From Chaetoceros tenuissimus (Eukaryota > Bacillariophyta > Thalassiosirophyceae > Chaetocerotales > Chaetocerotaceae), in the NCBI GenBank assembly GCA_021927905.1, contig BLLK01000068.1, forward strand, positions 1 to 64,000: a DNA stretch of 64,000 nt, written 5' to 3'. The notes under the pieces were generated by a model. It saw only the letters and a list, made by a program, of their open reading frames with translations, was not told the DNA's origin and made no database searches. This document shows, in pieces, positions 1 to 64,000 of this stretch (positions are counted from its first letter, which is position 1; each line of letters begins with the position of its first letter). A program made the translations under genes and the position numbers.

Positions 1-3000
1 GGTTGAGGGGAGTATGGAACTTCTTCCCATAGTTCTATCAATGATGAAATAAGATCCACAGAAGTGGTAGAGGATTTCAGATGAAAGCGTTTAAGATGGA
101 GACACTCGACTGCACTATCATTATCACTGACTGAAATGATGGAAGCTTGTGTTGGCTGTAATAGGGGAGTTAGAGCTTCTATACAGTTGACAATACCCAC
201 TAGGGATCCTATTTCACCTCTGTAGGAGTTGAGATCTTTTTCTAATCCTGGTATGTAGCCGCCTCCTTTAATCCACTGCATGCCATCCTGGGAGCAGATG
301 ATCCAACCGCTTGTACAGATATTCATATGTTCAAAGTATGAGCCATCACCTACACAAAGGGCAGTGCCATCCGCTATGTCCCGTAGTAAAATATCTATAT
401 CATCACTCATCTTGATAAATTGACACAAATACGGAATACGTGGCAAGTAGATGGTGTAACGTCCCAGCCTCATTGTTTCTCTGTTACTATTCAGGAGGGT
501 GAACACGGAAGAGGTCTGAGTGACATGTGAGAATTCTCCATCGTATTCTACTGTCACTCTTTCAATTGTATTTGGGTCTGGGTGTTGTGCTGCATTGTGA
601 TCTGTAGTAAATCTCGTTCGGCTTTGGAGATGTTGACTATAAGAGAACCAATTGTCATCTTCCCGGTATAAAAGGCGAGTACCATCCCTCGTGCGAAACC
701 AATTCCATTGATCAATCCAATCGGAAGCTGATTCAAATTGCCATTGATAAAGAGTGTGATACATGTTAATGCCTTGGGGAAAGATCATATGCATTGCTTT
801 AATCCAGACTTTATAGTCTTTTGATCAAATATCATGTTTTTCAGGCCAGTTGAAGTTATTCCTGTCTCCTTCAAAGACTGAGCGATGCAAAAACACAGGA
901 TCTATCTGTCTACCGTCTGCAGTTGTAATATCACTGATAGTAATTACACCATGTGACATACGAACTTCATTGATTTTCCTCATCTCACCTTTTGTCAAGG
1001 GAAGAGTGGATACGACATCCATTATAGCTTTATTCCCTTGCCGTTTTCCTTTCAGTTCAAAGTGTTTAGGACAAATTTGAATATTGTTCTTGACAAGGAA
1101 AACAGCTGTGTAATATAGCCAGGAATGAGGGGAACACCATTTCAAAGCCTTCTTTAGAGTTGATAACGTCCAGATTGATCCAAAGAGACCTGCTTCAAGA
1201 ACAAATTGCTCAATATTCAATTGAAGTAAAGATGTAGTTGGTGATTCTTTCCATGTATGCATTACCAGAGCTGAAACTTTAAGGACCCCCGATTGCTGGA
1301 ATATGTTCATAGCGCCTGCTCCAAAATATGCTGAAGAAGTCTGACGGAAAATTCTGCGCAGTGTTGAGCTGTAGCCTGACTTTTGGCAAGCAAGCTTTAT
1401 GGCTGGGGCAAAAATCTTGGTACATTCCTTTTCCGTAAAAGTATGTGCCAATAGGATATACTCTATTTGTTTTGTGATTGTAATTTGGAAGGTGTGCCAT
1501 ATTACCTCTTGAGTACAGGATCCTGCTCGAACTAAACTAGTCCATTCAGCCACTTTTTTCTGAAGAATCTCGATTTGAGTAGATCTGTCGCCATTCATAG
1601 CCATCCACACTCCAAGCATCTCTGCAGCTTCCCTACATTGAAGATTGTCCAATGTGCATCTGTTGCCGTTCTTGTTGAGGACTGATAGCTCTGCATCTCC
1701 AATATCTGGGTCGAAGGCTTTCCACTTTCCCTTTTCTTTACGATAATCGATAATATAAAAGTAGGATTTATTGGTTTCAATAGCTCCTCCAGTTACTGCC
1801 ATTAGGTCTCTCCATTCATCTAGAAGCATTTGGGTCTTTTCTAAGACGTTGTCAGCATCTTTTCCTGATTGAATTAGGTCAGCATCATCAACGAAGGCAA
1901 AGCCGACCAGTTCAAACAATTCTTTGGATAGACACATGCAAAAGCTATCACAGAATCCCTTGTCCCGTAAGATACTAAAGATAACTGAACTGAGTATCGC
2001 CCATATGACTGGCCCAGCTGCGTTTCCTTGAAGGACACCTTGTGGAGCATTCTCCCATTGTGCATAAAAGTCACCTCCATAGGTAGTATCTGAATCACCG
2101 TATCCTGTTCTAACTTTATGCGTCATCCTTTGAATGCTGTCAAACATAGCAAAGATAGTTGTCTTTTTAAGTCCTAACCTGAGCAGAGCTAATGCTGCTG
2201 CCGTATGAACAATCCTATCATAACAACCTGCGAGATCCGACATAGCTAAGGAAAAACATTTTCTTTCATATTGTCTGGCGTTTACTGTGAGTCTTCTATT
2301 CAACGCGTGGTCTTTGCAATCCCTACCTGGACGACCATACTGCTCTTGAGCTACTGAGTTAGTCTGCAATGCCACTTTAATAGCTTGTCTCTGCAAAGTT
2401 TTATTATGCTGATTCATTTCAGTGTCAAGGAGGCCCAGTGTACGTTGTTTCGACAGATCAAAGTTCATAGCCTTTTTCAGAATCATTAAATCGATACATT
2501 CTCTCCAACGTTTCGGAGAATATCCTGAGACAACAGGTATTTCCGAGCGCATATATAGGACTGAGCAGACATAATCATTTTGGATACCTGCTTTATAATA
2601 ACCCATATGTTGATTGGCACTGTTGGTCTTTTCTTTCCTGATTTTCCAAGCTTTGATATAAGCAAGAAAAGAGCCTTCAGATCCGGAGCTGGCAGATTAT
2701 CAACTCTTTTGCAGTATCGGATGAAATCTTTCATGGCTTCTGAAGTGTCTGGGGGAAATTCAAACGAGCCATCTAACACATTGTCTACCTCAGGTCCTTC
2801 ACCGTATTTGCCTAGTTTCTCAAGGAATTCTCGCTGAAGAAATTCTGTGCCTCCTTCCGTTTGATGGTATTTTCTCTCATTTTCATGGATGATCAGTCTT
2901 TCTACATCATCTTTGGCGGTATACTCTCTGATGTTACCCTGATGATCTGTAACTTGAACCTTGGTAGTGGCTCCAGAAGATATTTTATTCAACATATACC

Positions 3001-4597
3001 TTGAAGCACGAGCAACATCCCTTTGTTCTTCTCTTTTCAACCGCATTCTTATGTGCTTCGCTGCTGAAATATTACCTCTGGCTGCAAGGGCATTGGCTAG
3101 ACTCAACCTATGGGAAATATGGAAAGCTTTGGCGTTCTTCTTAACCTGTTTCAGAGTCTGCTCTGCCTCCTTTAACTTCTCTTGGATTTGTTGAATGGAA
3201 AGCATCTCATATTTAATTCCCAATCTTTTTTGTATGTTAATTAGGTCTCTTGCCGAGATAGTTCTGCGATTGTCTTTGGCATACTCCTTACGTTTTTTCC
3301 AGTAGTCGACCGTATTATAAGCCTTCTTAAGTTCTGGACTGGACTGGTATTTCCCAGTATGTAATTTCCTTCACTTCTTCTCTGCGATTTCTTGAGATCT
3401 TACAATATCTGCGTCTATCTGTTCATAGATTAATGCATGATCGGGCGATAAAGGAAAGGTGGCTTCTCTATAGAGGGTCATTGTTCTGTCATAGATTTTC
3501 AGTTCTCTGAATTCCTTTTCTAATATTTCATTATATTTCTCCACCACTCTTGGATCTTCTAAAATAAGTCTTCTGAATATCGCAGGTACTTGAGCTGGAA
3601 TTTTACATCCAAATAATGTTCTCTTTGGTATGTCTATCCATAAGCCTCTGTGATCTCCTCCTAATGTACCAAATTTGAGAAAACCACATCTATATGCAGC
3701 CATGTGAGGAGGACTGAAGATTGCGTCAATAGGAGAATTATTCAATTTCTTGCATGTGATTGGCAGAGATTCGCAACCGTGTCTTTGACCAATAAGATCT
3801 ACCAAACCTAGGTCAGCCATCCATTGGCGCAGATCATGGTAATCGGCATTGAAATCTCCCATAACAAAAACTTGATGGCCTGCTGCTTTGAGTTTCAGGA
3901 CTGTTAATTTCAAATCATAACCAAACAGTTTGCGAGGAGTATTAGCAGAAGGATGGATATAATCTGGGTGATCTGCCGGATGCTAATGGAGGTGTTTATT
4001 GATATACAAGCGTTGTTTAGCTGAGGTGCTTTGGATACCATATGTATTTTTCACTGGGCAATATACCGTTAAAAAGGTAATCTTCGCATTCATTTTGCCT
4101 GCGAAGGTCATTCCAGACCATCTACCTAAGCCTCTAAAGTCTCTACTTCTGTCTTTCCCATTTTCGAAAGCACAGATATCGTTCATACAAATCATCGCAG
4201 TACCTCCCCATTGCTTGTGAGTAGATGTAGGAATTCTTCTATTATTGGAGACTACAGTTCTTGAATTAGCAGCCCATTCTCTAGCCACCTTCCATAGTTG
4301 ACAATCCGGGTCAACTTGTCTCCAATCCACATTTGTTTCCATCAGTCCTAACAGATCCACCTGTTTTTCTTCACAGAAAGATTTGAGAGTCGTAGTGTTA
4401 TTACTTAAATTATACTTATTTAAATTACCATCGTTTGATATAGGTCCGAAGCCTGAACAGTTGTGTAAGAGGATTCTTACATGATCTTGGTGCTTCTTCT
4501 GAGGTAGTGCATCCCCAGCAATTCCAGTCGCTTTACGATTTGCAGCATCTCTCTCACGACGACAAGGAGATGAAGGGTATAAGGTCCCTCTACTCAT
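1..4597 (-). pseudogene. LINE ORF2: endonuclease - reverse transcriptase - RNase H polyprotein, decayed
   Basis: The first in-frame ATG is at 4597. Endonuclease (EEP family) spans about 4470-3370 with ILLHNCSGFGP, LMETNVDW, GDFNAD and GGDHRGLWIDIP near its end. RT spans about 3220-1000, with FAFVDDADLI near 1890 and PQGVLQGNAAGP near 2030. RNase H lies at about 420-1: the DGS of CVGDGSYFE, the E of SYRGEIG and the D of VSDNDSA are the expected acidic active-site residues. The frame is interrupted by TAG at 3983-3985, TGA at 3371-3373 and TGA at 825-827, each with coding continuing in the same frame, and by one frameshift close to 2606. The 3' end is cut by the window. Known function of the family is target-primed reverse transcription; this copy is dead. 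Confidence 0.85.
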
Positions 4598-5111
4598 GGT
4601 ATTGCTGCGCTGCACTAGTGCAACGTCTTGGGTTGCGTCTTCCTCTTGCAGCAGCAGAAGATTTAGGAGAGCGTTCAGAAGCAGATCTCTTAGAAGTAGC
4701 TGTAGACTTGCACTTTGGTGGAGACTTTGGCGGTGGGGGTACCTCTTCCTCTTCCTCCTCTTCTTTCTCCTCTTCTTCATATTCTTCTCTTGCCTCTTCG
4801 CCATAATCCTCTCCTGCCCCTTCATCGTAGTCATCTTCTTCATCCTCTTCTTCCTCTTCTGAGCTTTCCTCATCACCGCTAAGTTCAATGGCTTCATTTT
4901 CATGAGAATTAAATGGAAGAGCATCTTCAAATTCATCCTCCTCATCCTCTTCTACTTCGTACTCCTCCTGTGCCTTCTCCTCAGAAACAATCTTCTTAGT
5001 GATTTTCTTAGAGTGCTTGGGTTGAAGCAGGGAAGTAGAAAGTAGTTTCCTGCTCGCCTTTCGGACAGCAAGAGTGAAAGATAGGGCCATATCTTTCCTC
5101 ACCTCGGACAA
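4590..5111 (-). CDS. Acidic ORF between LINE ORF1 and ORF2
   Basis: 173 residues. After a basic N-terminus (residues 1-45) it becomes a run of Glu/Asp-rich sequence (about 48-125), then a PPPPKSPPK stretch and a Ser/Arg-rich tail. It overlaps the end of ORF1 by about 100 nt in another frame, and its TAG stop overlaps the ATG used by ORF2 (ATGAGTAG), an arrangement that would suit termination-reinitiation. It may be a true middle ORF, or the N-terminal extension of ORF2 separated by a frameshift. No domain is recognised. The overlap with ORF1 means only one of the two frames is likely coding at 5008-5111. Confidence 0.45.
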   Translation of the reverse strand: MSEVRKDMALSFTLAVRKASRKLLSTSLLQPKHSKKITKKIVSEEKAQEEYEVEEDEEDEFEDALPFNSHENEAIELSGDEESSEEEEEDEEDDYDEGAGEDYGEEAREEYEEEEKEEEEEEEVPPPPKSPPKCKSTATSKRSASERSPKSSAAARGRRNPRRCTSAAQQYHE

Positions 5112-6003
5112 TGACTGGGGTCTTGGATTTTAAACTCATCATGATATCCAGTAGATATCTTTTTGTGCGTCCAATTGTAACTTTGCCGAAAACATTGACA
5201 TCATCCAAATCATAGCTTAAGAGTTTGTCGTTCAAAGCAACTTGGATATTCATTCCATCCAGAAAGGCCTTTTTTCCTTTGGCAGAACTAGCCCACTTAG
5301 ACTTTGAGACATTGACAACTTGCACTCTGCTGCCTAAGAAAAGTTGACTTTTGAAGTAGTTTTCAATGGCTTTCGTGGAGGCCATAGCAGATCTACGCTC
5401 CCCTTCTACTTGAAGAACCTTTTTAAGGGACCAATCAGATACCTTAATCTTTTTCGAAAGAGCTTTTGGACCATTGTAGGTGTTGAACTTGATTCCAATA
5501 GTATCATTGCCCGTAATCTCTTGGAGCATTGTCTTTAGTGCTACAGAGTCTTCAAATTCCTGGCCCAAATTTACTAGGAGACAGAGGATACATGGTTGTG
5601 TGGCATCGGAAGTACAGGAGGAGAGAAGAAGGTGAGTGATCCATCCGCCTGCCGCGGTGCTGCTGAAATCATTAATAGACTCTTGACACATGTCGTCGAA
5701 GAAGCTCTTATCCATTTCAGTATCTTTAAATCTCATGACAAATCTGATGTAGATTGTACGTTCCTGCCCTGCCTCATCCGAAAAAACCTTGTATTCTTTG
5801 AGATACTTCAATTCAATTGCGGTTTTGGCTTCTGCTAGCTTGGAATCAAGTATGGTGTTGGATGCTGCTTTGATATGAAGTTGAATGCGAAGAGTGGAGG
5901 TAGCTCCTTGATTTCCTGCATCCACAGTGTCGTTGTCTTTGAAGTTGTCTGAAGTGTTGTTGCAGAAAAATGTGTCAAAGTACTTAAATGAGAAGATCTT
6001 CAT
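5008..6003 (-). CDS. LINE ORF1 (gag-like), unrecognised
   Basis: Start chosen at the ATG at 6003 (MKIFSFKYFD) because the 144 upstream codons of the same open frame are low-complexity leader rich in Tyr/Leu from a TACCT repeat. The resulting protein is about 331 residues, with no zinc knuckle or coiled coil that I can recognise. It sits where the nucleic-acid-binding ORF1 of LINEs belongs, immediately upstream of the acidic ORF and ORF2, so a chaperone-like ORF1 role is inferred from position only. Confidence 0.5.
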   Translation of the reverse strand: MKIFSFKYFDTFFCNNTSDNFKDNDTVDAGNQGATSTLRIQLHIKAASNTILDSKLAEAKTAIELKYLKEYKVFSDEAGQERTIYIRFVMRFKDTEMDKSFFDDMCQESINDFSSTAAGGWITHLLLSSCTSDATQPCILCLLVNLGQEFEDSVALKTMLQEITGNDTIGIKFNTYNGPKALSKKIKVSDWSLKKVLQVEGERRSAMASTKAIENYFKSQLFLGSRVQVVNVSKSKWASSAKGKKAFLDGMNIQVALNDKLLSYDLDDVNVFGKVTIGRTKRYLLDIMMSLKSKTPVIVRGEERYGPIFHSCCPKGEQETTFYFPASTQAL

Positions 6004-6500
6004 GTTTGGTGGAGAGAAAAGGTAGAGATGATAAAGGTAATAGAGGTAGTAGAGGTAGCAAAGGTAACAAAGGTAGTAATTGTAGTGTTGGTGAGTGGAA
6101 AAGCTTGGAGAAGAGGCTACAAAATTCCATGGATGATGAGTTGGATGTGAATATTTCGAGAAAAGAGGTGCGCATAAGAACCAGATGTTGGATGTGAACG
6201 CACGAATCCGGTCATATTGTTGGAAATTAGCTCGGTGGTCATCATTTTGTCGCATAAATCTTTGTAATATCAAACGATCGTGATTTAAATAGGTATAATA
6301 GAGGTAAGGTAACAAGACTCGCCAAAGGCTGTGAAAAAAAGGTAGAAAGGTAAGTAAGTAATGCAGGTGCTCAGCACCGTGCGGAAGGTAAAGAGGTAAA
6401 TAACTTTTGATATACTGCATATCGGCAAAATTCAATAACAGAAATCGAATCCACAGGTTAATAATTACCAGGGACGGGAGGTAGAGAGGTAGTGCTATTG
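6004..6500. repeat. AGGTA/TACCT-rich low-complexity leader of the LINE
   Basis: Degenerate 9-bp units of the form AGAGGTAGT run at 6011-6082, and scattered AGGTA units recur at 6295-6500. On the LINE strand they read TACCT. They probably form the 5' untranslated leader or promoter of the LINE. No host gene is seen here. Confidence 0.5.
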
Positions 6501-6583
6501 TGTAGCGTAAGTTCGTATTTTTACGTGGTTACATAAGTTTCGCGGAAAAAAAAGTTGCACGCGCTATTTTACTAGCTATTTCA

Positions 6584-6645
6584 GAAAAATCGACAAGAGT
6601 CGATTTTCGTGTAAAACATGTAGGTTGCAATTGATGGTGCAACCT
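6584..6645. repeat. Two adjacent short hairpins at the edge of the fold-back element
   Basis: Hairpin 1 pairs GAAAAATCGAC (6584-6594) with GTCGATTTTC (6599-6608) over a 4-nt loop with one bulge. Hairpin 2 pairs AGGTTGCA (6622-6629) with TGCAACCT (6638-6645) over an 8-nt loop. They lie just outside the outer arm of the long inverted repeat starting at 6648. Confidence 0.6.
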
Positions 6646-6647
6646 GA

Positions 6648-8600
6648 GGGGGTGCACATTAAATCTAGGGTAGCGCTCTGCACATAAATCTCTCCCCCCT
6701 CTCTCCCCCTTTCTATGCATCGGAAATCTCAATCTCTCCAATTTATTTCTTTCTTTTTTTCACATCACCACATCTTTGAGTATTTGTCTACACACTCAAT
6801 GTCAAGGCATAGAACCTACTTTTATAATTATAGTTGCTAACCTCATCATCTTTCTTTATCAAAATGTATGAAAATCTATAACTTTGGGAGGGAAAATCTA
6901 CTTCATTAGATCTGGACAGTGAAATATTTGTTGTTATGATGGCCCGGATGTGTATGTTCATGTTTGTAACAATGAAGAATGATATAGTTTTCTACGTATG
7001 TATTGTTTTAGTACATAATTAACAATGATGTACGATATATGACGTCAAATATTTCTTGTGTATGTACTGTATCTGGGGGTTACGGTAACTCACGTTTTCT
7101 ATTCCAACTAAGAGAAAAGTACTACGTAGAAAGTACGTACAAACTCTATGTAGTGAAATTCAAAATGTTCAGATGTCGATTGAGCTCTGTTGAACTAAAT
7201 TAGGAATACATATATTTCAAGTAGATATTGAATTTGATAGAAAATTGATTTTAAAATACATGTTTTAGAAGAGTTTTTCACCAAGCTAGTAATTTGAAAA
7301 TCCATGCGTCATAATTGGTAAAGGTAGTTGATGATAATCATAAAGTATGTAGTTTGCATGACAAGTTCTGTTTATGATGTTATTTTGAAAGTTGTTCCTT
7401 TTAAGAGGATATTTCTGTAACAGGTGTGTACTTATGAGAACACAATTTCTGTCCATGACAAGACACGAGACGGCACGAGAAGACAAGAGAAGACAAGAGA
7501 AGACAAGAGAAGACAAGAGAAGACGAAATATACAAAATTGTAATATGTTTCTTTTTTCTATAGTTAGAACGTATTTCATTAACTTGATGTAGATCATAAC
7601 ATAGAATGTATAAGATTTATTATTTGAATGTAAAAGGCTTGTAAAATTTACTTCAGAAGTACTCTAGACAATCCAAAAAGTGTTCTTTCAAAGATTGAAT
7701 TTCACCCGTCTCGTGTCTTGTCACGTCATGTCATGTCTTCTCTTCTCTTCTCTTGTCGCCTCTTGTCCTCTCTTGTCTTGTCATGTACAGAATTTGCATA
7801 TGAATAGTACATACCTTTTACAGAAATATCCTCTTAAAAGGAACACCTTTCAAATAACATCGTGCAACAGAACTTGTCGTGCAAACAACATTTCACTAGC
7901 TTTACCTTCTCCAATTGTAACGCATGAATTTTCAAAACACTAGCTAGGGTGAAAAATTCTTCTAAAACATTTATTTTAAAATTATTTCAGTGATTGCATC
8001 TATCCAATTCAATATCTACCTGAAATATATGTATTCCTATTCACTTATTTCAACAGGACTCAATCAACATCTGAACATTCCTCTCTATGTGTGCGTACGT
8101 ACTTTTATACCTAGGATACGATCTACTTATTTTTCTGTAGTTTGGACAAGAAACGTGAGTTACCGTAACCCCCTGTATAAAGTCGACAATGATGTGCGAT
8201 ATATGACGTCGAACAATTTTACGTATGTATTGCAGCAGGTATATTTCATTTGGTCAATTGTATTTCTTTTACTGCAGTTGCATAATAAAAAAAATGGTTG
8301 ATTGTTGGAGTAGTCGACACATTATTTAAGTGTTGTTTCAACTGGACCTAGATGAGTTGAATTTTTAGATTATTAGAAAATGTTTTGGAATTACATGATA
8401 GTACCAAAAGAGTACTTTGTTCCACCACCAGACTTACACAGTATGTATGGTAGTGTATTGCATTTTAGACTTAGAGAAATATTTGTTCGAAACACGAAGA
8501 TAGCTAATGGGAATGAGGTGTCATAATATATAATTCAGAGTCAGTTAGCTTTTGACAGACTTATGTGTAGAGCGCTACCCTAGATTTAATGTGCACCCCT
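6648..8600. repeat. Long imperfect inverted repeat (fold-back element), ~1.95 kb
   Basis: The two halves are reverse complements about a centre near 7624. Outer ends match almost perfectly (6648-6687 against 8561-8600). Inner matches include the block around GGGGGTTACGGTAACTCACG (7074 against 8175), about 7195-7450 against about 7795-8050 (with TTCCTTTTAAGAGGATATTT on both arms), and AGACAAGAGA repeats at 7470-7530 against TCTTCTCTTGTC repeats at 7735-7785. Arms are interrupted by diverged segments (roughly 6690-6990 and 8240-8560), and the segment around GATATATGACGTC (7030, 8197) is in the same orientation in both arms. The central loop is about 150-170 nt. No transposase ORF lies inside, so it is either a Foldback/MITE-type element or an inverted duplication. 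Confidence 0.85.
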
Positions 8601-8722
8601 GATAGTACTTAGGTATGGTATGCTACTAATATATAGATTACAATATTAATCCGATGACTTTCCTGTTCACAAAACTTTTCATAAAATTTTCATATTCCAT
8701 AATTTTTCGGCACACATAAAAA
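8601..8722. other. Upstream region of the FkbM gene
   Basis: AT-rich, about 120 nt between the fold-back arm and the start codon. No promoter motif is recognised. Confidence 0.3.
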
Positions 8723-9790
8723 ATGATTGTCAAAAATCAAAGGAAAAAGAAACGCACTTCAAAAGTAATTGAACAGTTATTCTTGGCGATTTCGTTCCTA
8801 CTGATATTTTTTGTGTTTTACTACAATTTTTCAATAACAAAAGCATCCATACATCAATCAAGTACGTTATACAATCACATCCATCAACTGGATTGCACGG
8901 AATATTATACATTTTTTTTAAGGAGGGAAATTCAAGAAGTGGAAGAACAAAAAGGTTTTGCGAAGGCATATGTAACACGGACAACGTCATCCTATCCATT
9001 TTATTGGTCTACTCATAGCCCTGACCTTGATCCAATACGAAAAACATCTTTTGAGAAGGGAAATTATTATGAGTTTCAATTATCCATGCGAGTGATTGAA
9101 GCTATTGAGGAAGAAAAGAAGAAAAGTGGTAAGGTGATATTTCTAGATGTAGGCGCCAACATTGGATGGTTCTCTCTATTAGCAAGATCTTATGGTGCGA
9201 CAAATGTTTATTTATTTGAACCTAATCCAGTCAATGTTTTAAGAATATGTGAATCATTGACGTTGAACAATTGGAAGGACGACTCTGTACATATAATGCA
9301 AATGGGTGTTGGAAATAAGGATGAAAAGAAGATTCTTCATCAATTCAATCCAAACCCTGGAGCATTTACGTTTGATGAAGTAAGAGTATCAAACTATAAG
9401 GATAAGGAAAAGGCAGTCGGGGAATTTCAAATAAAGAAACTTGATACTTTTGCAGAGGAAATGGGTTGGTTCCAAAGGAAGCAAAGAATTGCTTTTTTCA
9501 AACTTGATGTCGAAGGCTATGAACATGCAGTTATCGAGGGAGCAACAAAATTGATTGAAGCGAGACTTATTCAGTACGTTTCATTGGAATTTGCATCAAA
9601 AAGGGGGTATAAAGAAGTTGAATCAATGATTAAAATATTTTTCGAAAGTGGATATGAGCTGTATATGCATGGAAGAATGAGAGGACCTTCCAACAAGGTT
9701 GAAAAAAAGTATTCTTCATCTTCTGATTTGACGTCTGATGTAATTAACGGTACGATGTATGGAGAGAATTTGCTCTTTAAATTAAAATAA
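8723..9790 (+). CDS. Membrane-anchored FkbM-family methyltransferase
   Basis: 355 residues, single exon. A basic N-terminus (KNQRKKKRTSK) is followed by one hydrophobic signal-anchor (about residues 19-41), giving a type II ER/Golgi topology. The FkbM methyltransferase domain follows: SAM-binding VIFLDVGANIGWF (about 137-149), VYLFEPNP (about 160-167), FFKLDVEGYEHAVIEG (about 258-273) and a C-terminal GENLLFKLK. In the family these are O-methyltransferases acting on sugars or small molecules using S-adenosylmethionine. A lumenal glycan substrate is inferred from the anchor. Start chosen at the ATG directly after AT-rich leader; no upstream in-frame ATG fits. It is flanked by repeats on both sides but is itself intact. 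Confidence 0.9.
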   Translation: MIVKNQRKKKRTSKVIEQLFLAISFLLIFFVFYYNFSITKASIHQSSTLYNHIHQLDCTEYYTFFLRREIQEVEEQKGFAKAYVTRTTSSYPFYWSTHSPDLDPIRKTSFEKGNYYEFQLSMRVIEAIEEEKKKSGKVIFLDVGANIGWFSLLARSYGATNVYLFEPNPVNVLRICESLTLNNWKDDSVHIMQMGVGNKDEKKILHQFNPNPGAFTFDEVRVSNYKDKEKAVGEFQIKKLDTFAEEMGWFQRKQRIAFFKLDVEGYEHAVIEGATKLIEARLIQYVSLEFASKRGYKEVESMIKIFFESGYELYMHGRMRGPSNKVEKKYSSSSDLTSDVINGTMYGENLLFKLK

Positions 9791-9958
9791 AATTTGCAAT
9801 AGTAAATAAGAGCGTTTTTTCCTTTCAACCAGATAAAGTGTTGCAAAGACAATCCTGACAACAGAAGTTAGTCCAACCCGTACTACCTAGTTCGTCAGGG
9901 ATAAACAATGATACGCTATGAGAAAGATTCAAGTTGAACAAATCTGCAATGGATATGC

Positions 9959-11070
9959 TTGCGTAGGAATTTCTGTTTGCAACGAACTCTCATCTCAAGG
10001 CTTTGCCATAAAGTGAAATCGAATCAAGTAGGTTTCAGAATAAGGTACCCTCTGATCACTGAACGATTAGTATTTTACTTCTCTAAACCTATAACAATGC
10101 CAACTACTCCTCTCTGCTCTCTTGCCTCTGCTCACGCTTGTTTTCGTGAACAAGCCGCCTCCAATGGTGAGTTTACTACTCCTTTGTGTCCTGAGTATCA
10201 ATTGGAGGGGAGAGATCTGGAGATGCATTCGGTTGCTCCTGCTATCAAGGTAGGAACCAAGGTTGCCTATGTTCGTGACCCTTCTGGCGTATGCCTAACA
10301 TACATAGGAAGTGGTAGTACATTGTGCCTTAATGCACATGACTGCCCTATTGGTTAACATATCATGTTCTCAACGAATTGCTTTGAATCAAAGTTCCCTC
10401 ATTTTGAAAGTTATTGGCGTTGAAGATACCGTAATTGCGTATTCTTCTTTTCAAGTGAGCTACAGAGGAAATGATGGAAACTTAGTTACAAAGCTTGTTG
10501 CATTCATTGGCAACTCTAAGGAAGAAACTCAGGCATTTGTGTTGGATGAAGAAGTCATTTTCAAAGAGTTAAAAGGAGTCAAGTTGAAGAAGATTGATTA
10601 ATTGCAATTCTGCTGAGGAGTTCAACAAAATCAAGAAGGATGGTAATCGAGTCGTTGCAACCTTGAGAAACTGTTGTGTTGTTAGGAAAGATCTCCTCAA
10701 AAAGATCACTTCAGAGGGAGCGAAATCGATTGACGAAATGGTCATGGTTGTGATTAGTTTTTGTTTTGACCACAAGATTGATGAAGATGGAGACGAGGTC
10801 TGGGAGCTTATCAAGTGTGGAGTAGGAGAATCTCTAGAGGTCCTGCATCACCTTTGCTCCTTCGTTTCCAATTCGATGGAAGGATGTATCTTGATGCCTT
10901 GTTTCCCAGGATCTGTCGAATTCAAAGAAGCCACTCGCAAAAGGATTCAATTTTTTTAAACAATGAGGAGAACCTTGAAAGTACTGGAGCTGTGCCAATC
11001 ATTCATGCCTTAAGGAAAACAACTGAGGCCATAATGGCATCTCTCTCATCTACTACCAAAACAAAGTTAA
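9959..11070 (+). pseudogene. Decayed unrecognised coding remnant, left part
   Basis: Protein-like stretches in all three plus frames (for example KVGTKVAYVRDPSGVCLTYI near 10240-10300, KVIGVEDTVIAYSSFQVSYR near 10410-10470, and EFNKIKKDGNRVVATLRNCC near 10625-10680) suggest one former gene that is now scrambled by several frame changes. It is cut at 11070 by the gypsy element and resumes at 16342. I do not recognise the family. It could be a host gene or the gag of another retroelement. Confidence 0.5.
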
Positions 11071-11292
11071 TGCCTAAGATATCTATTAGTGGGTAAGTTA
11101 ATTATGATTAGATTAGCTATTTAAAAAGAGTTCGTTGTGTTCTCAACAGAGAGCACAACGCTTCTCAAAAGATTTGCTTCAACAAGACTCTATCGCTGAA
11201 GGGGCTATTGTAGCATAAGAATATAGCCTAGATCGTGGCACGATCAGGTCATTTAGCCGATTATAAATATCCATATCAGAGTATCTACGGCA
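11071..11292 (-). repeat. Gypsy LTR (3' in element orientation)
   Basis: 222 bp, starts TGCCTAAGATATC and ends ATCTACGGCA. It matches 16121-16341 with very few differences. Target duplication GTTAA lies just outside. Confidence 0.93.
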
Positions 11293-14200
11293 GGGTCCTC
11301 CACAATCTGTGCAGTGACCTTAAAAATAAAAAAAATAACATAAAAAAAATAAAATGAAGTATCTATTCATTGTATGGTTCAATACGTCGTATTGATACTC
11401 TATCTTGAGTAACACCCTTCTGGATTGTCACTGTACCGTTGTTATGAATGGCGAGGATCTGGTATGGATCACTCTTCTTCTTAGAAAACTTTCTAAGGAT
11501 ACGGTTAGTCTTCTTGAGAACTCTGTCTCCTACTTGGTAAACATGTGAAATGCATGCAGCATTTTCTCTTTCATTATTGCGAGCAATCTGCTGGCGTTTT
11601 CTTTCTGTAATTGCTTTCCAGTCAATTGCCTTAGATAAATTAAACATCATATCCCTTCCGAATACAAGTTGTGCAGGCGTCGCTTGCAATGAGTGATACG
11701 AAGCTCGTATTGCCCAAGCAACTGAACTTAAAATAGGTCCCCAAGGATCTATGTAATCAAATTCATAACTATCTAGTTGTTTTGTTTGTATCATATTTTG
11801 TAATTCTCCGCTTTGGTAGGTCTTGGCTTTATATCAAAATCTTTGAGCAAAGTCATAAAATGTAATTTAAATTCAGAGCCGTTGTCACAAACGACTTCTT
11901 CCGGTCGAGGATATCTACTCAACCATGTTTGTTCAAATATCAAGCTAATTCTAGCTGATGTTTTGTCAATAAAATCATCTTTATCTTCTTTGACTTCGTC
12001 AATACTATAATATGGTACTTGTGCAATCTCGAACCATCCGGTTGCGGGATCTAGCATTGTCATACAAGTGAGTTTCAGCTCTACTTCCTTGACTTCACCG
12101 CCAGGCTGTATCTGCTTAGCTGTTACTGAATATGGACCAATCAGGTCTACATGTACTGTCCTCCATGGTACTAATTCTTTTATTGTCTTTGCAGGTATAA
12201 GTCCATATCTGCGCTTATTTTTATATTGTTGACAAACTCCGCAAGTCTTTACGAAATCTTTAGCTTGGTTGGAAAGTCCTTTCCAATAGCATGTTTCTTT
12301 TATCGTGTTACCTAGACGATCTCCTCCAGGATGATTTAAGTAATAGTGATACCAATTAAGAGTACTCTCTCTTAAGGTCTCTGGAACATATACTTTGTTC
12401 TCATACATTATAAGCTCGAATCCATCGAGTTCCTTAAGTTTGTATCCAGAATCTTTTTCATCTAAAAGTTTCTTTATTTTGGAATTTCTTTTCTTCAATT
12501 CCTTTTGTTGTTCTTCATGGAGTAATTTCTTCTCCAATGGGAAATCAGCTTGAATACTTCGTACTCGTCTGTTTGCAAATAATTCTTGTACTTTAGTGTC
12601 GGTGGACTCAATCTCGTCCTCCTCAACATTGTTGCTTTTCAAGCGACTAAGCGTATCAGCTACGATGTTGTCAACACCGGCAATATGTATAATATTAGGT
12701 CCAAACTCTTCGAGTAGGAGTCTACATCGCATAACTCTTTGAGATTCACTCAAGGTTGCTTCATAAACTAAGTTCTTGTGATCTGAATAGACATTAATCT
12801 CATATCCAAACAGAATATTTCGAAATTGTTTCAAACATTCAACAATAGAGAGAAGTTCTTTCTCGGTTGTAGTATAATTTCTTTGTGATTTCGATAGTCG
12901 TCAACTAAAGAATGCAATAGGCTTTCCGTTTTGACTAATTACAGCACCAAGCTGTTTATAAGATGCGTCTGTATGTATGTCGAAAGGGCTTACTCCAATC
13001 AGGGTAAGTTAAGAAAACTTCTTCTGTAACCATTTGTTTAAGTTGGATGAATGCATCATCCATTTCTTCTGTCCAAGTAATTTTCATTTTACCTTTTTTA
13101 CCAGCTGCAGCATCGATGAGTGGTGATAGGATATGAGAGCGTCTTCTCCACATATCTCTGTAGAATTGTATCATACCGATAAGAGATTTCATCTCTTTTG
13201 CTGTTTGAGGTTTATGAAGATCGACGATCCCCTGTACTTTCTTTGGATCTGGTCTCAGTCCGTCTTTTGAAATTATGTAACCTAGATAAGGAATCTCCTG
13301 TAATCCAAAGCTGCATTTTGGAGCATTGACTTTCAGTCCTGCATTTTCAAATCTCTGAAAGATCTCTTCCAGTTGTAATAAATGTTCATCGAAAGTGCCT
13401 GTTCCGATGCAAAGAATGTCGTCAATGTAAGTGCGTACACCTTCAATGTCGCCAATTAAGTCATAAATCTTTGACTGAAATACATCACCTGAGACAACCA
13501 TTCCCATAGGTGAGCAATTATATCTGAATTTACCAAATTCAGTTACAATAGTAGTAATATCTTTACTACATTCAGCAAGTGGGATTGTATAGTATCCCAT
13601 ATTGAGGTCCAATGCTGACGCAAAAGTGAATCCCTCGATGTTTTGTAAAGTATCCGCAATTCTTGGGATTGGAAAAGGCTTCCGAACTACCTGTCCATTA
13701 ACCTTCTGGAAATCTGTCACAAATCTAACAGTTCCTTCTTTCTTTGGAATAATAAATACGGGTGTCCCCCATTCTGATTCGTGTACTACTTCAAGTACAC
13801 CTATTTCAACCAATCTCATCAGTTCCTTTTTAAAAGTTTCTTTGTTTATTTTTGGCACAGGATACCATCTGGCATTTACTGGCTTTGCTCCGTCTTTGAG
13901 TTCTATTTTAACTGGATCAGTCTTCCACTGACCCAATGTTCCATCGAACAATGATTCGAATTTCTTTAAGGTTTTAAGAAGCTTCTGCTTCTGTTCTCTA
14001 TTTAAAGATGTAGCATTCTGTACAACTTCTTCTAAGTTTGCTTTCTCATAGTTTGAATCCAAAATCTTTGTGACTCGTTCTGTTTCTTCTCGTGTAGCCT
14101 TCGGCTCTACTGATCTAAGAAATGTAGCTCGCATTTCTTGTCTAGTTGGATGTTTGGCTTCCCAGATATCACTGAAGCTCTTCATAGGAACTAACACGTC

Positions 14201-16120
14201 ATTCCATTTGATTGTCTTATCGCTATGTCTTAAGTCGATTCCAAGTTTATTCAGCAGATCTCTACCAATGATCATGTCGTATCCTATCCCTTCCGGATTT
14301 GGATCAACATCAAATTCGTGATTAATTCTTGTTGCACCACCGAATTCATCGAAGGTTACTTGAAGTGGTATTCTTTTGTTGCATGCTAGAGCACCTGCTC
14401 CAGTCATATATTCTACATTTTGTTCAATCCCGAACTCTTCCAGGAATTCTTGTACAATATCTCCTTTGATCATCGATCCAGAAGCGCCTTCATCAAATAG
14501 TATCAACATATTTGACTTGAATTCTTCATGTTCATCGTTCGGATTATAAATAGTCGCCAACAAGACTGCTGTGGCATCTCTTGGAGCTTCCAAGGGATTA
14601 TATTTTGTTAGTTTGTGTTTATTTATACTTCTAGAAATCTTTCTACTAAATTTACTAGAAAAGGAAAACTTCTTTAAACTTTTCTTTACTTTAGTTATTT
14701 TTCTACTTTTACCTACTTTCTTTGCAGGGAGGACATGGTCCGGTATTGACTTCGGTTCAGGTTGGTGTAATCAATCAGAACTGTTACCGTCGTCAGCACT
14801 GTCAATTTTCTTGAGAAGCTAGTCAAGAAGTACAGTTTGTTTCTCTTGGGTCGCCGCTAAGGACTCAATGGTGTGGAGTTCCTTCTGGTTCCCCAACTTT
14901 CCCTGTTTTTCCCATTTCTCTTTCATAGTACAGTCGTCACTGTCGTGATTGTCGAAGAACTTACTCTTTGCTTTCTTGCACCACTTGCAGAATTTCTTTC
15001 CATCAGTTTTTCCACGCTTTCCTCCACCTTGCTGGTTAGAGTTTTGTCTTTTCTTATTGATTTGTTTGATTTTCTCGGCCTCTGCCTTCTTCTCTTCCTG
15101 TTCAGCTCTGTCTTCAAGCTCGCAGTCCGCCATTGCAGACACAAATGTTGCTTTGTCCATCTGACGCCAGTCTTGTTCATAGTTACTACGCAGATTCTTC
15201 TGGTAGTTCTTAGGCAATCCATTGAAGATTGCTCTACGGATGCACCTGTCATCCAATTCTCTTTCCTGAATTGTCCAGTCTGCTTCAGCATAAGTCTGGC
15301 ATTTTTTCATGCTTGGAGGTTGCATCAACTTGAGCTTCTCCGCGTACATTTTCATACAGTAATCAAACTCTTCTACCGACATTGCATAATACATATAGTA
15401 GTAAAAATGGTTCTCATAGGCTTCGCCATGATCCTTCCACAGAACCTTTCCAAGGTTCCACATGATTGCACGTTCATACTCGAGGAACGCTTGGACTCTG
15501 GCCGCTTCTACTACATTAGCGTTTCCAAGATCAGCTGCTTCAAGCCAACCTCCATCTACCAAAGTGTTTGCATGTCTAAGCCAAGTTTCAAAGGCTTGTT
15601 CATTGGTTTTGTGAATGTTTGAGTTGGGAAGTGTGATGTCCACCCCACAGTGTTTCAAGAACTTGACTCTCGCGTCCTTCATTTCCTTATGCAATGTCTT
15701 GCTCGCCATTCCTTTCAGGAATTTGTTCACATGCTCCAATCTCTGGCGCAATGAGTGGTAGTCAACCCAGCCTTTGGGTTCAAAAATTTCGTTTCTCAGA
15801 GAGATGAAATTTTCAAGGAACTGCTCTCCTTGTCCGTGGAGGTTGGTCATAACTACGACCTTCAGCTTGAGCTCATTGGCTCCCTCTACACGGTCATTGT
15901 CATCAATAGCCACGCTAATGGTTTCAGTTTCAGGTTCCTTTTCATCGTCTTTCGTAGTAGACTTGAGGGGAACGAACCTCATCTGCACGTTGATACCAGC
16001 TTCCTTCTCGCCAGTATGCTTCCTGAGTTGCTTTGCGGCCTTCGCTAGCTTCATTTTCGTTGTAGTTGTAGTTGTAGTTGTATTTTTGATGAAATCTATC
16101 CACCGGCTGTTATATAACAC

Positions 16121-16341
16121 TGCCTAAGATATCTATTAGTGGGTAAGTTAATTATGATTAGATTAGCTATTTAAAAAGAGTTCGTTGTGTTCTCAACAGA
16201 GAGCATAACGCTTCTCAAAAGATTTGCTTCAACAAGACTCTATCGCTGAAGGGGCTATTGTAGCATAAGAATATAGCCTAGATCGTGGCACGATCAGGTC
16301 ATTTAGCCGATTATAAATATCCATATCAGAGATCTACGGCA
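16121..16341 (-). repeat. Gypsy LTR (5' in element orientation)
   Basis: 221 bp partner of 11071-11292. The gag region begins within about 70 nt of it on the minus strand. Confidence 0.93.
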
Positions 16342-16584
16342 GTTAAAGGGCAGACTTTCAAAATCTACTTTGGTCTCTTTCAAGAGCATTCTCACTTTAG
16401 ATGGGGAGAACCCAATTGAGGAGTTCAGTGATGAGGCCAATGACATCTTCAATGGTTCTAGTGATTCAGAGAGGGTCCATGCCTTGGAAACCAATCTAAT
16501 GGCAAAGGTTAAATTGGAAGTCTTTCTGTCTGCAATACCCATTTAGGCTTGCAAAAATTGAAGGACATTTGCAAGAGAAGGTTG
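16342..16584 (+). pseudogene. Decayed unrecognised coding remnant, right part
   Basis: Directly after the GTTAA duplication the sequence reads as an open protein-like stretch (for example SFKSILTLDGENPIEEFSDE near 16375-16435) up to about 16545. It is collinear with the fragment ending at 11070, which shows that the gypsy element landed inside an existing reading frame. The following copia LTR at 16585 cuts it again. Confidence 0.5.
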
Positions 16585-16762
16585 TGTTGTAGACTAGTGA
16601 ATTTTTTGAGGTAACTGCTACTAAGTAATTAGTGAAATAAATGAACTAGTTAAACAGATGAGATCAAGAGAGCAACAGAAATGCTGAATCTTGAGTAATC
16701 GGTAAATAGCTGGCCATGTATGCGGCTAGGTTGCTAGCCAGTTGGAGCTGGCATTTATAACA
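16585..16762 (-). repeat. Copia LTR (3' in element orientation)
   Basis: 178 bp, TG...CA ends, partner at 21771-21948. Confidence 0.9.
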
Positions 16763-19700
16763 CACCCTCGCTAGGCGCGTATGTGGAAGTTGTTTACGGA
16801 TTGAAGGCCATTGCTGGTCAATCATTGCATTGATTTGTTGCAAATATTTGTATCTCATCTTCTGGTGCACTGCTGGATGGTGAAATAATCAGCTAAATTT
16901 TCGATACCCTTTCTCCAAATCAGTTTGTACTGCTTTTGTTGAATTCGATCTTCAAGCCAATGGTATCTCATGTCCCATTCTTTTGCTCTTTTTGGTTTCA
17001 TGAGTTTTGTTAGGAGGCCATGAGAAGAAGCATTGTCTGTGACTAAAGGTGTTCCGTCGTCAGGTTGAGGGTGGTCTAAAAATTCAAGATCATTTCGCAT
17101 TGGTACACCATTCTGTGCATTGCTATACAATCCACCTGTTTCAGACTCGGCAGAGGAGCTCGCTACTGGATCAAGTTTTTTGCATTTGACGAGGACAGCA
17201 CCGTTGAGTGGTGGGTCCTCACCATCTCGTACATTGTTGCTTAAAAAATAATATCCAGCTATTCGAGTGCGTGCTTTTGGAAGCATGAGGTAAGTGGCAT
17301 CGGAGTGGATATATAGAATCATGTCACTACGTTTGAATCGAATGACAGCATCAGGATATGTTGCCACATAGTACAATAATTGCATGGCTAATTTTTTGGT
17401 AGTTTCTGTTGGCTTGGATTGTTGATAAGACAATGTATTCAATGCCGGAAGCAAATTGGAATCAACGGCTTGTGCGTAGTATAGTAATGATCCAACAATA
17501 GCTTGTATTTCTCGCGTTGCAGCTTTGGATAGCACAGGACTTTCATCAGGTGCGTCAGCATATTGAAATTTTGCACCATATCAAATTTCTTGATTTGGGT
17601 GTGGCCAGTGTTGGGGTCGCTTTGGATCTGGGTGTTGGAACTTGTGACGAACATGATTGATGTATCCCTTCATCCACAGGTCGACATAGCCTTCGTCATA
17701 ATGCCAGTCTAACATCAGCCCAAGAAATCATTTCCCGACCAGTCATATTGAATTGGATACTGTTGCTGTAACACATCCAGCAGATGTTGCACTTGTTTTT
17801 TACATGTATATTTTACACCAAAATCATCCACACATAATGCAAAGTACACTTTTTTGGATTCATGTTTCCATAAACCTGGGTTGGTTCTGGAGGGAGCATA
17901 TCCATGAGGACGTAAATATTCGACAAGTCTGTCATATGCAATACGTGCAGCTTGCTTTAATCCATACATTCCTTTACAAATTTCAACATAGACATAACCA
18001 TTGTAAATTTTTTCTTTCAAATTGTATTTTTCCATGATGTCTTCAGGAATCTATCATACCAGAATTAGTGCATATTCATATCGTTGCATAGGATTATTTA
18101 GGAAAAAATCTTTAATATCGATGGACATGAATCTTGTGTTGTTGGTGGAAATGGTACTGTTGAAAATTAATTTTGCATCTGTCAATACCACTGCAGGAGA
18201 ACTTGCATCAAAAGGGTATGGTAATTTATCTCCACCCACCGTTAATCAAACTTGATGTGGATCATCCTTTTTGGGTCTGTAATCACATACAGGATTGAGA
18301 TAGGATGCTATTCTTCCGATTGGGACTTGATCTTTGTGTATGAAGACCATGGTCTGTGTACCTTTCATGTCACGGATACCTCTAACTCATTGGAAAGAGA
18401 TTGATTACAGTTGTCATGAAATTTTCCAGCAAGGAGTGTGTCCAATGTTTCCTTTTTTCCAGTAATTTCATTGAAAATATGATGCACTGTTGGCATAAAG
18501 AACATATCAGATGGTTCAGATGGTTGTTGCTGAAGGAGATGGACAAGTGCATTTTGCCTGGAAACTTTATTTCTGGTGTTGTAGCGATGCAGGCGCTGAG
18601 ATGGAGTGTAATCGTCATCTTGTGTAATGGGAATTGGTGTTGGTTGTTGTGGTGGAATAACAGATAGTTGTGGAGAACGTTGAGACTCCACCCTCGGACC
18701 TTGTGCCGGATGTTGAGTTGAACCCTCCTGTATAAGTGGGGTTGGTGACACCACCCTCAGAACTTGTGCAGGGGATGATGGTTCAACCCTCTCGTCGGGG
18801 GTGGATTGAGTTGGAACGTTCTCTGTGGGAACATTGTCAAGAGGAACATGCACCTTCAATTGTTTAGCTGCACGATGCAATAGTTCTGCAAGTTTGGTTA
18901 CTGTGGCAGTTATGAGCTGCAAGTAATCAAGAGCTGGCATAGCCGGCGTCGGGTCCTTCAGTAATTTGAGCATGTCTAAGGCTGATTTTAGAAGGAGAGA
19001 TTCTTTGGACGACTTTGGGATCGGGACTCTGTTCGGGAAATATTGCACAGTCTCTACCTGTATTTCACATTGTGTGTCTGGAAGAAAAATACTAACACAA
19101 TGGTAGTGTTCTGGAGCAGGTCCAACGTACCACGCCTCTTTGCCTCTTATGCCAAAGGTGGGTGGATCATTGCTCAGGCTTGACATGGTACACAAGCTTG
19201 GTTCCGAGGGGAGCTAAGGGAGATCTATTGAAATCTTAAATTCCTTTGAGTGCAGCATAGGCTGATAATTTTGGATTGACTCTTGCTGCTCGCAGATGGT
19301 TCAAACTAAGGAGAGTCTGAGGAAGGAGACGATCCCATTTGGATAGAGGGAAATCAGGATTGACCAAACAGAGAATTGTGATGAAATGATTTTTAAATGT
19401 CTGAATAGCATGCTCGGCTGCATTGCATCTTTTTTGATGAGGAGGTACCAGTTGATATTTTATTTTGTGCTTGCTGAAAGCAGCTTTTAGCAGGGCACTG
19501 CATTCGTTATCCAAAATGTGTAGCTTGGGAGTAAAACCTCCAGTTTTCAATTTGTCTAACATCTTGATAGTGGCGTCACGGATGGTTGCAGCTTGTCGGT
19601 TTGGAATTGCTTCGGCAAGAATAGCATTTGCATCGTAGTCATAGATCACAACAATATATTCATTTCCTCTGCTGGATGGAATGGGAAAAGGACCAGTCAG

Positions 19701-21770
19701 ATCAGAATAGGATTTTCCATTTAATTCATTGAATTTTTTGATGGTAACAAAGCATTCATGGGTTCGTTCCGTCTCTTGTTCCGGTTAGAAATCAGTGTCA
19801 GTTTGTGAGGTTGACCTGAGCCCCTGTTTTTCTTGCGCTATATGACCTTTGGCTGTATAGATTTTTGGATCAAGATGTTTTGAGATCAATTCAGTGGTCA
19901 AACCGGGCCAGTTGATGAAGAATCCTTTCCAAAGTGCATTGAGAAAAGTTGTTTTTACTGGACCACCGAGAACGCCATGGTAAAATGAGGCAAGTTCCTT
20001 TTTTGACTGTTGGAGATCTATTAAAACATTTGCAGATGGTTGGTTTTGGAGAAGCATCGATTGGTCAAATGGAACATCTCACAGTCCATCCTTTCTATTT
20101 CGTAGTCCTTTAATTAATAATTTTCCATTTTTGAAAATTTGTAAATCATTTTTGGTAAAGACAGCAGTACAATCATCGTCACACAGTTGTCCCATTGATA
20201 GAAGCGATGCACTCGTAAGTGCTGGAAAAACATGGGCTTGTTTTGCTTCTTCCGAGAGACCGTCAAAAGGGAGATTGCCATTTTTGTCTGGTTCAATTCT
20301 GATGCCTGTTGGAGTTCCGACTGCTGGACCGTTTGTGGTTTGCTTTAAATTGTGTAATTTTTTCGCATGTTTCTTCATCAGGTATGTGCCAGATGCACCA
20401 GAGTCTGCTTTCATTACATCAGTTTCTTGTAAAGTATTTTCTATTGAGGGTGGGACTACAGGAATAAAAATATTATTTATTTTATCAGTACTTATTCTGG
20501 TCCCACCTCGTCAAGGCATCCAAATGTACTTCCACCCATTTTATTTTCCATGGTTGCATCATCCTTATGGCCAGGGCATTTATTTCTGCATCCTGGAGAA
20601 TCATGATTGCAGCGACCGTGAGTGTAGCAGTATCTATTGTAGTGGGCAGGAATTGGTCGACTTGGTTGGCCTTGTCTTGGTCCAGACATAGGCTGTGGAG
20701 GTCTAAGAGGACAATGTACATTTGCCTGCAATGCATCGATAGCTGCACAAAGTTGCTGAATCTCTGCTGCTTGAGCAGCATGGAAAGCAGAATGATCTTG
20801 TGCTGGTGGAGGTGGAGCTGGAGCAGGTGCTGGTGGAGCTGGAGCTGGAGCAGGTGCTGGTGGGTTCTGATGCTGTTCCAGGAGCATGTTCATGAGTTGC
20901 ATCATTAGTTTATGATCATCAGCTGTAGGAGTGTGGACCATTTGTCCTGCTGGTGTATCCTCGAGTACTCGTTCCAAATCATTTTGCTTTTGCAGAAAAA
21001 ATTGCTTGAAGGCAATCCAGGTCGGCTGCTGTTGTCTTTCATTCCAAGCCATAACAGCCTGCTGAAAACTTGTATTTTTCTGGATAGCTTGTTTGGTGAT
21101 AGCGATAACTTGAAATTTGGTCAATGGGACTCCTGCAGCCGTAGCACGAGGAACATGCTCATCAATTTTTGTAAAAAAATCAGTGAGAGTGGTGTGGACT
21201 TGGACTGGGTATTTTGCAAGTGCAGCTTGCTCCTCAACAACAGTGGAATATTTTACCTGGCCATATGTTTGTAGTAACCAAGTCATAGTGTCATGGAGAG
21301 GGCCCGTAAGCATGCCAGTAATATTATTTAAACGTTGATTCAAATAAATTCTCTCAATAACTTCAGTCAATTGCTTTTTTAGTGCTTGTTCAACTGCAAC
21401 AGCTTTGTTGTATCTTCGCCATTGTTCGGTATGCACTCTGTCTGCAGCTGACAAGATCTGATGTTGGGTAGCAGCTGGTGGGTATACAGGATCAACTGGT
21501 GGTAGTGCAGGCATCTGAAACGGGACATTACAGAAGCGCGTAGTTGGCTGGGGACACTACAAGTCCTGAGTAGCCATGTTGCCCTCCACCAAGCGTTGTA
21601 TGGATTGTGGCAGCGTTTTGGACAAGAAGTTTTCGTAGTTTGGTGAGTTTGTCAAAAGTTGGTTTTCCATGGATGGGGATCAATTTTCCATTTTCTAATG
21701 TGTTTGGAAAAATGGTGCAGTAGTCAACTGCTTTTGTGCCTTTGTTTGGCATTATTCTCGCAATTACTTA

Positions 21771-21948
21771 TGTTGTAGACTAGTGAATTTGTTGAGGTAA
21801 TTGCTACTAAGTAATTAGCGAAATAAATGAACTAGTTAAACAGATGAGATCAAGAGAGCAACAGAAATGCTGAATCTTGAGTAATCTGTAAATAGCTTGC
21901 CATGTATGCGGCTAGGTTGCTAGCCAGTTGGAGCTGGCATTTATAACA
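21771..21948 (-). repeat. Copia LTR (5' in element orientation)
   Basis: 178 bp partner of 16585-16762, with about five differences. Confidence 0.9.
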
Positions 21949-22498
21949 TGAGGATGAAAATTTGAACAAAGATAAAGGATCAACAGAAGACTATAACAAC
22001 ACCAATCTAGTTCTTCTTTTACAGCCCGCATTCAAGACCTTTTTAAAAGGCGTGTACAAACCTTGTTGGTAGATGAGCTACTTACTGTAGGAATCTATGG
22101 TAATGAACTTGAGAAAAAAAACAGTCTATTGATGCAATGTTGGTTTCATAATCAAGCCCTAATAATAATTCAATCAATACATATGATAATCATAGCAAAA
22201 CTCTTTATTGTCCATTTTGTGATGATGTTCATGTTGACCTCAATAGGTGAGAAGTACAATTACAATATAGAAAATGTAGTAATATATGCTACTACTATGA
22301 TGATATCATAAGCCTATGCCTTTTGACTCAGACCTATTTAAACATCAACATCAGTTTTATGATAATGAACATTTGATAAAGAACTAATACATCTGTAAGA
22401 AATATAAAACCTTATATATTATCACTACCTTATCATTGGGAATCTCTCTCTACAGATCAAGATAAACTGGGAAGAAAGAGAAAGTGTCCACATCAATT
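21949..22498. other. Region between copia element and hexanucleotide array, no clear gene
   Basis: The first ~130 nt after the LTR read as a short open plus-strand stretch (DENLNKDKGSTEDYNNTNLV), possibly more of the decayed remnant seen at 9959-16584. The rest is AT-rich without a supported gene. Confidence 0.35.
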
Positions 22499-22502
22499 TC
22501 AT

Positions 22503-23113
22503 AGTTGTAGATGTAGATGTAGATGTAGATGTAGATGTAGATGAAGATGAAGATGTAGATGTAGATGTAGATGTAGATGTAGATGTAGATGTAGATGTAG
22601 ATGTAGATGTAGATGTAGATGTAGATGTAGATGTAGATGTAGATGGTGATGTAGATGTAGATGTAGATGTAGATGTAGATGTAGATGAGATGCAGATGTA
22701 GATGTAGATGTAGATGTAGATGTAGATGTAGATGTAGATGTAGATGTAGATGCAGATGTAGATGATGTAGATGTAGATGTAGATGTAGATGTAGATGTAG
22801 ATGTAGATGTAGATGTAGATGTAGATGTAGATGTAGATGTAGATGTAGATGTAGATGTAGATGTAGATGTAGACATAGATGTAGACATAGATGTAGACAT
22901 AGATGTAGACATAGATGTAGACATAGATGTAGACATAGATGTAGACATAGATGTAGACATAGATGTAGACATAGATGTAGACATAGATGAAGATGTAGAC
23001 ATAGATGAAGATGTAGACATAGATGAAGATGTAGACATAGATGTAGATGTAGATGTAGTTGTAGTTGTAGTTGTAGTTGTAGTTGTAGTTGTAGTTGTAG
23101 ATGTAGATGCAGT
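22503..23113. repeat. (TAGATG)n hexanucleotide array, ~100 units
   Basis: Near-pure TAGATG/CATCTA units with two internal zones: 22870-23040, where the period doubles to GTAGACATAGAT, and 23050-23100, where GTAGTT dominates. Long minus-strand open frames across it (Ser-Thr or Tyr-Ile runs) are a by-product of the 6-bp period, not genes. Confidence 0.95.
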
Positions 23114-23258
23114 AGTGAGTGTAGACATGAAAATTAAGGATGGGATCATGGCACATAGTCATTCGGAAGGTGACTGTGCCATGTGAGACAGAATGTCAGC
23201 AGCTTCAGTGGCTGCAGATGTAACTAATACTGGGGTATGAGCAATTGGCAGATTACCG

Positions 23259-23544
23259 TTGAAATACCTGCCTTTTGGTAGCTACGGGCTGCTCAAGCTT
23301 TGTAGTATATAATACTCTGTAGCAAGACAAAGTACTTGGTCTTCTATAGTTTTAGTTTACTCAATACAGAAACGGATGGTTTCTATTTAATGAGATGATG
23401 CTGCCGTTACGTGTTGCCTCATCTCCTTCACACATTCTCTATTCTGAGCCTTTACTGCTTCCGCGTACGTTTTCTTTTGGCATTCTACAATTTTAGCATG
23501 ATTGCTACTACTGTCATTGGTTACCTTTCTTTTATTATTTCCAA
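23259..23544 (-). repeat. Copia-2 LTR (3' in element orientation)
   Basis: 286 bp, partner at 28930-29215, about five differences. Confidence 0.9.
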
Positions 23545-26500
23545 CGCGCTCCTTTGGGTGAGTGTACCCTGTATATGATACACTTATATGGTCCCATCCC
23601 ATTATTGCTCTTCTAAAGTTTGTAAAGCCCTTACCCATCAGTGGTTTTGTGTTATAATCGGCTAATTTTTTCAGTCGGACAATATACAACTTCAATATTT
23701 CCATTCTTAGTTCTATGTGTTGACCAGAATTGTTTAATTGCTACATGTTTCATATTCGATGTGCACAAATCCCAACCGTTCTTCAAGATCTTAATTTCTG
23801 ACTCATTATCTTTTGCCAGTACATTACTCTCAAGTTTGTATCCTTGTTCTTCCATGATCATTTCGAAATAGATGTTCTTCGGCAATCCCTCACTCGTTCC
23901 CACTAATTTGCAATCAGTCGAACTACGTGTATTCATCTTTTGCTTGGATGCTTTCTGATCTAATACACCTGTACCCATCGTGATTATCTGCCCTGTATGT
24001 CCTCTCATATCATCGTGCACAGCATGAGCTGAATCTGTCATGGTTAGCATGTGCAACAGATCGTCAGCGCCTACGGTTCTAAGATCGTCTTGAGTAGTCT
24101 TTATCCAGCTCATCATTTGCATAAACTTGTGTCAGTTTTCCCTATTTGGCTTGTGTACCCTAGTCATCAAGAAAGTGTTAGTGAACTCCACGTCTGGTCT
24201 ACTCCTTTTCATAGCCCACACTACTTTCATTATGTATTTCAAAAATATGTCTGCTTTCGCTCTATTCAGCTTTGGTGATTTCTTGTTCACTTTGAATAAC
24301 CACTTTGCATGCAGTGTCCTGTACTTTCTATTTAATACCATACCTAATTCCTCCTCAAGATCCTTAATCATTTGTTTGATATATGGCACCATACCGACGT
24401 CTACTTTTCCATCTCCTCGAAAGTGAAAATCTATGCCCAGGAATTCAAGCTTCTTTCCTCGTTGTATCGTCAGTCCAGGGAATCGTTTGTTGATCTTGTC
24501 GATGAGGTTGGTGACTGCCTTAGTTTGTCCACCAACAATGTTGTCATCAACATACCACCCAATTGTGAGTTGCTTCCCATCTACAGTTTTATTTGCTACA
24601 CACTTGTCTATCTTGTTTATCTTGAACCCTTCTTGCATCAGCACATCAGCAAACATGTTATACCACAATAATGCCGACTCAATCATACCATAGAGAGCCT
24701 TCAAGATTCTGCAGTATAATACCTTCTTCCCTTTCTAGTATCTTACACTATCGGCAAAGTCTGGATTAACTTCCACCATGATATCTACAAATTGTCCTTC
24801 GAATTTCAACAGTGTGAACTTGTCATCTGGCAAGTCGGCATGTAAGTAAGCACCTGGTACATCGAATACTGCCACATCTCTGTTACTAATGCTATCAGTG
24901 ATTTGACTGACATGGTTGATGATGATGCTTCTTCTCTGGGGACGAACTTCCTTTGTCCACTTCCATCACTGCAACACCTACCCTTAATTTTTCCATTTCT
25001 TTTCTCTTTAATTAAGTTTATCGCCCTCAATGCCTTTGCCTTCTGTTCCGCAGTCAAGGAGTCGTAGTCAATTACTCCCAGTACACACATGTCGTTCAAT
25101 TGTTTGTATTCCTTTATCAAAGCCGCGACTGCTCGCTCCTGAAATATCTTAATTCCTTCAGTTGCAGTCATCTGGTTGAACATGTAGTCTACTGCCCTTG
25201 AATATAATTGTCTGGTAGTGGTATGGTTGAGGTTCTCAGCTAAGTTTGAGAAATTGAACTCCTCTGTCTGCATGTAGGTTTTTCCATCAGTACTGCCTAT
25301 GTTATTCAAAGGGTCCTGCAGTGGTCTCCTACCCCTCTGTGATCTCTGCGGTCTTTCTTCTGCACCATTACTATCTGTAGTTTCAGCGCCATCTTCTCCT
25401 TCATATTCTGATCCGGTGTCCTCGTCATTTGACTCTATCTTCTACGTCCGCATCATCTTCGCTCCTTGGTTCAACATCCTCGCTCCTTGGTTCAACATCC
25501 TCGCTCCTTGGTTCAACATCCTCGCTCCTTGATCCTTCATGCTCATCACTAGTATCTTCGCTCCTTTCTTCTTCCACCAAAACGTCTGCTTCCGTATCTT
25601 CAGATAGTGATTCATCATCGTCTACATCCAAAGAATGGTAGGAGCTGTCATCAGATCCATCTGATTCTTCTTCACTACTAGCGGACGATACTGTGACATC
25701 ATCGTACACGTAAACACTACCGTCATCCGAGTCTTCCTCATCTATGTCAGTGTCATCAATAGTCATCTTGTGTCCAGGTTTCAAGCCAAGTTTAGGGATT
25801 CCGTCTTCATCTAAGAAATCTGCTTTCTCTTTCGCTGCTAGTTCGTGTACTCTGTCAATCACCTCATCTGTGATTGCTAATTCATCCCATTGATGGCCAT
25901 GTATTCTCTTTCCAGTGTTCAAAGACATAAAGTAGTACCCCCCTTGTGAATTGGAAGGGCGTAGTGCTATTCTGCGAATAGATCTTGGTGTTCTATTGTT
26001 CTTCGACTCTCTGTACACCAAACAATATGCTCCAAAAGTGACTTCAAGATTACTGGCATCATGTGGGCCTCGACCTTCTATTACAGCTCCAGGGCTTATG
26101 TCTTTTGCAATGCTTCCTTCTCTCAGATGTTGATTGATCCAGTAGAATACATCGATGATATTTTCGTCTACCATGATCTTTGGGACTTGTTTATATGGTA
26201 GCTTGACCCAGTAGCATCTCTGTCTGTCTTTTACGAATCTAATTTCTCTTTCAGCGAAGGGGTTATGTTCATTTGCGGCACATGTTTCAACTGTTGCATC
26301 CACCTTCCCTTTGATTCTCTCAAACTCATTATCTCCATATACTAGTTCAACAGTAAAACCTCTATTGTTGTGCAATGCTATTGCATCGTTTAATGCTTTC
26401 ACTATTTCATCTGTTGGTCTGTAGTATGTTACTCTTCCTGTTGCAATTATTTTTCGTTTGTTAAAGGTGACTCCAATGATGAAGAGGATATTTCTACCTC

Positions 26501-28929
26501 TTATGATGAGATATGGTGCATAGTCGCTGTAGAAGAAGTCTATGTCCAATATCTCTGTAGGATGGTGGCGTACTAAATCTGATGGTAGAGCAGTCCTGAG
26601 TACCTTGTTGTTCTTGTTCGCTCGTTTCCTTACTGTTTTGCCTACAATGAGCTGCTCAGCTGATCCCCCATAAATTGCTCTTGCTCTAGTAACGTCTTCT
26701 GCTGTTACAGGGGCATTTGTAATACTGTTGCCTTGTCCACTTAAAATGCGCTTAAATTCTGCATCAGAAGGCCAACCCATCCTTCCTTGAAGTATTCTTG
26801 CCCTCTCTGCTCCTTCCACTTCGGCATTGGAGAAGAATCTCTTGTTAGCTTTAACAGTTGAAAAGAAGAGGTGATGGAAAGAAGTAGATGTGTGAATCCT
26901 GTTTAGATTACTACTGCTGTTAACATCGAAACCGTAGAGACCATTGCTTAGCTGTTTGAATTCCAAGATGTAATCGTTGGAGATAAAAACAAAGAAACTG
27001 CTGGAATGTTGTGAATCTTTGAAAACACGGTAGTATCGCTCCAGATCAGCCATACTCAGGATGTTAGCCAGTGATTTGCTATTGAAATAAGCAGTCAAAG
27101 CTGGTAATAACTTGATGTGACCTTTCTTATCATAGTCCATGAACCCTCCATTTGTATGTCCTCGAATTGGCAAACAAACACCTATTCCTACCATCAACCT
27201 CCTGTTAAAGAAAGAAGAGAAAGTTGAGCCAGTATTGACAATGATAAGCGACTCGGGAAGTCGTGGCTGCGATTGGACGAAAATGTACATAAATTGTGAA
27301 AGTATGTAATTACCTGTGGCGCCATTCTCGTCCGGACAATCATTTGCATAATGTCCTGGTTTGTTGCACCTGTAGCAGACGAAGAGGTCCTGTTCTACCG
27401 GCTACCGGCTGACAAGTCATTGCACTTCCGATCTGTGCAAATTGCATACCGTTGCGTCCTGCTCCTCTGTTTCTCTGCTGATTATTACCTCTGTCACCAT
27501 TGTTGTTGTTTCCACTCTTCCAGTTTGTCATCATATGGATCACTGCAGCCATGGTCGTAGGGTAATTGTCCTGTCCTTGCAATAGACTATTATGCAGGTG
27601 ATCCCAAAGTCCTCCGAATCTCTTCACGTCTGCATTCATGAGGAATGCCATTGCCGCGTATTTCTGTCTTACATCTTTGTCCGTGATGGTTGGATCCTTA
27701 GCTTTCTCTTTCTTCAGTAGATCTTCGTGGTCAACGATGTCAAACACCCGCTTGGGCCACCAATTCTTGCGCATTTTCAAAATCAGCTTGGTAATCCTCC
27801 AGAGGCTTGCCCAACTGTTTGGTCTTATAGAAATCCCTTGTTGCTGTGAAGGCTGTGTGAATCGGATTCAAGGATGTCGTGATGCCATGTACAACTCTCT
27901 TAATGCTCTTCAATAGCCAAATGGCGTTGTAGTTGTTTTGCTGTGTCTCAAAGTAGTGTTCTGCTCTCAAGTTCTCAACAAGGGCTTTGGTACATTGGCC
28001 TAGAATTATACCCCATAGCTTAGCCATGTTCTCCTGTAGCAGGCTCTTCTTCTTCAAAAATTGGTTCATCTCCTGTGCATACAGTGCATTCGCTGGTGCC
28101 ATTGCCATGCTATTCTGCTGTAATCTATTTGTTCTCTGGGCTTCGGTCTCATTTTCTTCTGGCTCGGCTTGCACGATTTGCAAGTAAGTTACAATCTTGC
28201 CAATATCTGGGAGTTCATTCCTGAGAAGGACAAGCGGGTCTTCTAGCTCTGACACCGCTCTAGATAGTACGCTTGGGCTCTTGAAATTTACCAGAATGTA
28301 CGCAGCAAGTTTCTTGATGAAATTTGCTGTATTCTGATTGTTGCTTTCCGCCTTCGTTCCCATGACCGGCAACTCTTGGATTTGTCCTTTGAAGTTCCTA
28401 AATGCATTGCCTCCGCCACCTCTGTGACTGTTTCTCTGTCTACCATCAATACCCGAGCCATTCACGTTCCCTGACTGGTCTTGCTGCTGCTGGTTCTCTG
28501 CAGCCGGTTGCTGCTGTTGCTGTTGGTTCCCGCTCTCACTCATTTTGCTCTACACTAGCTTTAGATTCTCCAGTAATCTGGTTGTCGTTCTCCCACTTGA
28601 TTCCAATTTTATGGACACAAACGCTTTCCTGTATGCGTCACTACGGCGAAGTCTCCGCTCTTCCCGTATTTGGCCTTGGTTAGCACTCTTACACGCGCTC
28701 CGAGCACTAGTTTCTTCTCATTACTAGGGAGCTTCTCCTTGATTTTACTGTCTTTCTCTAACTTCAGGTTACTTAATTGCTTCGAAAACGATTCCACAGT
28801 GGCTTTGAGTAGTCTTATCTCTTCTATAAGGTCGTCGTTGCTTACCTGACTGATGGTCATAAACCGCTGCAGTTCTTAGGTTATGCAAAATTTTGGTGAT
28901 TTGGGTTATCCTTTTAAATAGAAACCAGG

Positions 28930-29215
28930 TTGAAATACCTGTCTTTTGGTAGCTACGGGCTGCTCAAGCTTTGTGGTATTTAATACTCTGTAGCAAGACG
29001 AAGTACTTGGTCTTCTATAGTTTTAGTTTACTCAATACAGAAACGGATGGTTTCTATTTAATGAGATGATGCTGCCGTTACGTGTTGCCTCATCTCCTTC
29101 ACAAATTCTCTATTCTGAGCCTTTACTGCTTCCGCGTACGTTTTCTTTTGGCATTCTACAATTTTAGCATGATTGCTACTACTGTCATTGGTTACCTTTC
29201 TTTTATTATTTCCAA
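28930..29215 (-). repeat. Copia-2 LTR (5' in element orientation)
   Basis: 286 bp partner of 23259-23544. The purine-rich tract and gag start expected on the inner side are consistent with minus orientation. Confidence 0.9.
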
Positions 29216-30142
29216 TGATTACAGTATCAAGAAGCAATATCCATACCTGTGACAATGACTAAAGTCTGAGAATGAGCAGCATGGACTGGCTGCAATGGTG
29301 GAGGTCAAACAAAGGATGATGACTCAAACATGACGGAAGATGGAATACCATGAATTTAATCTTTGCAAACTTCAAAGTAAGAACATTGATTCCACCAAGG
29401 AGTTTAATGTCTGGGATACCAAAAATGATGTTTACTGCAACAGATGAACTGAGTGCAATAGAAAGAATGAACGGTTTACCATTGAGAGTGATACAAGTCT
29501 TGTATCAAACTATTGTAGTCAGTGCTCCTTGCTCATAGAGGTCAACAGGCTTATCTGAAGTTGTAGCAACACTAAGACAAATAGGCTCAAATGAAGCTGG
29601 ATTGTCAAATTGGATATATTCATGAACGACATCTGGATGGGTTTGCATGATGTACTGATGGACCTTGAGACTACCAACTGAGAGAGCTGCACAAGAGTCC
29701 ATGTGAGCTTTGATACGTAAAACCTTTTCTCTATTCAAAAGTGGAAGGTTGATGAATAGAAGGTCATTGTTGGTGACAATTGGTGCTTTACGTTGGTGAA
29801 GGGACATATTGAGAAGTTGAGCAGTAATCATGCATACTGTATCACCTTCTTCAGCAAATTGCAAATCCTCAGAATCCTCAGAAGCTGGAGGGATAGTCTC
29901 ATTGGCAGATTTGTCAACAGTAACTTCTTTGGAACGATTGGCAGAAGTGAGAGGGAATGTACCTGCAGTCTGAGTGTCGGACTGTGAGACAAATAAAAAC
30001 AAATGAAACTGAAGTGTGAGTAATTGAGAAAAAGTGAGGACTATCTCTACAATACAATCACAGAATAGTAGAGGAGAGCTTGAGGGTAGCAAAATGGAAG
30101 CAAGTTGATCTTGAAGAGGTTGTTGTAGGTTGCAAATTGCAA

Positions 30143-30465
30143 AGTGTAGATTGTAGATTGTAGATTGTAGATTGTAGATTGTAGATTGTAGATTGTAGAT
30201 TGTAGATTGTAGATTGTAGATTGTAGATTGTAAATTGTAGATTGTAGATTGTAGATTGTAGATTGTAGATTGTAGATTGTAGATTGTAGATTGTAGATTG
30301 TAAATTGTAAATTGTAAATTGTAGATTGTAGATTGTAGATTGTAGATTGTAGATTATAGATTGTAGATTGTAGATTGTAGATTGTAGATTGTAGATTGTA
30401 GATTGTAGATTGTAGATTGTAGATTGTAGATTGTAGATTGTAGATTGTAGATTGTAGATTGTAGA
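30143..30465. repeat. (GTAGATT)n heptanucleotide minisatellite, ~45 units
   Basis: Nearly pure 7-bp units with a few GTAAATT variants. It lies in a non-coding gap between the gag and protease parts of the older element. The gap has splice-like edges on the minus strand (GTAAGT at 30486, a pyrimidine-rich TTTGTCTCACAG ending at 29982). Confidence 0.93.
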
Positions 30466-32252
30466 GACACTAAAGTGATACTTACAGAAGGAGTAGGTGG
30501 ATGATGCCCGTAAAGTGGTTTCTTGACCATATGGCAATTGAATTCATTGAAGAAATCCTCTTTTGACACAGTATTAAAAGCAGGGCATTTCTCCTTTGGC
30601 CAACAGCCTTTGCCAGTCAATGTATTGCCACAACAAAAACAACCACTATAGCTGTATGGAAATTTGCTCAAACAACCAGTAGTGGTGTTTTTGAAATGCT
30701 GAACACCATCTATAGAAATCAATTGGTGTCCCTCAGGGATACAACAAGTAGTAGTGGATGGATTGCTTTTGTATCTTGCAAGAGTAGACTCAGCTGGAGA
30801 CTGAGATTGGAACTTGAGCAACTGGGAAGAATACTGACTGTTGTTCACAAAGAAGATCAACTTCTGCTTGCAAAGCAGCAACAGCAGTTCCAGATTGAGA
30901 AGAGCTCATGACCTCTGCCATAAGCTCTTTTTGCTTTTCCATTTTTAGATAAGCAGACTGAGCAGCAGTACAAAACAAAAGAAGAGCTCTGAGGTGGTCA
31001 GATTTGGTTTGTGAAGTGCTAGGATCAGCCAGCTGAAAAGAGTCATCTTCATTGAGGTTTCCTTGAATGATACTGGAAAGAGAGTAAAAGAACTGATGAG
31101 CCAAGGTGATGCCCCAAGCCAAACATTCATTAGGAAGATTGGCAGCCTTGGAAGTAAAATCACCGTACAACTCATCTGGAGTGCCAGAACCTTGTTTGAG
31201 CTTGCAAACGGAATGATGAATAGTTTTCAAATCGTCTTCACCAAGGTATTGAGTTTTGCATGAAGCAATGAAAGATCGTAGGGAGATTTTGTTGGCAAAG
31301 GTAGAGAGAGAAGCAGATGGATCTGGGCATGATGTGACATTGGAAGCAAGCAACTTAAGGTGAAATCCAAAGATGTCATTAAAGTGAGCTTGAGAGTCGA
31401 GGAAGTCCAACTTGTCAAAGTGACCATAAGAAGTAAGATCAACAGAGTTGGCATTAGCTGCAGGTGTTTTGGCAAGGAAGGCTTCAAGCTTGGACTGAGC
31501 AGGTGGAGTAGGAGTAACAGGAGGAGGAGTAGTTGCAACAGGACAGGTAGGAGTCTGAAAGAGGTTGCAAGCTACACCAATGAAATTTGACTGAGCTGGA
31601 GCACAAGTGTGTCTAGCAGGTGTAGAGACAGTGCTTACATCAGAAATTGGAGTACCATCATCAGCCCAATTATGAGTACAAGCTTGGGTAGGGAGGTCCA
31701 AGTTAAAGAACATGACATGATCCTGAAGAGTGGACTCAGAAGGAAGGCAGGCAGAAACAGGCATGTTACATTCAAACTGTACTGCAGAAAGTCCTTCCTT
31801 GCGTTTGGGAGCATCATTGAAATGTTCAAAGTTAGTAAACTGTTGTTTCTTCCAAAGCTTCATAAAGGACAGGTTTTCAACTGTGAAAGGGGCATCAAGA
31901 ACACAAGCACAGGCATCCTGAGCATCTGAATGACATAAAACAAGAGAAGTGATTGGAATATCTTGTTGAAGTACAGACATAAGCTCAGCAGGAGTATGGT
32001 GGTCCTCAAGGTGGAGAAGTGGTAGAATGCATTCTGACAAGAGTGAATCAGTGCATTGAGGCTTGGGAGAGAAGGAAGGAAGGCAGATCTTTTGTCTTGT
32101 CCAATGGTCACATCTTTCATGCCAGAAGCTTGAAGGACTTTAGAAATGGAACTAGACAAAGGACCAGAAGGAGAACAGCCTCTAGAGGCAGAAGAGTGTT
32201 GAGCAGACATAGTTATTGGTGGGTGGGTATTTCCTCTTAAGATTCGGTGCCA

Positions 32253-32640
32253 TGTAACACACAAAAAGAGGGATGATAGCATCTTATAATTAAAAGCTAT
32301 TCTGAAAGATGTTGGATATGTTGTTGGATATCTTTTGGAAGAATTCTATGGAGTCTTGAGAATAATGAGACTTGTCATATGTTTGACATCCAAATCGTGG
32401 AACTATATTAATAAATGAGTGTTGCAGCCTGTTCAATCCTTTCCTCCCTATCCCATGTGGCCATTCCTCCAAGTTTTCTCCTGCATACTTGCTTTCTGTT
32501 ACCCTTTTGTTTTCATTAATAGTATTCTTCTGTCCTCCACTCAATCTGAAATTCTTCACATTCCTGGCTTCTAATGAAGTCATAAGGAGAAGTGTGAATA
32601 TAATAGACCTATAGGACATGAATCTGGACACTCCTCAACA
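32253..32640 (-). repeat. 5' LTR of the older element
   Basis: 388 bp with ends TGTTGAGGAGTGTCC and GTTACA on the minus strand. Its promoter-distal half is matched by the LTR fragment at 32740-33615. Confidence 0.7.
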
Positions 32641-32739
32641 CAAAATTGAGTAAAACTAGTGAGTGAAAAACTTGCTGTTTGGCAAAGTAAAATAAACCAA
32701 CTCAGACTATGTTGGTGGTTTGTTGAACATTTGGTGCCA

Positions 32740-33615
32740 TGTAGTAACATACAAAAAGAGGGATGATTGTATCTTATACTTAACCCTTTCCCTCACGAGT
32801 ACGCGAAAGTGCGCGTTTTGATCGAAAATTCATAAAATAACTTGTGATTGGCCAATTTCAGTAATTCCAAGTACTCAATACAAATGTATTGTTTCATGTG
32901 TGATTTTTTAGCTTCGAAATTTTATTTTTCGTTGAGTTATTTCAACATTACTTTCCAATGCATATTGACAGTAGTGTCAAAATGTAGATACCCCCTCCTT
33001 ATGTATTGAAGAAGGAATGTGGATTGTTGTTTTGCTTTGAATTGTTGTTTTTTGACAAATTCATGCCATTTTCCAAAAGAGGTCCATTTCTTCAAAATCT
33101 TCAGATTCAATATGTATTTTTACAGCGTATTTGTGGTGCAATAAAGCTCAAAAGTCTCAGTTCTCTTGTTTTCCATTCGTTCTTCATACTATCAGCTTCC
33201 TTTGATATGCTATTTATGCTAATATAGTTTATATTTCCTCCTTTGATTTACACATATCTTCACTGTCTTCTCCATAATTACAAAGAGAACCCTACATCAA
33301 CTCAATAATGCATATTTTATCGAAGAGGATGCACGAAATCTTAATCCGAGAGTACCATTCATTTCAATAGGTATAAAGTAGACTACTGATGTAATTTGGT
33401 GTAATTTTATTTGTTGGAAGTGATGTAATAGGAACGATGTGTTTGATGATGTTGTGTGTGTCTCCCGTGAGGGAAAGGGTTAAAAGCTACCTTTGTTCAT
33501 GTTTTGGTAGTTGTTGGATATGTGTTTTTTGGAATCATGAGAATAATGAAATGCTTCATCTGATAGACATCAATCATGGGAAACTAGATTTGTAAATGAG
33601 TGTTACAAATGTGCT
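32740..33615 (-). repeat. Related LTR fragment split by a TTAA element
   Basis: Matches the LTR at 32253-32440 in collinear order (TGCCATGTA...AAAAAGAGGGATGAT, then TTGTTGGATAT, GAATCATGAGAATAATGA and TAAATGAGTGTTACA). A 696-bp insert lies at 32784-33479. A primer-site-like TGGCACCAAATG precedes it on the minus strand, so this is a second copy of the family whose internal region was displaced when the neighbouring element inserted. Confidence 0.75.
32784..33479. mobile_element. piggyBac-like non-autonomous DNA transposon (MITE), TTAA target
   Basis: 696 bp bounded by perfect 14-bp terminal inverted repeats CCCTTTCCCTCACG / CGTGAGGGAAAGGG and by TTAA on both sides (32780-32783 and 33480-33483). 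TTAA duplication with CCC-starting termini is the hallmark of the piggyBac superfamily. The undisturbed related LTR at 32253 lacks the insert, giving an empty-site comparison. No transposase-like protein is encoded, so it would need enzyme in trans. Confidence 0.9.
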
Positions 33616-34141
33616 TTTTCGTAGCCCATCGTCTGTCATCGTTCGTCAGCAATAAACATGAAGCTAGCTAAGAAAATCATCCACTTGGCTATGGGGGGAC
33701 AAGACAACACCTTTTCAAATTCACCCCATAAAAGCACCTACTTGATATGGATAAGAATCAAGGATCTCAAAACGTCAGCCCGATCCAGCCATTTTCATCA
33801 ATCACCCTTTTTTCTGTGAGTATTGGGTTCTTTCATGTTGTCGTCGCACTTCACTCATTGAAGTTGATGTTCCGATAAAGAAAGGGAAGATAAAAATTCT
33901 ACAACTTTGATACGTTTTCATTCTGCAAAGAAACATATACCAAATCAAGAATAGAAATATCTCTACAGGTGTATCTGGGAGAGGATTGGCTGAAAGGGAA
34001 CATAGATTGACACATAGGTGGAAACTAGTGAAGACCAAATCTATCTGCACATCCGAATCTTAACGTCACTGACATCACTACATTTGAGCTGTTGATTGAG
34101 ACTAGGGATTCTATTTTTGGAAAGGGTCAAGCTATTTAAAA
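33616..34141. other. Intergenic region upstream of the SRA/AlkB-like gene
   Basis: AT-rich with no supported gene; presumably contains the promoter of the gene starting at 34142. An antisense open stretch (33802-34050) has no protein-like features. Confidence 0.4.
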
Positions 34142-37100
34142 ATGTCTCTTGAAAATATAGAAGTGATGAAAGCAACAACTACTCAGAATTTATCAACGAC
34201 TGAACATGGAACAAAAGAGACGTTGGGTTCGTCATCCGACTTGAAACATGCAGTACTGGAACAAAATTCTGACAGAGATCTTCAAAGTGCAGAAACAAAG
34301 AATCACTTGCAGATCAATCATGGCTTTGGTGATTCTTTGAGTATCATGGAAGAACAACAGAAATTGACGACGAATAAACCTCTACATAGTCAGTTCTCAT
34401 CAGGTCATTCTTTAGGTAACCAGGAATTGAAATCTCAGTCATCTAGTCACATTGCATCTATCAAAGGTCTACCATCAATAGATGCTGAAAAGGCTGTGAA
34501 GAATAGTAGCGACTATGCCCATTCTGTTCAAAATCATAATACAGGTTCTGTTCATGGGTCATCGACACATGTCTTGTCTAGTCGGGAAGTACCGCATCAG
34601 CCATTGCATTTACATAATTCAGAAAATAGCCGTATTCAAACAATAGGAGTTCGAGATACAGACAAGCAAACTTCTGCATTGCAATGTAATAATGCAAAAA
34701 AATCACAAGATAAAAATGAGGATGATTTTGCTTTTCCGGTACCTATGCCATTTTCTGTTGATGTTGCATCTGCACTGGATGATGTTCTTAATAGAAAAGA
34801 GCAAATACATAAAAGTGGAAAATCACCACTAAAATCTGACTCCAGGCCATGTGTATTACAGCATACTTCAGTAGTAGATTATAGCTCCAGATCAGCTAGT
34901 CCACAAAGTACATCCACAGATGGGAACTCAACGTTGCATCATTCAAATCTTCATTTGGGGGAAGAAAGGCAATTGACAAATGGGATCAAGCTTTTCAAAA
35001 AATCAGACAAGGAAAGTTCTGTTGCGGTGACAAATTCAATGATGCTTGGGGAGGAAAGTCTGAATTTTGTTGCACAAATGACTGCACCTGCGAAAGAATC
35101 GAAGCAAACCTCACCGACGTCTAAAAAGTTGAATGATGTTTTATCCATTGCAACAGCTACAAGCACTAACGTGTCCTTTACAAGCTCGACGGTCTCACCA
35201 TACTCAATGGATGATTCAAATTCAAAGGTACCCTTAATATCGGGAACTGCAGCTGCAAAAATGGACGCTATGAATCGTTCTAAGGCACTCTTGACAACGC
35301 AAAATATTAGCTCGAAAGCACTCGCTCCTCCACCACAATTAGTTCCACAGAAATTACCAGAAAAGGTTTCAATAACATCATCTGCTCAAAGTGACCTCAA
35401 TATTGCACTGACAAAAAGAAATGTACATGAAAAGTCGGACGAAATGAATGGTTCATCAAATGTTTCGTCTGCTCTGGAAGATAAAAACATACGGCAGTCT
35501 TCTCAGGCAATGAATATGCTTGCTGACATAATTTCTCATGCACCACCTCTAGCTAGCAACAATGAAGAAATGTCAAATGGTATGGTCCCTGTTGGACAAT
35601 CGTTGAGTGTTTACACTGCAATTGCAGCTCAAGCAGGAGTCGCAACGCACAACCCTCTGTCTTTTCCTACTTCAAAATTACCCAATGAGTCTACAGCAGG
35701 GACAAGCGTAAAACCAGAAACAGGAGGAGAAGGAAATTCCAAAGTTTTCCAACATAATCATTCTTCTGAAGAAAACATTGATAACATTGAGGAGAAACCA
35801 GTGTACATAAGAGAAATAGGCAAAATTCGACGTTATAGTGCAATCACACAGGAATTTAGCGAATGGGAAGATCTTCCGTGTCAAACATACGGTGAAATTG
35901 AACCAAGAAGATGGTGTGAATTGAATATTGATGAATCCATAGAAATTCCACTTAGGAGAGGGGGGCGACTGCGTGTATTCCCAAATTTTGTAGCCGATGG
36001 AAGAAGGCAAGCAGTTGCAAACTCCATGGATAAATGTACACTGTATAGACAATACTGGAGAGAAGGTGATGAAGACTCTTTAGAATCGCGAATGCAAGTA
36101 CTTCTCTCGTCAAAAACAAACCGTGTACATAGCGGTAGCAGTAAGAAAGGAAGACCTGGATATGTCTACGATGGAGTGACAATGATGGCCCAGCCTCTTT
36201 CCCATGTCCCAGATGTTGAAAAATTATGTTCGGATCTTGCAGAATTATACCGTCTTCCGGGGAAGGAGTGGAATATTGGCGCAAATCTTGTTTGTTATAG
36301 GAATGGCGAAGATCACATGGCATGGAATTCAAACTGTGAACAAGGCGAAGTTCTCATTTTGTGTATAATTGCTGAATCTCAAAACTGTACGCGACCCATT
36401 TTAATTAGACCGAAAGGACATAGTCCTTTACAGGATGGTGACGAGGAGATAATTGTTTTTGTTGGGCAAGGTGATGCTTACGAAATGGATGGTATGTTTA
36501 CTTTTGTTCTTTGTTTTGTCTAAAAGTTGTGCTCTTCTAATCTCAATTCATTTGTCCAGGTCAAATGCAAATATCATATGAGCACTGTATGCCGAAGAAA
36601 GAAGATGACATGAGTGCTAAAAGATCTGTTGTTGTTTTTCGACATGGTAAATCATTGTCTGTTACCTCTGACACAGGAAATCCACTTTTTGAGACAGAGA
36701 AAGAAAAGAAGAAGAAGATTAGTAATATAGAATTTGGTCACCCTTCTCGTGAAATTACTGAGGGCAAAGATGTGTATACTAGAACGCAACTTTTAGAAAC
36801 TGGTGCCCATTCTAATGACCGTAAACTTATCAGCGGGACATCAAAAGATGGATGTGATAGTGTGCTTATCGAGGATTTGCAGCCTTTAATGAGAGAGGAC
36901 GATGGTTTGTGTTGGATCAAGATATCTTGTGGCAAATCTGATGGTGGTGGTGCCCTCTTCCAGAACTATGAAAATAAATCTCCAATCAGAGTCTTCAGAG
37001 CTTCTTCTTTGGACTCGCAGTATGCACCAGCTTTATTTGCAGATAACGCCGACCAAAAGATTTATAGATATGATGGGCTTTACTCTGTACGAGCCATGTG

Positions 37101-39405
37101 GGATACAGAAGGTAACGAAACTGAAGAAGTCCCGCAAAATAACGCATCAAAACACACTTTTTTCCTAATGAGATGTCCTAAGAAGCCTGTTGATGGTGTG
37201 TATGAAGATGGAATGTTCTACAATAAAATGAGTATTCATGAACTTTGGAATGAGATCCAGAAACGAAGTGGGATAAGGAATCCTCGTCTATTTCAAGTGC
37301 CCCAACCATCGATGGAATTAGCACCTATTGGTGACAAAGCTAATCTACGAATCAAAAAGGAAACAATCAAATTACCCTCTGAAGAAAATATGAAAATGCG
37401 GAAGGCTCGTAGAAAGCGCAAGCTTGCATCTTCTCCAGAGTCTTTTAGTGACTCCAATGTGAAACAGCTTTCAAGCACAAGATCCATTCCGTTGCATAAT
37501 ACCAGTTCGAATCTCATGAATGAATCTGAGATAAGCGTAGAAGAAGATTCAGATATCGGAAGTGTAAGACCTAAACGAAGATCTGCAACAGCGGCAAGAT
37601 CGTACCTTCAAGAAGCTATGCAGAACAAAAATGGTGTTGAAAAGAAAAGTAGTGATCGTAAAAGACGCCCATCTATTCATGTCAGTGATCAAAGCGCAAA
37701 CTCAAAGAAATTGAAATCAGAGGACAACTCAGATAATGAAAGTAGTGTGTGTTCTGACTCTATGATGGATGAGATTCTGCTTTCACCAGGAGATAAGAGG
37801 CCGAAGAAGCAACAAAGAACTGCCAGAAATAGAAATTTAAGTTTGAGGAAAGGAGGAGATGACAACATTGTCTCTAAAAGGAATTCTTCGAAAAAGACAA
37901 AAGCTGACGCTACCGAAGCTTTTGAAGAAGTAGAAGAAGTTGAACCAGACATGGGGAAAGTCGATTTTGATCCTAGTGTGATCAAGATTGGCTATAGAGT
38001 GAATGTGGAGTATCGACAAGTTCTATATAAAGCAACTGTTCGCAAAGTGCGTTTCAAACAAAACAAATATCAATTCCAGATTCATTATGATGGTAATAAG
38101 AAAACAAACTTACGATGGATACCTGACGATATGGTTCATGACATTCTTTCGGAACTTCCCGAGGAAGATAATCACCAGGAGCATCATTCAGAAGAAGGAA
38201 AGGAAATCCAATCTAAACAGGGAGATGCAGTTCCAGTTGAGGTTCAGTCTTCTACAGAGAAAGATACATCCATTGACCAAAATCAGGATGAGGAACTCAT
38301 TGATTTGCACAAGTTTCCTGTAGGGGAGCAAATTTACGTCCAGTGGCGAAGGGTGCTGTATCTGGCAACTGTTGTTAAAACTCGGTATAACAGGAAAGGA
38401 AATAGTGAATACTTTATACATTACGATGGTTTCAAGAAAACATCTGACAAATGGGTAAAGGAAGATGCTATTTTCGAGATAAATGAAGAAAACTCCAAGC
38501 GATTTGAAGAACAAAGAAGCGATTCCCCTGTCTCAGACTCTTTGTCAAGTAAAAAGTCGAAATCATCAAGGAAATCGAGTGGCAATCTCTCAACTAGATC
38601 GTCTGCGGCAGAATCGATGTCAAGACGGTCAAGAAAAAGAAATGACTTGTCTACCAATAACTCTGAAGACGGCTCTACATTGGACATGAGTCAGTTTGAT
38701 TCCGGAGTAGAATTTTTGCCTGGTTCGTGTGTTTTTGTAGTGAGAAAAGACGCTTTGTATCTAGCAAAAATGGTAAAAAGGAAAAAGATTGGTAGAAGCA
38801 TGGAGTATCTAGTCCATTTTGACGGATCTTCGACGATACATGACACATGGGTTCCATTATCATCTATATATGAAATTAATCCTCGGACTAGACGCGTTTT
38901 TGACAGTACTGCCGATCAACGTGAAGATCTTACTGAAGACGACGAAGGAGAGAAGCGAGAGAAGGAAGAAAAAATTGAAGTTCAAACCAGAAGATCCAAT
39001 AACAATGACACCTCGCCAACTCGCTCATCCAGTAGAAGCTCTCGAAAGCCAGCCAAGTTCTCAGAAATTGATAATGATGATGAAGAGCAGGAAGAGAAAG
39101 TTACAAAGAAGACTACAAAAGCCAAATCAAAGAAACCAAAGGTATTGCCAAATGTGCAGCCTGTTGATTTAAGTGGAATTGATGCTGGTTGTGACTTCCT
39201 TCCAGGTTCAACTATATTTGTGGAATGGAAAAACGGTCTTTACCTTGCAAAGATGCTCAAAAAGAGAGGAAGACGTGAAAATATGGAATATTTTGTCCAT
39301 TATGATGGCTTTCGTCAAAGTCAGGATGCGTGGGTCTCTATTTCATCAGTATATGAAATTAATCCGCAAACAAAACGTGCTTTCAACAAACAAAAGAAAA
39401 AGTGA
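34142..39405 (+). CDS. AlkB-like (degenerate) / SRA (YDG) / four Tudor-knot domain chromatin protein
   Basis: Two exons, 34142-36491 and 36560-39405, joined over a 68-nt GTATGT...TTTGTCCAG intron give 1731 residues. Residues 1-560 are Ser/Asn/His-rich and disordered-looking. Residues about 700-815 resemble an AlkB-type 2OG-Fe(II) dioxygenase: NIGANLVCYRNGEDHMAW, then YEHCMPKK (H792) and KRSVVVFR (R805, R811). The usual HxD iron ligands are replaced by Asn729 and Asn731, so oxygenase activity is doubtful. Residues about 851-992 form an SRA domain (SPIRVFRASS, YRYDGLYSVRAMW), a fold that reads modified cytosine in UHRF1-type proteins. Basic, NLS-like segments follow, then four Tudor-knot/chromo-barrel repeats (about 1258, 1367, 1502, 1663), each with a F/YxxHYDG/HFDG core. 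It is likely a nuclear reader of DNA methylation and histone marks; the role is inferred from domains. Confidence 0.85.
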
Positions 39406-39510
39406 TTTCACAATCTAATTTTCATTTATAACAGGGAATGCAAAAGTAAAAATAAAAAGTTCTGAAAAATACAAATGGTGCCTTATTCTTCTATCTAACT
39501 CTACATTATG
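39350..39510. repeat. 3' end of the SRA/AlkB-like gene, duplicated at 40649
   Basis: From ATATGAAATTAATCCGCAAA through the stop codon and about 100 nt of 3' UTR this matches 40649-40790, with a short deletion after the stop in the second copy. Together they bracket the RlmN-like pseudogene. Confidence 0.9.
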
Positions 39511-39969
39511 AAATATACTTCGAACTCCCATCAATTCAATGTTGTTGTCGTGCCAAAGAAAAAAAGAAAAGAAAACATTCAAAAAGTCTAAATTTGCCAA
39601 GAATAAATTTTCAAAACTAGGTGTCTTTTTTCAAATGAAGTCGTGAAGAAAGAAAAAAGGAAATGAAGAGAAAAGACAGCCAGCCGCCAATGACAGTGTA
39701 GTGAAGGCTAGCCATGGTGTAATTATAGATAGCTATTTAAAATAAGTGTTTATCCATATTGGTCTGGGGGTTCCTATCGGTCTCATTGTACGTACGTAAG
39801 TATGTACGGAGTAACCATCACCAGTCACCCTCAAACAAAAAAAAGAACAAAAACAAACAAGAAACATTTTCATTGATGATTTTTTTGCAAAAGGTGTTAC
39901 ATTGGACATTACCACTCTATCATAGTCATCACATTCATCATCATCTCTTTCTCCAAAGAAACAATAAAC
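39511..39969. other. Intergenic region before the RlmN-like pseudogene
   Basis: AT-rich; no gene supported. Presumed former promoter of the RlmN-like gene. Confidence 0.35.
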
Positions 39970-40648
39970 ATGAAATCCTTGTCTTTGTCTACAATGATAT
40001 TCATGTCGAGTATCTTCATCATCATCTCTCATCATGTAATGATGACAGAAGCATTCTGATTGAAGACTCTCAAAGGATTCCACACAAAATTACACTCGAC
40101 CAAACAACAACAAGTGGAAACCAACAATAGCAACGACAAGCCACTCTCCAAGCCATCTCCCATCAGTATGAACCTCGATGAACTCACACAAACAATGAAT
40201 GGAAAAGGAAAAGCACAACTCTGCTGGGACTGTTTTAAAATTGGAATCGATCCACTTTTATTCTTTCATCCAAATTATCCACCAGACCAATTGGATCAAA
40301 GCATTCATAACCTTTTATCGACAACTTGTATGACTCAATCTGATATCCTACAATATATACCAGTCAAACGACAATCGCAGATATTGGGTAGGAAATCATT
40401 ACAACACCTTGCAGATTCTTATTCGAATCCATTAGGAATAGAATCATCAATTGCACAATTGGTACAAATTACACAATCTAAGGATGGAACTACCAAATTA
40501 CTTTTGAAATTGCTTGGAGGGGAACATTATATTGAATCATCATTATACCCAATGAGAAATGGGGGAAATCTACTCTTTGTGTGAGTTCACAAGTTGGATG
40601 CGCGCAAGGTTGTGTCTTTTGTGCCACTGGGAAAATGGGGAGATTGGC
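39970..40648 (+). pseudogene. Plastid-targeted RlmN/Cfr-like radical-SAM methyltransferase, truncated
   Basis: From the ATG at 39970 a signal peptide is read (MKSLSLSTMIFMSSIFIIIS...MTEAF) ending in the AF motif of diatom plastid precursors. An in-frame TGA (40057-40059) follows directly, after which the same frame continues with an RlmN-like N-terminal half (residues after 40170: [49 protein letters not shown]). At the GGGGG run near 40564 the frame shifts by one, and the radical-SAM signature [16 protein letters not shown] (CX3CX2C) is read in the next frame. The homology then ends abruptly at 40649, where a copy of the neighbour's 3' end begins. Family role: methylation of C2 of A2503 in 23S rRNA and of tRNA A37. 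Three independent lesions make this a dead gene; a functional copy probably exists elsewhere. Confidence 0.8.
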
Positions 40649-40790
40649 TATATGAAATTAATCCGCAAACAAAACGTGCTTTCAACAAACAAAAAGAAAA
40701 AGTGATTTATTATCAGGGAATGCAAAAGTAAAAATAAAAAGTTCTGAAAAATATATATGGTGCCTTGTTATTCCTTTAACTCTATATGAC
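40649..40790. repeat. Second copy of the SRA/AlkB-like gene's 3' end
   Basis: Copy of 39350-39510, carrying the last 18 codons and part of the 3' UTR, out of context and with one extra A in the AAAAG run. Confidence 0.9.
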
Positions 40791-41206
40791 GACAGATAAA
40801 CTTGAATAAATCCAGTTTGGGTTGAATCGAATGCACACACATAGATTTGACGAAGATGAGAAGTCGGAAGCCATAAAAAAAGAGAAGCATTTCAATCCAG
40901 CTATTTGATCTAGCCGATTAACAAAAACAGTATCCTCCTCCTCCTCTTCGCCTCCACATGGATGATTTTGTGACGTCTGAAGGAAGAGGCAGCTTATGAG
41001 ATCCAATCGAAATCTCATGTTCAATCTAAACATCACTCCACGATTGCCCATCACTTGTAGGAATCGCTTTACTTAACCCAGTGACAATATTGAGTGCTGA
41101 AGAGATTTAGGAGTTCCTCATTTTTGGTTGCCTAGCAAGAAATTCATTATTACATTTATTTACAATACAAAGAAACCCTAAAATTTTTCATCATAGGAAA
41201 GAAATC
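40791..41206. other. Intergenic region, no gene seen
   Basis: Contains the promoter side of the plastid protein gene at 41207. An antisense open frame of 90 codons here has an unconvincing composition. Confidence 0.35.
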
Positions 41207-42224
41207 ATGAGAAAAATAGAGCTTATTTTATGCGTCCTTCTTGGATATCTATATGGCACAACTGCGTTCTGCCCATCCACTTCATTGAGTCAGACATATA
41301 GTCAAGCAAAGTCCTCACTGGAGGTTGACCCTTACATGACCTCGCATTCAAAATATAACCCATCCCTTTTCATGTCAAAAGATGATGCGAACGTACCAAA
41401 GAGAATTAGTCGCCGTAAAAGATTGAAGAAAAAAGCAAAAACATTTGCATTTTCCTTAGCTTTATATTCCACAATATTGGTTCGCACTCCAAAGGCTGCA
41501 TACGCAGACCATCCATTACAAAATGTACCTTCTGGGAAGATTAGTCTACGACCTGGAATCACAGTAGAACAAATTGAAATGGAAGCTGAACGCAGAGGTG
41601 AACAAACAATCGATGAACAAATAGAATCACAATATGAAAAGCATTCTTCTGCAACCACTGATAAAAAAGCAACTGCCAAAAAGGCAGATAAGAAAAAGAG
41701 CAAGTTTGATTTCGACGATGAGTATGACTTTGATGAAGAGGAAGATGATGCTGGTGAAATTTCCTTCAGCACAGGATCATCTGCAAGTGCAAAAACCTTG
41801 GATGTTGAAAATAGTGGAAGTGCTCGCTCTGTTACAAGATTTTCTGGAAGTGGACCTGCAATGAGTGAACAAAAAAAGAGTTCTGAGATTAACAAAACGG
41901 TTGTGAAAATAATGTCACCAATCTTTGCTTTCTGTTTTGCTAGAGAAACTATTCGGTGGAATAGAGAACAGAAAAATGTGGATAAGGGAATTGAAATTAT
42001 GGAGCAGCAAAGACAGGAATACTTGAAATCAAAACAGGAAGGAGATAATGACGAGGACGACGATGATGACGACGAAGATGATGTAAGTAAACCTCATTTC
42101 ATAGTTCAATCAATTCTTTTTAGGAATATGTATTCATCTTACTCTTATTTTCCAACAGGATGACGACGATGAGGATGATGAAGATGACGACGATGATGAC
42201 GACGACGAATACCGTAGAAAGTAG
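41207..42224 (+). CDS. Plastid-targeted acidic protein of unknown function
   Basis: Exons 41207-42082 and 42159-42224 joined over a 76-nt GTAAGT...TTTTCCAACAG intron give 313 residues. The N-terminus is a signal peptide (MRKIELILCVLLGYLYGTTA) followed by FCPSTS, matching the AF cleavage motif of diatom plastid precursors, then a Ser/Lys-rich transit-like segment. A second hydrophobic stretch with AYADHP (about 78-102) could be a thylakoid transfer signal or membrane segment. The centre alternates Lys-rich and Asp/Glu-rich blocks, and a conserved-looking helix follows (EINKTVVKIMSPIFAFCFAR, about 225-245). The C-terminus is almost pure Asp/Glu, continuing across the intron, and ends EYRRK. I do not recognise the family. 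Confidence 0.8.
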
Positions 42225-42545
42225 AAGCTATAAAAAATTATAAAAATAAACAATTTGAAAACTTTCAACTTGAAGTCATAATCGTCAGTAGTTTTCATTC
42301 TTTCCTCATGTTAGTGGGTGAAAGCAAGAATCAGATATAGCTGACACTTCTGTTTGATCAATATTAGTTATACTTCTCAAACATGCAATCCTCTAACAAA
42401 CTGATGACGAAACGACCCAGCCTTTCATAAGACATCTGATTCCATAGCTCTACAATGATCCGACATGACAATGCACACCAAATCAGTAAAAATAACATAA
42501 AAACACAAACAATAATTCATTAAAAGTTTTTTTATAGTAACAAAT
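42225..42545. other. Convergent intergenic region
   Basis: Lies between the 3' ends of the plastid protein gene and eL42. AT-rich, AATAAA-like words, no gene. Confidence 0.4.
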
Positions 42546-42860
42546 CTAATACTGGTGACCAGATGCCTGTGCCTTAGCTCCAAGTTCGAAATGCTTAGTT
42601 CTCTTCAAAGTCAACTGCTTCTTAGTCTTGCACTTCTTACATTCAAGACGGATAACAACCTTACGGGTAGTCTTTGCCTTCTTGTGGAAAACTGGCTTAG
42701 TTTGTCCTCCGAAACCCATCTGCTTGGAATCGTAACGACGCTTTCCTTGTGCAAAGTTGGAAGCCTTTCCAGCCTTGTACTGGGTTACCTTGTGCACTTG
42801 GTGCTTACGGCACTTCTTTCCCGCACAAAAAGTTTTACGTTCCTTTGGTACATTAACCAT
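42546..42860 (-). CDS. RPL44: 60S ribosomal protein eL42 (L44/L36A)
   Basis: 104 residues, very close to the family length of 105-106. It begins [20 protein letters not shown] and has [44 protein letters not shown] and [23 protein letters not shown]. Four cysteines of the zinc site (C12, C17, C74, C77) are present. It is a component of the large cytosolic subunit near the E site. The residue after TK in TKPVFHKK is Pro, the cycloheximide-sensitive state in yeasts (Gln there gives resistance). Single exon; the start is the only ATG that gives the conserved N-terminus. Confidence 0.98.
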
Positions 42861-43004
42861 TTTGAATCTATTGTTTTTGACTATAGTGAAAAAAGTGTTA
42901 GTTACATTGATTTAAAGACAAGTGTATGCGCGTATTTTTGAAATTAGTATAAACAGATGACCTCACACAAAACAACATGTTTGCTCGATACAACACAAAA
43001 TCTT

Positions 43005-43340
43005 TTAGAGTAAATTCATTCCCTCCAATCTCCCCAAGTCAGTTGTGTAGAACACTTGAAATTGAAAAGGTATAGGTGGTGTTTCTTCATTAAGGATGCT
43101 GCGATCTACATACCTCGTGATGACTTTCAAAGTAGAAGAAGGGAGGTTGCTTCCAACAAGAGTTTCTTGAAGAGCTTGCGTCCTGAGAATCAATTTTGCA
43201 GGTTAGTAAGAGGTACGATACTCCCGACCCTTTATGGATAACAGTTTGAAGGGGCTAAAAGGTACCATACGTACTTCCATGTACTTACTCGTATGGTTGT
43301 TTTCGTCTGTCCTTCCTTCTCTTATTTGGCTCTTTGATGA
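43005..43340 (-). other. Possible terminal exons of a small spliced gene
   Basis: On the minus strand 43182-43005 reads as a 59-codon open stretch (ALQETLVGSNLPSSTLKVIT, ILNEETPPIPFQFQVFYTTD) to a TAA. It is preceded by a consensus branch site TTACTAAC (43209-43202) and TTCTCAG. A GTAAGTAC donor lies at 43288-43281, and the sequence before it is open in the matching phase (KEPNKRRKDRRKQPYE). However part of the upstream stretch recurs near 58600 as a dispersed motif, so this may be coincidental. No start exon was found. Confidence 0.3.
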
Positions 43341-43717
43341 GTATTTGGCTATATCAATATCGCTATGAAAAAAAGTATGGTACGGTAGTACGTACATACT
43401 GTCCTATTGTATCACTACTACTACCACTTAAGTATGATGTATATTAATGCCAAACTGTACTCGTATCTGCTGAAGTTCCATAAGTCTTATTTTTTTGGAA
43501 TTTTAATCCTGTAGCATGTTATTTGAAGATAAGATCTAGGAAATGAATCGATCCGAGATCAAAATTGGAGCATTGGACAAATGGCGCGTTATCGTTATTT
43601 GTGTCATAGATTATTTCAAAAACTTAATTTTGCATCTACCTTATTAATACATGTAATCTATAATTAAATATGAAATGTCTTGATATTCTGTAGAGCTTTG
43701 CATGGGTCAAGTATACT
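43341..43717. other. Intergenic, no gene seen
   Basis: AT-rich; contains many GTAC-rich short words (GTACGTAC). No gene supported. Confidence 0.35.
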
Positions 43718-44790
43718 CTATATTTCCACATTTGGAGTTTTTGGATACATGCTCACATCAAACATTTTCTTATCATCATGCGCGGCAATCCCAAACTTTG
43801 GATCCCAATTTACATTCAAAAAGGTAATCTCATACGCCTCGATTTCAGCTGCAACAGGTTCCAAAGTATGCACAAAGTATCCCATCTTTTCCAATGGAAT
43901 AATGTATTCTCTCAACATATTTTGTAAATATTTTGGACTCTTTTCATGCCACAAGTGAAATTCCAACAATAATTGCCCAACATTATGTACAGAAAGTTTC
44001 CACAAATCAGGTAAGAGTTCCCATTCCATACCTTCTACATCAGCTTTCAAGATATCAATCTTTTCATGTCCTAATTGTTGCATATGCTGCTGTATAGATT
44101 GACAGGGATATGTCTTTTGAGCCTGACCTTGTGTCTTTGTATTAGTCCCTTCCAATGAAAATTCCGACTGACCATTTGGACATATCCCAATTGGATGGAA
44201 ATGATACTTGTCATTCCATTCTTGAGGCGGTGTACCAGAAGTTGGATCAAAAATGTGTATTTCGCAACTTGGATTGACTTTTATTATGTTGCGTTCAAAG
44301 AAATCATCGCCATTACTTCCGAATGAATAGACTACACACTTTTCAATTTTATTTAGTCCACAAGTCCACTTTCCACCATCGAATTGTGGAGGTGCAGTGT
44401 CACTGACGTAATTGGATCTCTGCAATTTCCAAGGACATGAGATTGTAGGTTGCAATGCTGTATAAAGTGTTTGAGCTTTTGTTATTGATACCTGTTGAAA
44501 TCTAGGAGGGCCGCCAGTCTTCCATCCCCATTGAGATTTGTCCGTGTTATGTGTGTAGAGATATGCATTCCTTGCTTTTACCTTGGTCAATGTATTCTGC
44601 AATGCATTTTCATAATTGTATGGTGATTGGAATGAAGAAGATACGGAATTTTTTTTCGCTTCTTCTTTCTCTCTTTTGTCGATTAGAGCCGCAAATGAAA
44701 TGGCCAAGATAAGCAGAATAGGTGGAAGCAAGAGATGCCACTTTCTTTTCCTTTGTCTTACAGATCTACTTTTACTTATATGTTCACCAT
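43718..44790 (-). CDS. METTL24/FkbM-like membrane-anchored methyltransferase
   Basis: The body (337 residues from 44731) has a hydrophobic signal-anchor LLLPPILLILAISFAALI preceded by a basic VRQRKRK tail, then a Methyltransf_22-type domain: CPWKLQRSN, KCVVYSFGSNGDDFFE (SAM-binding), EIHIFDPTSG, HPIGIC, KIDILKADVEGMEWELLPDL and QLLLEFHLWHE. Type II ER/Golgi topology is likely; the substrate is unknown. Odd: the reading frame has no ATG before the anchor. The open frame extends upstream to about 44815, while an ATG at 44790 is one base out of frame. Either a one-base error or mutation, a short upstream exon, or a non-ATG start must be invoked. Confidence 0.85.
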
Positions 44791-46776
44791 TTTTACAATG
44801 TACTCGTACGATGTAGAGCTATTACCGCTAGCTATGGTATTTTTTTGTGGTTGGTCTATTTAGCCGCTAGCCGCGTGTTTTCGTATGCACTACTACACGA
44901 CGAGTACGTATTGAGTATGTACGTACCTACCTACTCTATTGTGTGAGATATTTTCATATTCCACTTTGGGTTAGTGTTTGATTCATCCTCTTTCAGTGGG
45001 TATTTTAAAAATTCCCTGTAGGTAGTAGACATGACCAGAGTGAGCATTTCTTTGTCGACTAGCGTAGATCAACGCAATAGGTTAGAGTGGTAAACTAATA
45101 TGGTGTGAAACTTGGATATTAGTCTTATTGGTATGCTATTGAGTGGTGCGACAATGCTAGTCGCCTCGCCTGGGTGGGATGGTGGGATTTTTTTAATTTC
45201 CCTTTTACTATTATGTATTGACTAAACTCAAGTTTAGATCTTCACGTGGTTAACAAAAGAAACTGAGATGAACAAGGAGTTGTTGGTATGTTGCTGTTGA
45301 GATAGCACTTGATGTGTGTCTATCTTCCACAGAGTGCAATTTTTCGTGACGTGTACTTTGTACATGGCTAGATTTGGGATAGTGGCTATTCTCCTTGTGT
45401 GTTGCTACTCTCACGGACGGCAAGCCGTTACATCTCCTAACAAAGCTAAATCCCCCCAATAAATGGCTAAAATACCTCTATTTGACAATAATTAGGCCAT
45501 TTTCCATCAGGTAGTACAATGTCGTTCCATTGTTTATTTCTTTGATTTTCAATAGCTCAACATTTCGTTCTCTTTCTTCATGTTGTTTCTTATTGTTTCC
45601 ATCTCTAAAGAAATGAAAACGCAACAGAATTCTTCAAAATATCTATTGCAATTTGAAAAATGTTCAACTCTGTTTGTAATTGGAAAAGGTGCCGAGCAAG
45701 TTCACGTAACAACAGCATGCAGTACATAGTTTTGATTTAGTTTACTTTCAAAAATGGAAGAAATAGTTGCAATGCCTATTATTTCTTCTCGTTTTAGATA
45801 TAATTTGATTTGGCTACAATTTTGTTTGTGCATGCTGCAGTTGTCTTTGACATTTACTCCAAGAGTGCCAGAAGAGAAAGGAATATTTACACCTTTGCTT
45901 GTTGTGTCAAGAAAATTGATCTTGCTGGTAACTATTTTGAATTCCATCATATCCTTTCGGCTTTAATATATTCGTCAGCTATTCTATCTTATTTGTCAAA
46001 GCTTTCAAAGTAGTGTTTTGTTTTTTAACAGACTCATTGATTGGTCGCTAGAGGATGCTCGCTCCTTCCTAAATCATCGAATATAAAGTAGCCATGTTTG
46101 CATTTCTGCTACCCAATACTAGAACTCTAATCATAGAAGCAATATTAATCCCTCGACATGACCAATTGGTACATGTATTTGGCAAATATATTGATGTTTC
46201 AATACATACAGCTTGAAAGACCGAATTCATTAACCCTTCTTACTTCGTGCAGCAGCTATCATAGTGAGCCATAACATTTTTTACAGTCAATATCCAGATG
46301 CGGCGAGCTGGCACTATATAGATGTGATTGTAATGAATACATGTACAGCTTGCCGCATCTAGATTTTACTTTCATGACGAGTTATGCACTCGCATCTATC
46401 AATTTTTATGAGTTAATTAATAACTTCTTATCGTTGAGTTGAACGAGTTAAGTCCCATCTTGTATTTTTTACATCGTGTGAAAATTGGTGGCTATGAAGC
46501 AATAGGCCATTAATTCTGGTATGTCTTGTACGTGTCCACGGGGATGTTGCTTCCCCCCTATTCTTGCCGTCCGTGTCTACGGCAAATTACATGTCAGTCC
46601 GTCATCCGTCAATAACAACACCTAGAAAATTCCAAATTATTACACTAAGCGATAGCGGCCATAGTCGTACACTATCCACATATGAATTGCAACAAGTTTC
46701 TTCTAGCTAGGAATCCCTGTCACTAGTTTTGAACGGTGAAATGTAGATTTGTTATAGTTATTCATTCAACTTACAA
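44791..46776. other. ~2 kb intergenic region between divergent genes
   Basis: No convincing gene on either strand. Short open frames around 45700-45970 are open on both strands and lack protein-like character. It holds the hairpin at 46296-46360. It presumably carries promoters for the minus-strand gene ending at 43718 and the plus-strand gene starting at 46777. Confidence 0.4.
46296..46360. repeat. Hairpin-forming inverted repeat
   Basis: AGATGCGGCGAGCTG (46296-46310) pairs with CAGCTTGCCGCATCT (46346-46360), 14 of 15 positions, with a 35-nt loop. Function unknown; it stands out as GC-rich in an AT-rich gap. Confidence 0.75.
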
Positions 46777-49700
46777 ATGGAAAGAATGCTGAAATGGCAA
46801 TCCAAATGCATAGACTGCATCGAAAAGCGTCGACAAATCAGATGTATGACTTATCAAGAAGTGGAAGAATATGCAGAAGATTTCATTAAATGTTGCAAAG
46901 CGACTGATTTACATAGTGCAGGTGAATATCATAAACAGTATTTATTACTGATACCATGGTTTGGGAAGGATGGCGATGGCACACCTCACTTTGACGTCAA
47001 AACTTTGCTCCAAGCAATGACTGTATTTGCCGTACAAAGAGCAAATCCAAGGACAGGGCAAATATACTTCTGGGATTTGTTGCATAATACAATACATCTA
47101 TCCATCACGAAGTTGCAATTGGATTTACTTCAAACCTTTATGAATGTTGCAGTTGTAGAAAACACAGAAAATGTATTACCAGTGGATTTTGGGATCGAAT
47201 ATGTTCCAAATCTTGACTCTGAAAAAAGGCCTCAACATCTTGACAAATCAGTTTATGGGATCAATTGTGTTGTAAATTATGATGAGGAGGACAAAGAACC
47301 TCAGTTACTTGGCCAAGAAGGGAAAAACTCCTTTGAAATAATTTTTAAAGAAATTCAAAATGATTTGAATATGAAAGAAAGTAAAAGGGGGACTTTTGCA
47401 CTTAATATAGGCTACACATCCATGGATTCTAACGCTTACTCGGACAATAGAAGCTCCATATTGCGCACTGTAAATCCAAACCTTGTGAAAAATGTAGGTG
47501 AAGTACGCACTTCTTCTATATTGCTAGTCATTCTTATTCGCCTCACTTTCAATATACTTTTTCGTAGACAACTCAAATAAGTGAAGAAGCGCGTCGAGAA
47601 TTTGGAAAACTTGCTCTACATGCATCAACATCTGCCTTGGAAAAATTTCGTCTGACCAACCACTTCAACTTGCCAGATACAGAAGCAGGAAATATGAGAA
47701 GGGAACTCAGGAAAGAATTTGGTAGAAAGTTGATGATGAATGATGCCGATCTAGATTCAATGAAGTTTGAAGGCATTTCTGCCTCTGTTGTTCTTAATTT
47801 GAATCATCATCTTGATGCTCTGAATGATTCATCCAAGAATCAATCTGGAACAATAGCAATGACCCACTATTTACCCGTAAAAATTGTCAACAACAAGAGG
47901 TTAAAGGAGCTTTTGGGACACTTGAACTACACAGATGAGGACTCCTTTCCTTTCACGATTATATTCTACGGACGCAAATGCTGCTATTCTGTTTACAATT
48001 TTGCAAAGGAAATTGAAGAAATGCAATGCAAAGATTCACCTCAGATAGAGAAAATTATTGCATCGAGCATTTTGCAGATAAAGGGTGAAAGAGATTATGA
48101 TGGCCGAATTTTCGATGACCCTAGTCATACCTTTCTTGATAAATTTATTCTTCATAAAATTGGAAAATACCCCGTGAAACTCCAATATGATCCAATGGTA
48201 AGTAAGTACAGCGATCGCGTATCTTGTATTATACATACTTTCCATGTCATCTAACTGAAAATCAAGTCCAAATGGTCGATAGTCTTAGATATGATCCTTA
48301 GATTTGGTTGCTACTGTAACACGAATTCTAGATCTGACGCCACAGCAGGAGATGTGATCATTATTTGTCTTTTCTGTATCTTAGTAGGCATTCATGAAGC
48401 TGTATCTTTATTTGAGATGAAAATGGAGAAAACTGATGGGAAAATAATCCTTCTTAGAAACATGATGACTATAATGGAGGTTCAGAATATTACTCAAGAG
48501 CACATTAACTCTTTTAAAGAATTAATTTTTAGCCATTGTGAAAAGGCTCTTGAGGTACAAAAACAAAAGGATGTGAATTCAAGAAATATCTTTTGCAACA
48601 AGTTACAGACTACAATTGAGTCGCTCTCATTTCATCCGACCAAAGAACAAGCGATCGATTTGATTCAGGTTTTGTGCCTATGTGGAATCCTTCCTTTATC
48701 ATTTTTAGATTGGTGTCCTAGCCACAACATCGAACACTTCTTCGAAGAACCTTCAAGCATTCCGGATGCTATTTTGAGGATAAGAGAAAAACTGAAGCCT
48801 TTATTTTATGGGTCAATGCTGCGCAATATTCTATTGGTTGCAAAAGAAACAGATACTGAAACTCCAGAAACTAAAACCCCTTGTCACAACTATTACTCCT
48901 ATTGTTTTCTAGCTGGAAGAATTACACAAAGGTTTTTTCGACTACACTTTACTAGCCTTCTAAAGTGTCATGTTGAAATGCTTCTTCACCCGAATGTTCA
49001 TGCAAAGCGAAAATCAAATGCTACTGCCACTATTGCCCTTGGTGACTGGAAGAACTGCAAGAAACAGAAGAAGGAGGACAAAACGAAGGGCGACAAGAAT
49101 AGTTCCGTTTACTGGGAAAACGATATAGTAAAGGAATCATCACATTTAATCATCTCCACAAAATTCAAGCAATTCTTTCTTGGCGAAAAAACTGAAACGA
49201 CGAAGAGGAAATTGGATCATCTTACCTCGGCTAACATTTTAGGTTCTCTAGGAGATATAAGGGGGAAAGCATATGACACCTTAGCACTTTTGAAATCTAG
49301 TCCGATTTCTTATCCTCCGGCTCGGATGGATCCAGTGGCAAATGAGAAACTTGGGAAGACTCGGAAACAACCATCCTTTCAGGAATCCATATCCGAGCCA
49401 TCATACACTAGTACAAATGTTTCTTTCCAGAATAAAGCCGCATCGTTCAAACAACCCAAAGGAAGACCACCAAAGGGCAAAAGTTGGGATAGTGTAAATG
49501 GGGTCTGGGTATCGCAAGTTGCTGGGACTCCAAACGTACCAAGCAAATGTGCTGACACTTCTAAGAAATGTGGTAATGTACCAAACAAAGAATCCCAAAC
49601 TTTCCCTAAACCTCAGGGAAGACCGAGGAAGAGTTGTACATGGGATAGTACGAATGGTAAATGGATCCCAAATAATGATAACCAACAAATGAGTAAACAG

Positions 49701-51722
49701 AAATCAAAGATTACCCTCAGAGACTATGTTGAGATCAAAATAATTTTGAATGGAGGATACGTGCAGAGTGTTCCAAAGATGAAATATTACGGTTCTTGGC
49801 CTGATGAAAAATCGAATAGAAGCGTTCGTAAAGCATCAGAAAATTCAAGTCCAGGTCGTTTCAAGAGACCTAGAGGACGGGGTAAATTAGGTATGAGCTG
49901 GAACTCTAGGATTGGTAAATGGATTCCAGATATAAGTAAAAACCCTGCTCCTCCTACAGCAGCAGCACCATTCAAGGAGAATATGGATCACTCAAGTTCA
50001 TTGCACTCAGAATCCAACGAAAGAAGTAGAATAAGAAGAAGCGAATATACTTTTCAACAGGATCTCGCCCGAGCATTGCATGAATCAAGGATCCTAGCAT
50101 TCAAGCAAGCATATGAAGAAGAAAAAATGGAAACGTTGAATGAAAACAATGCTTCAGGTAGTTTGCGAGGTGGAGAGAAGAATGGTTCGGATAATCTACA
50201 GAAAGATGAAGAGAAGCATGGTTCAGATCAGTTTAAGATATGCAAAGGCAACCATGGTAAAGGAGACAATGTAAACAATTCAAACAGAACGGAAGAGGAG
50301 TTAGATAAAATTATCAACACAAAGGGAGGTACTGACATTGAATTGAATGATTTATCACACCAAGTTCATTCAAGTCCTATGACAAAGACAAACATGTTTG
50401 GAAACACATCGTTTGATGGGGTGAAAGAGTCGGTATCATTTGCAAACTCAAACCATGGAATCACAACTGCTACTATCAAACAACTCTCATTGAATGCTTC
50501 ACCTCTCAATGATCACAGGATGTCTTTGCGTTTTTCAGTAGAAGAATTTAATAAAGACAACGAAAAGAATTATGACCTCCATCATCCATCCACTAGAAAT
50601 TCCTCTAATTCTTCTTCTTGGGGAATCGATCAACAGTCGTCGTCAAACAGTGCACAGTGGGAGATATTCTCATATAGAGAGCAGAATATGGATACAGAAG
50701 AATTGACAAGCCCTGCTATTGCACTTCTTCAGAATGTTCAAACTCTTAGCCCTTGCAGAAACCATGAAGCCTTAAATCAGTTTGTTCGTCTCTGTCATTC
50801 TCCAATTCTTATTTCCAGAGAACAATCTCCTCAAAACAATACCGCAACTACTAGAAATAGCGACGGTCAAATCCCTGATCTTGACAATTCTTTGTTTTCC
50901 GGTTCAGCTATTGTCAACCCACCTTCTCAACCATCCTCTGCACCTGCAGTTTGGATTTCTCCCAGACCATCCTCCGAACTACCAGCGATTGGTACTGAGA
51001 AACTATCCTTTACAACTGCATTAAATCATGGCCGTACTATTTCCACTGCTGCTCATAATAATAATTTACTTCAACCACGTCTTAGTTTAGGTGCCTTGCA
51101 AAAGCGACCTCCTACTCGTGAAATAGGAAGACAACAGATCACAGCTGCAGCAAACCCAGCTTCTACAATTGAACAACAACATCGAGCTCTTTTGGAAAGA
51201 CCTCAAGCACCTCCTGTCATTATGAATCCAGCTCCTATAAATCAACCTCGCCCCCCTGTAGCAGAAGTGTACATTCCAAGAAACCAAGCTGAGCGTCAGC
51301 CTAATGGACAAGAAAGAGAAGAAGAGCTTGGTGAGGTTCCTATAGGCCACGAATACGAACAACAACATTCCATGGTGCAAGAACTCGAAGTAGCTCCGAG
51401 AGAACGATTTAATGAACCTGTAGAAGTATCAATCCAAGAAAGAAATAATCAAAATGAAGCAGCTCAAAACTCAGATACTGAATCCAACAGTGATATATCA
51501 TATTCTACAGGCAGTGTAATCACGTACAGTAGTATTGATAACTTTGTCTTTGAAAGTGGATGGGGATGTGAACACGACAGCGATGATAGTACTCAGCCAG
51601 GCGTCGTAGAACCTCACGAGTTTGCTCGTTTAGGTAGCCTACAACTAGTAGAACAAGAACGTCAACGACGATTACGAGAATACCAGCAGCAGCATCAACA
51701 ACAAGATCAACAGAACTTTTAA
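46777..51722 (+). CDS. Large three-exon protein with triple AT-hook/WDSxNGxW repeat, unknown function
   Basis: Exons 46777-47493, 47568-48197 and 48267-51722, all phase 0, joined over introns of 74 nt (GTAGGT...TTTCGTAG) and 69 nt (GTAAGT...TCTAACTGAAAATCAAG), give 1600 residues. The N-terminal 450 residues look globular (PWFGKDGDGTPHFDVKTLLQ, AKEIEEMQCKDS) but match no family I recognise. Around residues 844, 894 and 981 three repeats of the form KGRPPKGKSWDSVNGVWV / QGRPRKSCTWDSTNGKWIP / RGRGKLGMSWNSRIGKWIP combine an AT-hook-like GRPxK core with a W-N-G-x-W module. The rest is Ser/Asn/Gln-rich with a Pro-rich segment (about 1380-1460) and a Gln-rich coiled tail (EQERQRRLREYQQQHQQQ). Nuclear DNA binding is inferred from the AT-hooks. 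Confidence 0.8.
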
Positions 51723-51740
51723 CTGCATTTCAAACATGGT

Positions 51741-51959
51741 TTGAAATATGACTTAGGAAGAGATGATGCCTCACTGGATAGCTTCGGAGGCAAAGTTGAA
51801 TCAAATGATGGAAGCAATGGCTCTACACATGATTTGAAATGTGACTTGGGAACAGACCGTATCTTTTTCGAAATTGATCTTGCTAGTGTCGTTGAATTTT
51901 CGTCAAGATCTGATTCCAGTGGTTTAAGTGAAGGATCTAGTTTTTATACATACGATTGA
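51741..51959 (+). CDS. Short downstream open frame, doubtful
   Basis: 72 codons directly after the large gene, acidic and Ser-rich (KYDLGRDDASLDSFGGKVES, SSRSDSSGLSEGSSFYTYD). The composition resembles the C-terminal part of its upstream neighbour, so it may be an alternative last exon or a former extension. No independent evidence. Confidence 0.25.
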   Translation: MKYDLGRDDASLDSFGGKVESNDGSNGSTHDLKCDLGTDRIFFEIDLASVVEFSSRSDSSGLSEGSSFYTYD

Positions 51960-52463
51960 AATGATGAATGTGATGATAAGGGTGTTTGTTAGACTAACAA
52001 AGGAAAGTCCATATGCATGGTACTACACTAGCATAATATATCAATTCCAATTTGCTTCCTTAAAATCTAATTGGTTGGAATATATTTAGATGAAATGATA
52101 TATACGCATATACCAATATTCATTGATTAAAATGTTTGAATGAGGCGTGACGGGAAGGAGGAACACGTAACATCCAGATTAAGAGAAATATATCTTTACC
52201 GTCTGCAAAATCACATGCGGAAAAGGCCATAAATCCTCATTCCTCAATCTAAAATATGTATACACTCAAGAAATGTTTAGTGCGGTCGAGTTGAGTTGTA
52301 GTTTTGGAACTAATACTGAATGCAGTAAACTTGACAAATATACCCTATTCAGAAGAAAATAGCATTGGCTCTATTCATCATTGGAAAACAACCGTCAAGG
52401 AATGTTCTTTCTCCTTTGGATTTATTCGACTTGTTCCTTCAAGAATATAAGTTGAAGTTTGAA
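51960..52463. other. Convergent intergenic region
   Basis: AT-rich, no gene seen. Confidence 0.4.
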
Positions 52464-53554
52464 TTAAAATGTAAGTGGAAAAGCCCAACATACAAACATA
52501 CCTCCTTGAAAAATCACCCAAGACCAGGGAATGCGTATGTAGTAATCAGCTAGACCCCAACTCTTTTGAAAATCAATTATATGGCTTTGTATTGTTGGTT
52601 GACATCTTCCACCTCGCTCGCAAAACTTGATGAGCCCTTGATCTGAGAAGTATGATTCTCCTGTACCAAATCCAGTAAAGTGTAAGTATCCGACATTAGC
52701 CTTTTGAACCAACATTTGTGGTTTTGCTCTATATCCATGCCCTATGTGATTGTACCATTCCATCGGAAGATAACCAACCAGATCTGGAAAATTCTCTTGA
52801 AAAACTACAAGCATGTGTTGATCACTCATGCTTCCGTTCCTTCCTTTTTTTGCGTTTGTAAAGTTCACCGAATTCAATAATTGAAATACATTTTGGAACT
52901 TGAAACAATTCATGACCAAAAATCCAGAGTTTTCACGCCAAGTAAAGGTATGATTGGTATTCTCCTTCACAGAACGGATGAGACCATTGAGATTGGAAAG
53001 GATTACGACATCTGTGTCAACATATAGAGCAGTTGAGAGACCAATGTCGTTTGCATATTGAAATATGAAATCTGGAGCAAAGAGACGGAGATATCCACCT
53101 ATACCAATTCGTTTATCAAATGTGGCGCCTGCTTTGACAAGTACATCTTGGATGATTTTTTCTTTTTCTTCAATTTTCTTTTCGACATTTTTTACGTGGA
53201 TGGCAATTTCATTCCTCCATTTTGTGGAATTCAAAGAAGCTGCGATAAGTCTATGTTCTACAGCAGAGCAGGCTTTTTCATCGCAAATGATGTGAATGTT
53301 CAGATTGTAATCCAACGGAGCATTGAGAAGAATACTCTTCAAATTCACTTCCCATTCATCCAAAAATCCTGTTGCATCACCTCCTAGACACTGTATGACA
53401 TGAAACGTTTCTCGTATAGTTTGTTGTTCGAGTTTGACTATTCTTGCTTGTTCCAAATATTTGGTCTCCATCACCATGAAATGGGAACGATACAATAGAA
53501 AAAAAATGTCAAGACGACAATTGGAAAAATTGAAAATACATTCAAGGTATTCAT
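52464..53554 (-). CDS. GT8-family glycosyltransferase (LARGE/glycogenin-like), type II membrane protein
   Basis: The catalytic part shows GT8 features: FHVIQCLGGD near the start, IGGYLRLFAPDFIF, LSTALYVDTDVVILSNL with the metal-binding DxD, NSGFLVMNCFKFQN, MSDQHMLVVF, HIGHG and VGYLHFTGFG. The C-terminal SWGLADYYIRIPWSW resembles the closing segment of LARGE-like xylosyl/glucosyltransferases. The ATG at 53554 begins a good signal-anchor (MNTLNVFSIFPIVVLTFFF), but it is one base out of frame with the catalytic part. The switch lies at the eight-A run 53499-53506. This could be a sequencing or assembly indel or a real inactivating frameshift. Upstream is a shared motif region and the MULE insertion. 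Confidence 0.85.
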
Positions 53555-53903
53555 TTTTTTCTTCCAACTGTTCAAATGGAATAATCTATCCGGTATTTTT
53601 TTTATTTTTTATAAGCAAGTGATGAAGGGACATGTGGAAGATGAAATGAAAAATTAATGTAGTATCAATGTACCATACCATACCGGTAAGCGATCAAGTC
53701 GCAAGAAGCTAGTCTATGCAGGCCTGTCTATCTACGCGCGTAGAAAATTGGCTAACGTTGAAAATTGGCTAGCAGCCATTTTCGCGGGAAATCACACACA
53801 AACTGGAAAGAAGTCCCATTTTATGTACACCTCAATTAGACCTCAACGTATCTCAACATACAAAAAATTCAATTAAACTACCGTTGCAGAAGTCTTGTAA
53901 ATA
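53555..53903. promoter_or_regulatory. Upstream region of the GT8 gene with repeated TTGAAAATTGGCTA words
   Basis: CTACGCGCGTAGAAAATTGG (53731-53750) is followed by GTTGAAAATTGGCTAGC (53757-53773). A related sequence in inverse orientation (TTGGCTAAGCCAATTTTCAA then CGCGCGTAG, 58531-58558) lies on the far side of the MULE, upstream of the lipoyl gene. The two were one divergent intergenic region before the MULE arrived. Promoter function is inferred. Confidence 0.4.
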
Positions 53904-53911
53904 CATTGAAG

Positions 53912-53980
53912 GAGGTGGTCTGGGGTGAGTGGGTCGACGGTGAGTGGGTTGGTGAGTGGGCTACTTGGACGCATAACCTG
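53912..53980. repeat. MULE terminal inverted repeat, left
   Basis: 69 bp, identical to the reverse complement of 58110-58178. Contains three GGTGAGTGGG sub-repeats, probable transposase-binding units. Confidence 0.95.
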
Positions 53981-54683
53981 TGATTTATATGGTAATACAC
54001 AACAAACAAGAGTGAGTCAGTCATGTTAAATTTAAATTTCGTAAGACTGGAGCCCGCCAAACTTCTGCTGCACTTCCAGCACTTCCACTCACTTTTCGCA
54101 TTAGTTATGTGTTTCATAAATTCTCATCAAAGCACAAACGAAGTTGAGCACCAAATAAACGAAGTCGAACACCGCCCGATATAGGTAAATAATCAAAATA
54201 TGTATGTAGTGCATGTATCTATATAATTGGGATTGTTATTGAACCACCTTTCATGAGTACCTAGCGGCCTGCTGCACCATATGATGAGAGTGAATAGCTT
54301 CCAGTCTGTACTGAACGTGTAACAGGGAGAACTGTTATTTTGTCACGGAGAGTCAGTCAGTATCTGATATGGTGTAGTAGGATGCAGGTTTACTTCTACT
54401 GTGAAAGGGTGTCTATTGTTTACAATATATATCTGTATGTGTGTACATATGCGATGCTGAAAAGAGTTTATTGTTTCATTTTCTTCAACCCTCAAAAATT
54501 TGTATTTCATTGTCATTGGGAAATAGTTAGCATTGTCTATGATGGTAGGTTGCGGTGTGGTTTACTCTATGCCGTCGCGAACTTTACCTAGACAAAAATA
54601 TGCTCTTCCCACCCATCCGTATGGCTAATGAATTCAATACACAAGGGATACAAACATATATCTTTATATTATATTTACTTCTT

Positions 54684-57600
54684 CTACATTTTAAATTCTG
54701 TCGTCTGCTCTTCTTCTGTTACATCATGTTGAAATTGCTGGGATAATGGCAGATAATGTTGAGATGGCTGTGTAAAATATATAGGCTGCATAGGCATAGG
54801 ATATTGCGGTTGTGAGAGATGTCCTAATTGTGGACCAAATACTTGTGGTTGAAGGATGAAGTTTTGGGATAAGCTTTGCGATAAGTTTTGCTGTATCTGA
54901 CGATTCGGCGGGGCCTTAAATGCAGTACCATCATATATAAATGATTTGACCTTTCTTCCACATGATTGCGAAATAAATGTATTCATTGACTCACCAGCTA
55001 TTAGCATCCTCTCCTTTGTGCTTATTTCCTCTTGTTTACTTCCGATAGCCAAAAAACTCACTTCTATCGCCAGATCAGACAGGGAGCTATATCCAACAAG
55101 AGGATGCTGGCAATTTTGTAAATACAGATTATGAATGAAGACTCCTCTGGACTTATTAGATACATTTCTTGCAATGGTGCCATGTTGTTTTTCATCGTAG
55201 TATTGTAGAATGGCATTATATTCCAATCTGTTACGAAGTCGTGATGCATCATTCTTGGTTTCTTCAAGAGACACAATATATTCAGCTCCTTTTGCGGCAA
55301 GTTCCTTTCTGATATCGCAATTTGTATATCTGTGCCCTTTTCCAGAACAATATCCACAACTTGATTCCTCTTTCGTGTTCACCACAACTTGATGTGACAC
55401 TATTTTCTTTGACGATCGCTTGATATGCTCTCTTCTTGACATGAGTCTCTTCTTTGATTGCTTTCGGATCATGAGTTCACTAGGCATGTCTGGTCTTGTG
55501 AACATATTAGTCTTTGTGAACTTGTGCTGCCCATGACTTTGGACTATAGAAGTGAGATATTGAAGAACATTATCATCGTGAACATGTGCAGAAGAATCAA
55601 ATAGAGTAGATTGACCATCTGTCTTTAGCAACTTTTCCATGCATAACACAAGTGCGCCAACCATATATTTTGTATCATCACTGCAGTGCTCATATCGATG
55701 CGGTACCTCTTTCATAATGTCAGTAATATCTTTTTTGGGTAGGGGTGCAGTTGCTTTTGTTTCACATGTATTAGTTACTTCCTCTTCTTCCCAGTGCTCA
55801 ATCTCTGTCCCGACAACACTATCCATATCTATATCATCCCCATTTGCACTATCCACATCTATATTGGCTGCGTATGCACTCGAATCATCAGTAACAATTT
55901 TTGTCCCTTTTACAGTGTCCCTTCGGAAGTGCCATTGTGCAAATAGAGTGGGTAGAAAAGTCATACTGTTAGCTAGAAGCTCATGTTCGCACATTTCCTC
56001 ATATGAAATTGACGCCTCGCAACTCCTGCACCTGTAGATTCCATCTGTGTGACCCCTATGTAACAAGCGAGCTGGAGCAGTTACAAATTTTTTGCTAAAA
56101 ACTTTTGCTGTATCATCCTCCAAAAACTCACAACAATACTCATTCAATCTTCCAACTCTCATTTTGAAACGCTGATATGATTTCAGACTTAAACTTCCTG
56201 CTGCATCGATAAGACATTGCTCACTATTTTCATTTCTCAATATATGTAATTCTGTCTCCAACTTCACCTTCTCACCATATAATACCGAATTGAATTTATT
56301 TACAAGAAATTGCTCACGTAAAAAAAGATCTTTTACAAGTGTCATAGGCTCCTCACAGTAGTTGTTCTTGTACTTGTCGCCATCGTTCAAGTGTATCAGA
56401 ACACTAGAATGATTTGATTCTGATAGGGACGACCCATGTTTCCCACGAGTTCCTCTTGTTTTTGAAAGTATGTAAGAAGAATATGACTCTTTCTTTGATT
56501 TGAAATCAATCAGTGTGTCTACGTGTTGTTGATTGAAAGATGCTGTTGCTGTTAATATTTCCATGGCGGTGGTGTAAGCATGCTCAAATTTTTCACTACT
56601 TGTTGCAGTGACCATCTCACGTACTTTGGAAGAAATAAGGGTATAGCTTGGACCAAAAAGCTTTGGTAGAGATTCAAATAAGTGATGCCAATCTGCCATA
56701 AAATGACAATTGGGGAGGGAGAAATCATTGGAGACTACATCCTGCGTAATGATACCATCTGCTGTCAAAACATAGATATCTTCCCGAGATCTACCAGGAG
56801 AATTGTCCAAGCAAAAATTGATAACTGATTCATATGCTTCAATTCTTTCAGTGCAAATAATTGACTCACAGCCGACACACACCATGTCAAGCTCATTGTA
56901 CATTGTAATGGCAATGTATGGCCATAGCCATTTATTTATTCCTCTTTTCATGGCGTCAACAGAAATGAAACTTCCATATCTCTCAAAATTAGCTCGCATA
57001 GTAGCAGTCTGCCATACACAGCCAGTTATTACACCATTTGAATCAGACAGAAGTTCATACTTAAAATTTCCATCAGCCTTTTGGACCATGAGGTCCATAT
57101 ACTCTTTGAAAGTCACTATGGATTCTTCATCTGTCCTTTCAGACATAATTTGTAACCATAATTCTTTTGCTATTTCTGTGCTTTCGTGCTCATTTAATGG
57201 TACATCATCTAAACCACTATGTAGCTTGTTTACTTTGGCATATTGCTGAAATGCCTCAAAATTGTCTAGATGATCCATGTGAGGGATAATCCTTTTGATT
57301 TTCCTACGCAAGTTGTATATATCTCCTTTGGAAATATTTTTATTTGATGGCCAAAATGGTGTAATGATAGACTTTATGGAAGATGTCTTCAATCTTCCTT
57401 CTCCATTCTTGGACATTGTGCATAATTGATATAGTGCTAAATCATTGATAGATTTTACATATTTGCCACTACGTGCTCGAGCGACAAGTTGTTGTTGTGG
57501 GCTTGGGTTACAACTTCCACCATGTGAAAGAATAACTTTTGATATAATGATTGGGACTCCAGCATCAAATACAGGTTTGGATTTATCTTTGCTTCGTTCA

Positions 57601-57935
57601 TTTTTGGTAGATCTAATTGCAATTAGGAAGGTGCAGCCTTTATGTAGAGAGCCACCATCAACCTGGCGTGGGGTTTGGTGATCACGATACTTGTCTTTAT
57701 GTCCTGGCTTTCTGAAACAGTTGCATCGAAAGTGAGTTGGAGTAGGATTGCAAACAGACCATCCTGTAGCTGAGGCATAAAATTCAAGTGCAGACTTTAA
57801 ATGAGCTTTATCAACCCATTTCTGCTCAACTTTAAAAATGTTAGATGCTGGAATAGCATCAGATCCAACAAGCTTAATAGTGGTACTTAAACCAGCAACA
57901 CAGCCATCATTATTCAATTGTAAGTGGGAGCTCAT
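54684..57935 (-). CDS. MULE transposase with CCHC zinc knuckle
   Basis: 1083 residues from the ATG at 57935 (MSSHLQLNND). An upstream extension of the same frame begins at a non-ATG codon after an intron-like TTCATTCAG, so a short 5' exon is possible. N-terminal Cys/His-rich region (about 60-145: CNPTPTHFRCNC, GGSLHKGCTFLI, ILSHGGSC) resembles the WRKY/GCM1-type DNA-binding module of MULEs. Catalytic DDE core: D327 in SFISVDAMKRG, D393 in LTADGI, CHFMADWHHLFE (about 410-421) matching the MULE WHL box, and E506 in SLSESNHSSV. A CCHC knuckle CGYCSGKGHRYTNC lies near residue 896. The tail is Gln/Pro-rich. It has no stops or frameshifts, so it is probably functional. Confidence 0.92.
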   Translation of the reverse strand: MSSHLQLNNDGCVAGLSTTIKLVGSDAIPASNIFKVEQKWVDKAHLKSALEFYASATGWSVCNPTPTHFRCNCFRKPGHKDKYRDHQTPRQVDGGSLHKGCTFLIAIRSTKNERSKDKSKPVFDAGVPIIISKVILSHGGSCNPSPQQQLVARARSGKYVKSINDLALYQLCTMSKNGEGRLKTSSIKSIITPFWPSNKNISKGDIYNLRRKIKRIIPHMDHLDNFEAFQQYAKVNKLHSGLDDVPLNEHESTEIAKELWLQIMSERTDEESIVTFKEYMDLMVQKADGNFKYELLSDSNGVITGCVWQTATMRANFERYGSFISVDAMKRGINKWLWPYIAITMYNELDMVCVGCESIICTERIEAYESVINFCLDNSPGRSREDIYVLTADGIITQDVVSNDFSLPNCHFMADWHHLFESLPKLFGPSYTLISSKVREMVTATSSEKFEHAYTTAMEILTATASFNQQHVDTLIDFKSKKESYSSYILSKTRGTRGKHGSSLSESNHSSVLIHLNDGDKYKNNYCEEPMTLVKDLFLREQFLVNKFNSVLYGEKVKLETELHILRNENSEQCLIDAAGSLSLKSYQRFKMRVGRLNEYCCEFLEDDTAKVFSKKFVTAPARLLHRGHTDGIYRCRSCEASISYEEMCEHELLANSMTFLPTLFAQWHFRRDTVKGTKIVTDDSSAYAANIDVDSANGDDIDMDSVVGTEIEHWEEEEVTNTCETKATAPLPKKDITDIMKEVPHRYEHCSDDTKYMVGALVLCMEKLLKTDGQSTLFDSSAHVHDDNVLQYLTSIVQSHGQHKFTKTNMFTRPDMPSELMIRKQSKKRLMSRREHIKRSSKKIVSHQVVVNTKEESSCGYCSGKGHRYTNCDIRKELAAKGAEYIVSLEETKNDASRLRNRLEYNAILQYYDEKQHGTIARNVSNKSRGVFIHNLYLQNCQHPLVGYSSLSDLAIEVSFLAIGSKQEEISTKERMLIAGESMNTFISQSCGRKVKSFIYDGTAFKAPPNRQIQQNLSQSLSQNFILQPQVFGPQLGHLSQPQYPMPMQPIYFTQPSQHYLPLSQQFQHDVTEEEQTTEFKM

Positions 57936-58109
57936 TTTCACTGGTATCCAATCACCGTTTCTGAATGAATATAATATTAATATGTTTAAGAACAGACACA
58001 AAAAAAGCACCGTTTCATATTACAAATAAATCTCTATTCAAATTTTTATTCTTGTTAAAACCGTAAATTGAAATTGGAAGAAGAATATTATTACCTTCTT
58101 ATATTATTA

Positions 58110-58178
58110 CAGGTTATGCGTCCAAGTAGCCCACTCACCAACCCACTCACCGTCGACCCACTCACCCCAGACCACCTC
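58110..58178. repeat. MULE terminal inverted repeat, right
   Basis: 69 bp partner of 53912-53980. The TSD CATTGAAG follows at 58179-58186. Confidence 0.95.
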
Positions 58179-58186
58179 CATTGAAG

Positions 58187-58830
58187 AAGTATATTAGCCA
58201 CTGGAACGGTCATCACAGCACGTTTACTGCACTATTAACCCATGTGGAAATAAACCTTTTTTTGGGGACTTTTCTACGTGATTTTCTCGTACTTACCCAT
58301 ACCAGAAAATACATTTATTCAAGCGTCTGTAATGCTCGTGATATAAAAAAATTGAACATAGTTCTCATACAAAATATTTGTATATATACATGAAGAAGAT
58401 ATCTGTACTATGGTTTCAATGTTTCTAGAGATTTTTTTAATGAATTGTTCATAGTGATCCATTCCATTTGACCATTGTCCGTTTGTGGTGTACAAGCTTG
58501 CCAATCTGTAAAGAGAACCCGGAAATTAATTGGCTAAGCCAATTTTCAACGCGCGTAGTCTATGCCTCGTACAAGCTCCAGTTGTGTGTGGTTGTTTTCG
58601 TCTGTCCTCCCCTCCAAAATTGAGAGTTCATATTTGGCTCTTCAATGTTTTGTGTTGGCTATGCAGGGTTGTCGATGGAAGCAACAAGATCCACATCGCG
58701 ACAGAACTTTACCATCAAATCAACCATCTATCTTACTTGTATAACTACCACTGCATAGTAATCAACTTCTCTACAAACAACACCCTCAATATCAAAAGCA
58801 CAAGACAACATACATCTCCCTAATTGAAAA
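58187..58830. other. Region between MULE and lipoyl-protein gene
   Basis: No gene supported. Holds the inverse-oriented TTGGCTA/CGCGCGTAG motif (58531-58558) and GTTGTTTTCGTCTGTCC (58591-58607), which also occurs near 43298. It is the likely promoter and 5' UTR of the gene at 58831. Confidence 0.45.
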
Positions 58831-59574
58831 ATGAACTCCATAGTAAGAGCAATCCCGAAATTGAGACAAACAATCCTTAGCAACAAACAACACTTCAAAA
58901 GAACCCTCCCATCTTTTTCATCATTTTGCAATGCCACTCAGGTATTAGCAGCCAAACAAACCATCCAATTACCGACCCTCGGCGATTCAATCACAGAAGG
59001 AACAATTGTAGAATGGACTGTAGAAATTGGACAAAGTGTCAAAACCGATCAAGTCATTGCATTGATTGAAACGGATAAAGTAACCATCGACATCAAGGCA
59101 CAAACCGATGGAGTGATTGTACAACAGTTTGCAAATGTCGATGATGAAATTGAAGTTGGCGCTGATTTATATGCCATTGACAATGATGCTGATGTAACGT
59201 TTACCATTGGCGCAGAAGATTTGGATGCTACTGCTGTACATGTCGATGATGGATTGAACGAGGATAAAGCCGTCGCTGCGAATGAACAGATTGGTTCTGA
59301 AATTCAAGTGAAAAAGAGTCGCATTCCATCTATACAATTTTTAGGAAAGGAGGGATGGAAACAGAAATTGAGTACACAGGGAGATTCGAGGGAGATTTTT
59401 GCTTCGGATTTGTCGACATTGAATGGAGCAATTACTTTACAAGATGGGGATGGAGTTCTGCCTACCAGTTATGGTAGAGCAGCCTTTTCGGAACGTGAAA
59501 TGCAAGATTTGCTTCTTGGTGGAGCAGAAGAAGCACCATATGACTTGTATCAGCAACCCGTCAAGTATGCATAA
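58831..59574 (+). CDS. Mitochondrial single-lipoyl-domain protein with KGD4-like motif
   Basis: 247 residues, single exon. Residues 1-40 are a basic, Ser-rich mitochondrial presequence. Residues 43-118 are a lipoyl domain of 2-oxoacid dehydrogenase E2 type (LPTLGDSITEGTIVEWTVEI) with lipoyl-lysine K83 in IETDKVTID. GDSITEG is the variant seen in 2-oxoglutarate dehydrogenase E2. There is no E2 catalytic domain. Instead an acidic linker leads to RIPSIQFLGKEGWKQKL (164-180), which resembles the PxIxFLGK core of KGD4/MRPS36, the subunit that recruits E3 to the 2-oxoglutarate dehydrogenase complex, and a tail SYGRAAFSEREMQDLLLGGA. I infer an adaptor subunit that carries its own lipoyl arm. Alternatives: a PDHX-like E3-binding protein or truncated E2. 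Confidence 0.85.
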   Translation: MNSIVRAIPKLRQTILSNKQHFKRTLPSFSSFCNATQVLAAKQTIQLPTLGDSITEGTIVEWTVEIGQSVKTDQVIALIETDKVTIDIKAQTDGVIVQQFANVDDEIEVGADLYAIDNDADVTFTIGAEDLDATAVHVDDGLNEDKAVAANEQIGSEIQVKKSRIPSIQFLGKEGWKQKLSTQGDSREIFASDLSTLNGAITLQDGDGVLPTSYGRAAFSEREMQDLLLGGAEEAPYDLYQQPVKYA

Positions 59575-60517
59575 ATGATTGAGTAGGATGTCAGTTTTTC
59601 CAGTAGTTTTGGAATGGAGTAGAGAGAGACGAGAGAGCTTCATGGAATGGTAGGAACAAATGTTGTAGAATGGAAATTGGAGTTTTTAGATTAGAATAGT
59701 AAATGAAAATTGCAAAAAAATGATTGAAACTAGGGTTCCGAATAATTGTTTTGATTCTTTTGATTCAGTCAATTTGAATAATCAGTAGTCTGGGATTGTG
59801 AATTTACAATGTACGATGTTTTGTGCGATGGGCTTTACAATGACGGAGACTCTAAACGTCTCATTTTCAGCCACTCATCCATAGTCATCTTTCTCCGTTC
59901 ATCTCTATCACCCATCACCACTTCAATCAAATACAAAAATAAATATAGTTCTAATGAAATTTACATTTATATTTACCCTGTTTTTTGTCTTCTTGATCTC
60001 CTGATTGAAGTTCTTCACACATTGGACCTCACTGATGAAAGTAGTTGGCTTGGATGCTTCATCCATGTACTCATTAATCTCAAGATCTTGGCTTAATTAC
60101 TTCACTGTCACATCCTCTTCAAAAACTACTTCCTCGAGGTTCTCTTTTACTCAGTTTCAGTTGCCACAAAAGAATAGCGACTCACCTATTCCTGCAATAA
60201 GCAATTCTCAGGGGTATCTTCATTCTCTTATCACATTGCTGAGTGCACGAGAAGAAACAAACCCTTCTTTTTCTGTATTTATCCGCCAAGAGCGTATGGA
60301 AACAGACATTTTCGTAATGTGTGAGTATAATTGAATTAGGTATTTTGCCGTTAATTTATACCGGACATACGTACACACATGTTAGTGCATTCATTCAGCG
60401 AAGCCATCGAGTGCGTGTGTCAGCGAAGCAAACGGAAACGGTGTGGTGTGGTAAAAACAAAAGCCCTCTGTTCCCTGTTTTCAAAAAGATAGTGGTAGAG
60501 CTATAGGGTAAAACAGA
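59575..60517. other. ~0.9 kb gap without a clear gene
   Basis: Short protein-like open stretches exist on both strands near 60090-60320 (plus: LHSLITLLSAREETNPSFSV with a following GTGAGT; minus: ENLEEVVFEEDVTVK ending in TAA at about 60095). Neither can be extended into a gene model, so nothing is called. Confidence 0.35.
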
Positions 60518-61540
60518 ATGCAACGAAATTTGATGTTATTATCCATTCTCATTGTTTTTGGAATAATTCAATTCAATGATGTTGTCAAGAAAAACCTGCA
60601 ACTACTCGTTAACACAAAAAAAAATGATTTGACTTCTTCTACTTCTATTGATTCTTCATTGAAATATGAAAATTACGATGAACATATCAATGAATTTGTA
60701 TGTGGAAAGAATGCAAGTGCCTCGTCTTTAGAATGGAATTTTCTTTGTACAAATCATGAAACCAAAATATCAAGCGAAGCTATCGAACGAATGTTCAAGT
60801 CCATGTCGGCGGAAATAAATATTGTTCAAATTGGAGCTCACATTGGCTTTGAGCCAAATGATCCAATTGCTATGGGAATTGTATCTCTTATAGACAGCTT
60901 CCCCAAAACATTTCGCTCACACTTTCACTGGACATTTGTTGAACCATCACCTCCTAACTACAAACGTCTTGTTCAAAACTTGGACAAATACAGTCATATA
61001 TGTCACATGAAATCCATAAATGCTGGTGTGGTTTCAGATTTAAGCAATTACACAGATAATTCGTTGATTTTTTACAGTCTCAAAGATACCATTGATCCAG
61101 AAACAGGATTTGATTCGCTCAGCAACAAAACCCTACCTGCTTATATAACTCAAGTGTCATCTTTTAGCAAAGCTCCAATTTTATTTAATAGAAGACAGTT
61201 TAGAAAGGTAGGCTTGAATGTGAATGATTACATTGTCGAGACTAAAGTTCAAACGAAGCCTTTCTCTGCTTTAATGGCTGAAGTTATAGGAAATGCTACA
61301 AGTGAACAGCATTCTACTCCGTTTTTGGTTTTGATAGACACGGAAGGTTTCGACTGTGATATTGTTCAAGGAATATCATTCGATTCAAAATATTTACCAA
61401 AGTTTTTAGTTTTCGAAGTAAAACAATGTAGAGAAAAGTATACTAAAGAGACAAAAGGGCATTTAGAGAAACTGGGATATACCTTGACTCAAGATGATGG
61501 TAGAGTAGAGAATATTGTGGGAGTATTGAGATCTACATGA
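60518..61540 (+). CDS. FkbM-family methyltransferase-like, membrane anchored
   Basis: 340 residues, single exon. Signal-anchor at residues 4-20 (LMLLSILIVFGIIQF), then a lumenal domain with EINIVQIGAHIGFEPNDP (SAM-binding glycine motif, about 108-125), WTFVEPSPPNYKRLVQNL, NAGVV, PFLVLIDTEGFDCDIVQGI (FkbM D-x-EG-x-D motif, about 266-284) and a C-terminal KFLVFEVKQCREKY. Membership in the FkbM superfamily is clear from the order of motifs. The substrate is unknown; a secreted glycan or small metabolite is inferred. Start chosen at the ATG that precedes the anchor. Confidence 0.85.
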   Translation: MQRNLMLLSILIVFGIIQFNDVVKKNLQLLVNTKKNDLTSSTSIDSSLKYENYDEHINEFVCGKNASASSLEWNFLCTNHETKISSEAIERMFKSMSAEINIVQIGAHIGFEPNDPIAMGIVSLIDSFPKTFRSHFHWTFVEPSPPNYKRLVQNLDKYSHICHMKSINAGVVSDLSNYTDNSLIFYSLKDTIDPETGFDSLSNKTLPAYITQVSSFSKAPILFNRRQFRKVGLNVNDYIVETKVQTKPFSALMAEVIGNATSEQHSTPFLVLIDTEGFDCDIVQGISFDSKYLPKFLVFEVKQCREKYTKETKGHLEKLGYTLTQDDGRVENIVGVLRST

Positions 61541-62135
61541 CAAGATTTGATAACGAGTCGGAGTATGTTATGCGAAACTCAGCTCTCAAAGTAATGACTA
61601 CAATGCTCGAACAACCAGCATTCCTTATTCGAAAGCACTACATACCAAAGGTAAACTCCAAGAAGAAAAGCAATATTGTAAACTAAGTAGCCGAAGGTGT
61701 TGTGTAGAGGAAATCTAGTACCACTTTTAAATTGAATCCCAAAATGAATCCCTATTGATTTTGAAATGATGTCGCTCGGTGCCTTTATTGTAGAACTACT
61801 CATTTCTAACAACGTAGAAAAAGCCTCTGCATGGGCATGCTTATTTTGCACAAAACTTTTGCTCCAACTTCTGATGGCGTCAGGACTCGACTCGCAAACA
61901 TGTCGGAAGATACATGCTCCAAGTGTTTGCCTAAATGTTTGTATGACCGTATGAATTGCGACATTGTGACATCTGTCAAAAATTATTCCAGTATTATTGA
62001 TACGTACGTCGTTGAAAAGATTCGGCGATGGAAAGGAATTGTTCTTTCACTCAAACTACACTTTCAGACTTTCATGATGATCTGGTCAACTATATTGTCT
62101 CACAGATGCATAATTCCCTCAATTGAAATGAAACA
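61541..62135. other. ~0.6 kb gap with ambiguous open stretches on both strands
   Basis: The plus strand at about 61830-62050 is open and Cys-rich (CSKCLPKCLYDRMNC). The minus strand at about 62045-61580 is open too and ends in a hydrophobic segment (FGYLVYNIAFLLGVYLWYVV). They overlap, lack clear starts and cannot both be coding. Possibly a remnant of a membrane protein gene. Confidence 0.3.
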
Positions 62136-63635
62136 ATGGCCAATAAAATAGCTCGCTTCTTATTCATTGGCATATTTCTTGTTACGAGTCCGTATTTTTC
62201 AAACAGGGGAATATATGTGAATGACATAGATCATATCACTTATCAAAGTACAAGTATTTTTAGTATCATGGTAGAAGATGATGACAATGTTCTTGCATCG
62301 TCTATACACTCAGATAAAGTCAATGTTTCATCCAAAGTTACCAATATATCAAAGGTAGAAATAGACAAACGTATAAATAATGCTGTAACAATAGAAGAAG
62401 AAGGAAAATACAACGGAGGAAGCAATAGTAGCACGTATCTTACAATGTATGGTGATCACAGAGTACCTTCGTCCTTAGCTGCATTACCTCCATGGCTACA
62501 AGAATACATAGCCTGGAATCAAAAGGAACGAACTACCAAAGATCCAAAAGATTTGAAATATATAGTCATGAAATGTATAAAGAGTCAGACACGATGTGGT
62601 GGATTCAGTGATCGACTACGACCTTTGCCATTCTACTTACTATTGGCTCAAAAGACAAATAGAATTGTTTGCATCTACTGGGATCGGCCCATGAGATTAG
62701 AACATTATTTACAAGTGCCAAAGAATGGATTAGATTGGGCATGTCCTTCGACCTTTGAAGGAGATACGGGTATCCGAGATGTAAATGCAAAATTTCTAAT
62801 TCGAATGGATGAAAAAGTGAAAAAATATGCACTTCAGTTGGTTTCAAGGATCAAATCTTCCAAACAGACATATATTGCGTTGGACACTTCACAATCTACA
62901 GATCAGATCAATTGTATGAATAATATCTTCAATGCATACTCGTATCAAGATCGTATGCCAAAAGTGTCGAAATGGATGCATATTAATATGATGGAGCATA
63001 TCTTTCGAATAATGTTTAAACCCATACCTGCTATAGCGAGAAATATCAATGTGACCATGACTAAACTTGGTTTGGTAGAGGGGAATTATACATCTATACA
63101 TCTCCGCACACGGTATCCAACATCAAGATTAAAACATATCTTGGGTAAGAATATGAGTGCGCTAGATCATGGACACTTTACACCAAAGTTTGATGGAAGA
63201 TACAAATCATATCTTATGCAACTTACAAACAATGCTGTGGAATGCGGCTATTTACTGGACACAAAGAGACCAATAGTATTCATCTCAGACAGTACTGACC
63301 TAGTAGATCATGTCATTGAAAACAAAATAAATGTGAGAGGTTTGAAAGTACAGATTCTGGGAGTAAAGCAAAGGCCCAATATCATACATCTCGAATTTGA
63401 TAATACAAATTTAGAGGACACTTTCTATCCATTGTTTGAGGATTTGCTCATCATGGGAGGAGGCTCTTGTGTGGCTCATGGCCTTGGATCTTTTGGAGCA
63501 TTCGGTGCAGGGTTGACTGGCAATCGATGTAGAGCGATGCATAGAAATTACAGGGGTGCTCCAATCAAGTGTCCAAACAATGATACATCCATAGAGTTAA
63601 TTCCAATTACAAATAATGAATTAATGCTGGACTAA
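62136..63635 (+). CDS. Fucosyltransferase-like (GT-B) type II membrane protein
   Basis: 499 residues, single exon. Short N-terminal anchor (ARFLFIGIFLVTSPYF, 6-21), then a low-complexity stem with N-glycosylation-type sites. Catalytic region: MKCIKSQTRCGGFSDRLRPL (about 145-164), matching the GGFGDRLRG-type motif at the start of O-/alpha-1,6-fucosyltransferase-like domains; CIYWDRPMRLEHYLQVP; YTSIHLRTRYP (about 316-326), the HxR-type donor loop; and a closing GGGSCVAHGLGSFGAFGAGLTG with the invariant Gly/Ser-rich segment. Likely uses GDP-fucose on a secreted glycan; the donor is inferred from family resemblance only. Confidence 0.75.
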   Translation: MANKIARFLFIGIFLVTSPYFSNRGIYVNDIDHITYQSTSIFSIMVEDDDNVLASSIHSDKVNVSSKVTNISKVEIDKRINNAVTIEEEGKYNGGSNSSTYLTMYGDHRVPSSLAALPPWLQEYIAWNQKERTTKDPKDLKYIVMKCIKSQTRCGGFSDRLRPLPFYLLLAQKTNRIVCIYWDRPMRLEHYLQVPKNGLDWACPSTFEGDTGIRDVNAKFLIRMDEKVKKYALQLVSRIKSSKQTYIALDTSQSTDQINCMNNIFNAYSYQDRMPKVSKWMHINMMEHIFRIMFKPIPAIARNINVTMTKLGLVEGNYTSIHLRTRYPTSRLKHILGKNMSALDHGHFTPKFDGRYKSYLMQLTNNAVECGYLLDTKRPIVFISDSTDLVDHVIENKINVRGLKVQILGVKQRPNIIHLEFDNTNLEDTFYPLFEDLLIMGGGSCVAHGLGSFGAFGAGLTGNRCRAMHRNYRGAPIKCPNNDTSIELIPITNNELMLD

Positions 63636-63722
63636 AATAAATAACATCTGTATTACCCATTGTTATCTCTTGAGTTACATTTGTACAGTGTAAATATTCT
63701 ACATCCATAGTCTAGAGTTTAA
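63636..63722. other. Convergent intergenic spacer
   Basis: 87 nt between two converging genes, AT-rich. Confidence 0.4.
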
Positions 63723-64000
63723 CTAATAACACACTGCGTTGGCAGGGTCTACAGAAGTTGGAATTGTCAAAGTCCCTCTTCTACTGAGTTCTTTATGAGT
63801 ATATGGACCATTTGGCTGAGTATTATAATTTCCATTGGTAATCTCCAAGCATTTCAATCTAGCCAATTCAAAGTAGTCATCGAACCGGTGTTGCAGGCAT
63901 ATTATCAATATCGTCTTTGAAGATATTATACTCCCACTCATCACTTCCGTGAATTAGAGTATTTCTAGATATGTTGATCAGTGCGTCTATCACATAGTCA
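63723..64000 (-). CDS. 3' part of a minus-strand gene, cut by window edge, unrecognised
   Basis: From the stop at 63723 the frame reads RFDDYFELARLKCLEITNGN...GPYTHKELSRRGTLTIPTSV...DPANAVCY. Farther right the protein-like frame changes by one base near 63895 (VIDALINISRNTLIHGSDEW, EYNIFKDDIDNMPAT), pointing to a frameshift or a small intron not resolved here. It continues beyond the window. No family recognised. Confidence 0.45.

Follow-up and report, generated by a model that had tools for sequence, protein, structure and literature searches.

A diatom protein joining a pseudo-AlkB fold, an SRA domain, and four Tudor-knots as a candidate non-catalytic chromatin reader

A gene at 34142..39405 of the analyzed window (the whole stretch of 64,000 nucleotides, positions 1-64000 of contig C53 in a 41.0-Mb diatom assembly of 68 contigs) is predicted to encode a 1731-residue protein that carries an AlkB-like domain, an SRA domain, and four Tudor-knots, all on the forward strand. 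The architecture is an unusual combination of known domains. Judged from its sequence, the protein has about an even chance of being a non-catalytic, multivalent chromatin reader or scaffold.

The gene model consists of two exons. Exon 1 (34142..36491), an open frame, encodes residues 1-783 and the first base of codon 784, while exon 2 (36560..39405) encodes the remainder of that codon through residue 1731 and the stop. The underlying open frames (34106-36523 and 36541-39405) are connected by a 68-nt GT-AG intron (GTATGT ... CAG, 36492..36559), whose removal restores the frame and yields a joined protein free of internal stops. Both the splicing and the 5' end of the gene are predicted. Searched against Pfam at E up to 1, the spliced protein matches six families (Tudor-knot, MSL3_chromo-like, SAD_SRA, 2OG-FeII_Oxy_2, Chromo, and MBT); 2OG-FeII_Oxy_2, SAD_SRA, and Tudor-knot pass their curated cut-offs, and MBT falls below its own. 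When the exons are scanned separately, exon 1 finds nothing in Pfam (E up to 1), and 2OG-FeII_Oxy_2 is not among the matches of exon 2. As the intron splits the AlkB domain, so that the match needs splicing, it offers the best available support for the two exons forming one gene. An earlier note on this DNA had proposed that the three domain types, with four Tudor-knot copies, reside in one 1731-residue protein interrupted by a 68-nt intron; coordinates, length, restored frame, and above-threshold profile matches all agree with this description, and the intron is present in a second copy of the gene as well.

The second copy lies on contig C29 (97.0% identity in exon 1 and 98.5% in exon 2), and has the same intron. 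Other aligned blocks of C53 and C29 share 92.5-95.6% identity and are separated by insertions. C53 is probably the other haplotype of C29; alternatively, the pair may represent a segmental duplication. Over its first 32 kb, the window is rich in retroelements. The genome as a whole gives 11 matches to silicon transporters and 63 to light-harvesting proteins, as fits a diatom.

The two encoded proteins differ in 44 alignment columns (37 substitutions, six gap columns, and one X). With gap and N codons excluded, this pair of copies shows 12 synonymous and 2 non-synonymous differences in residues 555-815, 6 and 1 in residues 840-1045, and 7 and 0 in the four Tudor-knots combined; the N-terminal 554 residues show 21 and 24 (pN/pS 0.32). 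This N-terminal part has no Pfam family match and looks disordered, as suggested by its composition. Taken together, the AlkB, SRA, and Tudor-knot regions (25 synonymous to 3 non-synonymous) depart from the rest of the protein (32 to 43; Fisher P 1.5e-5), which argues, for one pair of copies, that the pseudo-domains are under constraint and are not decaying.

The Tudor-knot match (E 1.3e-27 in the spliced protein) covers four stretches, and the nearest PDB chains of the array are the chromo-barrels of Eaf3, MRG15, and Arabidopsis MRG. The cages were read by alignment with MRG15 from Drosophila and Eaf3 from fission yeast, each of which has H/Y/Y/W/W at five columns that we take to be the MRG15 aromatic-cage positions. 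All five are aromatic in Tudor-knot 2 (residues 1371-1421, 38320..38472; W1379, Y1384, Y1405, F1408, and W1415) and in Tudor-knot 4 (residues 1665-1714, 39202..39351; W1673, Y1678, Y1698, F1701, and W1708). Tudor-knot 1 (about residues 1255-1315, 37972..38154; Y1268, Y1273, Y1293, N1296, and W1303) retains four aromatic residues, and Tudor-knot 3 (about residues 1500-1562, 38707..38895; R1512, Y1517, F1537, S1540, and W1547) retains three. The protein thus shares its Tudor-knot type with the chromo-barrel proteins MRG15, Eaf3, and MSL3, but has four copies, two of them with a complete aromatic cage, and no MRG domain in Pfam searches; a separate MRG protein is encoded in the genome. That protein and a MYST acetyltransferase are among the four other Tudor-knot loci found in the genome, each with a single stretch in the frames scanned.

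Since two of the four Tudor-knots are aromatic at every cage position, a role in reading chromatin is the best interpretation of the protein. This part of the earlier proposal stands, whereas its two companions, AlkB action on bases and SRA reading of 5mC or 5hmC, are both weakened. As a chromatin reader, the product of this single locus, probably nuclear, would dock on chromatin without catalysis. Tudor-knots 2 and 4 might bind methylated histone lysine, as their nearest solved relatives are chromo-barrels of the MRG15/Eaf3 type. The pseudo-AlkB and SRA folds could supply contacts with DNA or protein without performing chemistry, and the long N-terminus could recruit partners. The whole would then act as a multivalent scaffold for histone reading, which may operate at silenced repeats.

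The AlkB-like domain (residues 610-804; 35969..36621, interrupted by the intron) matches 2OG-FeII_Oxy_2 with an E value of 3.6e-8 and 34.3 bits, only 3 bits above the cut-off of 31.2. Its nearest PDB sequences are those of ALKBH3 (E 0.02, weak alone). In AlkB-type dioxygenases, iron is bound by the HxD...H motif. Alignment to WHSD of ALKBH3 and to YHID of a paralogous locus in the same genome places N729-S730-N731 (36326..36334), preceded by Trp as in ALKBH3, at the position of HxD, and the C29 copy has Asn-Ser-Asn as well. The same alignments show the distal His792 to be retained together with Arg805 and Arg811 (36583..36642), presumably forming the 2OG-side motif. The domain therefore has the family profile, the distal His, and the Arg motif in common with ALKBH3-like dioxygenases, but differs from them in the Fe(II)-ligand HxD. 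A genome search with PF13532, which is blind to introns and so gives a lower bound on paralogs, produced ten matches at nine other loci; one locus on contig C27 accounts for two adjoining parts (L011 and L015, the latter below the cut-off alone). HxD is present at all nine loci (eight identified by script and L014 by eye). With both HxD residues replaced by Asn, the domain is not expected to demethylate, contrary to the earlier suggestion that it acts on alkylated bases.

The SRA domain (residues 849-974; 36754..37131) matches SAD_SRA with an E value of 2e-10 and 41.1 bits (cut-off 30.7). It is an SRA fold according to the predicted model, which was built on bacterial SRAs and so leans toward that fold. 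Within the pocket and finger region (residues 887-930; 36868..36999), 41 residues separate the anchors, in comparison to 52-57 in relatives. The equivalents of both pocket tyrosines, Tyr55 and Tyr67 in TagI, are absent: no tyrosine occurs within residues 873-919 (the first is Y920), where W902 and F917 are the only aromatic residues. The two tyrosine columns are occupied in the TagI and UHRF1 rows of the alignment and in 13 of 13 bacterial relatives, the latter count being biased, as the bacterial sequences were gathered with patterns that included the pocket motif GGYEDDQD. In TagI and UHRF1, as described in the accessible part of PMC6212794, the two tyrosines form the walls of the flipped-base pocket. 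Given their absence and the short pocket-finger segment, reading of 5mC or 5hmC by this domain, as put forward in the earlier note, should not be assumed. The position of TagI Asp58 depends on the alignment: it corresponds to Leu890 with MAFFT and to Asp898 in the profile alignment, which pairs Arg-Glu-Asp-Asp (895-898) with Tyr-Glu-Asp-Asp. The diatom protein also differs from the TagI-type SRA-HNH endonucleases in having no HNH match in Pfam.

The loss of the known pocket residues is still compatible with a reshaped pocket, and the pocket Asp may be retained as D898. A reshaped pocket, in either the SRA or the pseudo-AlkB fold, could accommodate another base or mark (e.g., 6mA, an oxidized base, or plain DNA) and turn the protein into a reader of modified bases with a new specificity; this explanation is possible, although on the unlikely side. 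Conservation of amino acids in the folded domains between copies is in line with it, as are the SRA fold of the predicted model, the Arg-Glu-Asp-Asp motif opposite Tyr-Glu-Asp-Asp, and the retained distal His and both Arg residues of the AlkB-like domain. Furthermore, the finger was dispensable for base flipping in the simulations presented in the accessible text of PMC6816099. Against it, residues 873-919 contain no aromatic residues besides W902 and F917. A search of the genome with PF02182, which could miss an SRA domain broken by introns, found two places only, and both are copies of this gene.

UHRF1, UHRF2, and the plant VIM proteins share the SRA fold with the diatom protein, and UHRF1 also joins it to Tudor-type histone reading, its layout including a tandem Tudor. 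In contrast, the diatom protein gives no match to RING, PHD, or ubiquitin-like families (Pfam, E up to 1), its SRA domain lacks the pocket tyrosines and has a shorter pocket-finger segment, and four Tudor-knots and an AlkB-like domain are present, with no tandem Tudor. An orthologue of UHRF1 is rejected, as the RING and the pocket tyrosines are missing. The genome search with PF00145 gave 17 matches in 12 stretches, one of which (L049) fits Methyltransf_15 better. Another (L051) has Tudor, methylase, and sub-threshold SNF2 matches, each in a separate frame; its 646-residue frame resembles PDB 7r76 (labelled Rad8; E 1.7e-12), presumably Cryptococcus DNMT5. A third (L052) closely resembles L051 by sight; its scanned frame matches the methylase family but not SNF2.

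A UHRF1-type partnership with DNMT5 is doubtful. In it, the SRA domain would read methylated or hemimethylated CpG and the Tudor-knots histone methylation, bringing DNMT5 to replicated repeats. In its favor, the genome search found no SRA locus other than this one, which is present as two copies; DNMT5-like loci are present; and D898 may be a retained pocket Asp. Diatoms are reported to lack DNMT1 (accessible part of PMC8566409), and in P. tricornutum loss of DNMT5a leads to a global loss of CG methylation (PMC9998398, accessible part). CpG observed/expected values, a weak test, are lower at 16-32 kb of the window (0.32-0.57) than from 36 kb on (0.57-0.72). However, the retroelements at 4-16 kb are gene-like in this respect (0.63-0.70), and satellites are among the regions with the lowest values. 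The missing tyrosine pair, the short pocket-finger segment, and the absence of a RING match also argue against the partnership, and the UHRF1 finger is described as required for selectivity and maintenance in the accessible text of PMC6816099. Moreover, in the accessible text of PMC9998398, DNMT5 itself is released by hemimethylated DNA and UHRF1-like functions are seen as built into it, which speaks against DNMT5 needing the diatom protein; the same text names DNMT3, DNMT4, and DNMT6 as the enzymes that may require UHRF1-type accessory proteins, a question it considers worth further investigation.

Two further explanations are highly improbable. An AlkB-type demethylase that stays active by using unusual metal ligands would fit the retained His792 and Arg805/Arg811 and the few changes in the domain between copies, but it is rejected on the loss of HxD, whose His and Asp are both Asn in both copies and intact at all nine paralogous loci found. 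An artefact of two adjacent genes or a wrong gene model could be imagined, as each exon is a long open frame, but the AlkB match, obtained in spliced form only, argues against separate genes, and the second copy keeps the intron and the frames.

The closest working analogy to the chromatin-reader interpretation is provided by Arabidopsis SUVH2 and SUVH9, which, according to the accessible part of PMC7617993, recruit a partner and pair an SRA domain with a SET domain that is likely inactive. Both cases combine an SRA domain with an inactive-looking enzyme fold, which is AlkB-like in the diatom protein and SET in SUVH2 and SUVH9; for the latter, binding of methylated DNA is reported in the same source.

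Relatives were sought with pattern scans, which detect close relatives only, in viral contigs (exon 2, the SRA domain, and the AlkB part) and in bacterial and archaeal contigs (exon 2), and none was found; tblastn of the SRA domain against plasmids and phages gave no relative. The collections searched are almost wholly non-eukaryotic. A literature search, with most subscription papers outside its scope, returned no report of an SRA domain combined with AlkB; for Tudor-knot together with AlkB, it listed a paper on a ciliate. UHRF1 homologues with SRA but without RING have been tabulated across 180 species, including 10 stramenopiles (accessible part of PMC10538959), and an orthologue of the diatom protein may figure among them.

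The protein may, with rather low probability, be an adaptor through which histone marks are coupled to DNA methylation by a diatom methyltransferase, either DNMT5 or a different one. In that role, its two former base-handling folds would have become sensors without catalytic activity, detecting either the substrate or some other base mark. As the one locus at which an SRA domain was found in this genome also bears histone-reader domains, the gene is a named candidate for linking diatom DNA methylation to histone marks. Two base-handling folds that have each lost key pocket residues yet vary little in sequence would clearly exemplify enzyme-like domains turned into chromatin adaptors.

Positions 31893-51715 of the window are collinear with a stretch of contig C29 of the same assembly (L003-L005, G000:C29:462000-492000), which carries a second copy of the gene under study, and the insertions differ between the two. 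The C29 stretch could be either a second haplotype or a duplicate of this part of the window. For window positions 50774-50886, L005 has multiple matching stretches.

An open frame at 41111-42160 has a hydrophobic stretch and the motif TTAFCPS close to its start, features that we take to resemble a diatom plastid targeting signal; the frame had no match in the Pfam scan (E 0.001). Two long open frames, of 1155 aa (48255-51719) and 1111 aa (54687-58019), likewise gave zero Pfam matches at E 0.001. Positions 1-32000 of the window form a retroelement nest with two satellites: reverse transcriptase is matched at 12959-14770 and, below the cut-off, at 825-2693, copia-like frames were recognized by eye at 24132-27401, and the satellites comprise 102 units of TAGATG (22502-23109) and 49 of TTGTAGA (30123-30465).

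Elsewhere in the genome, three silicon-transporter matches adjoin one another on contig C17 (G000:C17:442278-446357); the open frame assigned to each measures 1459 aa, and one stretch of these matches contains two internal stops. Two DNMT5-like methylase loci, L051 (G000:C14) and L052 (G000:C33), resemble each other and have split frames; in L051, a PTM/DIR17-like Tudor match precedes the methylase match.
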